Part shown: positions 1-64,000 of the stretch, piece by piece
Position numbering within the stretch: position 1 is the first letter of the stretch
Layout: each line of letters begins with the position of its first letter
The notes under the pieces: model-generated
What the model was told of the DNA's origin: nothing
Databases searched by the model: none
Seen by the model: the letters and a program-made list of their open reading frames with translations, nothing else
Made by a program: the position numbers and the translations under genes
Source: Botryococcus braunii
Taxonomy: Eukaryota > Chlorophyta > Trebouxiophyceae
Assembly (NCBI GenBank): GCA_002005505.1
Contig: KV908668.1
Location: 49,867-113,866, forward strand
Reading direction: 5' to 3'
DNA length: 64,000 nucleotides

Positions 1-78
1 CAAACATGTAACTCTAAAATGTCACTACATGTCTAGTAAATATCTGAGATATGCATGTGTGTGTTCAATCCCCAATAG

Positions 79-185
79 TGAGAGAGAGAGAGAGAGTGGG
101 GGGGGGGAAGGAAATAGAGGGGGAGGAGGGGGAGAGAGAGGGGGGGGGGAGAAGGGGGAAGGAGGGGGGGGAGCGGGGAAGACCG
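79..185. repeat. Purine-rich low-complexity tract (GA)n/(G)n
   Basis: A run of GA dinucleotides passes into long G runs broken by A. It is simple sequence; the open frames across it encode only Gly/Arg/Glu strings or, on the other strand, Pro/Ser strings, and are not evidence of a gene. Confidence 0.9.
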
Positions 186-1593
186 GGGGAGGGGGAGTCG
201 GGGGACCCCTTCGTCACGTGTCGGCGGATGTCACGGATGTCGCCGGCGCCAGCCCCAGTATCTTGTTCACTTTCCGGTACATCGGCAGTACCCGGAGACA
301 CTCGCCAAACACTGGGACATCAGTCTCCACCATTTTCAAGCTTCTTTACGGGTTTTTGCATATAAGGCAACACATCCTTATCACATTTCTTTTGGAGTGC
401 TCTATTTCATTCCTCTATTTCAGTTCAGTGAGACGTTGTGGGGCCTGTTCTAGACTCGGACTTGCGGCCCTCCAGCGTCTTTTTGTCTTCGCCGCCTTTC
501 CTCATGTGGTCTCTTTTTACTTTCCATTTCGTGGAGCTTTTATTTCTCTATTTGGCGCCCCGGCGGGGTTTTCTTTTTGTTCTCCCATCTGCCTTCTAGC
601 TTGGGCTTCCGGAGCCGTGCCTGTAGTTCTTCCTTCTCCGAGGCCCAACTGTCTTTTATTTTACTGCGACGTCATTTCTTCACTCGGCGCGTCGGTGGGT
701 GTTCTTTCTTCTGAGGTATCTGCCTTTGGTGGCCTCTTGCTTTTCACTTTGCAAAGCTTTCAATTGGTGGCCTCTTGCTTTTCCGCCTTTCTCCGTTGTG
801 ATACATGGTAATATGGGTGCCTCGCTTCCTGGGAGGCCTTAGGCATCTTGTCCTACTTTTTCTCATTAGTATGTGTTGTCTCTGGGCATGGCGTCAGTAA
901 ATTATAGTATTGAGGGCCACCGTTGTCCTCTTCTTGGGTCTGATTCATGCTTGGCCGCATCCTTTAAAAGTGCGGACGGTGTGGTTCACATTTGCACACA
1001 AGGCATTTTTAAGATGGAGCCCAGCGGGCAGTGTGGGAAAGGCATTTGGCTCCCGGCCCTCTTCGAGAACACCTAGTTCTCCTCTTCACTCAAGCGTGCC
1101 GGTGGGTGTGCGGGCATTGTTTACGGTCCCACGCCTTTGGTAGGCGACATTGTCGAGTTGTGGCTGGGGCATGTCACCCTTTTGGAGGGTATCCGAGGGG
1201 TGGGGGTTCAGTGCCGTTCATCCACCTTTTTCCGGGGTTCCCTGAGGCTGCCGTGAATCCAGAAGGGTCTTTCCTGCCTGGTGCTCCCACCGTGGGGGTT
1301 CTTCGTGATGGGGGGCAGGGTTCGGTAGATTCCGTTGAGGCGGGAGAGGGGGCTGTTGGTGATGGGGGGCTTTAGGGGACCGTGGCGTCGACGCTCCGGG
1401 AGGAGAGCCTCCCCACGGGCCTACTCCATCTTCGAGGTTGTCTACTATTGATACCCTGTATAGGGCTTTTCCCGGGGTCAGACAACCTTCCGAAACATCC
1501 CTAGAAGTGTTCGGTTTTTATGGGCTGAGTTATTACATTTAGCCCTCTTGGACGTAGTTCCTCTAATTCCTTAGAGGCCTGGGTTCGGTTGCT
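186..1593. other. Stretch without a recognisable gene
   Basis: GC-rich sequence with several short open frames in different phases, none carrying a motif I recognise. It may be decayed 5' sequence of the reverse-transcriptase element that follows, since base composition is similar, but no aligned motif proves this. Confidence 0.4.
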
Positions 1594-1693
1594 CTTACTT
1601 TAACAGGTGACATAAGAGGAAATCACACCCCGCACCACAGAAGCCCGCACAGAAACAGCAACCCCCCCACCCCCCCCCTCCCCCGGTAACCGA

Positions 1694-1831
1694 AACTCGA
1701 ACGTCAACCCCCCCATAGGGTAATCGCGCCGCCAACTGCCGCCCAACGGCCCGGGCAATCGCAAAGCTGAGCCGCCGATGCGAAGAAAGCCAGACAAGGT
1801 CTGCATGCGCAACTAGCGCCTGATTAACCAT
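1694..1831 (-). pseudogene. Inverted fragment of the reverse-transcriptase element's C-terminus
   Basis: Read on the minus strand this encodes about 45 residues nearly identical to the last residues of the plus-strand element at 4371-4506 (shared words VNQALVAH, ARAVGRQLAARLPYGGVDVR). Only the 3' end is present, in opposite orientation. This is a second, truncated copy, consistent with 5'-truncated insertion typical of target-primed reverse transcription, or with an inverted duplication. Confidence 0.75.
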
Positions 1832-1949
1832 CCCACTTCCGGGGTATATCCTCGGTACTCACGGGCTCCACCTTGTGGATCGGGATGTGGGTGGTCCGCC
1901 CCCTGCTCGGGGGAGGGCTACCGCGTCCCATAGTCTTATTCGGCAGCGA

Positions 1950-4506
1950 GCTGAGCTTTGGGCCTCGGGTCATCATGACGATGTGATCTCTGAGTTATTG
2001 ATGGGTCCTTCTCCATCCCTTTTTGAGGTCTGCCCCTGTTGATGGTGATGGGTTCGGAACAAAGTTGAGAGTCTAGTAGGTGATGGGCATTTGGGGGCGG
2101 CGGTTTGCCACCTTCAGCCTAGCTCAGTGGCTCCCTTCTCGGCTACCACTGCCGCTCAGGTCCAGGCCTTATTCCCGCCAAGGGACCCCTTGGAAGTTCT
2201 CGTCGAGGAGGATACTACCTCTCCCCCTTTGTTTTGCTCGAACGGGGATGTCCTGGGGGTTTTACACTCCTTTAAGGTGGGCACGGCTTACGGGCGGGAT
2301 GGTCTTCGGGTTCGGTACTTTCTAGATGTTTTATGGCAACCTGCCCATGGGGTGGGCTCCCTAGTACTTGATGGTCTCACGTCCCTCCTTCATGCGGTTT
2401 TCAGAGGAGCGATGTCGGTTGGTATCCGGCCCTTTTGGGTCGGGGGTCCCGTCACTCCCCTCCTTTAGCTGCAAGGGGGGAATCGGCCTATTGCGGTGGG
2501 GAGCATCTTTAGGCGCTTGGCGTCTACGGTCGCGGTTGGGGCAGCTCTGCCTACAGTGGGCCCTTCTTTGCGACCTCTGCAAGTTGGGGTTGGGGTCCGG
2601 GGTGGTGGGGAAGCCCTTGTCCATGCGTTTAACCGGATGGTTGAGGCGCGGAAGGACGGTCAGTCCTTATCCTTCCTTCAGCTCGATTTCCAAAACGCTT
2701 TCAATTTAGTCTCCCGGGCCAAGTTTCTTGCGGAAAAAGGGCTTTGTGTCCCGCGCTGCTGCCGTATGTTTTGTCCTGTTATGGGGAGAGGGGGGGGGGG
2801 GTGGAGGCTCACTTCTTTGTGGGGCATCACGGTGTGTCCGCGACACGGGGTGTCCACCAAGGGGACCCACTGGCCCCACTCCTTTTCGCTTTGGCGATTC
2901 ACCCTTTCCTTCTCACGCTGGCGGAGCGGTTTCCGGATGTATTGCAGGGATGGTATTTAGATGATGGCAATGTCATCGGGGATACCAATGCCTTGCGCGA
3001 ATATTTGGGCCAGGTTATGGTTGAGGGTCCGCATTGGGGGATTGTGCTCAATTTGAGCAAATCTCTGTTGTGGTGGCCATCTTTGGATCCTCACCGGGGG
3101 GTGGGCTTCCCCGCAGAGATTCAACAAAGCCGTGAGCTGGGGGTTCGTCTTTTGGGGGGTCCCCTGTCTGCACCAAGCGTGTTTGTTTCAGCTTTCGGTG
3201 GGGATACGGCCAATGAGGTCGGTCGAGTTATGAGTAGGCTGGCGGTCTTAGATGACCCTCAGGTGGAGCTCCTGTTGCTCCGAGCTTGCATGGGCCTTTG
3301 TAGGATGGTTCGCGTCCTGCGCTGTCTTCCTCCCCATGCGCTTGCGGCAGGGGTAGCAGTATTCGACGACGCCGTACATTCCTCCCTTAGGAGAATTGTT
3401 AAGGCGGAGGGACCTGGTTTCGGGTCTTTGCAGGCGGAGATAGCTGCGTTGCCTCTTTCTTCCGGTGGGTTGGGGATTGTTCGGGCTGAAGACATCTTGC
3501 CCGTGGCCTTTTTAGCTTCCGTCCAGCAGACCCATCGGGTCCAGGAAGAGGGTTTAGCTGGTTGGGAGGTGCCTGTGTCTAGGGTCGTTGAGGAGGCCTG
3601 TTTGTCCTTCATGGGTTTTTGCCCGGAATTCGACTGGGAGCTTCTGGACGATCCGTTTCTTGGTACTGACGTCCAGCGCAAGTTGAGTGCGCTTCTAGCC
3701 ATCAAATGCCGGCACGCTCTTCTTGCGTTACCTGTTCGGGAACATTTCATCCAAGTAATTGAGTTCGCGGCCCGGCCTCATGCTCATGGTTGGCTTTTAG
3801 CGCTCCCAGTCGAGCGCTTGGGCCAAGTCATGTCGAACATTGAATTCCGGTGTCGACTCCGGTACCAGCTGATGATACCCATGTTCCCGGTTGGGGCCCG
3901 GTGTCCCCGGTGTGGTCAGGACATGGATCGATGGGGTGACTACGCCGTTCAGTGTCGAGTGGGGCGCGGGGTGGCGGTTACTTTTCGCCATAATGTGGTG
4001 CGGGACATGCTGTTTCGCATAGGAAAGGAGGTTGAGGCGATGGTCACCCGGGAACCCCCCCTCCCGGTTCGGGTTCTGGGGTTTGAGGAGCGTTGGCCGG
4101 ACTTAATGTTTGCTGACTGGGATGGGGTTAGGGACCTTTATGTCGATGTTGTGGGCACCTCTCCACTCGCTGCCACTTATGGGGCTGGTGGGGGGATTTT
4201 GTGCCTGGTGGGGCGGCGGCGCGGGCCGCGGCTGGCAAGTTGGCTTCCTATAGGGAGGTCTTGCTCAGGCAGCCGCCACGAATGGTTTTGCGACCCTTCG
4301 CCTTCGAGACGTTTGGGGGGTTTCGATACGGCGGCGGAGGAGTTCTTGAAGCGGCTCCAAGAGGCCTTGTTAATCAGGCTTTAGTAGCGCATGAGGACCT
4401 CGTGTGGTTCTCTACGCACCGGCGGGTGAGCTTCACGATTGCTCGGGCCGTGGGGCGGCAGCTGGCTGCGCGGCTCCCTTATGGGGGGGTTGATGTGCGA
4501 GTTTAG
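1950..4506 (+). pseudogene. Non-LTR-type reverse transcriptase, decayed
   Basis: The reading passes through several phases: about 1950-2740 with an in-frame TAG at 2466-2468, a frameshift near 2740 into the open frame to 4384, and another near 4195 into the frame ending at 4506. Seen in order: a helical pre-RT region, IRPFWVG/NRPIAVG-type fingers (2430-2500), palm motif A LQLDFQNAF (about 2680), motif B GVHQGDPLAPLLF (about 2845), motif C YLDDGNVIG (about 2958), a CPRC...GDYAVQC knuckle (about 3900-3955) followed by RHNVVRDML, then WPDLMFADW...DVVGTSPL (4097-4165), which resembles the PD-(D/E)XK-like endonuclease placed C-terminally in some site-specific non-LTR elements. Catalytic aspartates are kept but the gene is broken. 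Family placement is inference. Confidence 0.75.
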
Positions 4507-4957
4507 GGTTGGGGGATGGATTTGCTTGGGGATGATGCGGGGGGTTTGACTTCCTCTTATATAATCGAAAAATTGGTTCAAAACACATCCGATGATCAAT
4601 TGAAGCTCGTTTGGGTCTTTGGCTTAGGCTTAGGCGACGCCGACCCTTCCGTGCCGGAAGTTCCGTCACGTGCTCAAGCCTTACGACTCATGTGCATCAC
4701 GTGCTTGTGGGTTTCGAAACTTTCGACACTGGCAACAGAATCGACACATGCCGGCGTCGCGGGTCCGACCTTCAGTAGAGGTCAAAGTTTGGCCCTCAAA
4801 ATACTCTAGAGTTTGTGTCATCCCGTACGTTGCCTTCCTCATCAGAAGTCAAGGATCTGTGTTTTTCAGACGCTTTTTGAGTTTGCATTTTTCAGGGTTG
4901 TCCAGCCCGTACCCACTTGACATTTGCAAGCGGAACATCCTTCAGGATTTGCTGCCC
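4507..4957 (+). other. Intergenic stretch upstream of the AFG1-like gene
   Basis: No coding motif is visible. A TATATAAT run lies near 4558, about 400 bp before the proposed start codon, and could be a TATA element, but nothing else supports a promoter call. A 97-residue open frame here (4516-4809) has no recognisable motif. Confidence 0.35.
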
Positions 4958-5715
4958 ATGGTAAGGCAGCATGCTCTGCGCTGTTTTCTTAGGGCAGTAA
5001 GGGAAGAAGCTCGTTCTTCCGTGGCTGGATCGACCGGTTCTGCCTCCGTTGTTTTAGGTACGGTCCACGTCAGCTCTTTCACTTAGGGCTCCCTTACAGG
5101 CTTTTGCCAAGAAAAGGAGTCTACTGTCTTTCCCTGGTACTTTGTTCTAGGAAGAGGTTTAAAGCGATTGATACCATGCTGGCTCTCTGAGGGGAGGCTC
5201 CTGGTGGTGTTTTCGTGTTCTTTACTTTGATTGTTGATATCTTTGTCCATCCTCCGGAAAAACCATGGAGTGCTGGGTATTTTTTTTGGGTGGAGGAACA
5301 GATTTACATGGCAACTGCAGTCTCTCTGCAAGTATTGCAGTACTGCGCTGATTATTTTCAACTTTGACAGGGACCAGCAGCTTTAGCAAGGTAGCCAGCT
5401 TGGGTGATAAAAAGGAGTTTGGCCCTGTTTTGTCACGAGAAGGAACATTGTGGGCTCCATTGCAGCGGCAGCCAATAACTTCTTCACCTGCGCTACAGCA
5501 GCAAGCAGAACTTGTTGATCATGATGGTGCCTCCTGTTTCACCATGCTTTGTGGCTGCTACACACAACATAAACCGCCCTTCATATGCTGTTTGTGTCTC
5601 CCAATGCATCAGGAATGGCAGCTTTAAGCAGGAGTTTCTCCACATGTTGTCAATGACAGGGGTGTGCATGCATGCGTGTGTGTGTGAGCGTGTGCGTGTG
5701 CGTGTGCGTGTGCGT

Positions 5716-5756
<41 letters not shown>

Positions 5757-8700
5757 TGTGTCTGTGTCTGTGTGTGTGTGTGTGTGTGTGCGTGTTCTGT
5801 TGTGGGGGTTTGGCACTTTGACGACCAAGTCCAATTTGGTGGTGCTTTCGCCCTTAATCACGGTTTTTCTGTGGTCTTCCACATCAGCATATCTTGGAAG
5901 AGCCACCGACAGCCAAGATTTTGCCTATGCAGAGGTTCGACGGGAGAGAGAGCCAGAATTCCCCGCAACAGTGCCTCTCCAAACTTCGCAAGACCAGTTT
6001 CTGACTTTGCCAGGGGTTGAGAACGCTACTGATGGACCTCTCTTTGAGTATCGGGAAAATAGGAGATGGGGCGTCTATCGAAAGGTGTGTCCCTTCTTTG
6101 CACGTTACATACTGTACGACTGTCTGCCATGGCATGTGTCCTTCCGGCGTAGACAAAGGGCTAGTGCTAAACCGGAAGTGAAAGTGCTTCTCAGCTCCTG
6201 CTCTCAGGGCCGCTAGTGGCTTTGGTATACGGAGACTACAGGTGTATGATGCGAGTGCAACTTGTTGGACTTGGGCTGGAGCTCAGATAGAACCGCTGAC
6301 CTCTATGATTTGCATGACGGCATATTTTGCATCAGCTTCAAGCTTTGGAACTCACATTGGAGATAGTCTTGTAGGATCCGCGACAGGAGTCCACAGCTTT
6401 GGCATTGCAGACATTGTACAATGACTTGAAGGGTGCGCTGGGTGATCGGACAAGCCGCCGAAGTGGATTGACAGTCGTGGATCATTTGGATGTCCCGGGT
6501 GGTCAGGCATCAGCCTCGAGTAGCGCTTCATGGTCTGTTACATAAATGCCACCGTGTGCAAGCAACGCCCGGCTCTGGATCATACTAATTATTTTAGAAA
6601 GCAACAGCAGCAGCAGCAACAATCACAACAAAATGACCCATACAATTAAAGATAGATTACCTGATTGCAAAGAATCAAAAGAAGTAATGTGTGTTTATGA
6701 TAACATCCGGAGCATATTTTATAACCCCGTACATGTTATGCTCGTACACGTGTACCGTTCTCTCAAAATGGCCCATTTGCTAATTCAAAATTTTGACTCA
6801 GTGGTGTAAAAATTCATGTTTTTGGTTGTACCTGGGGGTTGGGAGTGGGCAAAGTCAAGGGGTTTATTGCATGGCATCGGCACAACTCCTGCAGCGTCAG
6901 CAATTATTAATGTAATATGGCAAGAGGGGTGCAGATTGGGATGTACCCCTTCATATATTGTTGGACATTACTGAAGGGATGAGTGAGACTTTGATAAGGT
7001 TGTCATTTCATTGTGGCGTCTTGGCCACATAGAGAAGTGCCTAATAGATGTAGCACTCTTTAACTGTAAACCTCTCTGCTTTGTTGACAATTGGTGCTGT
7101 TTTGAGTGTTGGTCCTTGCATTCTGTTCTGCGCTTGTTTCTTTCTATTCTGTGCTTGGCTTACACTTTCTACGTACCAGTGCAGTTGCAGTTTTGTGCTA
7201 GTTGCCCACAAGGGGGGGTAAAGGGTGGCATTTGCGTGTATGAGGCCTTGGAGCTTTTGTTAGTTTAAGGGTGACTGACGGTCCCAAACACTTCAGTGCA
7301 CTTTTAAACAAATATTAACGTTTACACAGTCGTTTGAGCAACATCAGATTTTTGTCTCCACAGTTGTAGATTAAGAGGAAATCTGTAAGCGTAAGGATTG
7401 AAGCAGCCTTTGACTCAGCAATGTTGGAGGTTCTCGAAGGAACTGTAGGGCGTGAGTGTGTTCTGTTAACTGACATGGGTTGATATGGGCTAGGTGGGGG
7501 TGGATCACAGCGCTGCCTGCAGGGGGTGACTCCCCTCCAGGATCTCAGACTCATGTACGGGGGCTGTACATGTTTGGTGGAGTGGGCACTGGCAAGACCA
7601 TGCTGATGGATATGTTTGTGCATACCTGTCCGCCAGAGTTTAAGGTGCAGCTTGTTACCCTCCCTGGGTTTCAGGTCCTGTGGAATTTCCATGTCTTTTG
7701 CCGTGTATGTTGGGAAGTTCTGGATTACTTGTACACGTAGTCATACTCGTCATTGTAGGACCCGCACTGCTGGATGATATCTTTGGAATTATTTGCCAGT
7801 TCGGCGGTAAGCGAGTTTCCTGCAATATGTAGGGGAAGTAGTTGTTTTGACCTTGAATAGTCTTGCAACCAGAAAGCTGAAAGTGCAGAGCTTAAGTGAT
7901 TGCGTTAGCCCTGTCAATGACAGCAGTGGTCCACTTTGTGTAAGACCGGTTGTCTTGATCTGCGTCGAGGGGGCAGGTCCGGAGAATACACTTCCATAAC
8001 TTCATGCTGGACGTGCACGCACATTTGAAAGTATTTGCGCATGAGGCGGATCCACTGATGCATGTCGGGGACTACATTGCTGAGAATTGGCGGGTGTTGG
8101 CTCTTGATGAGTTCTTTGTGACAGACATTGCTGACGCCTCGATTTTGAATCGCCTATTCACCCGCTTGTGGAGCCTAGGGATTGTGCTTGTTTCAACGTC
8201 CAACAGGTACTGTTCAAGTCCTGTAAAGTCTTCTCACAGTGCTTGTCTTTTAATTTCTTCCATCTGCCTTTCTGGCAATGATAAGGCCAAAAGACATAAA
8301 TGGTGCTGGGTACTTAGGGGCTTCTGTGTGCAATGACTTCAGAGGGACATAAAGGGCAGCTCCAGCATCATGCCATTAGAGAAAGCCGACTCCAAACATT
8401 GTCGACGACTAAGAGCACTGTGCCCGGTGCAGGGCACCAGATGCTTTGTACGAAGGCGGCCTGCAGAGGGTATTGTTCCTGCCCTTCATTGATCGTTTGA
8501 AGGAAAATTGCGTCATTCACAATATGGACAGTGGGACAGATTATCGCCGTCTTGCGCACTTTCATCGGGGCCTTTACTTCACTGCCCCAGATTTCGATAA
8601 CCCAGATGCTGAGCTGGAGGACCGATTTGAGGAGGTTGTGCGGGAAGGACACGTGCCAGAGCACCAGGAGCGTGTTGAGATCATGATGGGACGGCACATA

Positions 8701-9948
8701 GACATCGCTCGTGCCGGTCCGAGCCCCTCCGATGAGCGGGCTGCTGTACATGCCCACGATTTCATGGGGCTGGGCTACTCAAGGGCGCTGGGGAGGAGAA
8801 GTTTGGTTGTTGCATTACGAGTGACGCTGCTGTTTTGCTGCAGTGGAGAAGTGGCATGTCAGTAATTTGTGTCTGAGCTATAGGCAACCCCCTCCACCCT
8901 TTTGATTTTCCTGGCTGCGATCGGGATCTCCTGTGAGGTATCTCTAAACAAGGTAGTATCTGGGTCGGGGCATTACGCTTACCATCTCTTAGCAGTTTTG
9001 TTGCACTCGGGGGATGTCCTTGTGACGTTCGCATCTGCATTGCTTCATATCAGCTGGTGATTGCTGTGGATGAACAGGGGCAACCATTTGTTGGTTGAAC
9101 TTTGATGACGTCTGCGGCCGCCCAACTGCTGCAGCTGATTTTATCGCCCTGGCGACACGTTTTGATACAGTAGCTTTGCAAGGCATCCCAGTCTTCAGCG
9201 GGTTCAACAAAGAGAAGGCGTATCGCTTTGTAACACTTGTAGATGTACTATACGAGCATCGTTGTCGCCTTTTCTGCTCAGCAGCAGCTTCTCCTTTTGA
9301 CCTTTTCCGCAACATAATCAGTGTAGTGGATGCACGTACTGCGCAGCAGGGAAAGGTGTGTTCTCGTTTCACTGTGTGCCCTAGTGTAGGACTGTGCCCT
9401 AGCATCGGAGTGAGGGGAGGAAGAGAGCAGGGTCTCTGGGAAAGGGGGGGGGAGGGACTTGAATGGAGAAGCATTGGGATGAAACATGTGTGTGGAAGGG
9501 AATGTATATTGGAGCTTCTCGGATTGACGGACCTCTCAAGGCCATCTTTAGTTTAAAAATTACATCCGGAGGAGTGGGCGGGTATCCTCGGCCGCCTCGA
9601 CATGGGTAGGCTACGTGTGAAAATAGTTTTACACTTCTCTCTTGCTGCTCCTCGATGTTTTAGTGACTTATCCTCGACATCGCTAAGATTCATAATTGGA
9701 AGTGTGGAATGTTTGTCAAACAGACCTCTAACCAATGACCCTTATCAATGCATGTGCAGGGTTATCGGGAGACCATGGAAGTTGACGATAATTTGGCTTT
9801 TTCAAAGGAGCGCTGCATTAGCAGACTGACTGAGATGCAGTCCCTTGAGTATCTTATTTCCCATGCAGAACAGCATGCACCGTCCCTCCTCAGTGCCCTT
9901 AAAGAGCTGCAGCTTAAGCAAGCTGCCAAGGTGTCAAGGAAACTGTGA
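4958..9948 (+). CDS. AFG1: AFG1-like mitochondrial AAA ATPase, nine exons
   Basis: AFG1/LACE1-family P-loop ATPases act in mitochondria in protein quality control of respiratory complexes. Proposed exons: 4958-5057, 5371-5526, 5888-6084, 6375-6498, 7523-7644, 7977-8206, 8433-8716, 9078-9355, 9760-9948. All introns are GT-AG, every phase agrees, and the total is 1680 nt (559 aa plus TGA). Residues 1-33 are Arg-rich with few acids early, as in a mitochondrial presequence. Family motifs: GPLFEYR (exon 3), DPRQE and LQTLYNDLK (exon 4), Walker A GGVGTGKT at 211-218, IHFHNFMLDVH at 237-247, Walker B VLALDEF at 273-279 followed by VTDIADASIL, sensor-like STSNR at 306-310, FDDVCGRPTAAADF and AYRFVTLVDVLYEHR in exon 8, SRLTEM in exon 9. 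Exons 3-9 are well supported by family wording; exons 1-2 rest on phase, splice sites and the presequence. The exon 7 donor is weak. The gene looks intact and free of transposons. Confidence 0.85.
5660..5792. repeat. (GT)n microsatellite in intron 2
   Basis: Alternating GT with regular GC substitutions, then pure (GT)n and TCTG interruptions. It lies between the proposed exons 2 and 3 of the AFG1-like gene. Open frames over it encode only Val/Cys or His/Thr repeats. Confidence 0.95.
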
Positions 9949-10582
9949 TGCTTGGATGCGAAGTAATTGATTTTTTCTAGAGCTCCTCGATTTTGATTGG
10001 GTTACTGCAGGTGGTTCACGCAAACCGACGAAGTTGTGATGTATGCCTGAAAGGTCTCAGGCAATTCCCCGTGTTTCCGGCTTCAGTCTTCGACAAGTGT
10101 ATTTTTCTTGTGCTTGTTGGTCTCATGGGTCTTTCTGGCCACGTTAACTGGTGGGACGTTCAAGGTTGGATTTTGGCCAATGGCTGACCATGACTGTTTC
10201 TTTACTCAAAAGCGTAGTGTAGAGTTGCATGGTTTCTGGTGTCGTTGTGAGAGTTTCATTCGAAAGTTACATGGGGAGGATGAACCTTCCGAGTGTCCAG
10301 GGTTGAGGTGCGGCTTACTTTTAGCAGCCTCAATGCACAGCCACAGCAATGCATGCACGGTAAAGGCGTCCTCTTAATTTTGCTGCGATAGATGCGCCTT
10401 GTTTGATGCTAATGCCGTTTCTTGTATGACCAGTCGTATATTTTTTTTGTAAAGATCCGGTGATTGAAGTTGCAATTGCAAATTGAGCGTATGATAGGAT
10501 TCCCAAGTGCAGCTGAAGATATTTGGGCCGCTCCTTCCTCGGGAAGTTTGGCCCTTATCAGCATCGCCCTCTTCCATCACGT
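9949..10582. other. 3' flank of the AFG1-like gene
   Basis: Probably 3' UTR and intergenic DNA. I see no motif, no long open frame with recognisable content and no clear canonical polyadenylation signal close to the stop codon. Confidence 0.35.
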
Positions 10583-10834
10583 ATGATGAGACTCCCCAGC
10601 ACGAAGCCCTCAGGCTGGGCAACCTCACCTTTCCTTCGGACTGTTGCCCCCATCCTCGTCTTCTGTGCCGCTTTGCTCATGCTGTCGTTCGAGACCCTGT
10701 CGTCTAATGCTACTCCATCTTGGCACCACTTTATCCGCGCCAACACCAACCCCATTTCCCCGGCATTCTCACCACCCGGCCACATTCCTTTTCCCAAAAT
10801 CAACAATAATTTTGGCTGCACCCGCTTTGCATAG
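10583..10834 (+). CDS. Hypothetical small protein or first exon with one membrane segment
   Basis: Tandem ATGs at 10583 and 10586 open an 83-residue frame to a TAG at 10832-10834. A short basic N-terminus is followed by a hydrophobic stretch (TVAPILVFCAALLMLSF, about residues 20-36), the arrangement of a type II signal anchor, then a Pro/Asn/Ser-rich tail. It could be a whole small protein, the first exon of a longer gene, or chance. A 97-residue frame on the opposite strand overlaps it and has no motif. No homolog is recognised. Confidence 0.25.
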   Translation: MMRLPSTKPSGWATSPFLRTVAPILVFCAALLMLSFETLSSNATPSWHHFIRANTNPISPAFSPPGHIPFPKINNNFGCTRFA

Positions 10835-11040
10835 CTACACACCCACCCCATTCTCCCTTCTAATAAAAACAGGACGCTTTGTAACTACATACTTACCCCG
10901 CTAAAATCCCTGTGCGATACAAACAGTCAACCCGCATGCCCTATGCAGCTATCCACCCCTGTAGTGCGTTCAGGCTGCCTCCCCCTTGCGCACATCCTTG
11001 GCTTGTGTAATATTTTGGTTATGGGCGAAGTATCTGCGAG

Positions 11041-11170
11041 GGAAGTTGACAAAGGGGTCAACAACGAGTCAGAATGTAGCTGGGCGGCGTATGAACTACG
11101 TGCTGTGCGCCACGGAAAGTAAAGTGCTATCATCACAGAAGCATCAAAAGATGCTGCTAAGCAGGTAGTT
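11041..11170. repeat. Direct repeat, copy 1
   Basis: About 130 bp matching 11423-11552 with scattered substitutions and small indels; the most conserved part is the last 45 bp, including ATCACAGAAGCATCAAAAGA. Both copies are followed by GTA, as a splice donor would be, but indels break any shared frame. Confidence 0.75.
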
Positions 11171-11359
11171 ACATATTGAGGTTAGAGCATTTGCGCTATA
11201 ATAACCCAAATACCTGGTTGTTGCTAACTTAGGGCCATCTCTGGTCCCTATGCAGCTGATCTCATCTCATCGAGCTAGTCTCTGGAGCCGATGAGGTATC
11301 AGATCTTCAATGGACAGTTAACACAAGCATAAACCCACGGCTCTTAGTCTAAGTCTTGG

Positions 11360-11388
11360 TTGATTGTCTAAGAGTCTTAGACAATCAA
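11360..11388. repeat. Perfect 13-bp inverted repeat (hairpin)
   Basis: Arms TTGATTGTCTAAG (11360-11372) and CTTAGACAATCAA (11376-11388) separated by AGT. It could be a cruciform or hairpin. No T-run follows and this is not a bacterial context, so it is not called a terminator. Confidence 0.85.
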
Positions 11389-11422
11389 GTGTCCAAATGT
11401 TACCATTGTCCTCACCTGTGAG

Positions 11423-11552
11423 AGAAGTTGACGGACGACGACAGAACAACGACGAGTCAGAATTTAGCTGGGCTGCGATGAAGTATGTGCCGTGCGCCAA
11501 GTCTTGCTATCATCACAGAAGCATCAAAAGATGCTGCTAAGCAAGTAATTGT
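11423..11552. repeat. Direct repeat, copy 2
   Basis: Partner of 11041-11170, separated from it by about 250 bp. Divergence by eye is roughly 15-20 percent, so the duplication is not recent. Confidence 0.75.
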
Positions 11553-11924
11553 TTCTATCACTGTCAACCTTTCAAATGCCTGGGTTGCCAGGTCCACACG
11601 TTGGACTTGTAACCACGTGATGATGTTGTACAACAGACCTCTAGGTTAGCTCAGTTCAGGTGGCTGGTTGACATGTATGGAGAAGGACAGCCTAATATCC
11701 CAGCATGCATAATGTTCTCACTCAATATAATGTTTCCAGTGGAAGACATCCCTTATCGAACATTTCCTTCAGAGATACAACAGCTTACCTTGACAAACAA
11801 CAGGGAAGGCAAACCCCTCCCCCACACAAAAACAGGCGTCCCCGTAAGTCTCTTATCAGCACTTTAACAATTTGAGGTGCTGCACCCGAGAGAAAAAACA
11901 GCCAGACTCCCTTGTGCCCATCAA

Positions 11925-11957
11925 CCCCCCTCCCCCCCGGGGGGGGGGGGGTGGGGG
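11925..11957. repeat. Poly-C/poly-G junction
   Basis: A C run directly abuts a G run, forming a self-complementary homopolymer block; a second C-rich pyrimidine tract lies at about 12126-12220. Simple sequence, prone to assembly error. Confidence 0.8.
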
Positions 11958-12213
11958 ATCTGCGTCATCACTATCCCCTCTGAGCCCACCCCACCCCAAT
12001 ACGAGAATCCCTCATCGACCTCCCATGTGCCCGCGTTGTTATTCTGCGTGTTCACTAACATGAACTTCAAGTCATCGATCGAGATACTGGTCGCGAAATG
12101 CTGGTCAGTAAATATTGACCTTCTCTCTCCTCCCCCCCCCCCCCTTACTTTTCCTTCTACTTCCTACTCCTTTACTCCCTTTCCCCTTTCTCCTCTTCGC
12201 CTTCTTTCTTCTT

Positions 12214-12438
12214 TTAAAGGAAAAGTGAAATATGTCAGTCTCGAGAGCTCAGGCCCCCGATGCCCAAACAGTCACGTGTCGACACCGTGATGCGTGACGT
12301 TCTTCTTTTCTTTTTTGTTTTCTCCATGTAAAGCAGTTTTTGCCCGATATCTTTTGACACATGCAGCTGTCCGGATGTTGACTCTTGATTGTTTGGGCAC
12401 CGGGGCCCTGAGACTGATACAGTCACTTTTACTTTAAA
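12214..12438. mobile_element. Foldback / MITE-like inverted repeat
   Basis: The segment 12214-12282 is the imperfect reverse complement of 12377-12438; both contain the word GCCCAAACA or its complement next to a GGCCCC/GGCCCCC run and an AAAGTGA end. The arms flank about 95 bp. No transposase is present. I could not fix a target-site duplication, so this could also be a local inverted duplication. Confidence 0.5.
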
Positions 12439-12539
12439 TGTTGACCTTGGGTGTAGTGTTTGGATGAGATAGGAGGCAGACGGAGACGGAAAGGCAGATT
12501 CGATGATTACATTGGCTGATCTCAAAGTCTCTTATATGC

Positions 12540-12663
12540 GCTTAGCTGAGCCGTCAAGACCACCCCGCTGAAGTAACGCTCGGTAACGAGATATCGAACC
12601 ACGATCGCACTGACCTTCGATTGTACCGCCGCTACTCGGGACGAGACCTTGAGCGCGGTTACA
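12540..12663 (-). repeat. Possible start of the 3' LTR of Gypsy element I
   Basis: Read on the minus strand, a purine tract (12664-12680, ACTTGAGGTGGGGGGAGA) is followed at once by TGTAACCGCG at 12663, the expected polypurine tract/LTR boundary. The other end of the LTR is not identified, and no second copy is in the window to confirm it. Confidence 0.4.
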
Positions 12664-13289
12664 TCTCCCCCCACCTCAAGTCTTTGGCCGTCCTCGGACA
12701 GACCATACTACAAGAATTATACAACGGCATGCTGTCTCAACACAACTGAGCTACAATGATCCCTGTGGTACCGCGAGGGCCCGTGTGGGTGATCACTGAG
12801 CTATCCAGTACCTGAGTAGTGGCCATCTACTCCGCCATGACGGAATAGCAGTGAGGTGATCAGTCTCCCAACTACCCAACAAGACGTGGACTGGTGACGA
12901 TGCCCGACTCGTCTGGACCGCTCCCATAAGCCATGGTCCTAGCAACTACCACGGGCTGCTCTTGGGGTTAGCGTGTAAGTGAGGAGCTATGCAATCCGTG
13001 GGCCACGCACACACACCCGTCGGCTGATGAGACCCTCCAGTGGACCGATACTCATCGACGCAGGGCTGCATTCCCTGTACGACGCTGCCGTTACATGCAA
13101 GGTCACTGACCTGCTTAGGATGACCCATCTGATGTGCCCATTCATATGCAATAAGGAAAGTCAACGCGTTCCCGGTTACGCGTTACTCCTTTCATGCTGA
13201 CGGTACAATTACCGTATAGCTGCTTCTGGCCGTTGGCCCCCACCCCCCCTACCTCAAGAGGGGTGCTGGCCAGGCGAAGGTGGGTGTGT
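12664..13289 (-). other. 3' untranslated region of Gypsy element I
   Basis: Lies between the chromodomain end and the putative polypurine tract. It contains a second G-rich purine tract (about 13235-13262 on the minus strand). No further coding motif is visible. Confidence 0.4.
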
Positions 13290-13757
13290 AGGTCACTTCA
13301 ACCCATTCCTTGCCTTATAAGCTGTCAACATGGCACGGGTCTCCGCATTATGAACAAAGTTGGATACGGGCTCCCAGGAATTATCGCTGTCTGGGTATCC
13401 AAACCACTTCACCAAGTAGAGGTATAGGGCCTTTGCTAGACGGATCATCGTGGGACTTCTTCGCGTTCACATGACGACACCTTACCTTGTGCCCAACGAT
13501 GTCCTCAACTTCATAATACATGTCACTGTCGATGACGGGGGGTAACGGAGTCGGCTGAGGCATCTCTGTGCCTTGCTGCTCGGGTGGCTTGTACGGCTTG
13601 AGTAGACTGACGTGAAACACGTTGTGCCAACGGATTCCTGGCGGGAGTTCCAACTTGTAGGCAACATTACCCACTCGCGATAGCACAGTGAATGGACCAA
13701 CGAACTTTGGAAGAAACTTGGTGCTGAGCACTGAGCGTCGACCAGCGTTGCGTGTCG
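13290..13757 (-). pseudogene. Gypsy element I: integrase C-terminus and chromodomain
   Basis: The minus strand encodes FLPKFVGPFTVL, RVGNVAYKLELPP and VFHVSLLKPY, the conserved C-terminal tail of Ty3/Gypsy integrases, then YYEVEDIVGHKV. After a frameshift near 13425 another frame gives YLVKWFGYP, DSDNSWEP and NAETRAM, a chromodomain. This marks the element as a chromovirus, whose chromodomain directs integration toward modified histones. It joins directly to the integrase core at 15145-15830, from which it is split by a solo LTR. Confidence 0.85.
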
Positions 13758-13762
13758 ATAAG

Positions 13763-15139
13763 TATTGTAGGTAATGACCAAGATTAGGTAATTACTTAGG
13801 GAGCATTACTGTTGGACTTATTCAGAGGTATTCTTCTGACTCATCCTTGGCAAAACAGTCGTGTATGCCAAGCTGACCTGGACGACGCGACACTGATGAG
13901 CCTTAGGTGTAAACTACTGCATATGTCTTCCAGCTAGTCCTATGAACTTGGCTGTGAAGCGACATAATACTATGACAGACTTCAGTCTCCTTCACATAAC
14001 TTCACGTAGAGGTTTGGACAACTTTGCATTGACTCACGCAGCATCGTGGCACTCAGTGGAATTTGTTTTTTGGGACCTCGAATACATATTCGAGGTCAGT
14101 CAAACTAATTCCCAGGCGGCCACATCAGTGTGTTGATTTAGGTACATGATATGGGACCTTTAAGTTGTGTTGGCTAGGACACATCATATGTATTGGAGTG
14201 CCAATTAGGGACCTTTTGTAGTGAGAGTTCTTGAGGGACTCGACTTTTATCGAGTCCCTTGGGCGCCAAACACGGTCTGGTATTTAATTGCTGGAGGCGA
14301 CAGCCTCGGAATTCTTTGGTTGGCCGAATCTCGAGCCACGGACTGGAAGTCCTGTCTGATTGATGCAAATTGGAGCTTGCTGTTGCATATTTGATTTGTG
14401 TTTGAGACAGTCGTACTTGTTTGGTTGCCGCAACGGAAGGCGCTCCTGTCGAACCTGTATCAGTCGCGCCAAAGGGTACGTTGTCATTTTGACAGAGGAT
14501 AGAATAGCCTGATGTATTTGATGTACAACGTATTTGCAATGTTGCACATTGCTCTGTCTAAATCGTAATGATTGGGGCAATAGGTGTGTCGAGGTCTGAC
14601 TTACGTATACGAAACCTCTCCACTGCATTGACGAATCCTTTGCGGACTTACAGGTATTGAATGTATTTGCGATTTAATTAGATAATTCCTATGTGGTTTG
14701 ATATTTTGTTGACTCTTGCAAAGTTGTGCTGATTGGTCGTCAAGGGAACGAGAGTGCCGGACTCAGGTCCGGCACAGAACCTATCTGAGACGATACTGTG
14801 AAACCAGCTGATGTGAGAAGCAATTCATCCGTATAAGAGATTGTGCCAGTAGGGCAAGCAGTAATGATGTTCCATGTAATTGATTCTTTGGTTGGCCGAA
14901 TCCTGAGCCACGGACTGAAAGTCCTGTCTGCTTGATGCAAATTGGAGCTTGCTGTTGCATATTGGATTTGTGTTTGAGACAGTCGTACTTGTTTGGTTGC
15001 CGCAACGGAAGGCGCTCCTGTCGAACCTGTATCAGTCGCGCCAAAGGGTGTGTCGAGGTCTGACTTACGAAACCTCTCCACTGCATTGACGAATCCTTTG
15101 TGGACTTACTGGTGTTCTCTCTGCCCATAACCTTTCACA
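13763..15139 (+). mobile_element. Solo LTR of the Copia A family (1377 bp)
   Basis: This single LTR is flanked by the perfect 5-bp target duplication ATAAG (13758-13762 and 15140-15144) inside the Gypsy I integrase gene. Its length equals the LTRs at 20532-21908 and 28222-29598, but its sense runs on the plus strand. It starts TATTGTAGG where other copies have TGTTGTAGG and ends CCTTTCACA. It is diverged from them throughout, so it is an older insertion; the internal region was probably lost by LTR-LTR recombination. It holds the 108-bp GT...AG segment at 14476-14583. Confidence 0.92.
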
Positions 15140-15834
15140 ATAAGAGAACCTTGTCTCCCTCATGATACACAAGTTCACTTCTGTGCTTGTCATACTGCTT
15201 CTTCTGGCGCTCTTGTGCGGTCTCAATATCACCACGGGCTTGCACCCATGAGTTCTCGCGTTCATGTGCTGCTTGCAAACATGCTTGAGCTGCCCGAGTC
15301 TGCTCTAGAATACGCTGACGCACAGAGCTGGCTTCTTGTACTTCGAAGACGTGTGCGCGCGTGTTGGGCACTACTTTCGGAAGTAACGCCTCCAAACCTT
15401 CCACTGCTGTGGGGTGTCGACCAAAGTTCCGGAAGAATGGTGAAGCTCTGATGCTTTCTTGGTATGCATTGTTAATTGCAAATTCTGCATTTGGGAGGTA
15501 CTTGACCAAATCATCTCCCTGAGGGTTGACGTAATTGCGTAGATTATCTTCCAATATGCGATTCATGCGCTCTGTCTGTCCATCAGACTGTGGGTGGTAT
15601 GCTGTCGTAAGACAGTGCTTGACGTTCAATCCACGACACCACTCACGGAAGAAGTCACCCGTGAATCTTGGATCACGATCAGTGATGAGCTGCGCTGGTT
15701 TGCCATACAATGCAAAGACTTGGCTGTAGAGCTTCTGAGCAATAGCCGTAGACGTCACTGTCTTATTGCATGGAAGAAACTTTGCCATCTTCGTTAGCTT
15801 GTCGACAACAACCATGATTGGAGTCATAGCCGGT
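15135..15834 (-). pseudogene. Gypsy element I: integrase catalytic core
   Basis: Encodes the DDE core: MVVVDKLTKMAKF (first Asp), LITDRDPRFTGDFF (second Asp) and AYHPQSDGQTERMNR (Glu), then the PFF/YGRHP-like region and KKQYDKHR...GDKVLLL. The N-terminus is cut at about 15830 by the Copia B LTR and the C-terminus by the solo LTR at 15139. The reverse transcriptase and gag of this element would lie beyond Copia B and are not in the window. Confidence 0.9.
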
Positions 15835-16566
15835 TGTTATAATAGTGAAAGAACATTTGGTGCCTTTCCCTCAGAAGAGTAATAGTGGCCAGATCAGCTC
15901 GGATTAACCAGCAGGAACATTCATTAGAATGAGCAATAGGTGGCAGAACCTAGGAGTTCTGCCAGAATCAATCTAGATCAATTTCGCATAGATTAGGGAG
16001 AATGAGGTAATTGGACACGGTTTGCTAGAAAGGATTTATGACGCCGGCGTGCAAGGACGAGGCACTTGATTGGGACAATAAAGGCACTTCGGGTGCTTAT
16101 CTCTTAACTGTTGCCTATCAAGTCCTCATTCACATTCGGTCACTGCTTGTTCTCCAACACACAACAAGAGTGCCGACGAGCTAATCACCCTTCGTGCCCG
16201 GGTCATACAGGTAACCTGACGTTGAGTGACAGAAGCCTCATTGACAATTGGTTAGGAAGAGGTCTAGGTAATGTTATTCAGTTGGTGCTAATGCTTTTGC
16301 TCATTGAACACTGGTAATACAGACTATCGGTAGTTACGTAGATTAAGTAGTTTGAATTACGGAGTGATGAGAGAAAGCAAGTAGCATTGTAATGACTTGA
16401 TTGGGACAATAAAGGCACTTCGGGTGCTTATCTCTTAACTGTTGCCTATCAAGTCCTCATTCACATTCGGTCACTGCTTGTTCTCCAACACACAACAAGA
16501 GTGCCGACGAGCTAATCACCCTTCGTGCCCGGGTCATACAGGAAACGCCACGCTCAGCATTGTTCA
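15835..16566 (+). repeat. Copia B 5' LTR (732 bp)
   Basis: Starts TGTTATAATAG where the Gypsy I integrase breaks off and ends GCATTGTTCA immediately before the primer-binding site. It contains a 147-bp direct duplication: 16064-16210 and 16395-16541. The first copy ends CATACAG followed by GTAACC, the second ends CATACAG followed by GAAACG. The 3' LTR lies outside the window, so the start is judged from the break in the target and the TG. Confidence 0.8.
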
Positions 16567-16581
16567 GGTTATGGGCCCACC
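16567..16581 (+). other. Copia B primer-binding site (internal tRNA-iMet type)
   Basis: GGTTATGGGCCCACC directly follows the LTR. It is complementary to the anticodon stem-loop region of plant initiator tRNA-Met as I recall it, not to a tRNA 3' CCA end. Drosophila copia is known to prime from such an internal half-tRNA. The same 15 nt follow the LTR of the Copia A family. Confidence 0.75.
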
Positions 16582-16632
16582 AATTCATACGCTGAGCACT
16601 TGAGATGTGTGACCCGAACGGAAGGATCTGCG

Positions 16633-17157
16633 ATGGGACGAACGAGACAGAGCCGGAGAATGTCTACGGGCTCTGCGAGACCTATGAGGCTACCTCCACC
16701 TCCACCACCGACATATGACAGCTTGAGAAGAGCTGGTGGAGAGACAGGACCAAGAACACCTGAGGAACGAGCATTCATCATCAAGGACTTTGTCAGCCGA
16801 GCATACGGACAGGGCAGACTAGACCCTCCACAGTGGTTCAAACAGAGATTTCCAGTCTACCCTGCTTACAAAGTGACAGCCTGGGAGTGTTCCTTCATCA
16901 ACGGAGACCCAGGATTTGTGACCCGGGCACTGTTTGAACGACACCTGCGGCAGGTCGGAGGTCCGGACCAGGAAGAATTCTGGGCAGAAAAGGCAGCATA
17001 CACAGCTGTGGAGACAACTCTCGCTTCGTTCGACGAGGACTTCCTTATTTCTCTCTTGGGAAGCAGAAAAGGATACAGTCCTGAGGAGTGGTGCTCTGAA
17101 CCAGGCAGCGAGGACGAGGACGGAGACTCGAAACTTTCAGAACACAACGACGACTGA
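16633..17157 (+). CDS. Copia B: extra ORF upstream of gag, unknown function
   Basis: ATG at 16633 opens a 174-residue frame to a TGA at 17155-17157, only 16 bp before the gag start. The N-terminus is Arg/Ser-rich and basic, followed by PPPPPPTYDSL, which holds a PPxY word (in retroviral Gags such a word recruits WW-domain ubiquitin ligases; relevance here is unknown). A globular-looking middle (residues about 40-140, rich in aromatic residues) precedes a very acidic tail (GSEDEDGD). I recognise no domain. The A and C families in this window do not show such an ORF. It may be an accessory protein or a captured host fragment. Confidence 0.6.
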   Translation: MGRTRQSRRMSTGSARPMRLPPPPPPTYDSLRRAGGETGPRTPEERAFIIKDFVSRAYGQGRLDPPQWFKQRFPVYPAYKVTAWECSFINGDPGFVTRALFERHLRQVGGPDQEEFWAEKAAYTAVETTLASFDEDFLISLLGSRKGYSPEEWCSEPGSEDEDGDSKLSEHNDD

Positions 17158-17173
17158 CCAGATATCCAACAGC

Positions 17174-17869
17174 ATGGCAAAGAAGGGCTCAAGCACAAGT
17201 GAAGCATCGAAGTCAGCAGACGAGAAGTCAACGTCAACCCCCACACGAGAGCCATGCACACCCAGTACATCTAAGGGTGAGGGAGATAGTCTTCCCAAGG
17301 TTATTGCTACGCAAGTCAAGGTCCATATCAAACTACTGCGTCATGGTCAGAATTTTATAGTGTGGGACAATGCATTCACTGCTGCTAATAGTGCAAAGGG
17401 TTCATTGCCTGCCATTCAAGAAGCCATGCCTGGTATCATCCACAATGCTGCTGCTATGCTGCTGATGTATGAATCAGTCCCGGAAGAATGGCTGGGAGAA
17501 TTGTCTAGCAAGCCCTCTGCGTATGATGCATATGTATTTATCTGCAAGAAATTTGTTGGTGGATATAATACCCAAGCCAATGCAGATTGGTTGAATGAGA
17601 TGGCAAAGGGCATGAAACGAGGAGAAACAATATCCCATTATGTATCCAGGATGATCAATCTAAAGAGCTGCCTGAAACGCAATGGACATGATCTCTTGGA
17701 TGGTCATGTGGCAACCCAGATAGTGCAGGGACTCCCAGCAGCAGCCAATCCTCCAGGACTACTACCCACTGCAGTTGCTTACCCCTTGGATCAGCTGGTA
17801 GACCTGATTCCACCACAGCCGAGGCCTCCGGGTACAATGATGATGGGGATCAACAGGCTGTGGTCATGA
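17174..17869 (+). pseudogene. Copia B gag (capsid part)
   Basis: ATG at 17174; 231 residues. A Ser/Thr/Lys-rich N-terminus is followed by a Copia-type Gag core similar to that of the A family: KVHIKLLRHGQNFIVWDNAF, AAAMLLMYESVPEEW, SAYDAYVFICKKFVGGYN, MKRGETISHYVSRM. The frame is lost near 17855, before the nucleocapsid zinc knuckle, which is in another phase. The frameshift may be decay or a programmed shift; with the downstream TAG, decay is more likely. Confidence 0.85.
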
Positions 17870-20531
17870 TGGCTCAGCCTACCCCACCTGCTCCTGTACC
17901 TGCTCCAGCAGCATGTGCGCTGACCCAACCCAAGCAGTCAGCAGACAAAGACTCAAAGGTGGAGGTAAGGGGGACCTGCAACTACTGTCACAAAAAGGGA
18001 CACTTCTGGCGAGACTGCCGCAAGCGGCAGAGAGATGCAGAAACCCAGAGGAACGTAGTTGCAGCTGTGTAGCAGCTGGGTGGCATGTGGCCCCAAGGGC
18101 AATTTCCCGGAGCACCCCAGCCACCTCCAACAGTGCAGCATGCCTTCCCTGGAGCTGGAGCGTTCCCACTGCTGCATCCACCTACTGGTCCTCCCTCTCC
18201 TCCTTCAGAAGGTATGCCATATGTAGTATCCTACAATTTGCTGGATTCCCGCAGCAACAAACAGTCCAAACAGTCCTGGCTTGTGGATAGTGGAGCGTCA
18301 GTGCATCTTGTGAACAGCCTGTCCCTGCTGCATGCCCCCACTGTACATGCTACGCCTATTCCCCTTCAACTCGCCACCTCTGATGCTATAGGAGGAATCA
18401 TTGCAACGGGCTCAGTATGTCTATTGTCCCCACAGCATGTACCACTATGGCTGCACCATGTGCAGTGTGTTCCTTCAGCTACGACTAATATCCTGTCAGT
18501 ATCTGCTGCCCTCCGTGATGGTGCTTGCTTTGCTACAGACAGTATGGGAGGTTTTACAGCAGTGACTGGCCCAAATGGGTGGAGGATGCCAGTGAGTGCA
18601 GAGAATGGCCTGTACTATGTACACAACTGTTTGCCTGTAACAGCGAGTAAAACCCCATGCCCAGTGACAGCTGCCATGAAGAGCAAATGTAAGAAAAGCC
18701 AGAAGCATGACTGTACTAGACGTTTCTTGTGGCACAGCAGATTGGGACACCCTGGTGAACCATGGATGCAACGTTTGAGCAGTGAGCAGTTAGTCACTGG
18801 CCTAGACACACATCTTTCCCCTTGTGAAAAGTGCCCCAAGTACTGTGAAGCCTGCATTGAGGGGAAGCATGCTCGCCCACCTTTCGGTCTAAGTTCCAGA
18901 CCTGCAGTGAACCCCCTTGACAAAATCCATATTGACACTGTGGGTCCTATATCTTCAGCTGCAATCACTGGAGAACGGTTTTGGGTGACAGTAGCAGACG
19001 AAGCATCCGGATGGAAAGCAGTCTTGCCAGTTAAATCTAAGGATGTTATTGGAGCTGTTGTCAGGGACCTTATCCTGTTTTGGCAGACAGAAAGGAGAAC
19101 CACTGTGAAGTGCATTCGATGTGACAGGGGCACTGAATTCATTAATGCCAAATTCAAGGAGTTCTGTGCCTCTCAGGGCACTAAATTGGAGATGTCTGCG
19201 CCATATACCCCGCAACAGAATGGGATAGCAGAGCGAGCCAACAGGACCCTCAAGGAGCGAACCAGAACACTTCTTAACTTTGCAGCAGCCAGTCCAGTGA
19301 TGTGGAAAGAGGCTTTGGAGACAGCTTGCACCCTTCTGAACATGGGACCCAGCACAGGCAGGCCTCTTACCCCCTGTGAAATGTTTATGGGATATAAACC
19401 AGATGTTTCCCTTCTACGTACCTGGGGATGCCTGGCATTTGTGCATGTACCAGACCAGCAAAGGAGTGTATTTGCACCCAAGGCAGTGCCAGGGATGTTC
19501 ACTGGATATTCGCCAGTGTCCAAGGCATTTCGTATCTATCTAGGAGGGGGGGTCTGGCGGGAGAGCAGAGATGTGGAATTTGTGGAGCACATTCGGGGGG
19601 CCTCCAGAGTGGGAATGCACATTCTGCCTGGACAGCCTCAGCAGTTTTCATATCCTGAAGGCCTGCAACTCCAGCAGCAGGACAGTGAACCTCCTGCTGG
19701 TCCCAACCAACTCCGTACTCAGAATGGCGCTATCAGCATACCCTGCTCCAGCAACAGACCTGACAGCACCCTCCCAGAAGCCCCTGACGAGGCTGCAACC
19801 GAGCCTGTCGGTCAGGGGAAGTGCCTCTCGGAGGAAGCCGCCACTGACCATGTCACTGGATCACCGGGAGGAACTCATCCACTGGATCTGGACCAGTCCG
19901 GCATGGTGGAGACACTCCGTCGAATGGCAAGAGGGAATCCCGACGGTGGAGGACATCAACAGTTTTTGGAGCGAGCACAGCAGTCCCTCTGAGACCCACG
20001 GCCTGACAACGAAGGCCAGCCCCCGGATGGATTGACAAGATTGCAACGCTACGAGCATCGAACTGCTGCACGCGAACTCCTGCTGGCACAGGAGAAGGGA
20101 GCGAGTGGGGCTGACAGAATGTGACACTGAGTCACAGGGACCAGGGGAAGTGCAAGACAGGGGTCAGAATCACCAGAGACCTGCATCACATGTGAGCGAT
20201 GAGAGGGGGACAGTCTCTGATCAGACTGAAAATGGTCCAAGTGAGCTGAGTTGTTTGGGTGGGACCTGTACAGTGCCTGAGAGTGATGTTAGAGATGCAT
20301 CATGTGAGACGAGCTGCACAGTCCAATTCCATGAAGCCCATGTACAATGTGGTGCCAGCCACACAAATGGGGGCTATGCCTGTGAGCGCGCAGCTGGGCC
20401 AGCGTCCCAGCGCACATGTGTAGTGGAAGGAAGAAAGAGAGAGAGAGAGGCACTAGCTCAGTGCACAGAAGGAGCAGCCACACAAATCCTACAGGGTGCT
20501 CAGACTGCTTGTGAGGGAACTGACGAGACTG
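17860..20531 (+). pseudogene. Copia B pol, first part: zinc knuckle, protease, integrase
   Basis: The frame from 17860 holds the CCHC knuckle CNYCHKKGHFWRDC, then an in-frame TAG (18070-18072), then continues to 19992: protease WLVDSGASVHLVN (about 18280), GAG-pre-integrase FLWHSRLGHPGE, integrase zinc finger CEKCPKYCEACIEGKHARPPF, core HIDTVGPIS (Asp), CDRGTEFINAKF (Asp), YTPQQNGIAERANRTLKER (Glu), and the capsid-like GMFTGYSP tail. A shift near 19990 moves to the frame 20105-20531, a Ser/Glu-rich linker, cut at 20531 by Copia A. It resumes at 29604. Confidence 0.9.
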
Positions 20532-21908
20532 TGTGAAAGGTTATGGGCAGAGAGAACACCTGTAAGTCCGCAAAAGGATTTGTCAATGCACTGTAGAGGT
20601 TTCGTCAGTCAGACCTCGACACACCCTTTGGCGCGACTGATACAGGTTCGACAGGAGCGCCTTCCCTTGCGGCAACCAAAACGCAAGTGCAACTGTCTCA
20701 AAGACAAATCAAATATGCAATAGCAAGCTTCAACTTGTAGCAAACAGACAGGACTTCCATTCCGTGGCACAGGATTCGGCCAACCAACGAATCGATTACA
20801 TGGGACAATATTACTGATTGCCCTACTGGCACAATCTCATATACGCATAAATTACTTCTCACATCAGCTGGTTTCATAGCATCGTCTTCAGACATGTTCT
20901 GTGCCGGACCTGAGTCCGGCACACTCGTTCCCTTGACGACCTAACAGCACAGCTTAGCGACAGTCAACAAAATATCTAACCAAATAGGAATTATCTCATT
21001 AAATCACAACTACATCAATACCTGTAAGTCCGCAAAAGGATTTGTCAATGCACTGTAGAGGTTTCGTCAGTCAGACCTCGACACACCTATTGCCCCAAGC
21101 ATTACGATTTAGCCAGAGCAATGAGCAACATTGCAAATGCAGTGGTTATCAAATACATCATGCTATTCTATCCTCTGTCAAAGTGACAACGTACCCTTTG
21201 GCGCGACTGATACAGGTTCGACAGGAGCGCCTTCCCTTGCGGCAACCAAAACGCAAGTGCAACTGTCTCAAAGACAAATAAAATATGCAATAGCAAGCTT
21301 CAACTTGTAGCAAACAGACAGGACTTCCATTCCGTGGCACAGGATTCGGCCAACCAACGAATGACGAGTCTGTCGCCTCCAGCAGTTAAATACCTGACCG
21401 TGTTTGGCGCCCAAAGGACTCGATAAAAGTCGAGTCCCTGAAAGCTTCTCACTCCAAAAGGTCCCTAATTGGTAATCCAATACGGATGATGTGTCCTAGA
21501 CAAAATACCTAAAGGTCCCATTTTCTGTACCTAATTAAACACACTGATGTGGCCGCCTAAGAATTAGTTTGACTGACCTCGAATACGTATTCGAGGTCCC
21601 AAAAACAAGTTCCACTGAGTGCCACGATGCTGTGTGAGTCAATGCAAAGTTGTCCAAACCTCTATGTGAAGTTACGTGAGGAAGACTGAGGTCTGTCAAG
21701 GAATTATGTCGCTTCACAGCCAAGTTCCTAGGACTAGCTGGAAGAAATATGCAGTAGTTTGCACCTAAGGCCCAACAGTGTTGTGCCGTCCAGGGCAGCC
21801 TGGCATGCACGACTGTTTTGCCTAGGATGAGTCAGAAGAATACCTCTGAATAAGTCCAACAGTAATGCTCCCTAAGTAATTACCTGATCTAGGTCATTAC
21901 CTACAACA
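20532..21908 (-). repeat. Copia A 3' LTR (1377 bp)
   Basis: Left-hand LTR of a complete element. In element sense it starts TGTTGTAGG (at 21908) and ends CCTTTCACA (at 20532). It is near identical to 28222-29598 and exactly as long, implying a fairly recent insertion. The outer flank GACTG (20527-20531) is repeated at 29599-29603. It contains hairpins at 20901-20922 and 21413-21438 and a 24-bp perfect palindrome at 21575-21598, plus the duplicated leader segment (20560-20792 and 21022-21362). Confidence 0.95.
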
Positions 21909-21919
21909 CTTCCCCTTGG
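21909..21919 (-). other. Copia A polypurine tract
   Basis: Reads CCAAGGGGAAG on the minus strand directly next to the 3' LTR; it primes plus-strand DNA synthesis. The same tract borders the LTRs at 33079-33089 and 54582-54592. Confidence 0.85.
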
Positions 21920-22095
21920 ACGTTTCAGAGGTCCAGCTATTGTACTACTTCTCAGGCAACGCCCACTGTAGTACATGCTTCTGGGTCAGGCGTGCTTCGG
22001 GGGAGTTACTAGTGAAGGAGGTAGCTAATCTCCTCACCCTCCGCCTTTGCCCGTGGTCACTCGGTCGTGGTGAACACCAGCCGGAAAATAAGACG

Positions 22096-23280
22096 TCACT
22101 CGCGTGAAACGACACCAAGTGTATTGCGGTGAACCTTGAACAACACAGGGACGAGTGGTTTCGTAAAGATGTCCGCCACATTCTTCTGGGTGGGTACATA
22201 CTTCACGTCCACGTCACCCTGAATGACAGCAGCACGTGCATGGTGAAATGCCACAGCAACATGCTTGGTGTACTTGGAATTTACAAGATTCCGTAAATTC
22301 CGAACACACCCAGAGTTATCAATGAACAGAGGAGGTTTCCACACATCAACATGAATCTCCTCCAAGAAACCGCGAAGCCAGATGGCTTCTTTGACAGCAT
22401 GAGTAGCAGCTCGAAACTCTGATTCCACTGTTGATGTAGCAGTGGCACTTTGTTTCTTGCTGCCCCCAACAACTGACCCACCATAAACTTGGAACACGAA
22501 ACCTGTAGTGGATGCTCGCATATCTAGATCACCCGCATAGTCGGCATCGACATAACCCTCAAGAGGAGATGTGCCCCCACCAAGCTGGAGTGCAAGATCC
22601 CGAGTGTCCTTCAAATACCGGACCACTCGAAGACCTTCTTGCATATGTGCAGTGGTAGGTGTGCCTCTATACCGTGAAAGAACCCCTACCGCATGAGCAA
22701 TATCAGGACGTGTGGTATTAGCTAAATACAGAAGAGAGCCAATCAGCTCACAGTAACGATGCCCGGGTTCCAAAGCAACCCCAGCCCCATCAATGGGATT
22801 GGACTGAGTGGAGTGAGTGGTGTGCACAAATGATTTACTCATAGGTGTGTCATAGGCCCGTGTGTCACCACTAAGTCCAAAACTGTCCACCAATGCATCT
22901 ATCTTCAGCCCACTACTCATCCACATCAGCTTCCGCTCTCGATCTCGAACAATCTGACATCCCAGGAAATCCTTGACTTCCCCAAGATCATGAATAGAGA
23001 ACTCTTTCCCTATAGTCTCCTTAAAGGCCAATACACGTGGGAGAGCCTTTGACATGATCAGCATGTCGTCTACAAAGAGAACCAAATACACAGGATCTTC
23101 CCCTGGAACATTTGACACATAGATTCCTGCATCTGACATGCATGCAGTAAATCCATGTTTAGCCAGTGTGGCATCAAGCGTATGATACCAGGCACGTGGA
23201 GCTTGTTTGAGGCCGTACAGAGCCTTACGCAAGCGACACACTTGGGGACCACCATTGTGAAATCCTGGAGGTTGAGTAAC
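22096..23280 (-). pseudogene. Copia A pol, C-terminal part: RT palm and RNase H
   Basis: Encodes the second half of reverse transcriptase (RLRKALYGLKQAPRAWY, then the catalytic FVDDMLIMSK) and RNase H (EGYVDADYAGDLDMRASTTG, STVESEFRAATHAVKEAIWL, HVAVAFHHARAAV, KNVADIFTKPL), ending VVSRE and a stop at 22096. In RNase H the word SVVGGSKKQ replaces SVVWGSKKQ of the sister copies. It is separated from the first half of RT by the solo LTR K, which sits just after the codons for VTQPPGF. Confidence 0.93.
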
Positions 23281-23974
23281 TGTTGAGTTCTGAACATTAT
23301 TATTGAATGCCTTGTGCTTTAAGTGATCTTCATGTGTGCACTATTAGGATATGGGTCCATTGAGAACATAAGGTACCTTGAGACACGGCAGATTCTGGAC
23401 GTTTTCGAACATAAGGTACAATCCTATCTAGATCACACGTTTGTCGGATGAACTCTTAAGGCTGCCCCACCGGAGTGAATACCAACTGGTTGTGAAAGAT
23501 GCTGGGCATCACCAGATGCTAGTCTTGTCCGACAGTTGTGTGTGGCACTCAGCAGACAGTCGTACGGACTGTAGCTGGAGTAACTTCGTCTATTGACGAC
23601 CTGTCTGCTTTGTACAGGTACGGTGCGGCAGTGTGTGTTGTATCATTGTTGCTATTGTGAGAGTGAACAAGCTTAGTGTACCCTGTAGTCACTCAAACAG
23701 ATAAGGGACAGTGACTTCAGGGAGTATAGGCATGTACTTGAACGTAGCCGTCTAGAGCCTTATCTAGTGATTGCTTGATCGGTGCTTGTGTACAAGATAA
23801 TGATGTAACGGAACTGGTTGTGAAAGATGCTGGGCATCACCAGATGCTAGTCTTGTCCGACAGTTGTGTGTGGCACTCAGCAGACAGTCGTACGGACTGT
23901 AGCTGGAGTAACTTCGTCTATTGACGACCTGTCTGCTTTGTACAGGGAAAGCCGATTGCCCATAACCTTTCACA
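23281..23974 (+). mobile_element. Solo LTR K (694 bp) inside Copia A
   Basis: A TG...CA sequence starting TGTTGAGTTCTG and ending GCCCATAACCTTTCACA, flanked by the perfect 5-bp duplication GTAAC (23276-23280, 23975-23979). It interrupts the RT gene; sister copies at 34440 and 55950 are continuous here. It shares only its last about 18 bp with the Copia A LTR, so it belongs to a different but related family. It holds a direct duplication of 134 bp (23484-23617 and 23812-23945); copy 1 ends TGTACAG followed by GTACGG, copy 2 ends TGTACAG followed by GGAAAG. Confidence 0.92.
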
Positions 23975-26900
23975 GTAACGTAAACCTCTTCCTCCAGATC
24001 CCCATTCAAAAAGGCCGTTTTTTTATCGAGCTGATGAATTTCCATATCCTCAGCAGCTGCCTTACACAGAAGAACACGTCGAGCCCCAAAGCTACTGGTG
24101 GGTGCGAAGACTTCGTCCACATCAATACCCTGAATTTGACGACATCCTTGTGCAACAAGACGAGCTTTGTACCTTATAACATTACCATGGGCATCGACTT
24201 TTACAGAATAGATCCAGTGAACTGGGATGACTTTCTTTCCTCTGGGTCTTTCAGTGTACTCAAAGCACTCATGAGCATCGAGAGAGTTCTTCTCCTCGAT
24301 CATGGCTTGTTCCCAAAACACCCACTGATCAGACATTCGTGCCTCACGATAGTTACTTGGTACAGGAATCTTGCTAAATCTCACTCCTGCAGGACTAGCA
24401 AGGCAAGCACGTAGAAAAGCAATACTGGCAGGTTCACTGGCATCCCCTCCTGAATCCGCGGTACGGAACACACATGAAGGCATCTCCCCACTGGGTTCTG
24501 CCCCATCTTGCTCATGCAAAATGTCTCTAACAATCCTGGCAGATCCTGCCCATGGATTATCTGAGCTCTGCCTTGTGGCAGATGGCAGATTATCAAAGAA
24601 TGCAACCTTGCCTCTGGATCTCATCTGACCCACTACTCTCCGTGCTTCCTGACTCCCGCTCTCATCTTCTCTCACAGCAGCAGCAGTTATCATCTCTTCA
24701 TGTTCACATACCATCTCAGAATGGTCCACTGCGTCATGCACATTGCTAACTCGAAGTCGAGTTTCACGATCAGATTCACATTTTGCATTAACAAGCCTCC
24801 CTACAGCCTCATCACGTACATGCATAGCAACAGCATTGTCATCGCTACACTGATCAACAGCACTTGAATCACCCTCCACTGCAGAGTCAGTGTCAACTCC
24901 AGTACCCCTCCCAGTACATTCAGCTTCTCCTGCTTCCCCTACGTCTCCTGCTTCCCCTGGTTCCCTGGACGTTGTAATCCCCCCTTCTTCTGTACTGGTG
25001 TCATCATGTACAGTGACGGTGGTAGGAGCTTCATCAGCAGCTTCGATCCCAGCCTGCTCTGTGATGTCACCAGACTTGGGTTGCTCTTTACGAGCATTTC
25101 GTTGCTGCAGACGCTCTGCACGTGTCAAAGCTCCAGGCTGCAGCTGGAAACGTGCCGTACCACCAGGCCAGGGGAATGCGCCCGGGGTGCGTGAAGTTGG
25201 AGACTTTGCCAGTGGTACTACCATGAGTCTCAGTCGGGATATGGTGCGAATCCCTCCACTGGTGGTTGGTGCAGAGGTCCCATGCCTGGTAGCAGCATGC
25301 ATGCGCCTGGGCACCTCACTGACTCCAGGTGATTGGCTTGAGGATGCTGGACTGGGCGCAGTAGAACCAGGAGACCCCACTGGGGATGGCGCAACGGGGG
25401 CGCAGGGTGCAGTGAGGTTGGAGTGCCTAGTGCGCGCAGGGGGTGCACAAGGTGCGCGGGGTGCAGTGGGGTCTGGATGCAGTCGGGCAGTTTGAGGACG
25501 AGCTGGGGAGGGTTCATCGTCCTCGCTACTGTTGTCCTCCATGGGAATTGTTGCCTCAGTGGATGCAGGGGTCTCCAATTCCACAGGATTCAGGTCCTGG
25601 TCCAAGCTGGGTCCCGGTTGGGGTGAGGCTGGGTCCGGATCCAGGCTAGATCCAGGCTGGGTTGCAGATACAGGACCGGGCCCAGCAGCTTGCAGCCCAA
25701 TGGCAGACGCACCACTCTGGCTCTCCACAAAATGTACACTCGGAGACACCACTGTCCTACCAGGCAGTCGGACCTTGTACCCCTTGGTGTGTGGACAGTA
25801 TCCCACAAACATACCTGCCTCAGACTGTGCACCCAAAGATGACACCTGGTGTTTGGCATGTTTCACGTATGCCAAACAGCCCCACTTGCGCAAATGGGAC
25901 AGATCAGGGACAGAGCCAGTGAACATTTCAAATGGGGTTTTCTCCTGACCAGAGACTGGCATCACATTATGTAAATATGCAGCAGTAAGCATTGCATCCA
26001 CCCAAAGACTCTCATCTGCCTGAACACCCAACAGCAATGTTCTGGCCTTCTCTTTCAATGTTCGATTCATTCTCTCAGCAACTCCATTCTGCTGTGGAGT
26101 ATACGCGGCAGAGGTCTCAGTGTGAATGCCATTCTCTGTACAGAACCCATGAAACGTTTTATTCAAGAACTCTGTGCCCCTGTCAGTCCTAACCGCCTTA
26201 ACCTTGGATTCTGTCTGTCTCTCCCAGTATGTAATAGTGTCTGTCAAATGAGATGCAATGGTAGCCTTGCTAGTGACTGGTAACACTGAAACGAAATTAG
26301 ACAACTCATCCACTACTGTGACAGAAAACTTTTCCCCTTCAACGCCAGGAGTTGACATGGCACCAACCGTATCCGCATGTATTCGATGCAGTACTCGAGG
26401 CGGCTCATGTGAACTTGGCTTGAAAGATGGTTTACACTGCTTTCCCCGAACACAAGGGTCACAGTGAGTATCGCACTTTGAACAAGGAAGAAGGGACACA
26501 GGTATCCCAGTACACAACTCCTCCCTGCTAAAGCGCTCTGTGGCTGTCTTCCCAGGATGCCCTAACCTCTCATGCCAAAGTTTTCGCAACTTGCAGTTAT
26601 GTGCAGGTTTGTGCGCAGCATGATGTGCAGACATAGGGTTCACACACACTTGACAAGCCACCTGATATTTGGTGGGATAAATTCCCCTCAGAACATACAA
26701 CCCATATCTTTCTACAATGCTGCACTCCCAACCCATGGGTCCCACCAGACTGCTGTAGGTCCCATTCTCACGTGGAACAAATTGAATACCATCCCTTACC
26801 CCAGCTGATACAGACAAGAGATTTGTGCTGGCCTGTGGAACACATTGTACATTATGGAGCCACAGTAACTGCCCTTCTGCATTCACCGGACACACACTCC

Positions 26901-28070
26901 CACTAGCAATGATGGAACCATGAGACTCTGATGTAGCCAACTGCAGTTGACGTGGTTCTGTGTACACCGTGGGGTTCTGCAATACACCAAAGTCATTAAC
27001 CAGGTGGACAGTAGCCCCAGAGTCCACAAGCCATTCCTCGCACGAGTGCCCTATCCCACCACTCTGTAATACATTAAACGTCACACTGGGCAGTGAGATA
27101 GGAACGGCTTCTGCGTTTTTAGGACATGGAACATGGGTACTGTTGGATGCAGAGGGAACACTTGGCAGTGAATGCTTACTTCTGTCGCCAGCTTGCTCCT
27201 CTCCAGTACCCTTTTTCCATTTTGTGCACTCCTTGCTGATGTGTCCACGGCTCCCACACTCCCAGCACCTGACTTTTCTTGACCTCTTTCTGTCTTGCTC
27301 TGACTGGTCTGCCTCAGGGTCCTGGGACTTTGGGAGGACTGCCGCTGCCTTGGGAAGAGGTCGAGGGAGCTGGTCATTGAAGCCAGCACCATAGGCATGG
27401 CTCTGCAGGATTTTCACCACATCTTCTGAGGAGCGCCCGCAACAATGCCCATAGAGTGCTCCTTTGAACTGTGCTAGCTCAGTGGGGAGACAATCCACAA
27501 TAGCATTAGTGACATCTTCGGGGTCAATGGAGTGGGAGTTGTCCAGGAGGTTCTGGAAAAGTATGATTTTTTTCATGACAAATGTCTCGATTGTCTCCTC
27601 CCTGGTCATGTGCTCTGTTTTGAGTGTATGTGGCCACTGACGGTTAACAGACTTGTTGTGTCCTCCAGTGAACTTATTGGCTATGTATAACAGGGCATCA
27701 AAGGCAGAGGGCTTCATTGTCAACATAGGACTCCACTCCACTGGGACACTGCCAGTGATCAGCATCATGGCAGCAGCATTTGCTCTCGTGAAAGGAAGGG
27801 GTTTCTGAAAGGCCTCCGTGCACTCCTTGTGGATAGCTGCAGTGGTCAGATCAAAAGCCAGGACTTGAAATTCCACCCATCCTTTAATAAGGGATGGGCT
27901 ACCTTAACATTTGTTGTTGATGGCTTTGTTGTGTCCTCGTGCAGTAAGGCTGTCAGTATCGAAACCACTGGGAGTGCTGTCTTCTCCTGTTCTGTGGATT
28001 GACCACCCAAACTTACAGGAGGCTGTTGGTTCAGCTGGTCCATTGGAGATGATTCCGCAGACTGGGTCAT
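23975..28070 (-). pseudogene. Copia A gag-pol, N-terminal part
   Basis: Gag starts at 28070 (MTQSAESSPMD). A 1-bp deletion at about 27857, in the AGATCAAAAGCC run (sisters have AGATCATAAAGCC), shifts the frame; from there it is open to 23975. Seen in order: Gag core (AAAMMLITGSVPVEWSPML, LYIANKFTGGHN), CCHC knuckle CWECGSRGHISKEC (about 27265), protease WLVDSGATVHLVND (about 27030), pre-integrase LWHERLGHPGKT, integrase HADTVGAMS / RTDRGTEFLNKTF / YTPQQNGVAERMNRTLKEK, a long Pro/Ser/Glu-rich linker (about 25700-24700), then RT ERPRGKKVIPVHWIYSVK, VFAPTSSFGARR and TAFLNGDLEEEVYVT. Here the usual DIKTAF reads DKKTAF. Confidence 0.93.
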
Positions 28071-28206
28071 TGTGTGAAAGGTTATGGGTTTCTGCAAGTC
28101 TGGGTCACTTTGCAGATATGAATCGTTCTGGATATGACGTGCAGCAGGTATTCAAGGCGGACTCCTCGTACTCTGCAACCTTGGCTTCGGCGTAGCTCGA
28201 TGGGCA
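28071..28206 (-). other. Copia A leader between PBS and gag
   Basis: About 136 bp untranslated leader. Just before the gag ATG it repeats the LTR's terminal 16-mer CCCATAACCTTTCACA (28073-28088 on the minus strand). The same arrangement is in D at 59707-59722. Confidence 0.7.
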
Positions 28207-28221
28207 GGTGGGCCCATAACC
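28207..28221 (-). other. Copia A primer-binding site (internal tRNA-iMet type)
   Basis: On the minus strand GGTTATGGGCCCACC follows the 5' LTR end directly. It matches the site in Copia B and is complementary to the anticodon region of plant initiator tRNA-Met as I recall it. The first ten bases are also the reverse complement of the LTR's own end (GCCCATAACC), so U5 and PBS can pair as a hairpin. Confidence 0.8.
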
Positions 28222-29598
28222 TGTGAAAGGTTATGGGCAGAGAGAACACCTGTAAGTCCGCAAAAGGATTTGTCAATGCACTGTAGAGGTTTCGTCAGTC
28301 AGACCTCGACACACCCTTTGGCGCGACTGATACAGGTTCGACAGGAGCGCCTTCCTTTGCGGCAACCAAAAGGCAAGTACGACTGTCTCAAAGACAAATC
28401 AAATATGCAAGAGCAAGCTTCAATTTGCATCAAACAGACAGGACTTCCATTCCGTGGCACAGGATTCGGCCAACCAACGAATCGATTACATGGGACAATA
28501 TTACTGCTTGCCCTACTGGCACAATTTCATATTCGCATAAATTACTTCTCACATCAGCTGGTTTCATAGCATGCGTCTCAGACATGTTCTGTGCCGGACC
28601 TGAGTCCGGCACACTCGTTCCCTTGACGACCTAACAGCACAGCTTTGCGACAGTCAACAAAATATCTAACCAAATAGGAATTATCTCATTAAATCACAAC
28701 TACATCAATACCTGTAAGTCCGCAAAAGGATTTGTCAATGCACTGTAGAGGTTTCGTCAGTCAGACCTCGACACACCTATTGCCCCAAGCATTACGATTT
28801 AGCCAGAGCAATGAGCAACATTGCAAATGCAGTGGTTATCAAATACATCATGCTATTCTATCCTCTGTCAAAATGACAACGTACCCTTTGGCGCGACTGA
28901 TACAGGTTCGACAGGAGCGCCTTCCTTTGCGGCAACCAAAAGGCAAGTACGACTGTCTCAAAGACAAATCAAACATGCAAGAGCAAGCTTCAATTTGCAT
29001 CAAACAGACTGGACTTCCATTCCGTGGCACAGGATTCGGCCAACCAACGAATGACGAGTCTGTCGCCTCCAGCAGTTAAATACCTGACCGTGTTTGGCGC
29101 CCAAGGGACTCGATAAAAGTCGAGTCCCTGAAAGCTTCTCACTCCAAAAGGTCCCTAATTGGTAATCCAATACGGATGATGTGTCCTAGACAAAATACCT
29201 AAAGGTCCCATTTTCTGTACCTAATTAAACACACTGATGTGGCCGCCTAAGAATTAGTTTGACTGACCTCGAATACGTATTCGAGGTCCCAAAAACAAGT
29301 TCCACTGAGTGCCACGATGCTGTGTGAGTCAATGCAAAGTTGTCCAAACCTCTATGTGAAGTTACGTGAGGAAGACTGAGGTCTGTCAAGGAATTATGTC
29401 GCTTCACAGCCAAGTTCCTAGGACTAGCTGGAAGAAATATGCAGTAGTTTGCACCTAAGGCCCAACAGTGTTGTGCCGTCCAGGGCAGCCTGGCATGCAC
29501 GACTGTTTTGCCTAGGATGAGTCAGAAGAATACCTCTGAATAAGTCCAACAGTAATGCTCCCTAAGTAATTACCTGATCTAGGTCATTACCTACAACA
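28222..29598 (-). repeat. Copia A 5' LTR (1377 bp)
   Basis: Partner of 20532-21908. Leader duplication at 28250-28482 (second copy) and 28712-29052 (first copy); the 108-bp GT...AG segment is at 28777-28884 on the minus strand. It is followed on the right by the target duplication GACTG (29599-29603). Confidence 0.95.
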
Positions 29599-29603
29599 GA
29601 CTG

Positions 29604-30320
29604 CCACTCGCCAGACATGTGAGAGTGCGAATGAGGAGGTGAATCGGAAGCTCAGACAATGTGTGATTACCCCAGACTACAAGAGCTTTCCGAGAGATAC
29701 CTGTGTCTGGGAGAATGATGTAAGCGCGCGGAGCAGTAAGCTTCAAAAGGCAAACTGCGAGTCGAAAAGAGAGAGAGAGCAGAGAAGGAAATCTGAAACT
29801 GCTCAGGCCATTCCAACGTGCAGTACGGCGACAGTCAGTGGAAGAGTAGTGGGTGAGAGAGAGAATGAGAGCAGCACTGCTGAGAGCCAGGGAGAAAAGG
29901 GGAAGCATACTGGGGTGCGTTTCAGCAAAATAAGCGTGCCCTCAAGCTTGAGAGAGGCACAGCAGTCTCCCCAGTGGGAATACTGGAACGCTGCCATGCA
30001 GGAAGAGCAGAATTCTTTGGATGCCCACGAGGTGATGGAGTATGTCCCTAGGCCTCGTGGTCATAAAGTGATTCCAGTTCACTGGATTTTCTCAGTGAAA
30101 ATGGATGCTCATGGTAATGTGTTAAGGTTCAAGGTAAGGCTGGTGGCTCAGGGATGCAGGCAAATCCCTGTTGTAGATGTCATGGAGGTATTTGCACCAA
30201 CTAGCAGTTATGGGTCTAGAAGAGCATTGCTATCAGTGGCTGCACAAGAGGGTCTTGAGATCCACCAAGTGGATGTCAAAACAGCATTCTTGAATGGTGA
30301 ATTGGAAGAGGAGGTGTATG
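29604..30320 (+). pseudogene. Copia B pol, second part: start of reverse transcriptase
   Basis: Continues the frame broken at 20531. A charged linker is followed by VRFSKISVPSSLREA, HEVMEYVPRPRGHKVIPVHW, SVKMDAHGNVLRFKVRLVAQ, VFAPTSSYGSRRALLSVAA and VDVKTAFLNGELEEEVYV, the first half of a Copia RT including the motif A aspartate. Cut at 30320 (flank GTATG) by the LTR of Copia G. The catalytic YVDD part and RNase H are beyond the window. Confidence 0.92.
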
Positions 30321-33078
30321 TGTGAAAGGTTATGGGCAGAGAGAACACCTGTAAGTCCGCAAAAGGATTTGTCAATGCACTGTAGAGGTTTCGTCAGTCA
30401 GACCTCGACACACCCTTTGGCGCGACTGATACAGGTTCGACAGGAGCGCCTTCCCTTGCGGCAACCAAAAAGCAAGTGCGACTGTCTCAAAGACAAATCA
30501 AATATGCAATAGCAAGCTTCAACTTGTAGCAAACAGACAGGACTTCCATTCCGTGGCACAGGATTCGGCCAACCAACGAATCGATTACATGGGACAATAT
30601 TACTGCTTGCCCTACTGGCACAATCTGTGAAAGGTTATGGGCAGAGAGAACACCTGTAAGTCCGCAAAAGGATTTGTCAATGCACTGTAGAGGTTTCGTC
30701 AGTCAGACCTCGACACACCCTTTGGCGCGACTGATACAGGTTCGACAGGAGCGCCTTCCTTTGCGGCAACCAAAAGGCAAGTACGACTGTCTCAAAGACA
30801 AATCAAATATGCAAGAGCAAGCTTCAATTTGCATCAAACAGACAGGACTTCCATTCCGTGGCACAGGATTCGGCCAACCAACGAATCGATTACATGGGAC
30901 AATATTACTGCTTGCCCTACTGGCACAATTTCATATTCGCATAAATTACTTCTCACATCAGCTGGTTTCATAGCATCGTCTCAGACATGTTCTGTGCCGG
31001 ACCTGAGTCCGGCACACTCGTTCCCTTGACGACCTAACAGCACAGCTTTGCGACAGTCAACAAAATATCTAACCAAATAGGAATTATCTCATTAAATCAC
31101 AACTACATCAATACCTGTAAGTCCGCAAAAGGATTTGTCAATGCACTGTAGAGGTTTCGTCAGTCAGACCTCGACACACCTATTGCCCCAAGCATTACGA
31201 TTTAGCCAGAGCAATGAGCAACATTGCAAATGCAGTGGTTATCAAATACATCATGCTATTCTATCCTCTGTCAAAATGACAACGTACCCTTTGGCGCGAC
31301 TGATACAGGTTCGACAGGAGCGCCTTCCTTTGCGGCAACCAAAAGGCAAGTACGACTGTCTCAAAAACAAATCAAATATGCAAGAGCAAGCTTCAATTTG
31401 CATCAAACAGACAGGACTTCCATTCCGTGGCACAGGATTCGGCCAACCAACGAATGACGAGTCTGTCGCCTCCAGCAGTTAAATACCTGACCGTGTTTGG
31501 CGCCCAAGGGACTCGATAAAAGTCGAGTCCCTGAAAGCTTCTCACTCCAAAAGGTCCCTAATTGGTAATCCAATACGGATGATGTGTCCTAGACAAAATA
31601 CCTAAAGGTCCCATTTTCTGTACCTAATTAAACACACTGATGTGGCCGCCTAAGAATTAGTTTGACTGACCTCGAATACGTATTCGAGGTCCCAAAAACA
31701 AATTCCACTGAGTGCCACGATGCTGTGTGAGTCAATGCAAAGTTGTCCTAACCTCTTCGTGAAGTTACGTGAGGAAGACTGAAGTCTGTCAAGGAATTAT
31801 GTCGCTTCACAGCCAAGTTCCTAGGACTAGCTGAGAGACATATGCAGTAGTTTACACCTAAGGCACAACAGTGTCGTGCCGTCCAGGGCAGCCTGGCATG
31901 CACGACTGTTTTGCCTAGGATGAGTCAGAAGAATACCTCTGAATAAGTCCAACAGTAATGCTCCCTAAGTAATTACCTGATCTAGGTCATTACCTACAAC
32001 ACAATCTCATATACGCATAAATTACTTCTCACATCAGCTGGTTTCATAGCATCGTCTCAGACATGTTCTGTGCCGGACCTGAGTCCGGCACACTCGTTCC
32101 CTTGACGACCTAACAGCACAGCTTAGCGACAGTCAACAAAATATCTAACCAAATAGGAATTATCTCATTAAATCACAACTACATCAATACCTGTAAGTCC
32201 GCAAAAGGATTTGTCAATGCACTGTAGAGGTTTCGTCAGTCAGACCTCGACACACCTATTGCCCCAAGCATTACGATTTAGCCAGAGCAATGAGCAACAT
32301 TGCAAATGCAGTGGTTATCAAATACATCATGCTATTCTATCCTCTGTCAAAGTGACAACGTACCCTTTGGCGCGACTGATACAGGTTCGACAGGAGCGCC
32401 TTCCCTTGCGGCAACCAAAAAGCAAGTGCGACTGTCTCAAAGACAAATCAAATATGCAATAGCAAGCTTCAACTTGTAGCAAACAGACAGGACTTCCATT
32501 CCGTGGCACATGATTCGGCCAACCAACGAATGACGAGTCTGTCGCCTCCAGCAGTTAAATACCTGACCGTGTTTGGCGCCCAAGGGACTCGATAAAAGTC
32601 GAGTCCCTGAAAGCTTCTCACTCCAAAAGGTCCCTAATTGGTAATCCAATACGGATGATGTGTCCTAGACAAAATACCTAAAGGTCCCATTTTCTGTACC
32701 TAATTAAACACACTGATGTGGCCGCCTAAGAATTAGTTTGACTGACCCTCGAATACGTATTCGAGGTCCCAAAAACAAGTTCCACTGAGTGCCACGATGC
32801 TGTGTGAGTCAATGCAAAGTTGTCCAAACCTCTATGTGAAGTTACGTGAGGAAGACTGAGGTCTGTCAAGGAATTATGTCGCTTCACAGCCAAGTTCCTA
32901 GGACTAGCTGGAAGAACTATGCAGTAGTTTGCACCTAAGGCCCAACAGTGTTGTGCCGTCCAGGGCAGCCTGGCATGCACGACTTTTTTGCCTAGGATGA
33001 GTCAGAAGAATACCTCTGAATAAGTCCAACAGTAATGCTCCCTAAGTAATTACCTGATCTAGGTCATTACCTACAACA
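30321..33078 (-). repeat. Copia G 3' LTR, split by solo LTR J
   Basis: The LTR runs 30321-30625 and 32007-33078; the two parts sum to 1377 bp, the full length of the A-family LTR. The interruption is solo LTR J with its CAATC duplication. Downstream are the polypurine tract (33079-33089) and the G pol gene on the minus strand. Confidence 0.93.
30626..32001 (-). mobile_element. Solo LTR J inside the Copia G LTR
   Basis: A 1376-bp A-family LTR in the same orientation as its host LTR, flanked by CAATC (30621-30625 and 32002-32006). It is an LTR inserted into an LTR of its own family. The 108-bp GT...AG segment is retained in the first leader copy (about 31180-31287). Confidence 0.92.
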
Positions 33079-33265
33079 CTTCCCCTTGGACGTTTCAGAG
33101 GTCCAGCTATTGTACTACTTCTCAGGCAACGCCCACTGTAGTACATGCTTCTGGGTCAGGCGTGCTTCGGGGGAGTTACTAGTGAAGGAGGTAGCTAATC
33201 TCCTCACCCTCCGCCTTTGCCCGTGGTCACTCGGTCGTGGTGAACACCAGCCGGAAAACAAGACG

Positions 33266-34840
33266 TCACTCGCGTGAAACGACACCAAGTGTATTGCGGT
33301 GAATCTTGAACAACACAGGGACGAGTGGTTCCGTAAAGATGTCCGCCACATTCTTCTGGGTGGGTACATACTTCACGTTTACGTCACCCTGAATGACAGC
33401 AGCACGTGCATGGTGAAATGCCACAGCAACATGCTTGGTGTACTTGGAATTTACAAGATTCCGTAAATTCCGAACACACCCAGAGTTATCAATGAACAGA
33501 GGAGGTTTCCACACATCAACATGAATCTCCTCCAAGAAACCGCGAAGCCAGATGGCTTCTTTGACAGCATGACTAGCAGCTCGAAACTCTGATTCCACTG
33601 TTGATGTAGCAGTGGCACTTTGTTTCTTGCTGCCCCAAACAACTGACCCACCATAAACTTGGAACACGAAACCTGTAGTGGATGCTCGCATATCTAGATC
33701 ACCCGCATAGTCGGCATCGACATAACCCTCAAGAGGAGATGTGCCCCCACCAAGCTGGAGTGCAAGATCCCGAGTGTCCTTCAAATACCGGACCACTCGA
33801 AGACCTTCTTGCATATGTGCAGTGGTAGGTGTGCCTCTATACCGTGAAAGAACCCCTACCGCATGAGCAATATCAGGACGTGTGGTATTAGCTAAATACA
33901 GAAGAGAGCCAATCAGCTCACAGTAACGATGCCCGGGCTCCAAAGCAACCCCAGCCCCATCAATGGGATTGGACTGAGTGGAGTGACTGGTGTGCACAAA
34001 TGATTTACTCATGGGTGTGTCATAAGCCCGTGTGTCACCACTAAGTCCAAAACTGTCCACCAATGCATCTATCTTCAGCCCACTACTCATCCACATCAGC
34101 TTCCGCTCTCGATCTCGAACAATCTGACATCCCAGGAAATCCTTGACTTCCCCAAGATCATGAATAGAGAACTCTTTCCCTATAGTCTCCTTAAAGGCCA
34201 ATACACGTGGGAGAGCCTTTGACATGATCAGCATGTCGTCTACAAAGAGAACCAAATACACAGGATCTTCCCCTGGAACATTTGACACATAGATTCCTGC
34301 ATCTGACATGCATGCAGTAAATCCATGTTTAGCCAGTGTGGCATCAAGCGTATGATACCAGGCACGTGGAGCTTGTTTGAGGCCGTACAGAGCCTTACGC
34401 AAGCGACACACTTGGGGACCACCATTGTGAAATCCTGGAGGTTGGGTAACGTAAACCTCTTCCTCCAGATCCCCATTCAAAAAAGCCGTTTTTATATCGA
34501 GCTGATGAATTTCCATATCCTCAGCAGCTGCCTTACACAGAAGAACACGTCGAGCCCCAAAGCTACTGGTGGGTGCGAAGACTTCGTCCACATCAATACC
34601 CTGAATTTGACGACATCCTTGTGCAACAAGACGAGCTTTGTACCTTATAACATTACCATGGGCATCGACTTTTACAGAATAGATCCAGTGAACTGGGATG
34701 ACTTTCTTTCCTCTGGGTCTTTCAGTGTACTCAAAGCACTCATGAGCATCGAGAGAGTTCTTCTCCTCGATCATGGCTTGTTCCCAAAACACCCACTGAT
34801 CAGACATTCGTGCCTCACGATAGTTACTTGGTACAGGAAT
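33266..34840 (-). pseudogene. Copia G pol: RT and RNase H
   Basis: Uninterrupted frame of A-family sequence from MSDQWVFWEQAMIEEKNS to VVSRE. It contains the complete RT (GKKVIPVHWIYSVK, DIKTAFLNGDLEEEVYVTQ, LKQAPRAWYHTLDA, FVDDMLIMSK) and RNase H (YVDADYAGDLDM, SVVWGSKKQ, VESEFRAASHAVKEA). One late substitution gives ADIFTEPL instead of ADIFTKPL. The upstream part is split off at 34840 by Gypsy H and resumes at 41028. Confidence 0.93.
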
Positions 34841-35289
34841 TTTAACGAAGTGAGACGTGAACTAAGATTTATAACAAGCTAAGCAAGGGTATCAGGCAAG
34901 GGTGACACCGAAGGTAGAAATCGAAGTTCCAATCCGTTACAAGTTCGCAGCCCTCCTCACGCAGGTCGTCCGAGTCTCCAAAGAACAATATATTATGACC
35001 AATAAAGATATTTCTAGATGCCTCCCTTGTAACAGAAAACCCAAAGACAATGATAACCACCCGAGTTCCTAGTCCACCTATGCGCGGATCCGGCTACGTC
35101 GTCCCTCTACGAGATGCTCTCGCGAGCATAACGATATGGATGACGAGAGGAGACCCACTAGGATATTACAGTCATTTTCCTACACACAAGGACAACGAGA
35201 TCTACTCGTATCCCAAAGGGCACGAAGAAACATGAACTACGCGCACATCCTACGTGAGACGCGTCGCGCTGACGCGGCACCTCACTACA
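34841..35289 (-). repeat. Gypsy H 3' LTR (449 bp)
   Basis: In element sense it starts TGTAGTGAGG and ends CTTCGTTAAA, so it lacks the usual CA end. It matches 40574-41022 at the same length. Confidence 0.92.
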
Positions 35290-35971
35290 TACTCCCCCCC
35301 TTATTCCTGTGCGTCCCCGCGCAGAAGGCAGAGCGCAACAACAAACAGACAAGGCAAACAAAGGAACAGAAAGACCTTCCAACATGCGGAGACTCAGACT
35401 TAGACCTACGGGCAACCCGCCTCCCGTGTTGCCAGACCCCAGCCGAATGCTGCGTATCGGGGTCCCCACCATAATGCAATAAGAACAAGGATCAGGCATG
35501 ACTAACAGAACAAAAGACAAAACACTGAGAGAAAAACGAAAGTCCACATGATGAACAGCCAAAATGAGACACAAGGGCAGAGCTAAAAGTCCAGATGTCC
35601 AAAAGTCCAGAGTCCAAGGGGAGTCCAATTTCCACATATAGTCCAGTATTACGCCAGTATTGCACCATATTGATCAGGTGTGGTAGTGAAGTGAAAAGGC
35701 CATACACCTAATGTGCACAAAAATCTATCCAGGTAAGGGACCCATGGTCAACCCTACCGGGTAAGGCAGCCTTACCCTAGCCTATCCAAAGTCCATATGG
35801 CCATACAGAGAGACCCCTCCAAGGAGGGCCAACCGGTCGACGGGACCCTAAGGGTGGACCCTAGGAGTCGTGCCCTTGGGAGGCAATGGCGGGAGCCCGT
35901 GACTCTCTCTGTACTCTTCCACTTTCTTGTGGCAACAACGCGTGACCTGTGCAAGTTATTTCCAGCTATCC
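35290..35971 (-). other. Gypsy H 3' noncoding region and polypurine tract
   Basis: A purine tract (AATAAGGGGGGGAGTA, minus strand, about 35290-35305) borders the LTR. The rest, to the end of the truncated integrase frame, shows only short frames without motifs; it may include the remains of the lost integrase tail. Confidence 0.6.
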
Positions 35972-37813
35972 TCATTTGGCTCGTTCGGATCGTCCAGAGT
36001 GCGGCCGCGTTCGCCAGTGAGTGGCTTGTGATCCACAATGCCACCACACCCGGGATCCACGATACATCCACACCCATGTCCTTAACAATTGTGCTAGAGT
36101 ATAAGCATCAGCATTCATGGTTGTAGCAGCAAAATGAGCACACTTGCTAAGCCTATCCACAACAACCCAAATCGCATCATGTCCACTTGGGGTCTTTGGG
36201 AGGTTGGTAATAAAGTCCATAGACACACTTTGCCACTTCCTTGCTGGTATTTGTAAGGGGTGAAGAAGACCAGCAGGCAAAGTATTCCGAGCCTTGACTC
36301 GTTGACAAGAGTCACAATGAGCAACATAGGCTTTGACATCCTCATACATTCCCGGCCAATACCATTCCCTTGTTACAAGCTCGTACATGCGAGTTACTCC
36401 AGGGTGACCAACATGAGGTGGATCATGTAAAGCTTCCAAAATTTCACGTCGTAGGTTCTCCACGACAAGTTCCCCATCTTTCCTTTCCTCAAACAATGCA
36501 GGAACATATTTCCGTCCATTCCTCTCCCAAAAGCCTCCCTTTAGACTAACCTTCCTTCTATTCGCACGCGCTGCCAACCACGGATCGTATGTGTAAGCCT
36601 TCTCAAGTTTGCCAAGTAGGGATTCGTACCCATCGGTCTCGCGGGTAAGCTCACTCGGGCTGGCCAACCCGATTTGCTCCATCGTGCCGAGGGAGCTTGG
36701 GGTCTCGTGAGCGGGCCCCGGGAGCGTGACCTTGGGGACCTTGCGGACCCGAGCTGTGAGGGTACCCTCGACATCCCGGCTGGAGGGGGTGAGGGAGTCC
36801 GGACTGGTGCGCCGACGCTTGCGCCGGAGGGCAGCCCCGGCCACAGCAGCCCCATTGTCCCTCCCCCCAGGTCCAGGGTGTTGAGTGAAGTGACACCTGG
36901 AGAGCGGATCCGCAATGTTGGTCTTGCCCGGTTCCCATACCCATTCAATCTCAAACTCCTGCAGGCGCTCGGCCCACCGAGCCCTCCGAGGACTAAGCCC
37001 CACCTGTTGACCCAAGAAGGTGTTGCACTTGTGATCCGTCACCACCGTTACTGGCTTACCTAACAAATAACATCTCCATTCCGTGAGAGCATACACTACA
37101 GCCAATAACTCCCGTTCCGTGGCACTGTAGTTCCTCTCGCTTGCTCCCAACTTTTTACTGAAATACGCACAAACCTTTCCATCTTGAAATAGCACAGCTC
37201 CCACGCCGTAATCGCATGCATCGCACACTACCTTAAATGGCCGACGTACGTCCGGGAGTGTTAAGATAGGGGCACTTACCAAAGCTTCCTTTATGTTGTC
37301 AAATGCTTCCTGTTGTTCCTGTCCCCACTTCCAAGGTGCTTTTGCCCCAGAGAGAGCTGTCAATGGGGTTGCCAGGATACTGTAGTTCTGAATAAACTTT
37401 CGAAAGTAATTAGACAACCCAAGAAACCTCCTAACTTCCGTTACGTTTGTGGGCGTAGGCCACTCCTGCACCACCTTGACTTTATCCATATCCACTTCCA
37501 ACCCATTTTCCCCAATGATGTGTCCCAAGTATTTCAATTGTTTCTCAAAGAAAGAGCATTTGACAAGTTTTGCCAGGAGTTGGTGTTCGCGTAGACGGGT
37601 GAAAACTCTGTCCAACTGCAGAAGGTGCTCCTCTTCCGTTTTGCTATAAATGAGCACATCATCCAAGTATACAACCACAAAGCCTTCCCTTAATAAGTCG
37701 TGAAAAACCTCATTCATAAGCCGTTGAAATGTCGCGGGCGCGTTGGTCAAACCAAAGGGAAGTACAAGAAATTCGTACAAGCCAAAAGGGGTCCTGAAGG
37801 CAGTTTCAGGCAC
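35972..37813 (-). pseudogene. Gypsy H pol: RT, RNase H, truncated integrase
   Basis: [19 protein letters not shown] and catalytic YLDDVLIYSK (about 37640), connection region FLGLSNYFRKFI, RNase H CDACDYGVGAVLFQDG, FSKKLGASERNYSATERELLA and VTDHKCNTFL, then integrase HHCC finger HPGVTRMYELVTREWYWPGM...HCDSCQRVK and the start of the core SVSMDFITNLP...AIWVVVDRLSKCAHF. The frame then runs into unrelated residues and stops at 35972; the second Asp and the Glu of the DDE triad and any chromodomain are absent. Confidence 0.92.
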
Positions 37814-39276
37814 ATCCTCCTTGCGAGTCGCACTTGATGGTACCCAGACAACAAGTCCAAGCTCGAAAACACCTTGGCTCCCTTAAGCCTATCCAACAGA
37901 TCGTCAATTCTGGGGAGAGGGTACCTATCCGAGATGGTAATTTTATTCAGGGGACGGTAGTCTATTACCATACGCAAACTTCCATCCTTCTTTCTAACAA
38001 ACAAAACAGGTGATGCAAATGGTGAGCAACTTGGCCTGATCAATCCCAATTTTAACAACTCATCAACCGTTTTTTCGCATTCCGCAAGCTCACTTGGAGC
38101 AAGACGGTACGCGGGCCTATTGGGGGGCCGATGTCCTTCTTCCAAATTTATTGTGTGAAAAACTTCCCGCTCCGGGGGTAACCCCGGGAGTTGTTTTGCA
38201 AACAAGTCCTCATTTGCAAGTAACAAGTCTTTCAGGGCCTGTGGCTTGCCTTCCAACATGTCATTTATTTGATGAGTGAAAGTCATACCGGTACTACTGG
38301 GGGGTTTTGTGACGACGGGGGTGTCGTCCATAGATTTGTCGGTGTCCGCCAGGTCGGCCTCACTTGAGGCGTCCTCCCCGGTGATGTCCACCAGTTCAGC
38401 CTGCTCATTCACAAGCACAGTATACAAACAAACCTTCCAAACATCTTGTCCCTTCCATCCTTTTCCATTCCTATCCTTCCTTCCTTCCTTCCTCTCTTGT
38501 GCTTGTAAACCCCAAACAAGTTTTGGCCCCACTGGCAACGATGAATTTGCGTGTTTTAGGGTGACCCACTTCCCATTATGTCTAAATTGAGCAGCCTTTA
38601 CACAAAAATCAATTGAGACTCCTCTTTCTTCCATCCAGTCCTGCCCCAAAATCATGTCTACCCCATCAATCATGGCAGGGCTTACAATGAAGTTGTGACG
38701 GGAAGTTATACCAGGCTTGAGTGTAAACGACACATCTACCGTTCCTTTCGTATCGGACACACTTCCATCAGCAAGAGTCACGGATATGCATGCGGGTTTG
38801 TATCGCACCCCTAGCCCTTGCAAAGTATCACTTTTAATAAACGAATGAGATGCCCCACTATCAAACAACACTGAAAGGATTTTCCCCTTAACATTCGCCG
38901 GAAAGGTCATAGCTAGCGGAGAGTCAGTAGTAACACTTCCCATGGTGAGTGTGGGTCTTGGGGGAACCACACAACATACAAAAGAGAATGGGTATACACT
39001 AGTTTGACCATTCATGTCCACCGCCTGTCCCTTCCTTCCTGAACACACTTCCACAATCCTTCCTTGCATACGGTGAGCATAGAGACTCTTACTTTTCCAA
39101 GTTTTCCTTCCCACAATGAAACAACAAGTGAGGGACGGGTTGCACCTTTGTTCCCATAAAAACTTAGAAATCTCGGATTCAGCCTTCCTAACATTAGGCA
39201 CCACAAGGTTCACACCTTCCTTTCCCAATTTGGAGGCCACAAGAGAGTGCAAAACATGCAAGCAAGTGGCATCCAT
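37747..39276 (-). pseudogene. Gypsy H pol: protease and start of RT
   Basis: Contains the aspartic protease [18 protein letters not shown] (about 38870) and, later, the RT entry [59 protein letters not shown] and [17 protein letters not shown] (motif A Asp). A frameshift at about 37815 moves to the next segment. Part of a single Gypsy polyprotein in origin. Confidence 0.9.
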
Positions 39277-39280
39277 GGCT

Positions 39281-40499
39281 TCAGAATTTACTTTGGAGGA
39301 TTATGCCCCGCCCTTTTCCCTTCCAATGTGCTCCCCGGCCACCACGGCCCTTCCACTGCCCACCTCGAGCTTGATTAGAGGGGAAAGGAGGAGGTGGGGG
39401 CAATTGACTGTCGCGCCTGCTCTTCCTTTGCAAGTAGTCCCGCTTGGCCTGACATTGCCATTGCTCGTGACCAAAGTTTTTGCAGAAATAACACTGGCGC
39501 TCAGAGGGGACGCTTGTCCGAGAATCTAACTTCCCACCAACGTTGTGTCCGACGGCTCCAAGCACAGGCCCTGGGTGAATCCCGGAAAGTATGCCGGCGT
39601 GCTTGTTGGAGTCCTCTTCACAACGTTGAGAACCTTCCTTCCTTCCTGTCCCCTCAGCATCCCCCCTGATTTTAAGTTGCTTTCATATTGCACCACATAA
39701 GTGCACAATGAGTCGAGGCTTGTGAACCTGACACCAGTTTGAGGGTTAACTGTGCAAGCAACTCTAATAGGAGCATTCAGGCCTTTGAGAAACATATATA
39801 TTTTATCATTTTCGCAGATGTCATGTTCGGTTTCTACATCACTCAACAAGGAAATAAACCTTTCTATGTATCTTTCAACGCTTTCTTGCCCTTGATAAAC
39901 ATGGTCTAATTTCTGCCGGGCAGCCATAACCAAATCTGTAGAGTCGTATCGATTTCCCATAAAATTTTTAAAGTCTTCCCATGTTGGCTCTGTTTGACCT
40001 CCTTCCCTTTCCTTCCTTTTGAGGTATGTCCCCCACACCTTTGTAGGTCGCTCCTCCATACATTGCAGCGCGACTGCCACCCACTTGTCCCTTGACACAT
40101 TTGAAATGTTCACATATGATTCCACCTTACTAGCAAAGAATTGGAAGCTTCCTCTTTTTCCTGTAAACATGGCTGGTGTAGGCACACGCACGACGTTAGT
40201 GGTGGATGACGTCCGCTTGGATGCTCGTTCTCCCTCCAAGGCCTCAATCCGCTTCAATAACCGTAGAATTAGGGATTTAGTCTTATTTTTCTTCAAGGGT
40301 GTCTTCAAAGGAGTGGGTTTGGGTTTCGTTTTGGGTGTGGTCGGTTTGGGCGATGGGGCCAGATGCAATTCCGTTTCGGACTCTTCCAAAAGATCATCGA
40401 CTTCAATACCTTCCTTTTCCAAACCTTCCAAAATTTCTTTCTCTTTAAGGGGGAGACCGGAGTACTTTTTTTTCCTTTCCGTTTAACCGCCATCATATC
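39281..40499 (-). pseudogene. Gypsy H gag
   Basis: Gag core in the frame 39526-40431 (PAMFTGKRGSFQFFASKVE, WEDFKNFMGNRY, KLDHVYQGQESVERYIERF, FLKGLNAPIRVA). The nucleocapsid knuckle CYFCKNFGHEQWQC is in another frame (39281-39565) after a shift near 39550. The natural start is probably the ATG pair near 40497, which is separated from the core frame by a slip in an A8 run near 40470. Lys/Pro-rich N-terminus. Confidence 0.85.
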
Positions 40500-40573
40500 A
40501 ATGGAACAATGCAATTACAACCTTCCCTACGTCTCCCTTCGGTTCGAGGCTCTAACCGCCTCGCCGATACCAA

Positions 40574-41022
40574 TTTAACGAAGTGAGACGTGAACTAAGA
40601 TTTATAACAAGCTAAGCAAGGGTATCAGGCAAGGGTGACACCGAAGGTAGAAATCGAAGTTCCAATCCGTTACAAGTTCGCAGCCCTCCTCACGCAGGTC
40701 GTCCGAGTCTCCAAAGAACAATATATTATGACCAATAAAGATATTTCTAGATGCCTCCCTTGTAACAGAAAACCCAAAGACAATGATAACCACCCGAGTT
40801 CCTAGTCCACCTATGCGCGGATCCGGCTACGTCGTCCCTCTACGAGATGCTCTCGCGAGCATAACGATATGGATGACGAGAGGAGACCCACTAGGATATT
40901 ACAGTCATTTTCCTACACACAAGGACAACGAGATCTACTCGTATCCCAAAGGGCACGAAGAAACATGAACTACGCGCACATCCTACGTGAGACGCGTCGC
41001 GCTGACGCGGCACCTCACTACA
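40574..41022 (-). repeat. Gypsy H 5' LTR (449 bp)
   Basis: Partner of 34841-35289. On the minus strand it is followed after one base by TGGTATCGGCGAGGCGG, a TGG-initial primer-binding site as expected for a tRNA 3' CCA end. The first 12 nt are shared with the Copia C family. Confidence 0.92.
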
Positions 41023-41027
41023 GGAAT

Positions 41028-41730
41028 CTTGCTAAATCTCACTCCTGCAGGACTAGCAAGGCAAGCACGTAGAAAAGCAATACTGGCAGGTTCACTGGCA
41101 TCCCCTCCTGAATCCGCGGTACGGAACACACATGAAGGCATCTCCCCACTGGGTTCTGCCCCATCTTGCTCATGCAAAATGTCTCTAACAATCCTGGCAG
41201 ATCCTGCCCATGGATTGTCTGAGCTCTGTCTTGTGGCAGATGGCAGATTATCAAAGAATGCAACCTTGCCTCTGGATCTCATCTGACCCACTACTCTCCG
41301 TGCTTCCTGACTCCCGCTCTCATCTTCTCTCACAGCAGCAGCAGTTATCATCTCTTCATGTTCACATACCATCTCAGAATGGTCCACTGCGTCATGCACA
41401 TTGCTAACTCGAAGTCGAGTTTCACGATCAGATTCACATTTTGCATTAACAAGCCTCCCTACAGCCTCATCACGTACATGCATAGCAACAGCATTGTCAT
41501 CGCTACACTGATCAACAGCACTTGAATCACCCTCCACTGCAGAGTCAGTGTCAACTCCAGTACCCCTCCCAGTACATTCCGCTTCTCCTGCTTCCCCTAC
41601 GTCTCCTGCTTCCCCTGGTTCCCTGGACGTTGTAATCCCCCCTTCTTCTGTACTGGTGTCATCATGTACAGTGACGGTGGTAGGAGCTTCATCAGCAGCT
41701 TCGATCCCAGCCTGCTCTGTGATGTCACCA
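41028..41730 (-). pseudogene. Copia G linker between integrase and RT
   Basis: A-family sequence continuing from 34835: acidic and Ser/Gly-rich linker (EEGGITTSREPGEAGDVGEA, SSAVDQCSDDNAVAMHVRD). It corresponds to 24366-25073 of Copia A. Cut at 41730 (flank CACCA) by the LTR of Copia F. About 175 bp of the A-family sequence that should follow is not found anywhere on the far side. Confidence 0.88.
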
Positions 41731-42507
41731 TGTTGGCAAAGACATCTTTTATTGGACGTATAATGTCTTAGCATAAGTTGCATGTTCGTATGAACCTTAG
41801 TTTATGGCCCTACAATAATGAACAGTTATTTTACTTTGCAATATTTGGGTTTTTCCGTAAAATCCGGAGGTTCTTAGAGATACGGATGTTTTAGGACGAC
41901 AACGGATGTTTCGGACTCTTGTTAATTCGGTCGATTTCGAAGTACGAGTCGATCGGACACGTACAATAAACAATTGGCTGCAAAGTGTACTTGTTTTAAA
42001 GTACGATCAGTTATTTCAGGAATGAGTCGACGAGGCCGATCGACAAGGCGTAGAAGTATTTCTGTCCATAAGTGTCGACGGAGCTGATCGACTGGGCCGA
42101 TCGACGCGGCATATAGCATTCTGGCAAGTAGTATTCTGTCAATAGGAATCTGTTTTGCACGGTTCAACGATTCTAGGTGGATAAAGGGGTAGAGACAGAG
42201 TCGTATCCTCAGACATTCGATTGCTGTCTCCGGTGCCTCAAGTCGGACCTCTGTATTTCCGTTTGGCACCGTCCTTTGCCTGCATTAACTCAGCTGTCGC
42301 TTGCTATGCAGGTGTGTTTAGTTGTTTCGAGCTTTATTGTATAGTTTGATATATGTAATAGACATTCGATTGCTGTCTCCGGTGCCTCAAGTCGGACCTC
42401 TGTATTTCCGTTTGGCACCGTCCTTTGCCTGCATTAACTCAGCTGTCGCTTGCTATGCAGGAATCCTGAAACTGTTTTTGATCAAATTGACATCAAATAA
42501 TCGAATA
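41731..42507 (+). repeat. Copia F 5' LTR, long form (777 bp)
   Basis: Starts TGTTGGCAAAGAC and ends AATCGAATA directly before TGGTATCGGCGAC. It is 149 bp longer than the 628-bp LTRs of Copia E: segment 42211-42311 is repeated at 42360-42460 with a unique 48-bp spacer between them. Copy 1 ends TGCTATGCAG followed by GTGTGT; copy 2 ends TGCTATGCAG followed by GAATCC. A cluster of GATCGAC/GTCGACG words lies at about 42020-42115. Confidence 0.93.
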
Positions 42508-42859
42508 TGGTATCGGCGACACCGTTTGGTGTCGATACTGGTCACTGCTCCCGCCAGCAGCGAGGAGAATAATACGCATACAACTATTTGCAAGCTTCAG
42601 CAAGTCTCCAGAAATTCACGCCCATTTCTCTGCTTTCAACGAAGTTGTTTGTAGTGTCTTGGGTTAAACCGATCGGGTGGAACTTCGGGTTGCTGGATTG
42701 TCTCGCTGGAAAGGCACTTGTGTTGATCCAGTAGTGAGAGACAATTGGATGTATTGGCTGTTGGGATCTGGTGGTTGTGGAATATCTGTTTAAAGTGCAA
42801 GCAAGTTTGTTTTCCTTATAATCTTTCTTTGCCAGTTGCCCGTCAAGGCTTCTGGAATA
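42508..42859 (+). other. Copia F primer-binding site and leader
   Basis: The leader opens TGGTATCGGCGACACC, a TGG-initial primer-binding site. It can fold: GTATCG..CGACACC pairs with GGTGTCGATAC across a GTTT loop, with a small bulge, so the PBS lies in a stem. The leader ends TTTCTTTGCCAG 22 bp before the gag ATG (42860), which resembles a splice acceptor. The same arrangement is in E at 50559-50910. Confidence 0.7.
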
Positions 42860-44421
42860 ATGTCACAGACAGAATTACAAGATGAAGGATTCAATGTCAG
42901 TATTGAGATAGAACCTGCCAGCCCAATGGGCAGGAATGTCTTTAGGAATCCTACCCATGATGCAGAAGCAGTCACTGATGATTCTGTGTCACATGTTACA
43001 GGGGTCCTCAATGGAATGCAGCAGCAAACTGATGAGGGTCTACAAAGACCACAGGGAGACTCAGAATGGGAAGCATGGGGATATGATCCACAGACTCAAA
43101 ACATACCTCTAAACCCTGCTTTCTCAAGACGAGACAACCTTGGGACCTTTGTACCTGCTCAGCAAGCTGCTGCATCTCCTGCCCCTATGTCTTCTAGAGT
43201 GCTAGGCTTTCAAACAAACCTGCCTGCCTCTAGACCTGTCTTAAGCCCTTTGTTTGGGATACCTAGGACTGCAGTCAGGATGCCAGTGAGGCATACACAC
43301 CTACCTGTACCTAGTGCACCACTGGCAGGTGCACCAGTCAATGTTTCCTCATTCATGACAAGTGTACCACACACAGGTATTATGCTCCTTTCAGGAAACA
43401 TAAATCAGGCAAGTACAGCATCAGGTACTACAGTAGTGCATGTTCCCTTGGCAACTGGTGGCACAATGCCAATCAGTTTGCCAATATCTACAATTTGAAA
43501 CTCTATTGCACCAACTGTTCAAAGTGTGAGTGCTACACAGGGAACTGCTGCACAGTCAACGGCACAAGTGTCTGCCCCACCTCCTCCACCTCCACCAGGT
43601 GGTGGGCCTCCTTATAGTGGTCCACCAGGAGGTGGTGGCTGGCCTCCAAATCCACCAGGGGGTTCTTCCTCAGGCCCTCCCTGGTTTAGTGGTGTACCTG
43701 GCAGTTGGGGTATGGTGAATTCCAACCCCTATGGTTGCAGTGGGTATCCCTTCATGAAGTTCAATTCTCCTTCTCAAAGGCTTACTCCAAAGTTAGAGCC
43801 CCTGAAACTAAATGATGATAACTGGGTCATATGGTCTAGATATGTTCATGCAATGCTTATAGAGATGGGGGTAGAATACTGTATTCTTCATGACATGAGA
43901 GGCTATTTAGATGATTATAAGGCCCAGAGCATTATAACACAGTCATGTTCAGAGGAGTATCAAATACAAATCTCTGATCATTTGTCTGCCTACTCTATGT
44001 GGGACTACTTAATGGCCCTATTTGTTACAAAAGCAAATGGCAAAATCATATCTCTCCAGGAAGAGTCCCGCACCTTCAAGATGCATACAAATGAGAAACC
44101 TTCCTCATATGTGTTAAGGGGTAGAAAAATAGCCAACACAATTAAAAGCTTAGGACATGAGTTCAGTGACCTCTCACTCTGCACTATGCTTTTAAATGGA
44201 CTCCCTGAGGAGTATAATATACATAAGCAGGTTCAACAATCTATTATAGTGTCCAATCCTGATGTGAATCTGCTACAACACTCTTTAGAGCTGGCACATA
44301 TGCAGATAGTGAATAAGAAACTCCAAACCCCACCACCTAAAAACAACACCTTTAACCAGAAGTCCTCTCCTGGTCAAGGGTACAACCCTAAGTATAAGGC
44401 ACCAAATTCTCCTACTTCAAA
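42860..44421 (+). pseudogene. Copia F gag, broken
   Basis: Starts MSQTELQDEGFNVSIEIEPA. A point change makes TGA at 43496-43498, where E reads TTA (Leu). It continues in frame 43526-44421 with a Pro/Gly-rich region and the UBN2-type Gag core (NWVIWSRYVHAMLIEMG, YSMWDYLMALFVTKANGK, FKMHTNEKPSSYVLRGRK, LNGLPEEYNIHKQVQ). At 44421 it is interrupted by Copia E after codons for SPTSN. Confidence 0.9.
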
Positions 44422-45049
44422 TATTCGATTATTTGATGTCAATTTGATCAAAAACAGTTTCAGGATTCCTGCATAGCAAGCGACAGCTGAGTTAATGCAG
44501 GCAAAGGACGGTGCCAAACGGAAATACAGAGGTCCGACTTGAGGCACCGGAGACAGCAATCGAATGTCTGAGGATACGACTCTGTCTCTACCCCTTTATC
44601 CACCTAGAATCGTTGTTCCGTGCAAAACAGATTCCTATTGACAGAATACTACTTGCCAGAATGCTATATGCCGCGTCGATCGGCCCAGTCGATCAGCTCC
44701 GTCGACACTTATGGACAGAAATACTTCTACGCCTTGTCGATCGGCCTCGTCGACTCATTCCTGAAATAACCGTTCGTACTTTAAAACAAGTACACTTTGC
44801 AGCCAATTGTTTATTGTACGTGTCCGATCGACTCGTACTTCGAAATCGACCGAATCAACAAGAGTCCGAAACATCCGTTGTCGTCCTAAAATATCCGTAT
44901 CTCTAAGAACCTCCGGATTTTACGGAAAGACCCAATTTTTGCAAAGTAAGATAACTGTTCATTATTGTAGGGCCATAAACTAAGGTTCATACGAACATGC
45001 AACTTATGCTAAGACATTATACGTCCAATAAAAGATGTCTTTGCCAACA
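44422..45049 (-). repeat. Copia E 3' LTR, short form (628 bp)
   Basis: Element sense TGTTGGCAAAG...AATCGAATA, i.e. TG...TA ends. It contains a single copy of the segment that is duplicated in F, directly joined CAG to GAATCC. Confidence 0.95.
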
Positions 45050-45358
45050 CCTCCCCTCATGTGAAGTATGAAACTTTAATGCAGTTCATTAACTGGTAAC
45101 ATTTTAAGGCTAATGAGCATCAAGAAAATCATCAGATGTTGCAATGGCTCGGTGCTCCAAACCGTGTCAGCCACAAACCCCTTGACATCCAGCCACCAAA
45201 TGACCCCCCCTCTTTTTTATTGGGTGCGGTGTCACCTCCCCCTTCTTCAAGGTGGGTTTATGGTGGGGAGTATCTGTTGATGCGCAGGGTGTCTGATTTA
45301 TCTTGATAGTCAAAAGCACAATAAAAAAAATCATTTCATTCCTGCCATCTCCCTGAAC
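45050..45358 (-). other. Copia E polypurine tract and 3' noncoding
   Basis: GAGGGGAGG on the minus strand borders the LTR (45050-45058). The remainder up to the RNase H stop is A/C-rich and noncoding. Confidence 0.8.
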
Positions 45359-46150
45359 TTAACAAATGAGGCTTTGTAGAATTTTGGTGAACATATCAGC
45401 AACATTTTCTGATGTGTGGATGTATTGAGGATTAATGTTCCCCTTGACCACTTCACCCCTGACTCTGTGATAGCGGACTCCAATGTGCTTCGTCCTGGGT
45501 GAAATGGGTATGCCTCTAATGTTGGCCAGGGCTCCAGTATTATCTGAGAGTATGACTGCAGCTCCCAGATCCTCTCCAACATCCTGCACCAACTTGGACA
45601 GCCAAAGTGCCTCCTGGACACCAGTGCTCATTGCTATGAATTCAGCCTCAACTGTTGACAGGGCAGCCAGCTTTTGGAGTTTGCTACCCCAAGAGATAGC
45701 CGTGCCATCAGACAGGAAGATAAAACCAGAGGTGGATCTGTACCCATCCAGATCCCCTGCAAAGTCTGAATCAACATATCCTATGATCCCTCCCTTGCTC
45801 CTTTCCCATTTGAGACCTAACTCCTTGGTCCCTGACAGATACTGGAGCAGATGAATCCCAGCCCCCCAGTGAATAGAAGTCGGGGAGTTTGAGAATCTTG
45901 CTAGGAGAGAAGCAGAGTAGGAAATGTCTGGTCTGGTAGTGTTTGACAAGTAAAGAACGCCCCCAACCAGTTCCCTATATCTGTTGTTTTGGGGAAGTGG
46001 TTTGCCTTCTCCCTTTTTGAGTTTCATTGATCTATCGAGGGGAGTAGATTTGGGCTTGTCTCCTTTTAAATCGAAACTCTCAAGCATGTCACTGATCAAT
46101 TTCTCATTTGAGAGTGTAATTGACAACAAAGCACCATTTGCATCTCTCTC
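45359..46150 (-). pseudogene. Copia E pol C-terminus: end of RT and RNase H
   Basis: Continues the polyprotein after the GA-run frameshift near 46148 (ITRER to ANGALLSITL). It contains YRELVGGVLYLSNTTRPDIS, IGYVDSDFAGDLDGYRSTSG, WGSKLQKLAALSTVEAEFIA, LSDNTGALANIRG and RTKHIGVRYHRVR, the RNase H domain with its conserved acidic residues, ending with a stop at 45359. Confidence 0.93.
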
Positions 46151-49100
46151 TTGTTATTTGCATGCCTAGAAAGTGTTTTGCCTCCCCTAAGTCCTTTATG
46201 CTGAAATGACTGGACAAAAGTGATTTGACTTCTGTTATGACAGACATGCTCTGTGATAGTAATAGTATGTCATCAACATACAGCAGAAGATAGACTACAG
46301 ACCCCTCTGACTTGTTCAGGATGAATAGGGATGGATCAGCATCTGAGATAGTAAAACCTGAACTCACAAGGACATGACTGATAGTGTCATACCAAGCCTT
46401 GGGCGCCTGCTTGAGCCCATAGAGGGCCTTGTGCAGCTTGCAAACAGTATTGGGTCCACCTACATGAAAACCCTCTGGTTGCTGCACATAAATTTCCTCT
46501 GCTAATTTCCCATGTAGGAAGGCTGTGCTGACATCCATCTGATGCACATGCATGTCCCTGTTCACAGCCTTCGCCAACAGGTACCTTAGTGTGGTATGTT
46601 TAGACACAGGGGCATAGACTTCAGTGTAATCTATGCCATATATCTGTTTGAAACCCTTTGCTACCAGTCTTGCTTTAAATCTATCCACCTCCCCTGTTTC
46701 AGTGAGCTTTATTTTGTAGACCCATTTGACAGGGAGGGCCTTTTTGCGTTGTGCATCTGAAACTTCCACATATGTCCAGGTGCCAAGAGCAGAGAGAGAC
46801 TGCATTTCATCTTTCATGGCATCCAACCATTTTTCAGCTTCAGGAGAGTTGATAGCTTGAAAGTAAGTGACAGGTTCAACATATATTGTGTCTTTTTGGA
46901 CTTGAACATATCCAAGGAAAGAGGTTTGGGTTTCTGTAGTGTGTGCACCAGACCACCAGGGATGTGTTTCTGTATTTTTCCTGTTCCTAACTGGATACTT
47001 ACTGCTGAAACCACCTGCTGGAGGCTTAGGGACCACATCCTGGTCTACTCCAGGTTCTAATTGGGGGTCTGGGACACTCCCCCCACTCATTCCATGGATA
47101 GTCGCTTGTGGAACACCCTTAAGTGGGCGCGGACTTGCAGCACTTGTGTAACAGGGTTCTGGATCTAAAGCGTCCGTACTTCCCGCGGCTGCACTTTTAC
47201 CATGCTTAGTCCCACTAGGATCAAGACCAAAGTGGTCCTGATCCTTTCCCGTTTGCTCTCCAGCACTAACTAGTGTAGTACCCTGATCTAGCTCTAAGCT
47301 AATTTCTGGGATATCTAATGCAGAAGAGACATCAGGCATTTGCTCAGTGTTATCACCATCATCAGAATGTCCATCTTCTGAGTCAGAATCAGAGACACTC
47401 ACTAGTGATGGGCAAGTGTCATCCTCATCGTCTTCAGCCAATGCTTCAGGCAGATCATGAACAGCATGTTCAGAGAATTTGACATATTCTCTGCAGTAAA
47501 CATCAATCTTTCCATCAACAAGAACTTTGTAGTTCTTGCTAAGGCCATCATAACCTACAAAGATACCCTCAGCACTGACAGGCTCAAATTTCCCTCCCCT
47601 CTTTGACTTAGGAAGAAGGAGAAAACATTTGGAGCCAAAGATTCTGAGATGTGAAACATTGGGAGTCTTTCCATGCATCATTTCAAATGGGGTTTTGCTC
47701 AAATGCTTAACAGGAGACATATTTCTAACATAATTTGAAGTAAGAAGAGCTTCACCCCAGTTTTCAGATGATAAACCTGAGGCAGCTAGCAAACACCTTG
47801 CTTTCTCCTGTAGCGTACGGTTGAGCCTCTCTATTTTCCCATTCTGCTGATGTGCATATGGGGCAGTCTTCTGGTGAACTGCCCCATGCTCCCTACAGAA
47901 TTTGAACAACCCATTGAACTCAGTACCATTATCTGTTCTGATAAATTGTACTTTACAGTCTTGCTGGTTTTGCAAAGCTGTGAGAATGTATGTAGCTTCT
48001 TTTGCTGCATCACTCTTAGATTTAATCAGAACAACAAATGAGTACTCTGTGAACTCATCCAAAATGACAAGGGCATACTTGTATCCTTCAGGAGTTTCAG
48101 GATCTATGGGGCCCATAAGGTCCATGTGAATGACTTCAAGAGGTTTTGAACAAGTATTTTGGGTTGATTTAAATGGTGAGGCTGTCTGCCTCCCATGCAT
48201 ACAGGCATCGCAAGTACCTTGATGACCAATGCACTTGGATAGGTCACCTGATGGGAGTTTTAAGCCTTCTACCATTTTCTCCCTGCTCAACCTTTGCAAG
48301 TTTTGAGCAGAGAGATGACCAAAACGCTGATGCCATATGTTTACCAGATCTACATCCACCTTTGTATGGTTGCACTGTGTCTTTTCATTTGACACTGGTA
48401 GGGGAACACTGTTTTGTATAGAAAGGTCTGTGAGCCACTGATAAGGGTATACATGTTCAGCAATGCCCACAAGATCACCATTTGAATCTGTAAGGTGACA
48501 GTGAATGCCATTTATATGAACATCTAACCCATCATGATAGGCCTTCCCTACAGACAATAAACGCTTTTTAGCTGAGGGTACATGTTTAACATTGTACAGG
48601 TAAAGAGAGTTTCCTGTTTCCAGGAAGACCTGCACAGTACCCTCACCAATGATTTCCTCCCTACCACCATTTGCTACTATCAGGATATCTGGTTTATCAT
48701 ACTTGACATAATTCATCATATTCTCACAGTCAGGGGAAATATGATCTGTTGAACCAGAATCTATCAGCCAACCAGAAATAGAGGGTTCAGAGCAAACTGT
48801 ATATAGCTGTGTGCAGTGGCTCTGCTTTGGTGGAGAAGCAAAGCTAACTCTCTTCCCCTCCAACTTTGGGCAGGTCTCTATGCTGTGTCCATCCTGCTTG
48901 CAGTACCTGCAAAATGGTAAAGGCCTCCCTATCTGTTGGAAGGCTGTTTTACCACTCTGCCCACCACCACCTTGATTAGCACCTTTCTCTACAGCATTTG
49001 AAGTAGGAGAATTTGGTGCCTTATACTTAAGGTTGTAACCTTGACCAGGAGAGGACTTCTGGTTAAAGGTGTTGTTTTTAGGTGGTGGGGTTTGGAGTTT

Positions 49101-50558
49101 CTTATTCACTATCTGCATATGTGCCAGCTCTAAAGAGTGTTGTAGCAGATTCACATCAGGATTGGACACTATAATAGATTGTTGAACCTGCTTATGTATA
49201 TTATACTCCTCAGGGAGTCCATTTAAAAGCATAGTGCAGAGTGAGAGGTCACTGAACTCATGTCCTAAGCTTTTAATTGTGTTGGCTATTTTTCTACCCC
49301 TTAACACATATGAGGAAGGTTTCTCATTTGTATGCATCTTGAAGGTGCGGGACTCTTCCTGGAGAGATATGATTTTGCCATTTGCTTTTGTAACAAATAA
49401 GGCCATCAAGTAGTCCCACATAGAGTAGGCAGACAAATGATCAGAGATTTGTATTTGATACTCCTCTGAACAAGACTGTGTTATAATGCTCTGGGCCTTA
49501 TAATCATCTAAATAACCTCTCATGTCATGAAGAATACAGTATTCTACCCCCATCTCTATAAGCATTGCATGAACATATCTAGACCATATGACCCAGTTAT
49601 CATCATTAAGTTTCAAAGGCTCTAACTTTGGAGTAAGCCTTTGAGAAGGAGAATTGAACTTCATGAAGGGATACCCACAGTAACCATAGGGGTTGGAATT
49701 CACCATACCCCAACTGCCAGGTACACCACTAAACCAGGGAGGGCCTGAGGAAGAACCCCCTGGTGGATTTGGAGGCCAGCCACCACCTCCTGGAGGACCA
49801 CTATAAGGAGGCCCACCACCTGGTGGAGGTGGAGGAGGTGGGGCAGACACTTGTGCCGTTGACTGTGCAGCAGTTCCCTGTGTAGCACTCACACTTTGAA
49901 CAGTTGGTGCAATAGAGTTTAAAATTGTAGATGTTGGCAAACTGATTGGCATTGTGCCACCAGTTGCCAAGGGAACATGCACTACTGTAGTACCTGATGC
50001 TGTACTTGCCTGATTTATGTTTCCTGAAAGGAGCATAATACCTGTGTGTGGTACACTTGTCATGAATGAGGAAACATTGACTGGTGCACCTGCCAGTGGT
50101 GCACTAGGTACAGGTAAGTGTGTAGGCCTCACTGGCATCCTGACTGCAGTCCTAGGTATCCCAAACAAAGGGCTTAAGACAGGTCTAGAGGAGGGCAAAT
50201 TTGTTTGAAAGCCTAGCACTCTAGAAGACATAGGGGCAGGAGATGCAGCAGCCTGCTGAGCAGGTACAAAGGTACCAAGGTTGTCTCGTCTTGAGAAAGC
50301 AGGGTTTAGAGGTATGTTTTGAGTCTGTGGATCATATCCCCATGCTTCCCATTCTGAGTCTCCCTGTGGTCTTTGTAGACCCTCATCAGTTTGCTGCTGC
50401 ATTCCATTGAGGACCCCTGTAACATGTGACACAGAATCATCAGTGACTGCTTCTGCATCATAGGTAGGATTCCTAAAGACATTCCTGCCCATTGGGCTGG
50501 CAGGTTCTATATCAATACTGACATTGAATCCTTCATCTTGTAATTCTGTCTGTGACAT
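46104..50558 (-). CDS. Copia E Gag-Pol polyprotein (to RT), 1484 aa
   Basis: Start chosen at ATG 50558 (MSQTELQDEGFNVSIDIEPA). Gag N-terminus with a Pro/Gly-rich block (about residues 230-290), UBN2-type core (about 320-480), CCHC knuckle CRYCKQDGHSIETC (about 550), protease WLIDSGSTDHISPD (about 600), pre-integrase IWHQRFGHLSAQNL (about 745), integrase HMDLMGPIDPE (Asp), RTDNGTEFNGLF (Asp), YAHQQNGKIERLNRTLQEK (Glu) at about 810-920, capsid-fold FVGYDGLSKNYKV, acidic linker DSDSEDGHSDDGD, RT WVYKIKLTETGEVDRFKARL, MDVSTAFLHGKLAEEIYVQQ, LKQAPKAWYD and catalytic YVDDILLLSQ (about 1428). The frame leaves RT at ITRER through the GA-run shift, so RNase H is out of frame. Confidence 0.93.
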   Translation of the reverse strand: MSQTELQDEGFNVSIDIEPASPMGRNVFRNPTYDAEAVTDDSVSHVTGVLNGMQQQTDEGLQRPQGDSEWEAWGYDPQTQNIPLNPAFSRRDNLGTFVPAQQAAASPAPMSSRVLGFQTNLPSSRPVLSPLFGIPRTAVRMPVRPTHLPVPSAPLAGAPVNVSSFMTSVPHTGIMLLSGNINQASTASGTTVVHVPLATGGTMPISLPTSTILNSIAPTVQSVSATQGTAAQSTAQVSAPPPPPPPGGGPPYSGPPGGGGWPPNPPGGSSSGPPWFSGVPGSWGMVNSNPYGYCGYPFMKFNSPSQRLTPKLEPLKLNDDNWVIWSRYVHAMLIEMGVEYCILHDMRGYLDDYKAQSIITQSCSEEYQIQISDHLSAYSMWDYLMALFVTKANGKIISLQEESRTFKMHTNEKPSSYVLRGRKIANTIKSLGHEFSDLSLCTMLLNGLPEEYNIHKQVQQSIIVSNPDVNLLQHSLELAHMQIVNKKLQTPPPKNNTFNQKSSPGQGYNLKYKAPNSPTSNAVEKGANQGGGGQSGKTAFQQIGRPLPFCRYCKQDGHSIETCPKLEGKRVSFASPPKQSHCTQLYTVCSEPSISGWLIDSGSTDHISPDCENMMNYVKYDKPDILIVANGGREEIIGEGTVQVFLETGNSLYLYNVKHVPSAKKRLLSVGKAYHDGLDVHINGIHCHLTDSNGDLVGIAEHVYPYQWLTDLSIQNSVPLPVSNEKTQCNHTKVDVDLVNIWHQRFGHLSAQNLQRLSREKMVEGLKLPSGDLSKCIGHQGTCDACMHGRQTASPFKSTQNTCSKPLEVIHMDLMGPIDPETPEGYKYALVILDEFTEYSFVVLIKSKSDAAKEATYILTALQNQQDCKVQFIRTDNGTEFNGLFKFCREHGAVHQKTAPYAHQQNGKIERLNRTLQEKARCLLAASGLSSENWGEALLTSNYVRNMSPVKHLSKTPFEMMHGKTPNVSHLRIFGSKCFLLLPKSKRGGKFEPVSAEGIFVGYDGLSKNYKVLVDGKIDVYCREYVKFSEHAVHDLPEALAEDDEDDTCPSLVSVSDSDSEDGHSDDGDNTEQMPDVSSALDIPEISLELDQGTTLVSAGEQTGKDQDHFGLDPSGTKHGKSAAAGSTDALDPEPCYTSAASPRPLKGVPQATIHGMSGGSVPDPQLEPGVDQDVVPKPPAGGFSSKYPVRNRKNTETHPWWSGAHTTETQTSFLGYVQVQKDTIYVEPVTYFQAINSPEAEKWLDAMKDEMQSLSALGTWTYVEVSDAQRKKALPVKWVYKIKLTETGEVDRFKARLVAKGFKQIYGIDYTEVYAPVSKHTTLRYLLAKAVNRDMHVHQMDVSTAFLHGKLAEEIYVQQPEGFHVGGPNTVCKLHKALYGLKQAPKAWYDTISHVLVSSGFTISDADPSLFILNKSEGSVVYLLLYVDDILLLSQSMSVITEVKSLLSSHFSIKDLGEAKHFLGMQITRERCKWCFVVNYTLK

Positions 50559-50910
50559 TATTCCAGAAGCCTTGACGGGCAACTGGCAAAGAAAGATTAT
50601 AAGGAAAACAAACTTGCTTGCACTTTAAACAGATATTCCACAACCACCAGATCCCAACAGCCAATACATCCAATTGTCTCTCACTACTGGATCAACACAA
50701 GTGCCTTTCCAGCGAGACAATCCAGCAACCCGAAGTTCCACCCGATCGGTTTAACCCAAGACACTACAAACAACTTCGTTGAAAGCAGAGAAATGGGCGT
50801 GAATTTCTGGAGACTTGCTGAAGCTTGCAAATAGTTGTATGCGTATTATTCTCCTCGCTGCTGGCGGGAGCAGTGACCAGTATCGACACCAAACGGTGTC
50901 GCCGATACCA

Positions 50911-51538
50911 TATTCGATTATTTGATGTCAATTTGATCAAAAACAGTTTCAGGATTCCTGCATAGCAATCGACAGCTGAGTTAATGCAGGCAAAGGACGG
51001 TGCCAAACGGAAATACAGAGGTCCGACTTGAGGCACCGGAGACAGCAATCGAATGTCTGAGGATACGACTCTGTCTCTACCCCTTTATCCACCTAGAATC
51101 GTTGTTCCGTGCAAAACAGATTCCTATTGACAGAATACTACTTGCCAGAATGCTATATGCCGCGTCGATCGGCCCAGTCGATCAGCTCCGTCGACACTTA
51201 TGGACAGAAATACTTCTACGCCTTGTCGATCGGCCTCGTCGACTTATTCCTGAAATAACCGTTCGTACTTTAAAACAAGTACACTTTGCAGCCAATTGTT
51301 TATTGTACGTGTCCGATCGACTCGTACTTCGAAATCGACCGAATCAACAAGAGTCCGAAACATCCGTTGTCGTCCTAAAATATCCGTATCTCTAAGAACC
51401 TCCGGATTTTACGGAAAGACCCAATTTTTGCAAAGTAAGATAACTGTTCATTATTGTAGGGCCATAAACTAAGGTTCATACGAACATGCAACTTTTGCTA
51501 AGACATTATACGTCCAATAAAAGATGTCTTTGCCAACA
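50911..51538 (-). repeat. Copia E 5' LTR, short form (628 bp)
   Basis: Same length as 44422-45049 with only a few differences by eye, so the insertion is recent. On the minus strand TGGTATCGGCGAC follows directly. Confidence 0.95.
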
Positions 51539-51543
51539 TCAAA

Positions 51544-53150
51544 TGCTGTAGAGAAAGGTGCTAATCAAGGTGGTGGTGGGCAGAGTGGTAAAACAGCCTT
51601 CCAACAGATAGGGAGGCCTTTACCATTTTGCAGGTACTGCAAGCAGGATGGACACAGCATAGAGACCTGCCCAAAGTTGGAGGGGAAGAGAGTTAGCTTT
51701 GCTTCTCCACCAAAGCAGAGCCACTGCACACAGCTATATACAGTTTGCTCTGAACCCTCTATTTCTGGTTGGCTGATAGATTCTGGTTCAACAGATCATA
51801 TTTCCCCTGACTGTGAGAATATGATGAATTATGTCAAGTATGATAAACCAGATATCCTGATAGTAGCAAATGGTGGTAGGGAGGAAATCATTGGTGAGGG
51901 TACTGTGCAGGTCTTCCTGGAAACAGGAAACTCTCTTTACCTGTACAATGTTAAACATGTACCCTCAGCTAAAAAGCGTTTATTGTCTGTAGGGAAGGCC
52001 TATCATGATGGGTTAGATGTTCATATAAATGGCATTCACTATCACCTTACAGATTCAAATGGTGATCTTGTGGGCATTGCTGAACATGTATACCCTTATC
52101 AGTGGCTCACAGACCTTTCTATACAAAACAGTGTTTCCCTACCAGTGTCAAATGAAAAGACACAGTGCAACCATACAAAGGTGGATGTAGATCTGGTAAA
52201 CATATGGCATCAGCGTTTTGGTCATCTCTCTGCTCAAAACTTGCAAAGGTTGAGCAGGGAGAAAATGGTAGAAGGCTTAAAACTCCCATCAGGTGACCTA
52301 TCCAAGTGCATTGGTCATCAAGGTACTTGCGATGCCTGTATGCATGGGAGGCAGACAGCCTCACCATTTAAATCAACCCAAAATACTTGTTCAAAACCTC
52401 TTGAAGTCATTCACATGGACCTTATGGGCCCCATAGATCCTGAAACTCCTGAAGGATACAAGTATGCCCTTGTCATTTTGGATGAGTTCACAGAGTACTC
52501 ATTTGTTGTTCTGATTAAATCTAAGAGTGATGCAGCAAAAGAAGCTACATACATTCTCACAGCTTTGCAAAACCAGCAAGACTGTAAAGTACAATTTATC
52601 AGAACAGATAATGGTACTGAGTTCAATGGGTTGTTCAAATTCTGTAGGGAGCATGGGACAGTTCACCAGAAGACTGCCCCATATGCACATCAGCAGAATG
52701 GGAAAATAGAGAGGCTCAACCGTACGCTACAGGAGAAAGCAAGGTGTTTGCTAGCTGCCTCAGGTTTATCATCTGAAAACTGGGGTGAAGCTCTTCTTAC
52801 TTCAAATTATGTTGAAAATATGTCTCCTGTTAAGCACTTGAGCAAAACCCCATTTGAAATGATGCATGGAAAGGCTCCCAATGTTTCACATCCCAGAATC
52901 TTTGGCTCCAAATGTTTTCTCCTTCTTCCTAAGTCAAAGAGGGGAGGGAAATTTGAGCCTGTCAGTGCTGAGGGTATCTTTGTAGGTTATGATGGTCTTA
53001 GCAAGAACTACAAAGTTCTTGTTGATGGAACGATTGATGTTTACTGCAGAGAGTATGTCAAATTCTCTGAACATGCTGTTCATGATCTGCCTGAAGCATT
53101 GGCTGAAGACGAGGAGGATGACACTTGCCCATCACTAGTGAGTGTCTCTG
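51544..53150 (+). pseudogene. Copia F gag end, protease and integrase
   Basis: Open frame continuing from 44421. It has the CCHC knuckle, protease (GWLIDSGSTDHISPDC), pre-integrase domain and integrase core (MDLMGPIDPETPEGYKYA, RTDNGTEFNGLFKF, AHQQNGKIERLNR). It differs from E at scattered residues (e.g. HPRIFGSK for HLRIFGSK, NYVENMS for NYVRNMS). At 53150 (flank CTCTG) it stops at the LTR of Copia D, within the acidic linker before RT. Confidence 0.92.
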
Positions 53151-54581
53151 TGTGAAAGGTTATGGGCAGAGAGAACACCTGTAAGTCCGCAAAAGGATTT
53201 GTCAATGCACTTGTAGAGGTTTCGTCAGTCAGACCTCGACACACCCTTTGCGCGCGACTGATACAGGTTCGACAGGAGCGCCTTCCCTTGCGGCAACCAA
53301 AAAGCAAGTGCGACTGTCTCAAACACAAATCAAATATGCAATAGCAAGCTTCAACTTGTAGCAAACAGACAGGACTTCCATTCCGTGGCACAGGATTCGG
53401 CCAACCAACGAATCGATTACATGGGACAATATTACTGCTTGCCCTACTGGCACAATCTCATATACGCATAAATTACTTCTCACATCAGCTGCTTTTATAG
53501 CATCGTCTCAAACATGTTCTGTGCCGGACCTGAGTCCGGCACACTCGTTCCCTTGACGACCTAATAGCACAGCTTTGCGACAGTCAACGAAATATCTAAC
53601 CAAATAGGAATTATATCATTAAATCACAACTACATCAATACCTGTAAGTCCGCAAAAGGATTTGTCAATGCACTTGTAGAGGTTTCGTCAGTCAGACCTC
53701 GACACACCTATTGCCCCGAGCATTACAATTTAGCCAGAGCAATGAGCAACATTGCAAATGCAGTGGTTATCAAATACATCATGCTATTCTATCATCTGTC
53801 AAAGTGCCAACGTACCCTTTGCGCGCGACTGATACAGGTTCGACAGGAGCGCCTTCCCTTGCGGCAACCAAAAAGCAAGTGCGACTGTCTCAAACACAAA
53901 TCAAATATGCAATAGCAAGCTTCAACTTGTAGCAAACAAACAGGACTTCCATTCTGTGGCACAGGATTCGGCCAACCAACGAATGACGAGTCTGTTGCCT
54001 CCAGCAGTTAAATACCTGACCGTGTTTGGCGCCCAAGGGACTCGATAAAAGTCGAGTCCCTGAAAGCTTCTTATTCCAAAAGGTCCCTAATTGGTAATCC
54101 AATACGGATGATGTGTCCTAGACAAAATACCTAAAGGTCCCATTTTCTGTACCTAATTAAACACACTGATGTGGCCGCCTAAGAATTAGTTTGACTGACC
54201 TCGAAGACGTATTCGAGGTCCCAAAAACAAGTTCCACTGAGTGCCACGATGCTGTGTGAGTCAATGCAAAGTTGTCCAAACCTCTATGTGAAGTTACGTG
54301 AGGAAGACTGAGGTCTGTCAAGGAATTATGTCGCTTCACAGCCAAGTTCCTAGGACTAGCTGGAAGAAGTATGCAGTAGTTTGCACCTAAGGCCCAACAG
54401 TGTTGTGCCGTCCAGGGCAGCCTGGCATGCACGACTGTTTTGCCTAGGATGAGTCAGAAGAATACCTCTGAATAAGTCCAACAGTAATGCTCCCTGAGTA
54501 ATTACCTGATCTAGGTCATTACTTACAATAAACAGTAATGCTCCCTAAGTAATTACCTGATCTAGGTCATTACCTACAACA
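53151..54581 (-). repeat. Copia D 3' LTR (1431 bp)
   Basis: A-family LTR, 54 bp longer than the 1377-bp form because its U3 start is tandemly duplicated (about 54480-54581). The 108-bp GT...AG segment is at 53708-53815 on the minus strand. The 24-bp palindrome of other copies carries a change here (GAAGAC for GAATAC). Confidence 0.93.
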
Positions 54582-54767
54582 CTTCCCCTTGGACGTTTCA
54601 GAGGTCCAGCTATTGTACTACTTCTCAGGCAACGCCCACTGTAGTACATGCTTCTGGGTCAGGCGTGCTTCGGGGAGTTACTAGTGACGGAGGTAGCTAA
54701 TCTCCTCACCCTCCGCCTTTGCCCGTGGTCACTCGGTCGTGGTGAACACCAGCCGGAAAATAAGACG

Positions 54768-56812
54768 TCACTCGCGTGAAACGACACCAAGTGTATTGCG
54801 ATGAATCTTGAACAACACAGGGACGAGTGGTTTCGTAAAGATGTCCGCCACATTCTTCTGGGTGGGTACATACTTCACGTCCACGTCACCCTGAATGACA
54901 GCAGCACGTGCATGGTGAAATGCCACAGCAACATGCTTGGTGTACTTGGAATTTACAAGATTCCGTAAATTCCGAACACACCCAGAGTTATCAATGAACA
55001 GAGGAGGTTTCCACACATCGACATGAATCTCCTCCAAGAAACCGCGAAGCCAAATGGCTTCTTTGACAGCATGACTAGCAGCTCGAAACTCTGATTCCAC
55101 TGTTGATGTAGCAGTGGCACTTTGTTTCTTGCTGCCCCAAACAACTGACCCACCATAAACTTGGAACACGAAACCTGTAGTGGATGCTCGCATATCTAGA
55201 TCACCCGCATAGTCGGCATCGACATAACCCTCAAGAGGAGATGTGCCCCCACCAAGCTGGAGTGCAAGATCCCGAGTGTCCTTCAAATACCGGACCACTC
55301 GAAGACCTTCTTGCATATGTGCAGTGGTAGGTGTGCCTCTATACCGTGAAAGAACCCCTACCGCATGAGCAATATCAGGACGTGTGGTATTAGCTAAATA
55401 CAGAAGAGAGCCAATCAGCTCACAGTAACGATGCCCGGGTTCCAAAGCAACCCCAGCCCCATCAATGGGATTGGACTGAGTGGAGTGACTGGTGTGCACA
55501 AATGATTTACTCATGGGTGTGTCATAGGCCCGTGTGTCACCACTAAGTCCAAAACTGTCCACCAATGCATCTATCTTCAGCCCACTACTCATCCACATCA
55601 GCTTCCGCTCTCGATCTCGAACAATCTGACATCCCAGGAAATCCTTGACTTCCCCAAGATCATGAATAGAAAACTCTTTCCCTATAGTCTCCTTAAAGGC
55701 CAATACACGTGGGAGAGCCTTTGACATGATCAGCATGTCGTCTACAAAGAGAACCAAATACACAGGATCTTCCCCTGGAACATTTGACACATAGATTCCT
55801 GCATCTGACATGCATGCAGTAAATCCATGTTTAGCCAGTGTGGCATCAAGCGTATGATACCAGGCACGTGGAGCTTGTTTGAGGCCGTACAGAGCCTTAC
55901 GCAAGCGACACACTTGGGGACCACCATTGTGAAATCCTGGAGGTTGAGTAACGTAAACCTCTTCCTCCAGATCCCCATTCAAAAAGGCCGTTTTTATATC
56001 GAGCTGATGAATTTCCATATCCTCAGCAGCTGCCTTACACAGAAGAACACGTCGAGCCCCAAAGCTACTGGTGGGTGCGAAGACCTCGTCCACATCAATA
56101 CCCTGAATTTGACGACATCCTTGTGCAACAAGACGAGCTTTGTACCTTATAACATTACCATGGGCATCGACTTTAACAGAATAGATCCAGTGAACTGGGA
56201 TGACTTTCTTTCCTCTGGGTCTTTCAGTGTACTCAAAGCACTCATGAGCATCGAGAGAGTTCTTCTCCTCGATCATGGCTTGTTCCCAAAACACCCACTG
56301 ATCAGACATTCGTGCCTCACGATAGTTACTTGGTACAGGAATCTTGCTAAATCTCACTCCTGCAGGACTAGCAAGGCAAGCACGTAGAAAAGCAATACTG
56401 GCAGGTTCACTGGCATCCCCTCCTGAATCCGCCGTACGGAACACACATGAAGGCATCTCCCCACTGGGTTCTGCCCCATCTTGCTCATGCAAAATGTCTC
56501 TAACAATCCTGGCAGATCCTGCCCATGGATTATCTGAGCTCTGCCTTGTGGCAGATGGCAGATTATCAAAGAATGCAACCTTGCCTCTGGATCTCATCTG
56601 ACCCACTACTCTCCGTGCTTCCTGACTCCCGCTCTCATCTTCTCTCACAGCAGCAGCAGTTATCATCTCTTCATGTTCACATACCATCTCAGAATGGTCC
56701 ACTGCGTCATGCACATTGCTAACTCGAAGTCGAGTTTCACGATCAGATTCACATTTTGCATTAACAAGCCTCCCTACAGCCTCATCACGTACATGCATAG
56801 TAACAGCATTGC
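54768..56812 (-). pseudogene. Copia D pol: linker, RT and RNase H
   Basis: Open frame from the linker (MHVRDEAVGRLVN) through a full RT (DIKTAFLNGDLEEEVYVTQ, FVDDMLIMSK) and RNase H (YVDADYAGDLDM, SVVWGSKKQ, ADIFTKPLVPVL) to VVSRE. The best preserved RT/RNase H of the A family here. Upstream it is fused out of frame to the integrase part by the 340-bp deletion. Confidence 0.92.
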
Positions 56813-59704
56813 GCCCGGGGTGCGTGAAGTTGGAGACTTGGCCAGTGGTACTGCCATGAGTCTCAGTCGGGCTATGGTGCGAATCCCTCCACTGGTGGTT
56901 GGTGCAGAGGTCCCATGCCTGGTAGCAGCATGCATGCGCCTGGGCACCTCACTGACTCCAGGTGATTGGCTTGAGGATGCTGGACTAGGCGCAGTAGAAC
57001 CAGGAGACCCCACTGGGGATGGCGGAAAGGGGGCGCAGGGTGCAGTGAGGTTGGAGTGCCTAGTGCGCGCAGGGGGTGCACAAGGTGCGCGGGGTGCAAT
57101 GGGGTCTGGATGCAGTCGGGCAGTTTGAGGGCGAGCTGGGGAGGGTTCATCGTCCTCGCTACTGTTGTCCTCCATGGGAATTGTTGCCTCAGCGGATGCA
57201 GGGGTCTCCAATTCCACAGGATTCAGGTCCTGGTCCAGGCTGGGTCCCGGTTGGGGTGAGGCTGGGTCCGGATCCAGGCTAGATCCAGTCTGGGTTGCAG
57301 AAACAGGACCAGGCCCAGCAGCTTGCAGCCCAATGGCAGACGCACCACTCTGGCTCTCCACAAAATGTACACTCGGAGACACCACTGTCCTACCAGGCAG
57401 TCGGACCTTGTACCCCTTGGTGTGTGGACAGTATCCCACAAACATACCTGCCTCAGACTGTGCACCCAAAGATGACACCTGGTGTTTGGCATGTTTCACG
57501 TATGCCAAACAGCCCCACTTGCGCAAATGGGACAGATCAGGGACAGAGCCAGTGAACATTTCAAATGGGGTTTTCTCCTGACCAGAGACTGGCATCACAT
57601 TATGTAAATATGCAGCAGTAAGCATTGCATCCACCCAAAGACTCTCATCTGCCTGAACACCCAACAGCAATGTTCTGGCCTTCTCTTTCAATGTTCGATT
57701 CATTCTCTCAGCAACTCCATTCTGCTGTGGAGTATACGCGGCAGAGGTCTCAGTGTGAATGCCATTCTCTGTACAGAACCCATGAAACGTTTTATTCAAG
57801 AACTCTGTGCCCCTGTCAGTCCTAACCGCCTTAACCTTGGATTCTGTCTGTCTCTCCCAGTATGTAATAGTGTCTGTCAAATGAGATGCAATGGTAGCCT
57901 TGCTAGTGACTGGTAACACTGAAACGAAATTAGACAACTCATCCACTACTGTGACAGAAAACTTTTCCCCTTCAACGCCAGGAGTTGACATGGCACCAAC
58001 CGTATCCGCATGTATTCGATGCAGTACTCGAGGCGGCTCATGTGAACTTGGCTTGAAAGATGGTTTACACTGCTTTCCCCGAACACAAGGGTCACAGTGA
58101 GTATCGCACTTTGAACAAGGAAGAAGGGACACAGGTATCCCAGTACACAACTCCTCCCTGCTCAAACGCTCTGTGGCTGTCTTCCCAGGATGCCCTAACC
58201 TCTCATGCCAAAGTTTTCGCAACTTGCAGTTATGTGCAGGTTTGTGCGCAGCATGATGTGCAGACATAGGGTTCACACACACTTGACAAGCCACCTGATA
58301 TTTGGTGGGATAAATTCCCCTCAGAACATACAACCCATATCTTTCTACAAGGCTGCACTCCCAACCCATGGGTCCCACCAGACTGCTGTAGGTCCCATTC
58401 TCACGTGGAACAAATTGAATACCATCCCTTACCCCAGCTGATACAGACAAGAGATTTGTGCTGGCCTGTGGAACACATTGTACATTATGGAGCCACAGTA
58501 ACTTCCCTTCTGCATTCACCAGACACACACTCCCACTAGCAATGATGGAACCATGAGACTCTGATGTAGCCAACTGCAGTTGACGTGGTTCTGTGTACAC
58601 TGTGGGGTTCTGCAATACACCAAAGTCATTAACCAGGTGGACAGTAGCCCCAGAGTCCACAAGCCATTCCTCGCACGAATGCCCTATCCCACCACTTTGT
58701 AATACATTAAACGTCACACTGGGCAGTGAGATAGGAACGGCTTCTGCGTTTTTAGGACATGGAACATGGGTACTGTTGGATGCAGAGGGAACACTTGGCA
58801 GTGAATGCTTACTTCTGTCGCCAGCTTGCTCCTCTCCAGTACCCTTTTTCCATTTTGTGCACTCCTTGCTGATGTGTCCACGGCTCCCACACTCCCAGCA
58901 CCTGACTTTTCGTGACCTCTTTCTGTCTTGCTCTGACTGGTCTGCCTCAGGGTCCTGGGACTTTGGGAGGACTGCCGCTGCCTTGGGAAGAGGTCGAGGG
59001 AGCTGGTCATTGAAGCCAGCACCATAGGCATGGCTCTGCAGGATTTTTACCACATCTTCTGAGGAGCGCCCGCAACAATGCCCATAGAGTGCTCCTTTGA
59101 ACTGTGCTAGCTCAGTGGGGAGACAATCCACAATAGCATTAGTGACATCTTCGGGGTCAATGGAGTGGGAGTTGTCCAGGAGGTTCTGGAAAAGTATGAA
59201 CTTTTTCATGACAAATGTCTCGAACGTCTCCTCCCTGGTCATGTGCTCTGTTTTGAGTGTGTGTAGCCACTGGCGGTTAACAGACTTGTTGTGTCCTCCA
59301 GTGAATTTATTGGCTATGTATAACAGGGCATCAAAGGCAGAGGGCTACATTGTCAACATAGGACTCCACTCCACTGGGACACTGCCAGTGATCAGCATCA
59401 TGGCAGCAGCATTTGCTCTCGTGAAAGGAAGGGGTTTCTGAAAGGCCTCCGTGCACTCCTTGTGGATGGCTGCAGTGGTCAGATCATAAAGCCAGGACTT
59501 GAAATTCCACCCATCCTTTAATAAGGGATGGGCTACCTTAACATTTGTTGTTGATGGCTTTGTTGTGTCCTCGTGCAGTAAGGCTGTCAGTATCGAAACC
59601 ACTGGGAGTGCTGTCTTCTCCTGTTCTGTGGATTGACCACCCAGACTTACAGGAGGCTGTTGGTTCAGCTGGTCCATTGGAGATGATTCCGCAGACTGGG
59701 TCAT
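56812..59704 (-). pseudogene. Copia D gag, protease, integrase
   Basis: Gag starts at 59704; a TAG at 59345-59347 replaces the Lys codon after SPMLTM. It is then open through the knuckle CWECGSRGHISKEC, protease WLVDSGATVHLVND, integrase (HADTVGAMS, RTDRGTEFLNKTF, TPQQNGVAERMNR) and the Pro-rich linker. At about 56812 the sequence jumps by 340 bp relative to Copia A (A positions 24839-25178), which shifts the frame and ends the reading at 56774. Confidence 0.92.
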
Positions 59705-59840
59705 TGTGTGAAAGGTTATGGGTTTCTGCAAGTCTGGGTCACTTTGCAGATATGAATCGTTCTGGATATGACGTGCAGCAGGTATTCAAGGCGGACTCCT
59801 CGTACTCTGCAACCTTGGCTTCGGCGTAGCTCGATGGGCA

Positions 59841-59855
59841 GGTGGGCCCATAACC
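59841..59855 (-). other. Copia D primer-binding site
   Basis: Same 15-nt GGTTATGGGCCCACC next to the 5' LTR as in Copia A and B. Confidence 0.8.
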
Positions 59856-61286
59856 TGTGAAAGGTTATGGGCAGAGAGAACACCTGTAAGTCCGCAAAAG
59901 GATTTGTCAATGCACTTGTAGAGGTTTCGTCAGTCAGACCTCGACACACCCTTTGCGCGCGACTGATACAGGTTCGACAGGAGCGCCTTCCCTTGCGGCA
60001 ACCAAAAAGCAAGTGCGACTGTCTCAAACACAAATCAAATATGCAATAGCAAGCTTCAACTTGTAGCAAACAGACAGGACTTCCATTCCGTGGCACAGGA
60101 TTCGGCCAACCAACGAATCGATTACATGGGACAATATTACTGCTTGCCCTACTGGCACAATCTCATATACGCATAAATTACTTCTCACATCAGCTAGTTT
60201 TATAGCATCGTCTCAAACATGTTCTGTGCCGGACCTGAGTCCGGCACACTCGTTCCCTTGACGACCTAATAGCACAGCTTTGCGACAGTCAACGAAATAT
60301 CTAACCAAATAGGAATTATATCATTAAATAACAACTACATCAATACCTGTAAGTCCGCAAAAGGATTTGTCAATGCACTTGTAGAGGTTTCGTCAGTCAG
60401 ACCTCGACACACCTATTGCCCCGAGCATTACGATTTAGCCAGAGCAATGAGCAACATTGCAAATGCAGTGGTTATCAAATACATCATGCTATTCTATCAT
60501 CTGTCAAAGTGCCAACGTACCCTTTGCGCGCGACTGATACAGGTTCGACAGGAGCGCCTTCCCTTGCGGCAACCAAAAAGCAAGTGCGACTGTCTCAAAC
60601 ACAAATCAAATATGCAATAGCAAGCTTCAACTTGTAGCAAACAGACAGGACTTCCATTCCGTGGCACAGGATTCGGCCAACCAACGAATGACGAGTCTGT
60701 CGCCTCCAGCAGTTAAATACCTGACCGTGTTTGGCGCCCAAGGGACTCGATAAAAGTCGAGTCCCTGAAAGCTTCTCATTCCAAAAGGTCCCTAATTGGT
60801 AATCCAATACGGATGATGTGTCCTAGACAAAATACCTAAAGGTCCCATTTTCTGTACCTAATTAAACACACTGATGTGGCCGCCTAAGAATTAGTTTGAC
60901 TGACCTCGAAGACGTATTCGAGGTCCCAAAAACAAGTTCCACTGAGTGCCACGATGCTGTGTGAGTCAATGCAAAGTTGTCCAAACCTCTATGTGAAGTT
61001 ACGTGAGGAAGACTGAGGTCTGTCAAGGAATTATGTCGCTTCACAGCCAAGTTCCTAGGACTAGCTGGAAGAAGTATGCAGTAGTTTGCACCTAAGGCCC
61101 AACAGTGTTGTGCCGTCCAGGGCAGCCTGGCATGCACGACTGTTTTGCCTAGGATGAGTCAGAAGAATACCTCTGAATAAGTCCAACAGTAATGCTCCCT
61201 GAGTAATTACCTGATCTAGGTCATTACTTACAATAATCAGTAATGCTCCCTAAGTAATTACCTGATCTAGGTCATTACCTACAACA
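59856..61286 (-). repeat. Copia D 5' LTR (1431 bp)
   Basis: Same length as 53151-54581, including the 54-bp terminal duplication, with scattered differences (e.g. TAATCAG for TAAACAG between the duplicated ends). It is followed directly by GAATC and Copia G sequence. Confidence 0.93.
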
Positions 61287-64000
61287 GAATCCTCCACTGG
61301 TGGTTGGTGCAGAGGTCCATGCCTGGTAGCAGCATGCATGCGCCTGGGCACCTCACTGACTCCAGGTGATTGGCTTGAGGATGCTGGACGAGGCGCTGTA
61401 GAGCCAGGAGACGCCACTGGGGATGACGCGGCGGGGGCGCAGGGTGCAGTGAGGTTGGAGTGCCTAGTGCGCGCAGGGGGTGCACAAGGTGCGCGGGGTG
61501 CAGTGGGGTCTGGATGCAGTCGGGCAGTTTGAGGGCGAGCTGGGGAGGGTTCATCGTCCTCGCTACTGTTGTCCTCCATGGGAATTGTTGCCTCAGTGGA
61601 TGCAGGGGTCTCCAATTCCACAGGATTCAGGTCCTGGTCCAGGCTGGGTCCCGGTTGAGGTGAGGCTGGGTCCGGATCCAGGCTAGATCCAGGCTGGGTT
61701 GCAGATACAGGACCGGGCCCAGCAGCCTACAGCCCAATGGCAGACGCACCACTCTGGCTCTCCACAAAATGTACACTCGGAGACACCACTGTCCTACCAG
61801 GCAGTCGGACCTTGTACCCCTTGGTGTGTGGACAGTATCCCACAAACATACCTGCCTCAGACTGCGCACCCAAAGATGACACCTGGTGTTTGGCATGTTT
61901 CACGTATGCCAAACAGCCCCACTTGCGCAAATGGGACAGATCAGGGACAGAGCCAGTGAACATTTCAAATGGGGTTTTCTCCTGACCAGAGACTGGCATC
62001 ACATTATGTAAATATGCAGCAGTAAGCATTGCATCCACCCAAAGACTCTCATCTGCCTGAACACCCAACAGCAATGTTCTGGCCTTCTCTTTCAATGTTC
62101 GATTCATTCTCTCAGCAACTCCATTCTGCTGTGGAGTATACGCGGCAGAGGTCTCAGTGTGAATGCCATTCTCTGTACAGAACCCATGAAACGTTTTATT
62201 CAAGAACTCTGTGCCCCTGTCAGTCCTAACCGCCTTAACCTTGGATTCTGTCTGTCTCTCCCAGTATGTAATAGTGTCTGTCAAATGAGATGCAATGGTA
62301 GCCTTGCTAGTGACTGGTAACACTGAAACGAAATTAGACAACTCATCCACTACTGTGACAGAAAACTTTTCCCCTTCAACGCCAGGAGTTGACATGGCAC
62401 CAACCGTATCCGCATGTATTCGATGCAGTACTCGAGGCGGCTCATGTGAACTTGGCTTGAAAGATGGTTTACACTGCTTTCCCCGAACACAAGGGTCACA
62501 GTGAGTATCGCACTTTGAACAAGGAAGAAGGGACACAGGTATCCCAGTACACAACTCCTCCCTGCTCAAACGCTCTGTGGCTGTCTTCCCAGGATGCCCT
62601 AACCTCTCATGCCAAAGTTTTCGCAACTTGCAGTTATGTGCAGGTTTGTGCGCAGCATGATGTGCAGACATAGGGTTCACACACACTTGACAAGCCACCT
62701 GATATTTGGTGGGATAAATTCCCCTCAGAACATTCAACCCATATCTTTCTACAATGCTGCACTCCCAACCCATGGGTCCCACCAGACTGCTGTAGGTCCC
62801 ATTCTCACGTGGAACAAATTGAATACCATCCCTTACCCCAGCTGATACAGACAAGAGATTTGTGCTGGCCTGTGGAACACATTGTACATTATGGAGCCAC
62901 AGTAACTGCCCTTCTGCATTCACCAGACACACACTCCCACTAGCAATGATGGAACCATGAGACTCTGATGTAGCCAACTGCAGTTGACGTGGTTCTGTGT
63001 ACACTGTGGGGTTCTGCAATACACCAAAGTCATTAACCAGGTGGACAGTAGCCCCAGAGTCCACAAGCCATTCTTCGCACGAGTGCCCTATCCCACCACT
63101 CTGTAATACATTAAACGTCACACTGGGCAGTGAGATAGGAACGGCTTCTGCGTTTTTAGGACATGGAACATGGGTACTGTTGGATGCAGAGGGAACACTT
63201 GGCAGTGAATGCTTACTTCTGTCGCCAGCTTGCTCCTCTCCAGTACCCTTTTTCCATTTTGTGCACTCCTTGCTGATGTGTCCACGGCTCCCACACTCCC
63301 AGCACCTGACTTTTCGTGACCTCTTTCTGTCTTGCTCTGACTGGTCTGCCTCAGGGTCCTGGGACTTTGGGAGGACTGCCGCTGCCTTGGGAAGAGGTCG
63401 AGGGAGCAGGTCATTGAAGCCAGCACCATAGGCATGGCTCTGCAGGATTTTTACCACATCTTCTGAGGAGCGCCCGCAACAATGCCCATAGAGTGCTCCT
63501 TTGAACTGTGCTAGCTCAGTGGGGAGACAATCCACAATAGCATTAGTGACATCTTCGGGGTCAATGGAGTGGGAGTTGTCCAGGAGGTTCTGGAAAAGTA
63601 TGAATTTTTTCATGACAAATGTCTCGAACGTCTCCTCCCTGGTCATGTGCTCTGTTTTGAGTGTGTGTAGCCACTGGCGGTTAACAGACTTGTTGTGTCC
63701 TCCAGTGAACTTATTGGCTATGTATAACAGGGCATCAAAGGCAGAGGGCTTCATTGTCAACATAGGACTCCACTCCACTGGGACACTGCCAGTGATCAGC
63801 ATCATGGCAGCAGCATTTGCTCTCGTGAAAGGAAGGGGTTTCTGAAAGGCCTCCGTGCACTCCTTGTGGATAGCTGCAGTGGTCAGATCATAAAGCCAGG
63901 ACTTGAAATTCCACCCATCCTTTAATAAGGGATGGGCTACCTTAACATTTGTTGTTGATGGCTTTGTTGTGTCCTCGTGCAGTAAGGCTGTCAGTATCGA
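61287..64000 (-). pseudogene. Copia G gag, protease, integrase and linker (runs off window)
   Basis: A-family sequence in the same orientation as the earlier G pieces, resuming at the position equal to 25248 of Copia A. It contains Gag core (ITGSVPVEWSPMLTMKPSAF), CCHC knuckle, protease WLVDSGATVHLVND and integrase with DDE residues. A stop at 61725-61727 (TAG for the Gln codon of GLQAAGPG) breaks it. The gag start and the 5' LTR lie past 64000. Assignment to G rests on order and orientation; it could instead be another copy. Confidence 0.85.

Follow-up and report, generated by a model that had tools for sequence, protein, structure and literature searches.

Layout of the element and its LTRs

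The window, that is, the whole stretch of DNA analysed here, is 64,000 nucleotides long. A Ty1/copia element occupies positions 20532..29598 on the minus strand, as judged from self-BLAST, the Pfam matches gag_pre-integrs, rve, SH3 and RVT_2, and a target-site duplication, CAGTC, at both flanks. Within the ORF at 27903-23764, Pfam placed rve at 503-603 and RVT_2 at 1213-1310, with RVT_2 running on into the next ORF; integrase is located upstream of reverse transcriptase in the polyprotein, which is the arrangement that defines Ty1/copia elements. The LTR pair, delimited by self-BLAST, is of the TG...CA type (TGTTG...CACA, 1377 bp, with a short target duplication). The 5' LTR lies at 29598-28222 and the 3' LTR at 21908-20532, the element sense being the minus strand. 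A purine tract, AAGGGGAAG, precedes the 3' LTR, and the primer-binding site GGTTATGGGCCCACC (28207..28221, minus strand) adjoins the 5' LTR; we take its complement to fit the anticodon arm of initiator tRNA-Met. The 16-nt sequence CCCATAACCTTTCACA, which closes the LTR (28222-28237), recurs in the leader at 28073-28088, directly ahead of an ATG at approximately 28070. Moreover, CCCATAACC is also complementary to the primer site adjoining the LTR end, so that the two form an inverted repeat.

In element sense, the LTR reads U3 - E1 (168 bp) - INT (108 bp) - E2 (65 bp) - Y (229 bp) - E1 - E2 - Z (28 bp). A leader segment is therefore present twice, as X1 (E1-INT-E2) and as X2 (E1-E2). The following coordinates refer to the minus strand of the 3' LTR. 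U3 (21363..21908) ends TATTTAA (first base at -30) ... CTCGTC. The exon-like E1 of X1 (21195..21362) begins with an A that is the predicted cap site, in the Inr-like context TCATTC. The intron-like segment INT (21087..21194; GTACGT...CAATAG) occurs in X1 only. The exon-like E2 of X1 (21022..21086) ends with TTACAG followed by GTATTG, a possible donor of a second intron. The spacer Y (20793..21021) ends with CCCATGTAATCG and holds the sole TGTAA of this LTR copy. X2 (20560..20792, composed of 20792-20625 and 20624-20560) ends with TTACAG followed by GTGTTC, a possible acceptor of that second intron, and Z (20532..20559) closes the LTR. In the 5' LTR of the same element, X1 is at 28712..29052 and X2 at 28250..28482, both on the minus strand. 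A second copia element in the window (44421-51538) has LTRs of 629 bp, in which a self-comparison (matches of at least 250 bp) found no repeat.

X1 and X2 differ by an intron-like segment

The original prediction stated that X1 contains 108 bp that X2 lacks, and this was borne out by the alignment. X1 (21362-21022, 341 bp) and X2 (20792-20560, 233 bp) differ by a single mismatch and one 108-bp gap (21194-21087), and the join in X2 reads AAAGG followed by GTGTGTCG. The claim of an exact GT-AG join was sustained in part: a GT...AG placement of the gap exists, but GGT stands at both gap borders and four placements fit, so the gap ends are not unique. In the 64-kb window, 32% of GGTs have an A in front. 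With GGT fixed, an A before its second copy is enough to produce an AG end, which is therefore expected in about one third of cases. The GT-AG dinucleotides alone thus carry little weight, and the argument that a deletion has no reason to respect both of them is weak. A chance deletion respecting GT/AG is allowed by the dinucleotides alone but disfavoured by the other evidence.

The same GGT repeat speaks for an explanation without splicing, namely a tandem duplication of the leader followed by a 108-bp microhomology deletion between the GGTs in X2, with slippage of reverse transcriptase homogenising the copies. The microhomology permits it and the AG end costs little, although we consider it quite unlikely in view of the concerted E2 and the starting point of X2 described below. 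The GGT on both sides of the 108 bp could also be a 3-bp target duplication, as if X2 were original and X1 had gained an intron by insertion. The best 40 of 197 candidate genome matches each align with 107-108 of the segment's bases at an identity of at least 98%, and no dispersed family of the 108 bp was seen among them. The donor-side pattern matches examined all lay behind an E1. Intron gain would also leave the concerted evolution of X1 and X2 unexplained, and we regard it as highly improbable.

Within INT, the GT...AG ends are kept in all lineages compared (84 copies). Its first 8 columns are variable in at most 1 of 84 copies and the last six in 1-3. In CTAAATCGTAATG, which stops 13 nt short of the end of INT, no column is variable in more than 2 of the 84. 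The presumed spliced form is visible as DNA in X2 and in the short LTRs described below. We infer that INT is spliced. One host intron also starts with GTACGT, the donor hexamer of INT; this is a single example and not a survey. It lies in a gene of the host stretch L121, whose protein match is Bobra.0157s0028, from the JGI set for Botryococcus braunii, a trebouxiophyte green alga. Runs of 77 and 74 consecutive residues in two exons match this protein without a difference, and beyond these runs the alignments enter intron. We take Bobra.0157s0028 for VPS54, from two Pfam domains; a Pfam search of 5 host ORFs of L120/L121 gave no match.

LTR copies in the window and in the genome

All seven X1 copies in the window have the 108 bp and all seven X2 copies lack it. 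This agrees with the prediction that the segment accompanies X1 in other window copies (14476, 28777, 53708 and a copy labelled J), to which 31180-31287, 32256-32363 and 60413-60520 can be added; the identity of the 108 bp among window copies is 89.8-100%. An older solo LTR (13762-15139, flanks ATAAG/ATAAG) carries X1-Y-X2 at 14311..15109 on the plus strand, with the architecture of the 3' LTR and approximately 89% identity. Another LTR, with a purine tract in front, has X1-Y-X2 at 53179..53984 (minus strand), and in its lineage E2 is one base longer in X1 and X2 alike. The X1-Y-X2 at 59884..60689 (minus strand) belongs to the same lineage and to another 5' LTR; the leader follows it. The window copies do not all represent separate elements: at 30321-33079, a complete LTR has inserted into Y of a second LTR from this family. 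Tandem X copies at 30321-32002 and at C44:650635 were considered as structural variants and are read as such LTR-in-LTR insertions.

LTRs for the wider census were chosen among the matches listed genome-wide and are a non-random sample. Among the sampled long LTRs, INT was present in 94 X1 copies and missing from none. X2 lacked it in 99 copies and contained it in one, which belongs to the single triple LTR of the sample, U3-[E1-INT-E2-Y]x2-E1-E2-Z. The comparison of indel ends called for by the original prediction accordingly revealed no varied gap ends (0/94 X1 without INT and 1/100 X2 with INT in the sample).

The sample also included 16 short LTRs of the form U3-E1-E2-Z, and two LTRs of the form U3-E1-INT-E2-Z were found genome-wide. 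None of the 16 short LTRs in the sample had INT (P = 0.005 as a test of splicing). Adding the two INT-bearing short LTRs gives 2 of 18 (P = 0.09 for this number or fewer), the two sets having been drawn differently, and the ratio of short LTRs without and with INT is not decisive as a test. None of the three unusual forms (short, triple, and short with INT) requires splicing, and the slippage postulated under duplication and deletion can make them all. Short LTRs as ancestors of the long form were rejected: they would require 8 tree changes, 6 of them forced by well-supported branches. Since these changes are needed and the short LTRs lie beside long relatives, the short LTRs are more likely derived.

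Two unusual copies were observed. At C14:165274-166729 (L013, L014), a short-LTR element reads U3-E1-E2-Z-leader. Approximately 87 bp further on comes another E1-E2-Z-leader, which likewise starts at the predicted cap site, with GTC before both; the double leader is apparently another template switch at the RNA 5' end. At C30:38014-39007 (L017), an X copy behind Y contains, in this order, approximately the first 16 bp of INT, a gag-like stretch, GCGCCAAAGG and E2; it is a scrambled product, probably of reverse transcription.

Concerted evolution of X1 and X2

X1 and X2 were compared in the 84 LTRs with a near-complete X1 and X2; the others were dropped. Within one LTR, X1 and X2 differed by 1.07% on average (median 0.43%), compared with 3.3% (median 2.1%) for X1 versus X1 between LTRs. 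When X1 and X2 were paired at random in 2000 permutations, the smallest mean difference was 2.8%. The two copies carried the same letter at 19 lineage-marking columns in 78-84 of 84 LTRs. Of these columns, three belong to E2, beyond INT, and showed agreement in 84, 82 and 84 of 84. For E1, the same minor letter occurred in both copies in 323 cells, with 79 X1-only and 77 X2-only cells, the latter two being as expected of private mutations after insertion. For E2, a minor letter was found in both copies of at least one LTR in eight columns (49 cells), and the single-copy maximum per column was 4 X1-only, in a column with 2 X2-only. A FastTree tree of 184 rows gave no X1 and X2 clades (37 changes); the group X1 needed 39 changes against a shuffled mean of 33.7. 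Some variants of a single LTR are present in both X1 and X2, such as E1 column 85 at C44:649343. The variant at column 102 of the window LTR is in its X1 and X2, plus one other X1. X2 seems to have been re-copied from X1 minus the 108 bp.

The pattern bears on how the copies are kept alike. Flow through RNA lacking INT is favoured because both flanks of INT move while INT stays in X1. Gene conversion or slippage that copied E1 and E2 together would carry INT along or delete it. Under duplication and deletion, slippage homogenises E1 but not E2 without INT, yet E2 evolves in concert, with 49 cells shared by both copies.

We also weighed a single old event, in which a spliced-leader cDNA joined behind Y once and the LTR has since been inherited whole from unspliced RNA, and we judge it unlikely. 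DNA gene conversion as the process that has since kept X1 and X2 alike is likewise doubtful. Such an event accounts for the cap-site start and the missing intron. In addition, the block-wise differences between the two LTRs of this insertion (E1 copies 11/168 and 8/168, Y 6/230, U3 1/546, INT 1/108) suggest that gene conversion between LTRs does occur, and are likely due to conversion of one LTR by another copy. The spliced-leader model does not explain why these differences are concentrated in E1 and Y. Between some copies, E1 is more divergent than INT, E2 or U3, in blocks common to otherwise near-identical LTRs. Conversion across E1 and E2 should, however, often change INT, and the sample contained no X1 copy without it (0/94) and one X2 copy with it (1/100). 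The same X1/X2 difference was found in at most three LTRs, or in two independent ones if the C62 pair counts as one. Among 179 distinct X1/X2 differences, 28 are common to two or three LTRs, and not every difference is therefore private, which counts against the spliced-leader model; 6 of the 28 belong to two C62 copies with identical flanks.

An artefact of assembly or polishing could in principle make X1 and X2 alike. The genome analysed here appears to derive from the race B data of PMC5399265. That publication describes a final error correction of the assembly with Illumina reads, through which such an effect might enter, and also an assembly that rests on 200x PacBio long reads. Mis-mapping would be expected to draw all copies to one sequence and not to keep lineage variants paired within LTRs, and we hold this explanation to be very improbable.

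X2 starts at a predicted cap site behind a putative poly(A) signal

In the window copy, X starts at CA+1, and TATTTAA begins at -30, i.e. 30 nt upstream. Such a TATA-Inr spacing is textbook, and X can thus be said to begin at the predicted cap site, where the homology of X1 and X2 also starts. The first base of E1 is A in 95 of 95 X1 copies matched from base 1, preceded by C in 94 and by A in one; in close copies, the base before E1 of X1 is C in 77 of 77. The start of X2 at this site fits a flow from X1 to X2 through spliced RNA. Under duplication followed by deletion, neither this starting point of X2 nor its position directly after TGTAA has an explanation.

The base before X2 is more variable. 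In close copies (Y at 95% or more), it is G in 75, A in 11, T in 1 and C in 1 (n=88). The junction variants before X2 are TCG (74), TCA (11), TG (10), TC (3) and GC (2), with TTG, TCT, TT and TCC once each and 3 unclassified. In Ty1, extra letters are found at the point of strand transfer. A variable base before X2 and a constant one before X1 would be expected if strand transfer occurs at X2; since most of the variation consists of G-to-A changes at a CpG, this is only suggestive.

The window LTR contains TGTAA once, and no AATAAA, ATTAAA or AATATA. TGTAA stands 8 nt before X2 in 89 copies and 7 nt before it in 14, and the other 2 of 105 lack it; in the 30 nt leading up to X1, or to the E1 of short LTRs, it was found in 0 of 115. 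TGTAA is the poly(A) signal of late-branching green algae, and UGUAA peaks approximately 17 nt before the cleavage site, mostly at 10-30 nt, in chlorophytes except Pyramimonas (PMC1868727). By this analogy, whose spacing comes from other chlorophytes and not from Botryococcus, the RNA would end near X2 +9, at about X2 +2 to +22. Within the LTR, the motif order of cap-like site, GTACGT and TGTAA holds, the cap and poly(A) sites being predicted.

A spliced leader may be copied into X2 during replication

The starting point of X2, the intron-like difference and the concerted evolution of E1 and E2 together support the proposal that a spliced RNA was reverse-transcribed and became part of the LTR. 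Going beyond the original prediction, the transfer from X1 to X2 looks recurrent rather than a single past event. Judging from sequence, we give a probability of roughly 0.66 to the following reading: the genomic RNA starts at X1 and undergoes splicing, and at first-strand transfer the copy of this leader forms X2.

The genomic RNA would begin at the X1 cap site, and INT would have to be spliced out of the 5' leader yet retained in the 3' LTR of one and the same RNA, a demand that counts against the model. Splicing of INT only at the 5' end could follow from cap-dependent first-exon definition. A second splice, from the GT after X1 to the X2 end (TTACAG followed by GT), would remove a proposed intron of 462 nt and join E2 directly to Z. 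First-strand transfer at X2 would then turn the spliced leader copy into X2 and give a long LTR. Transfer of spliced RNA at X1 would yield the short LTR U3-E1-E2-Z, and unspliced RNA transferred at X2 the triple LTR. Standard replication of unspliced RNA would also produce a long LTR, but without any transfer of sequence from X1 into X2. On balance, it is probable that splicing is a normal step of replication, that the ends of the RNA do not match until it has been spliced, and that each LTR stores both leaders. Some features count against the model. INT has no polypyrimidine tract that is clear by eye, and the proposed second intron has a donor, GTATTG, with a weak +5 position. The U3-E1-INT-E2-Z pair needs retention of INT together with loss of Y, or ordinary recombination within E2.

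Comparison with known systems

A search of titles and abstract openings, with subscription journals thinly covered, did not find an LTR storing a spliced copy of its own leader, and an exact scan for a piece of E2 found none in viral contigs. The element shares with Ty1/copia elements (Pseudoviridae; Drosophila copia, BARE) the position of integrase before reverse transcriptase, TG...CA LTRs and a 5-bp target duplication. In Ty1/copia elements the primer site fits half of initiator tRNA-Met, as the site here is predicted to do, and Drosophila copia also splices its RNA. Splicing is likewise described for BARE, where spliced RNA serves for Gag production and a different RNA is replicated; the authors state that spliced RNA must stay out of reverse transcription (PMC3735527). 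In contrast to BARE, the spliced leader is apparently part of replication here.

In foamy viruses, the LTR contains the major splice donor, which lies upstream of the poly(A) signal, and one set of signals is used differently by the 5' and the 3' LTR (PMC3694450). In the present LTR, the putative donor would likewise lie between the predicted cap and poly(A) sites. To our knowledge, foamy viruses have no intron-less second leader in the LTR, and their genomic RNA is not spliced at that donor. Tandem duplication of segments with an AG/GT border is described as a source of introns in host genes. The likeness lies in a repeated segment ending in AG/GT, which would provide X1 with a donor and X2 with an acceptor; the difference is that here reverse transcription would be the source of the duplication.

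Introns disappear from any stretch that a reverse-transcribing element copies from spliced RNA, and the genomic RNA is thus expected to stay unspliced; replication via spliced RNA is a step such elements are thought to avoid. If the model is true, the element keeps its intron and yet replicates from spliced RNA: the RNA 3' end preserves the intron and the 5' end supplies the spliced copy. The concerted evolution of X1 and X2 would then be a record of spliced-RNA transfer across many insertions. The LTR architecture is real and unusual, and is best explained by splicing built into replication. The retroviral R region offers the closing comparison. At first-strand transfer, this terminal repeat of the RNA is re-made from its 5' copy in every cycle. 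Here, spliced X1 would act as the 5' repeat and the beginning of X2 as the 3' repeat, with the leader present twice per LTR, and splicing would belong to the way in which an LTR element builds its terminal repeats.
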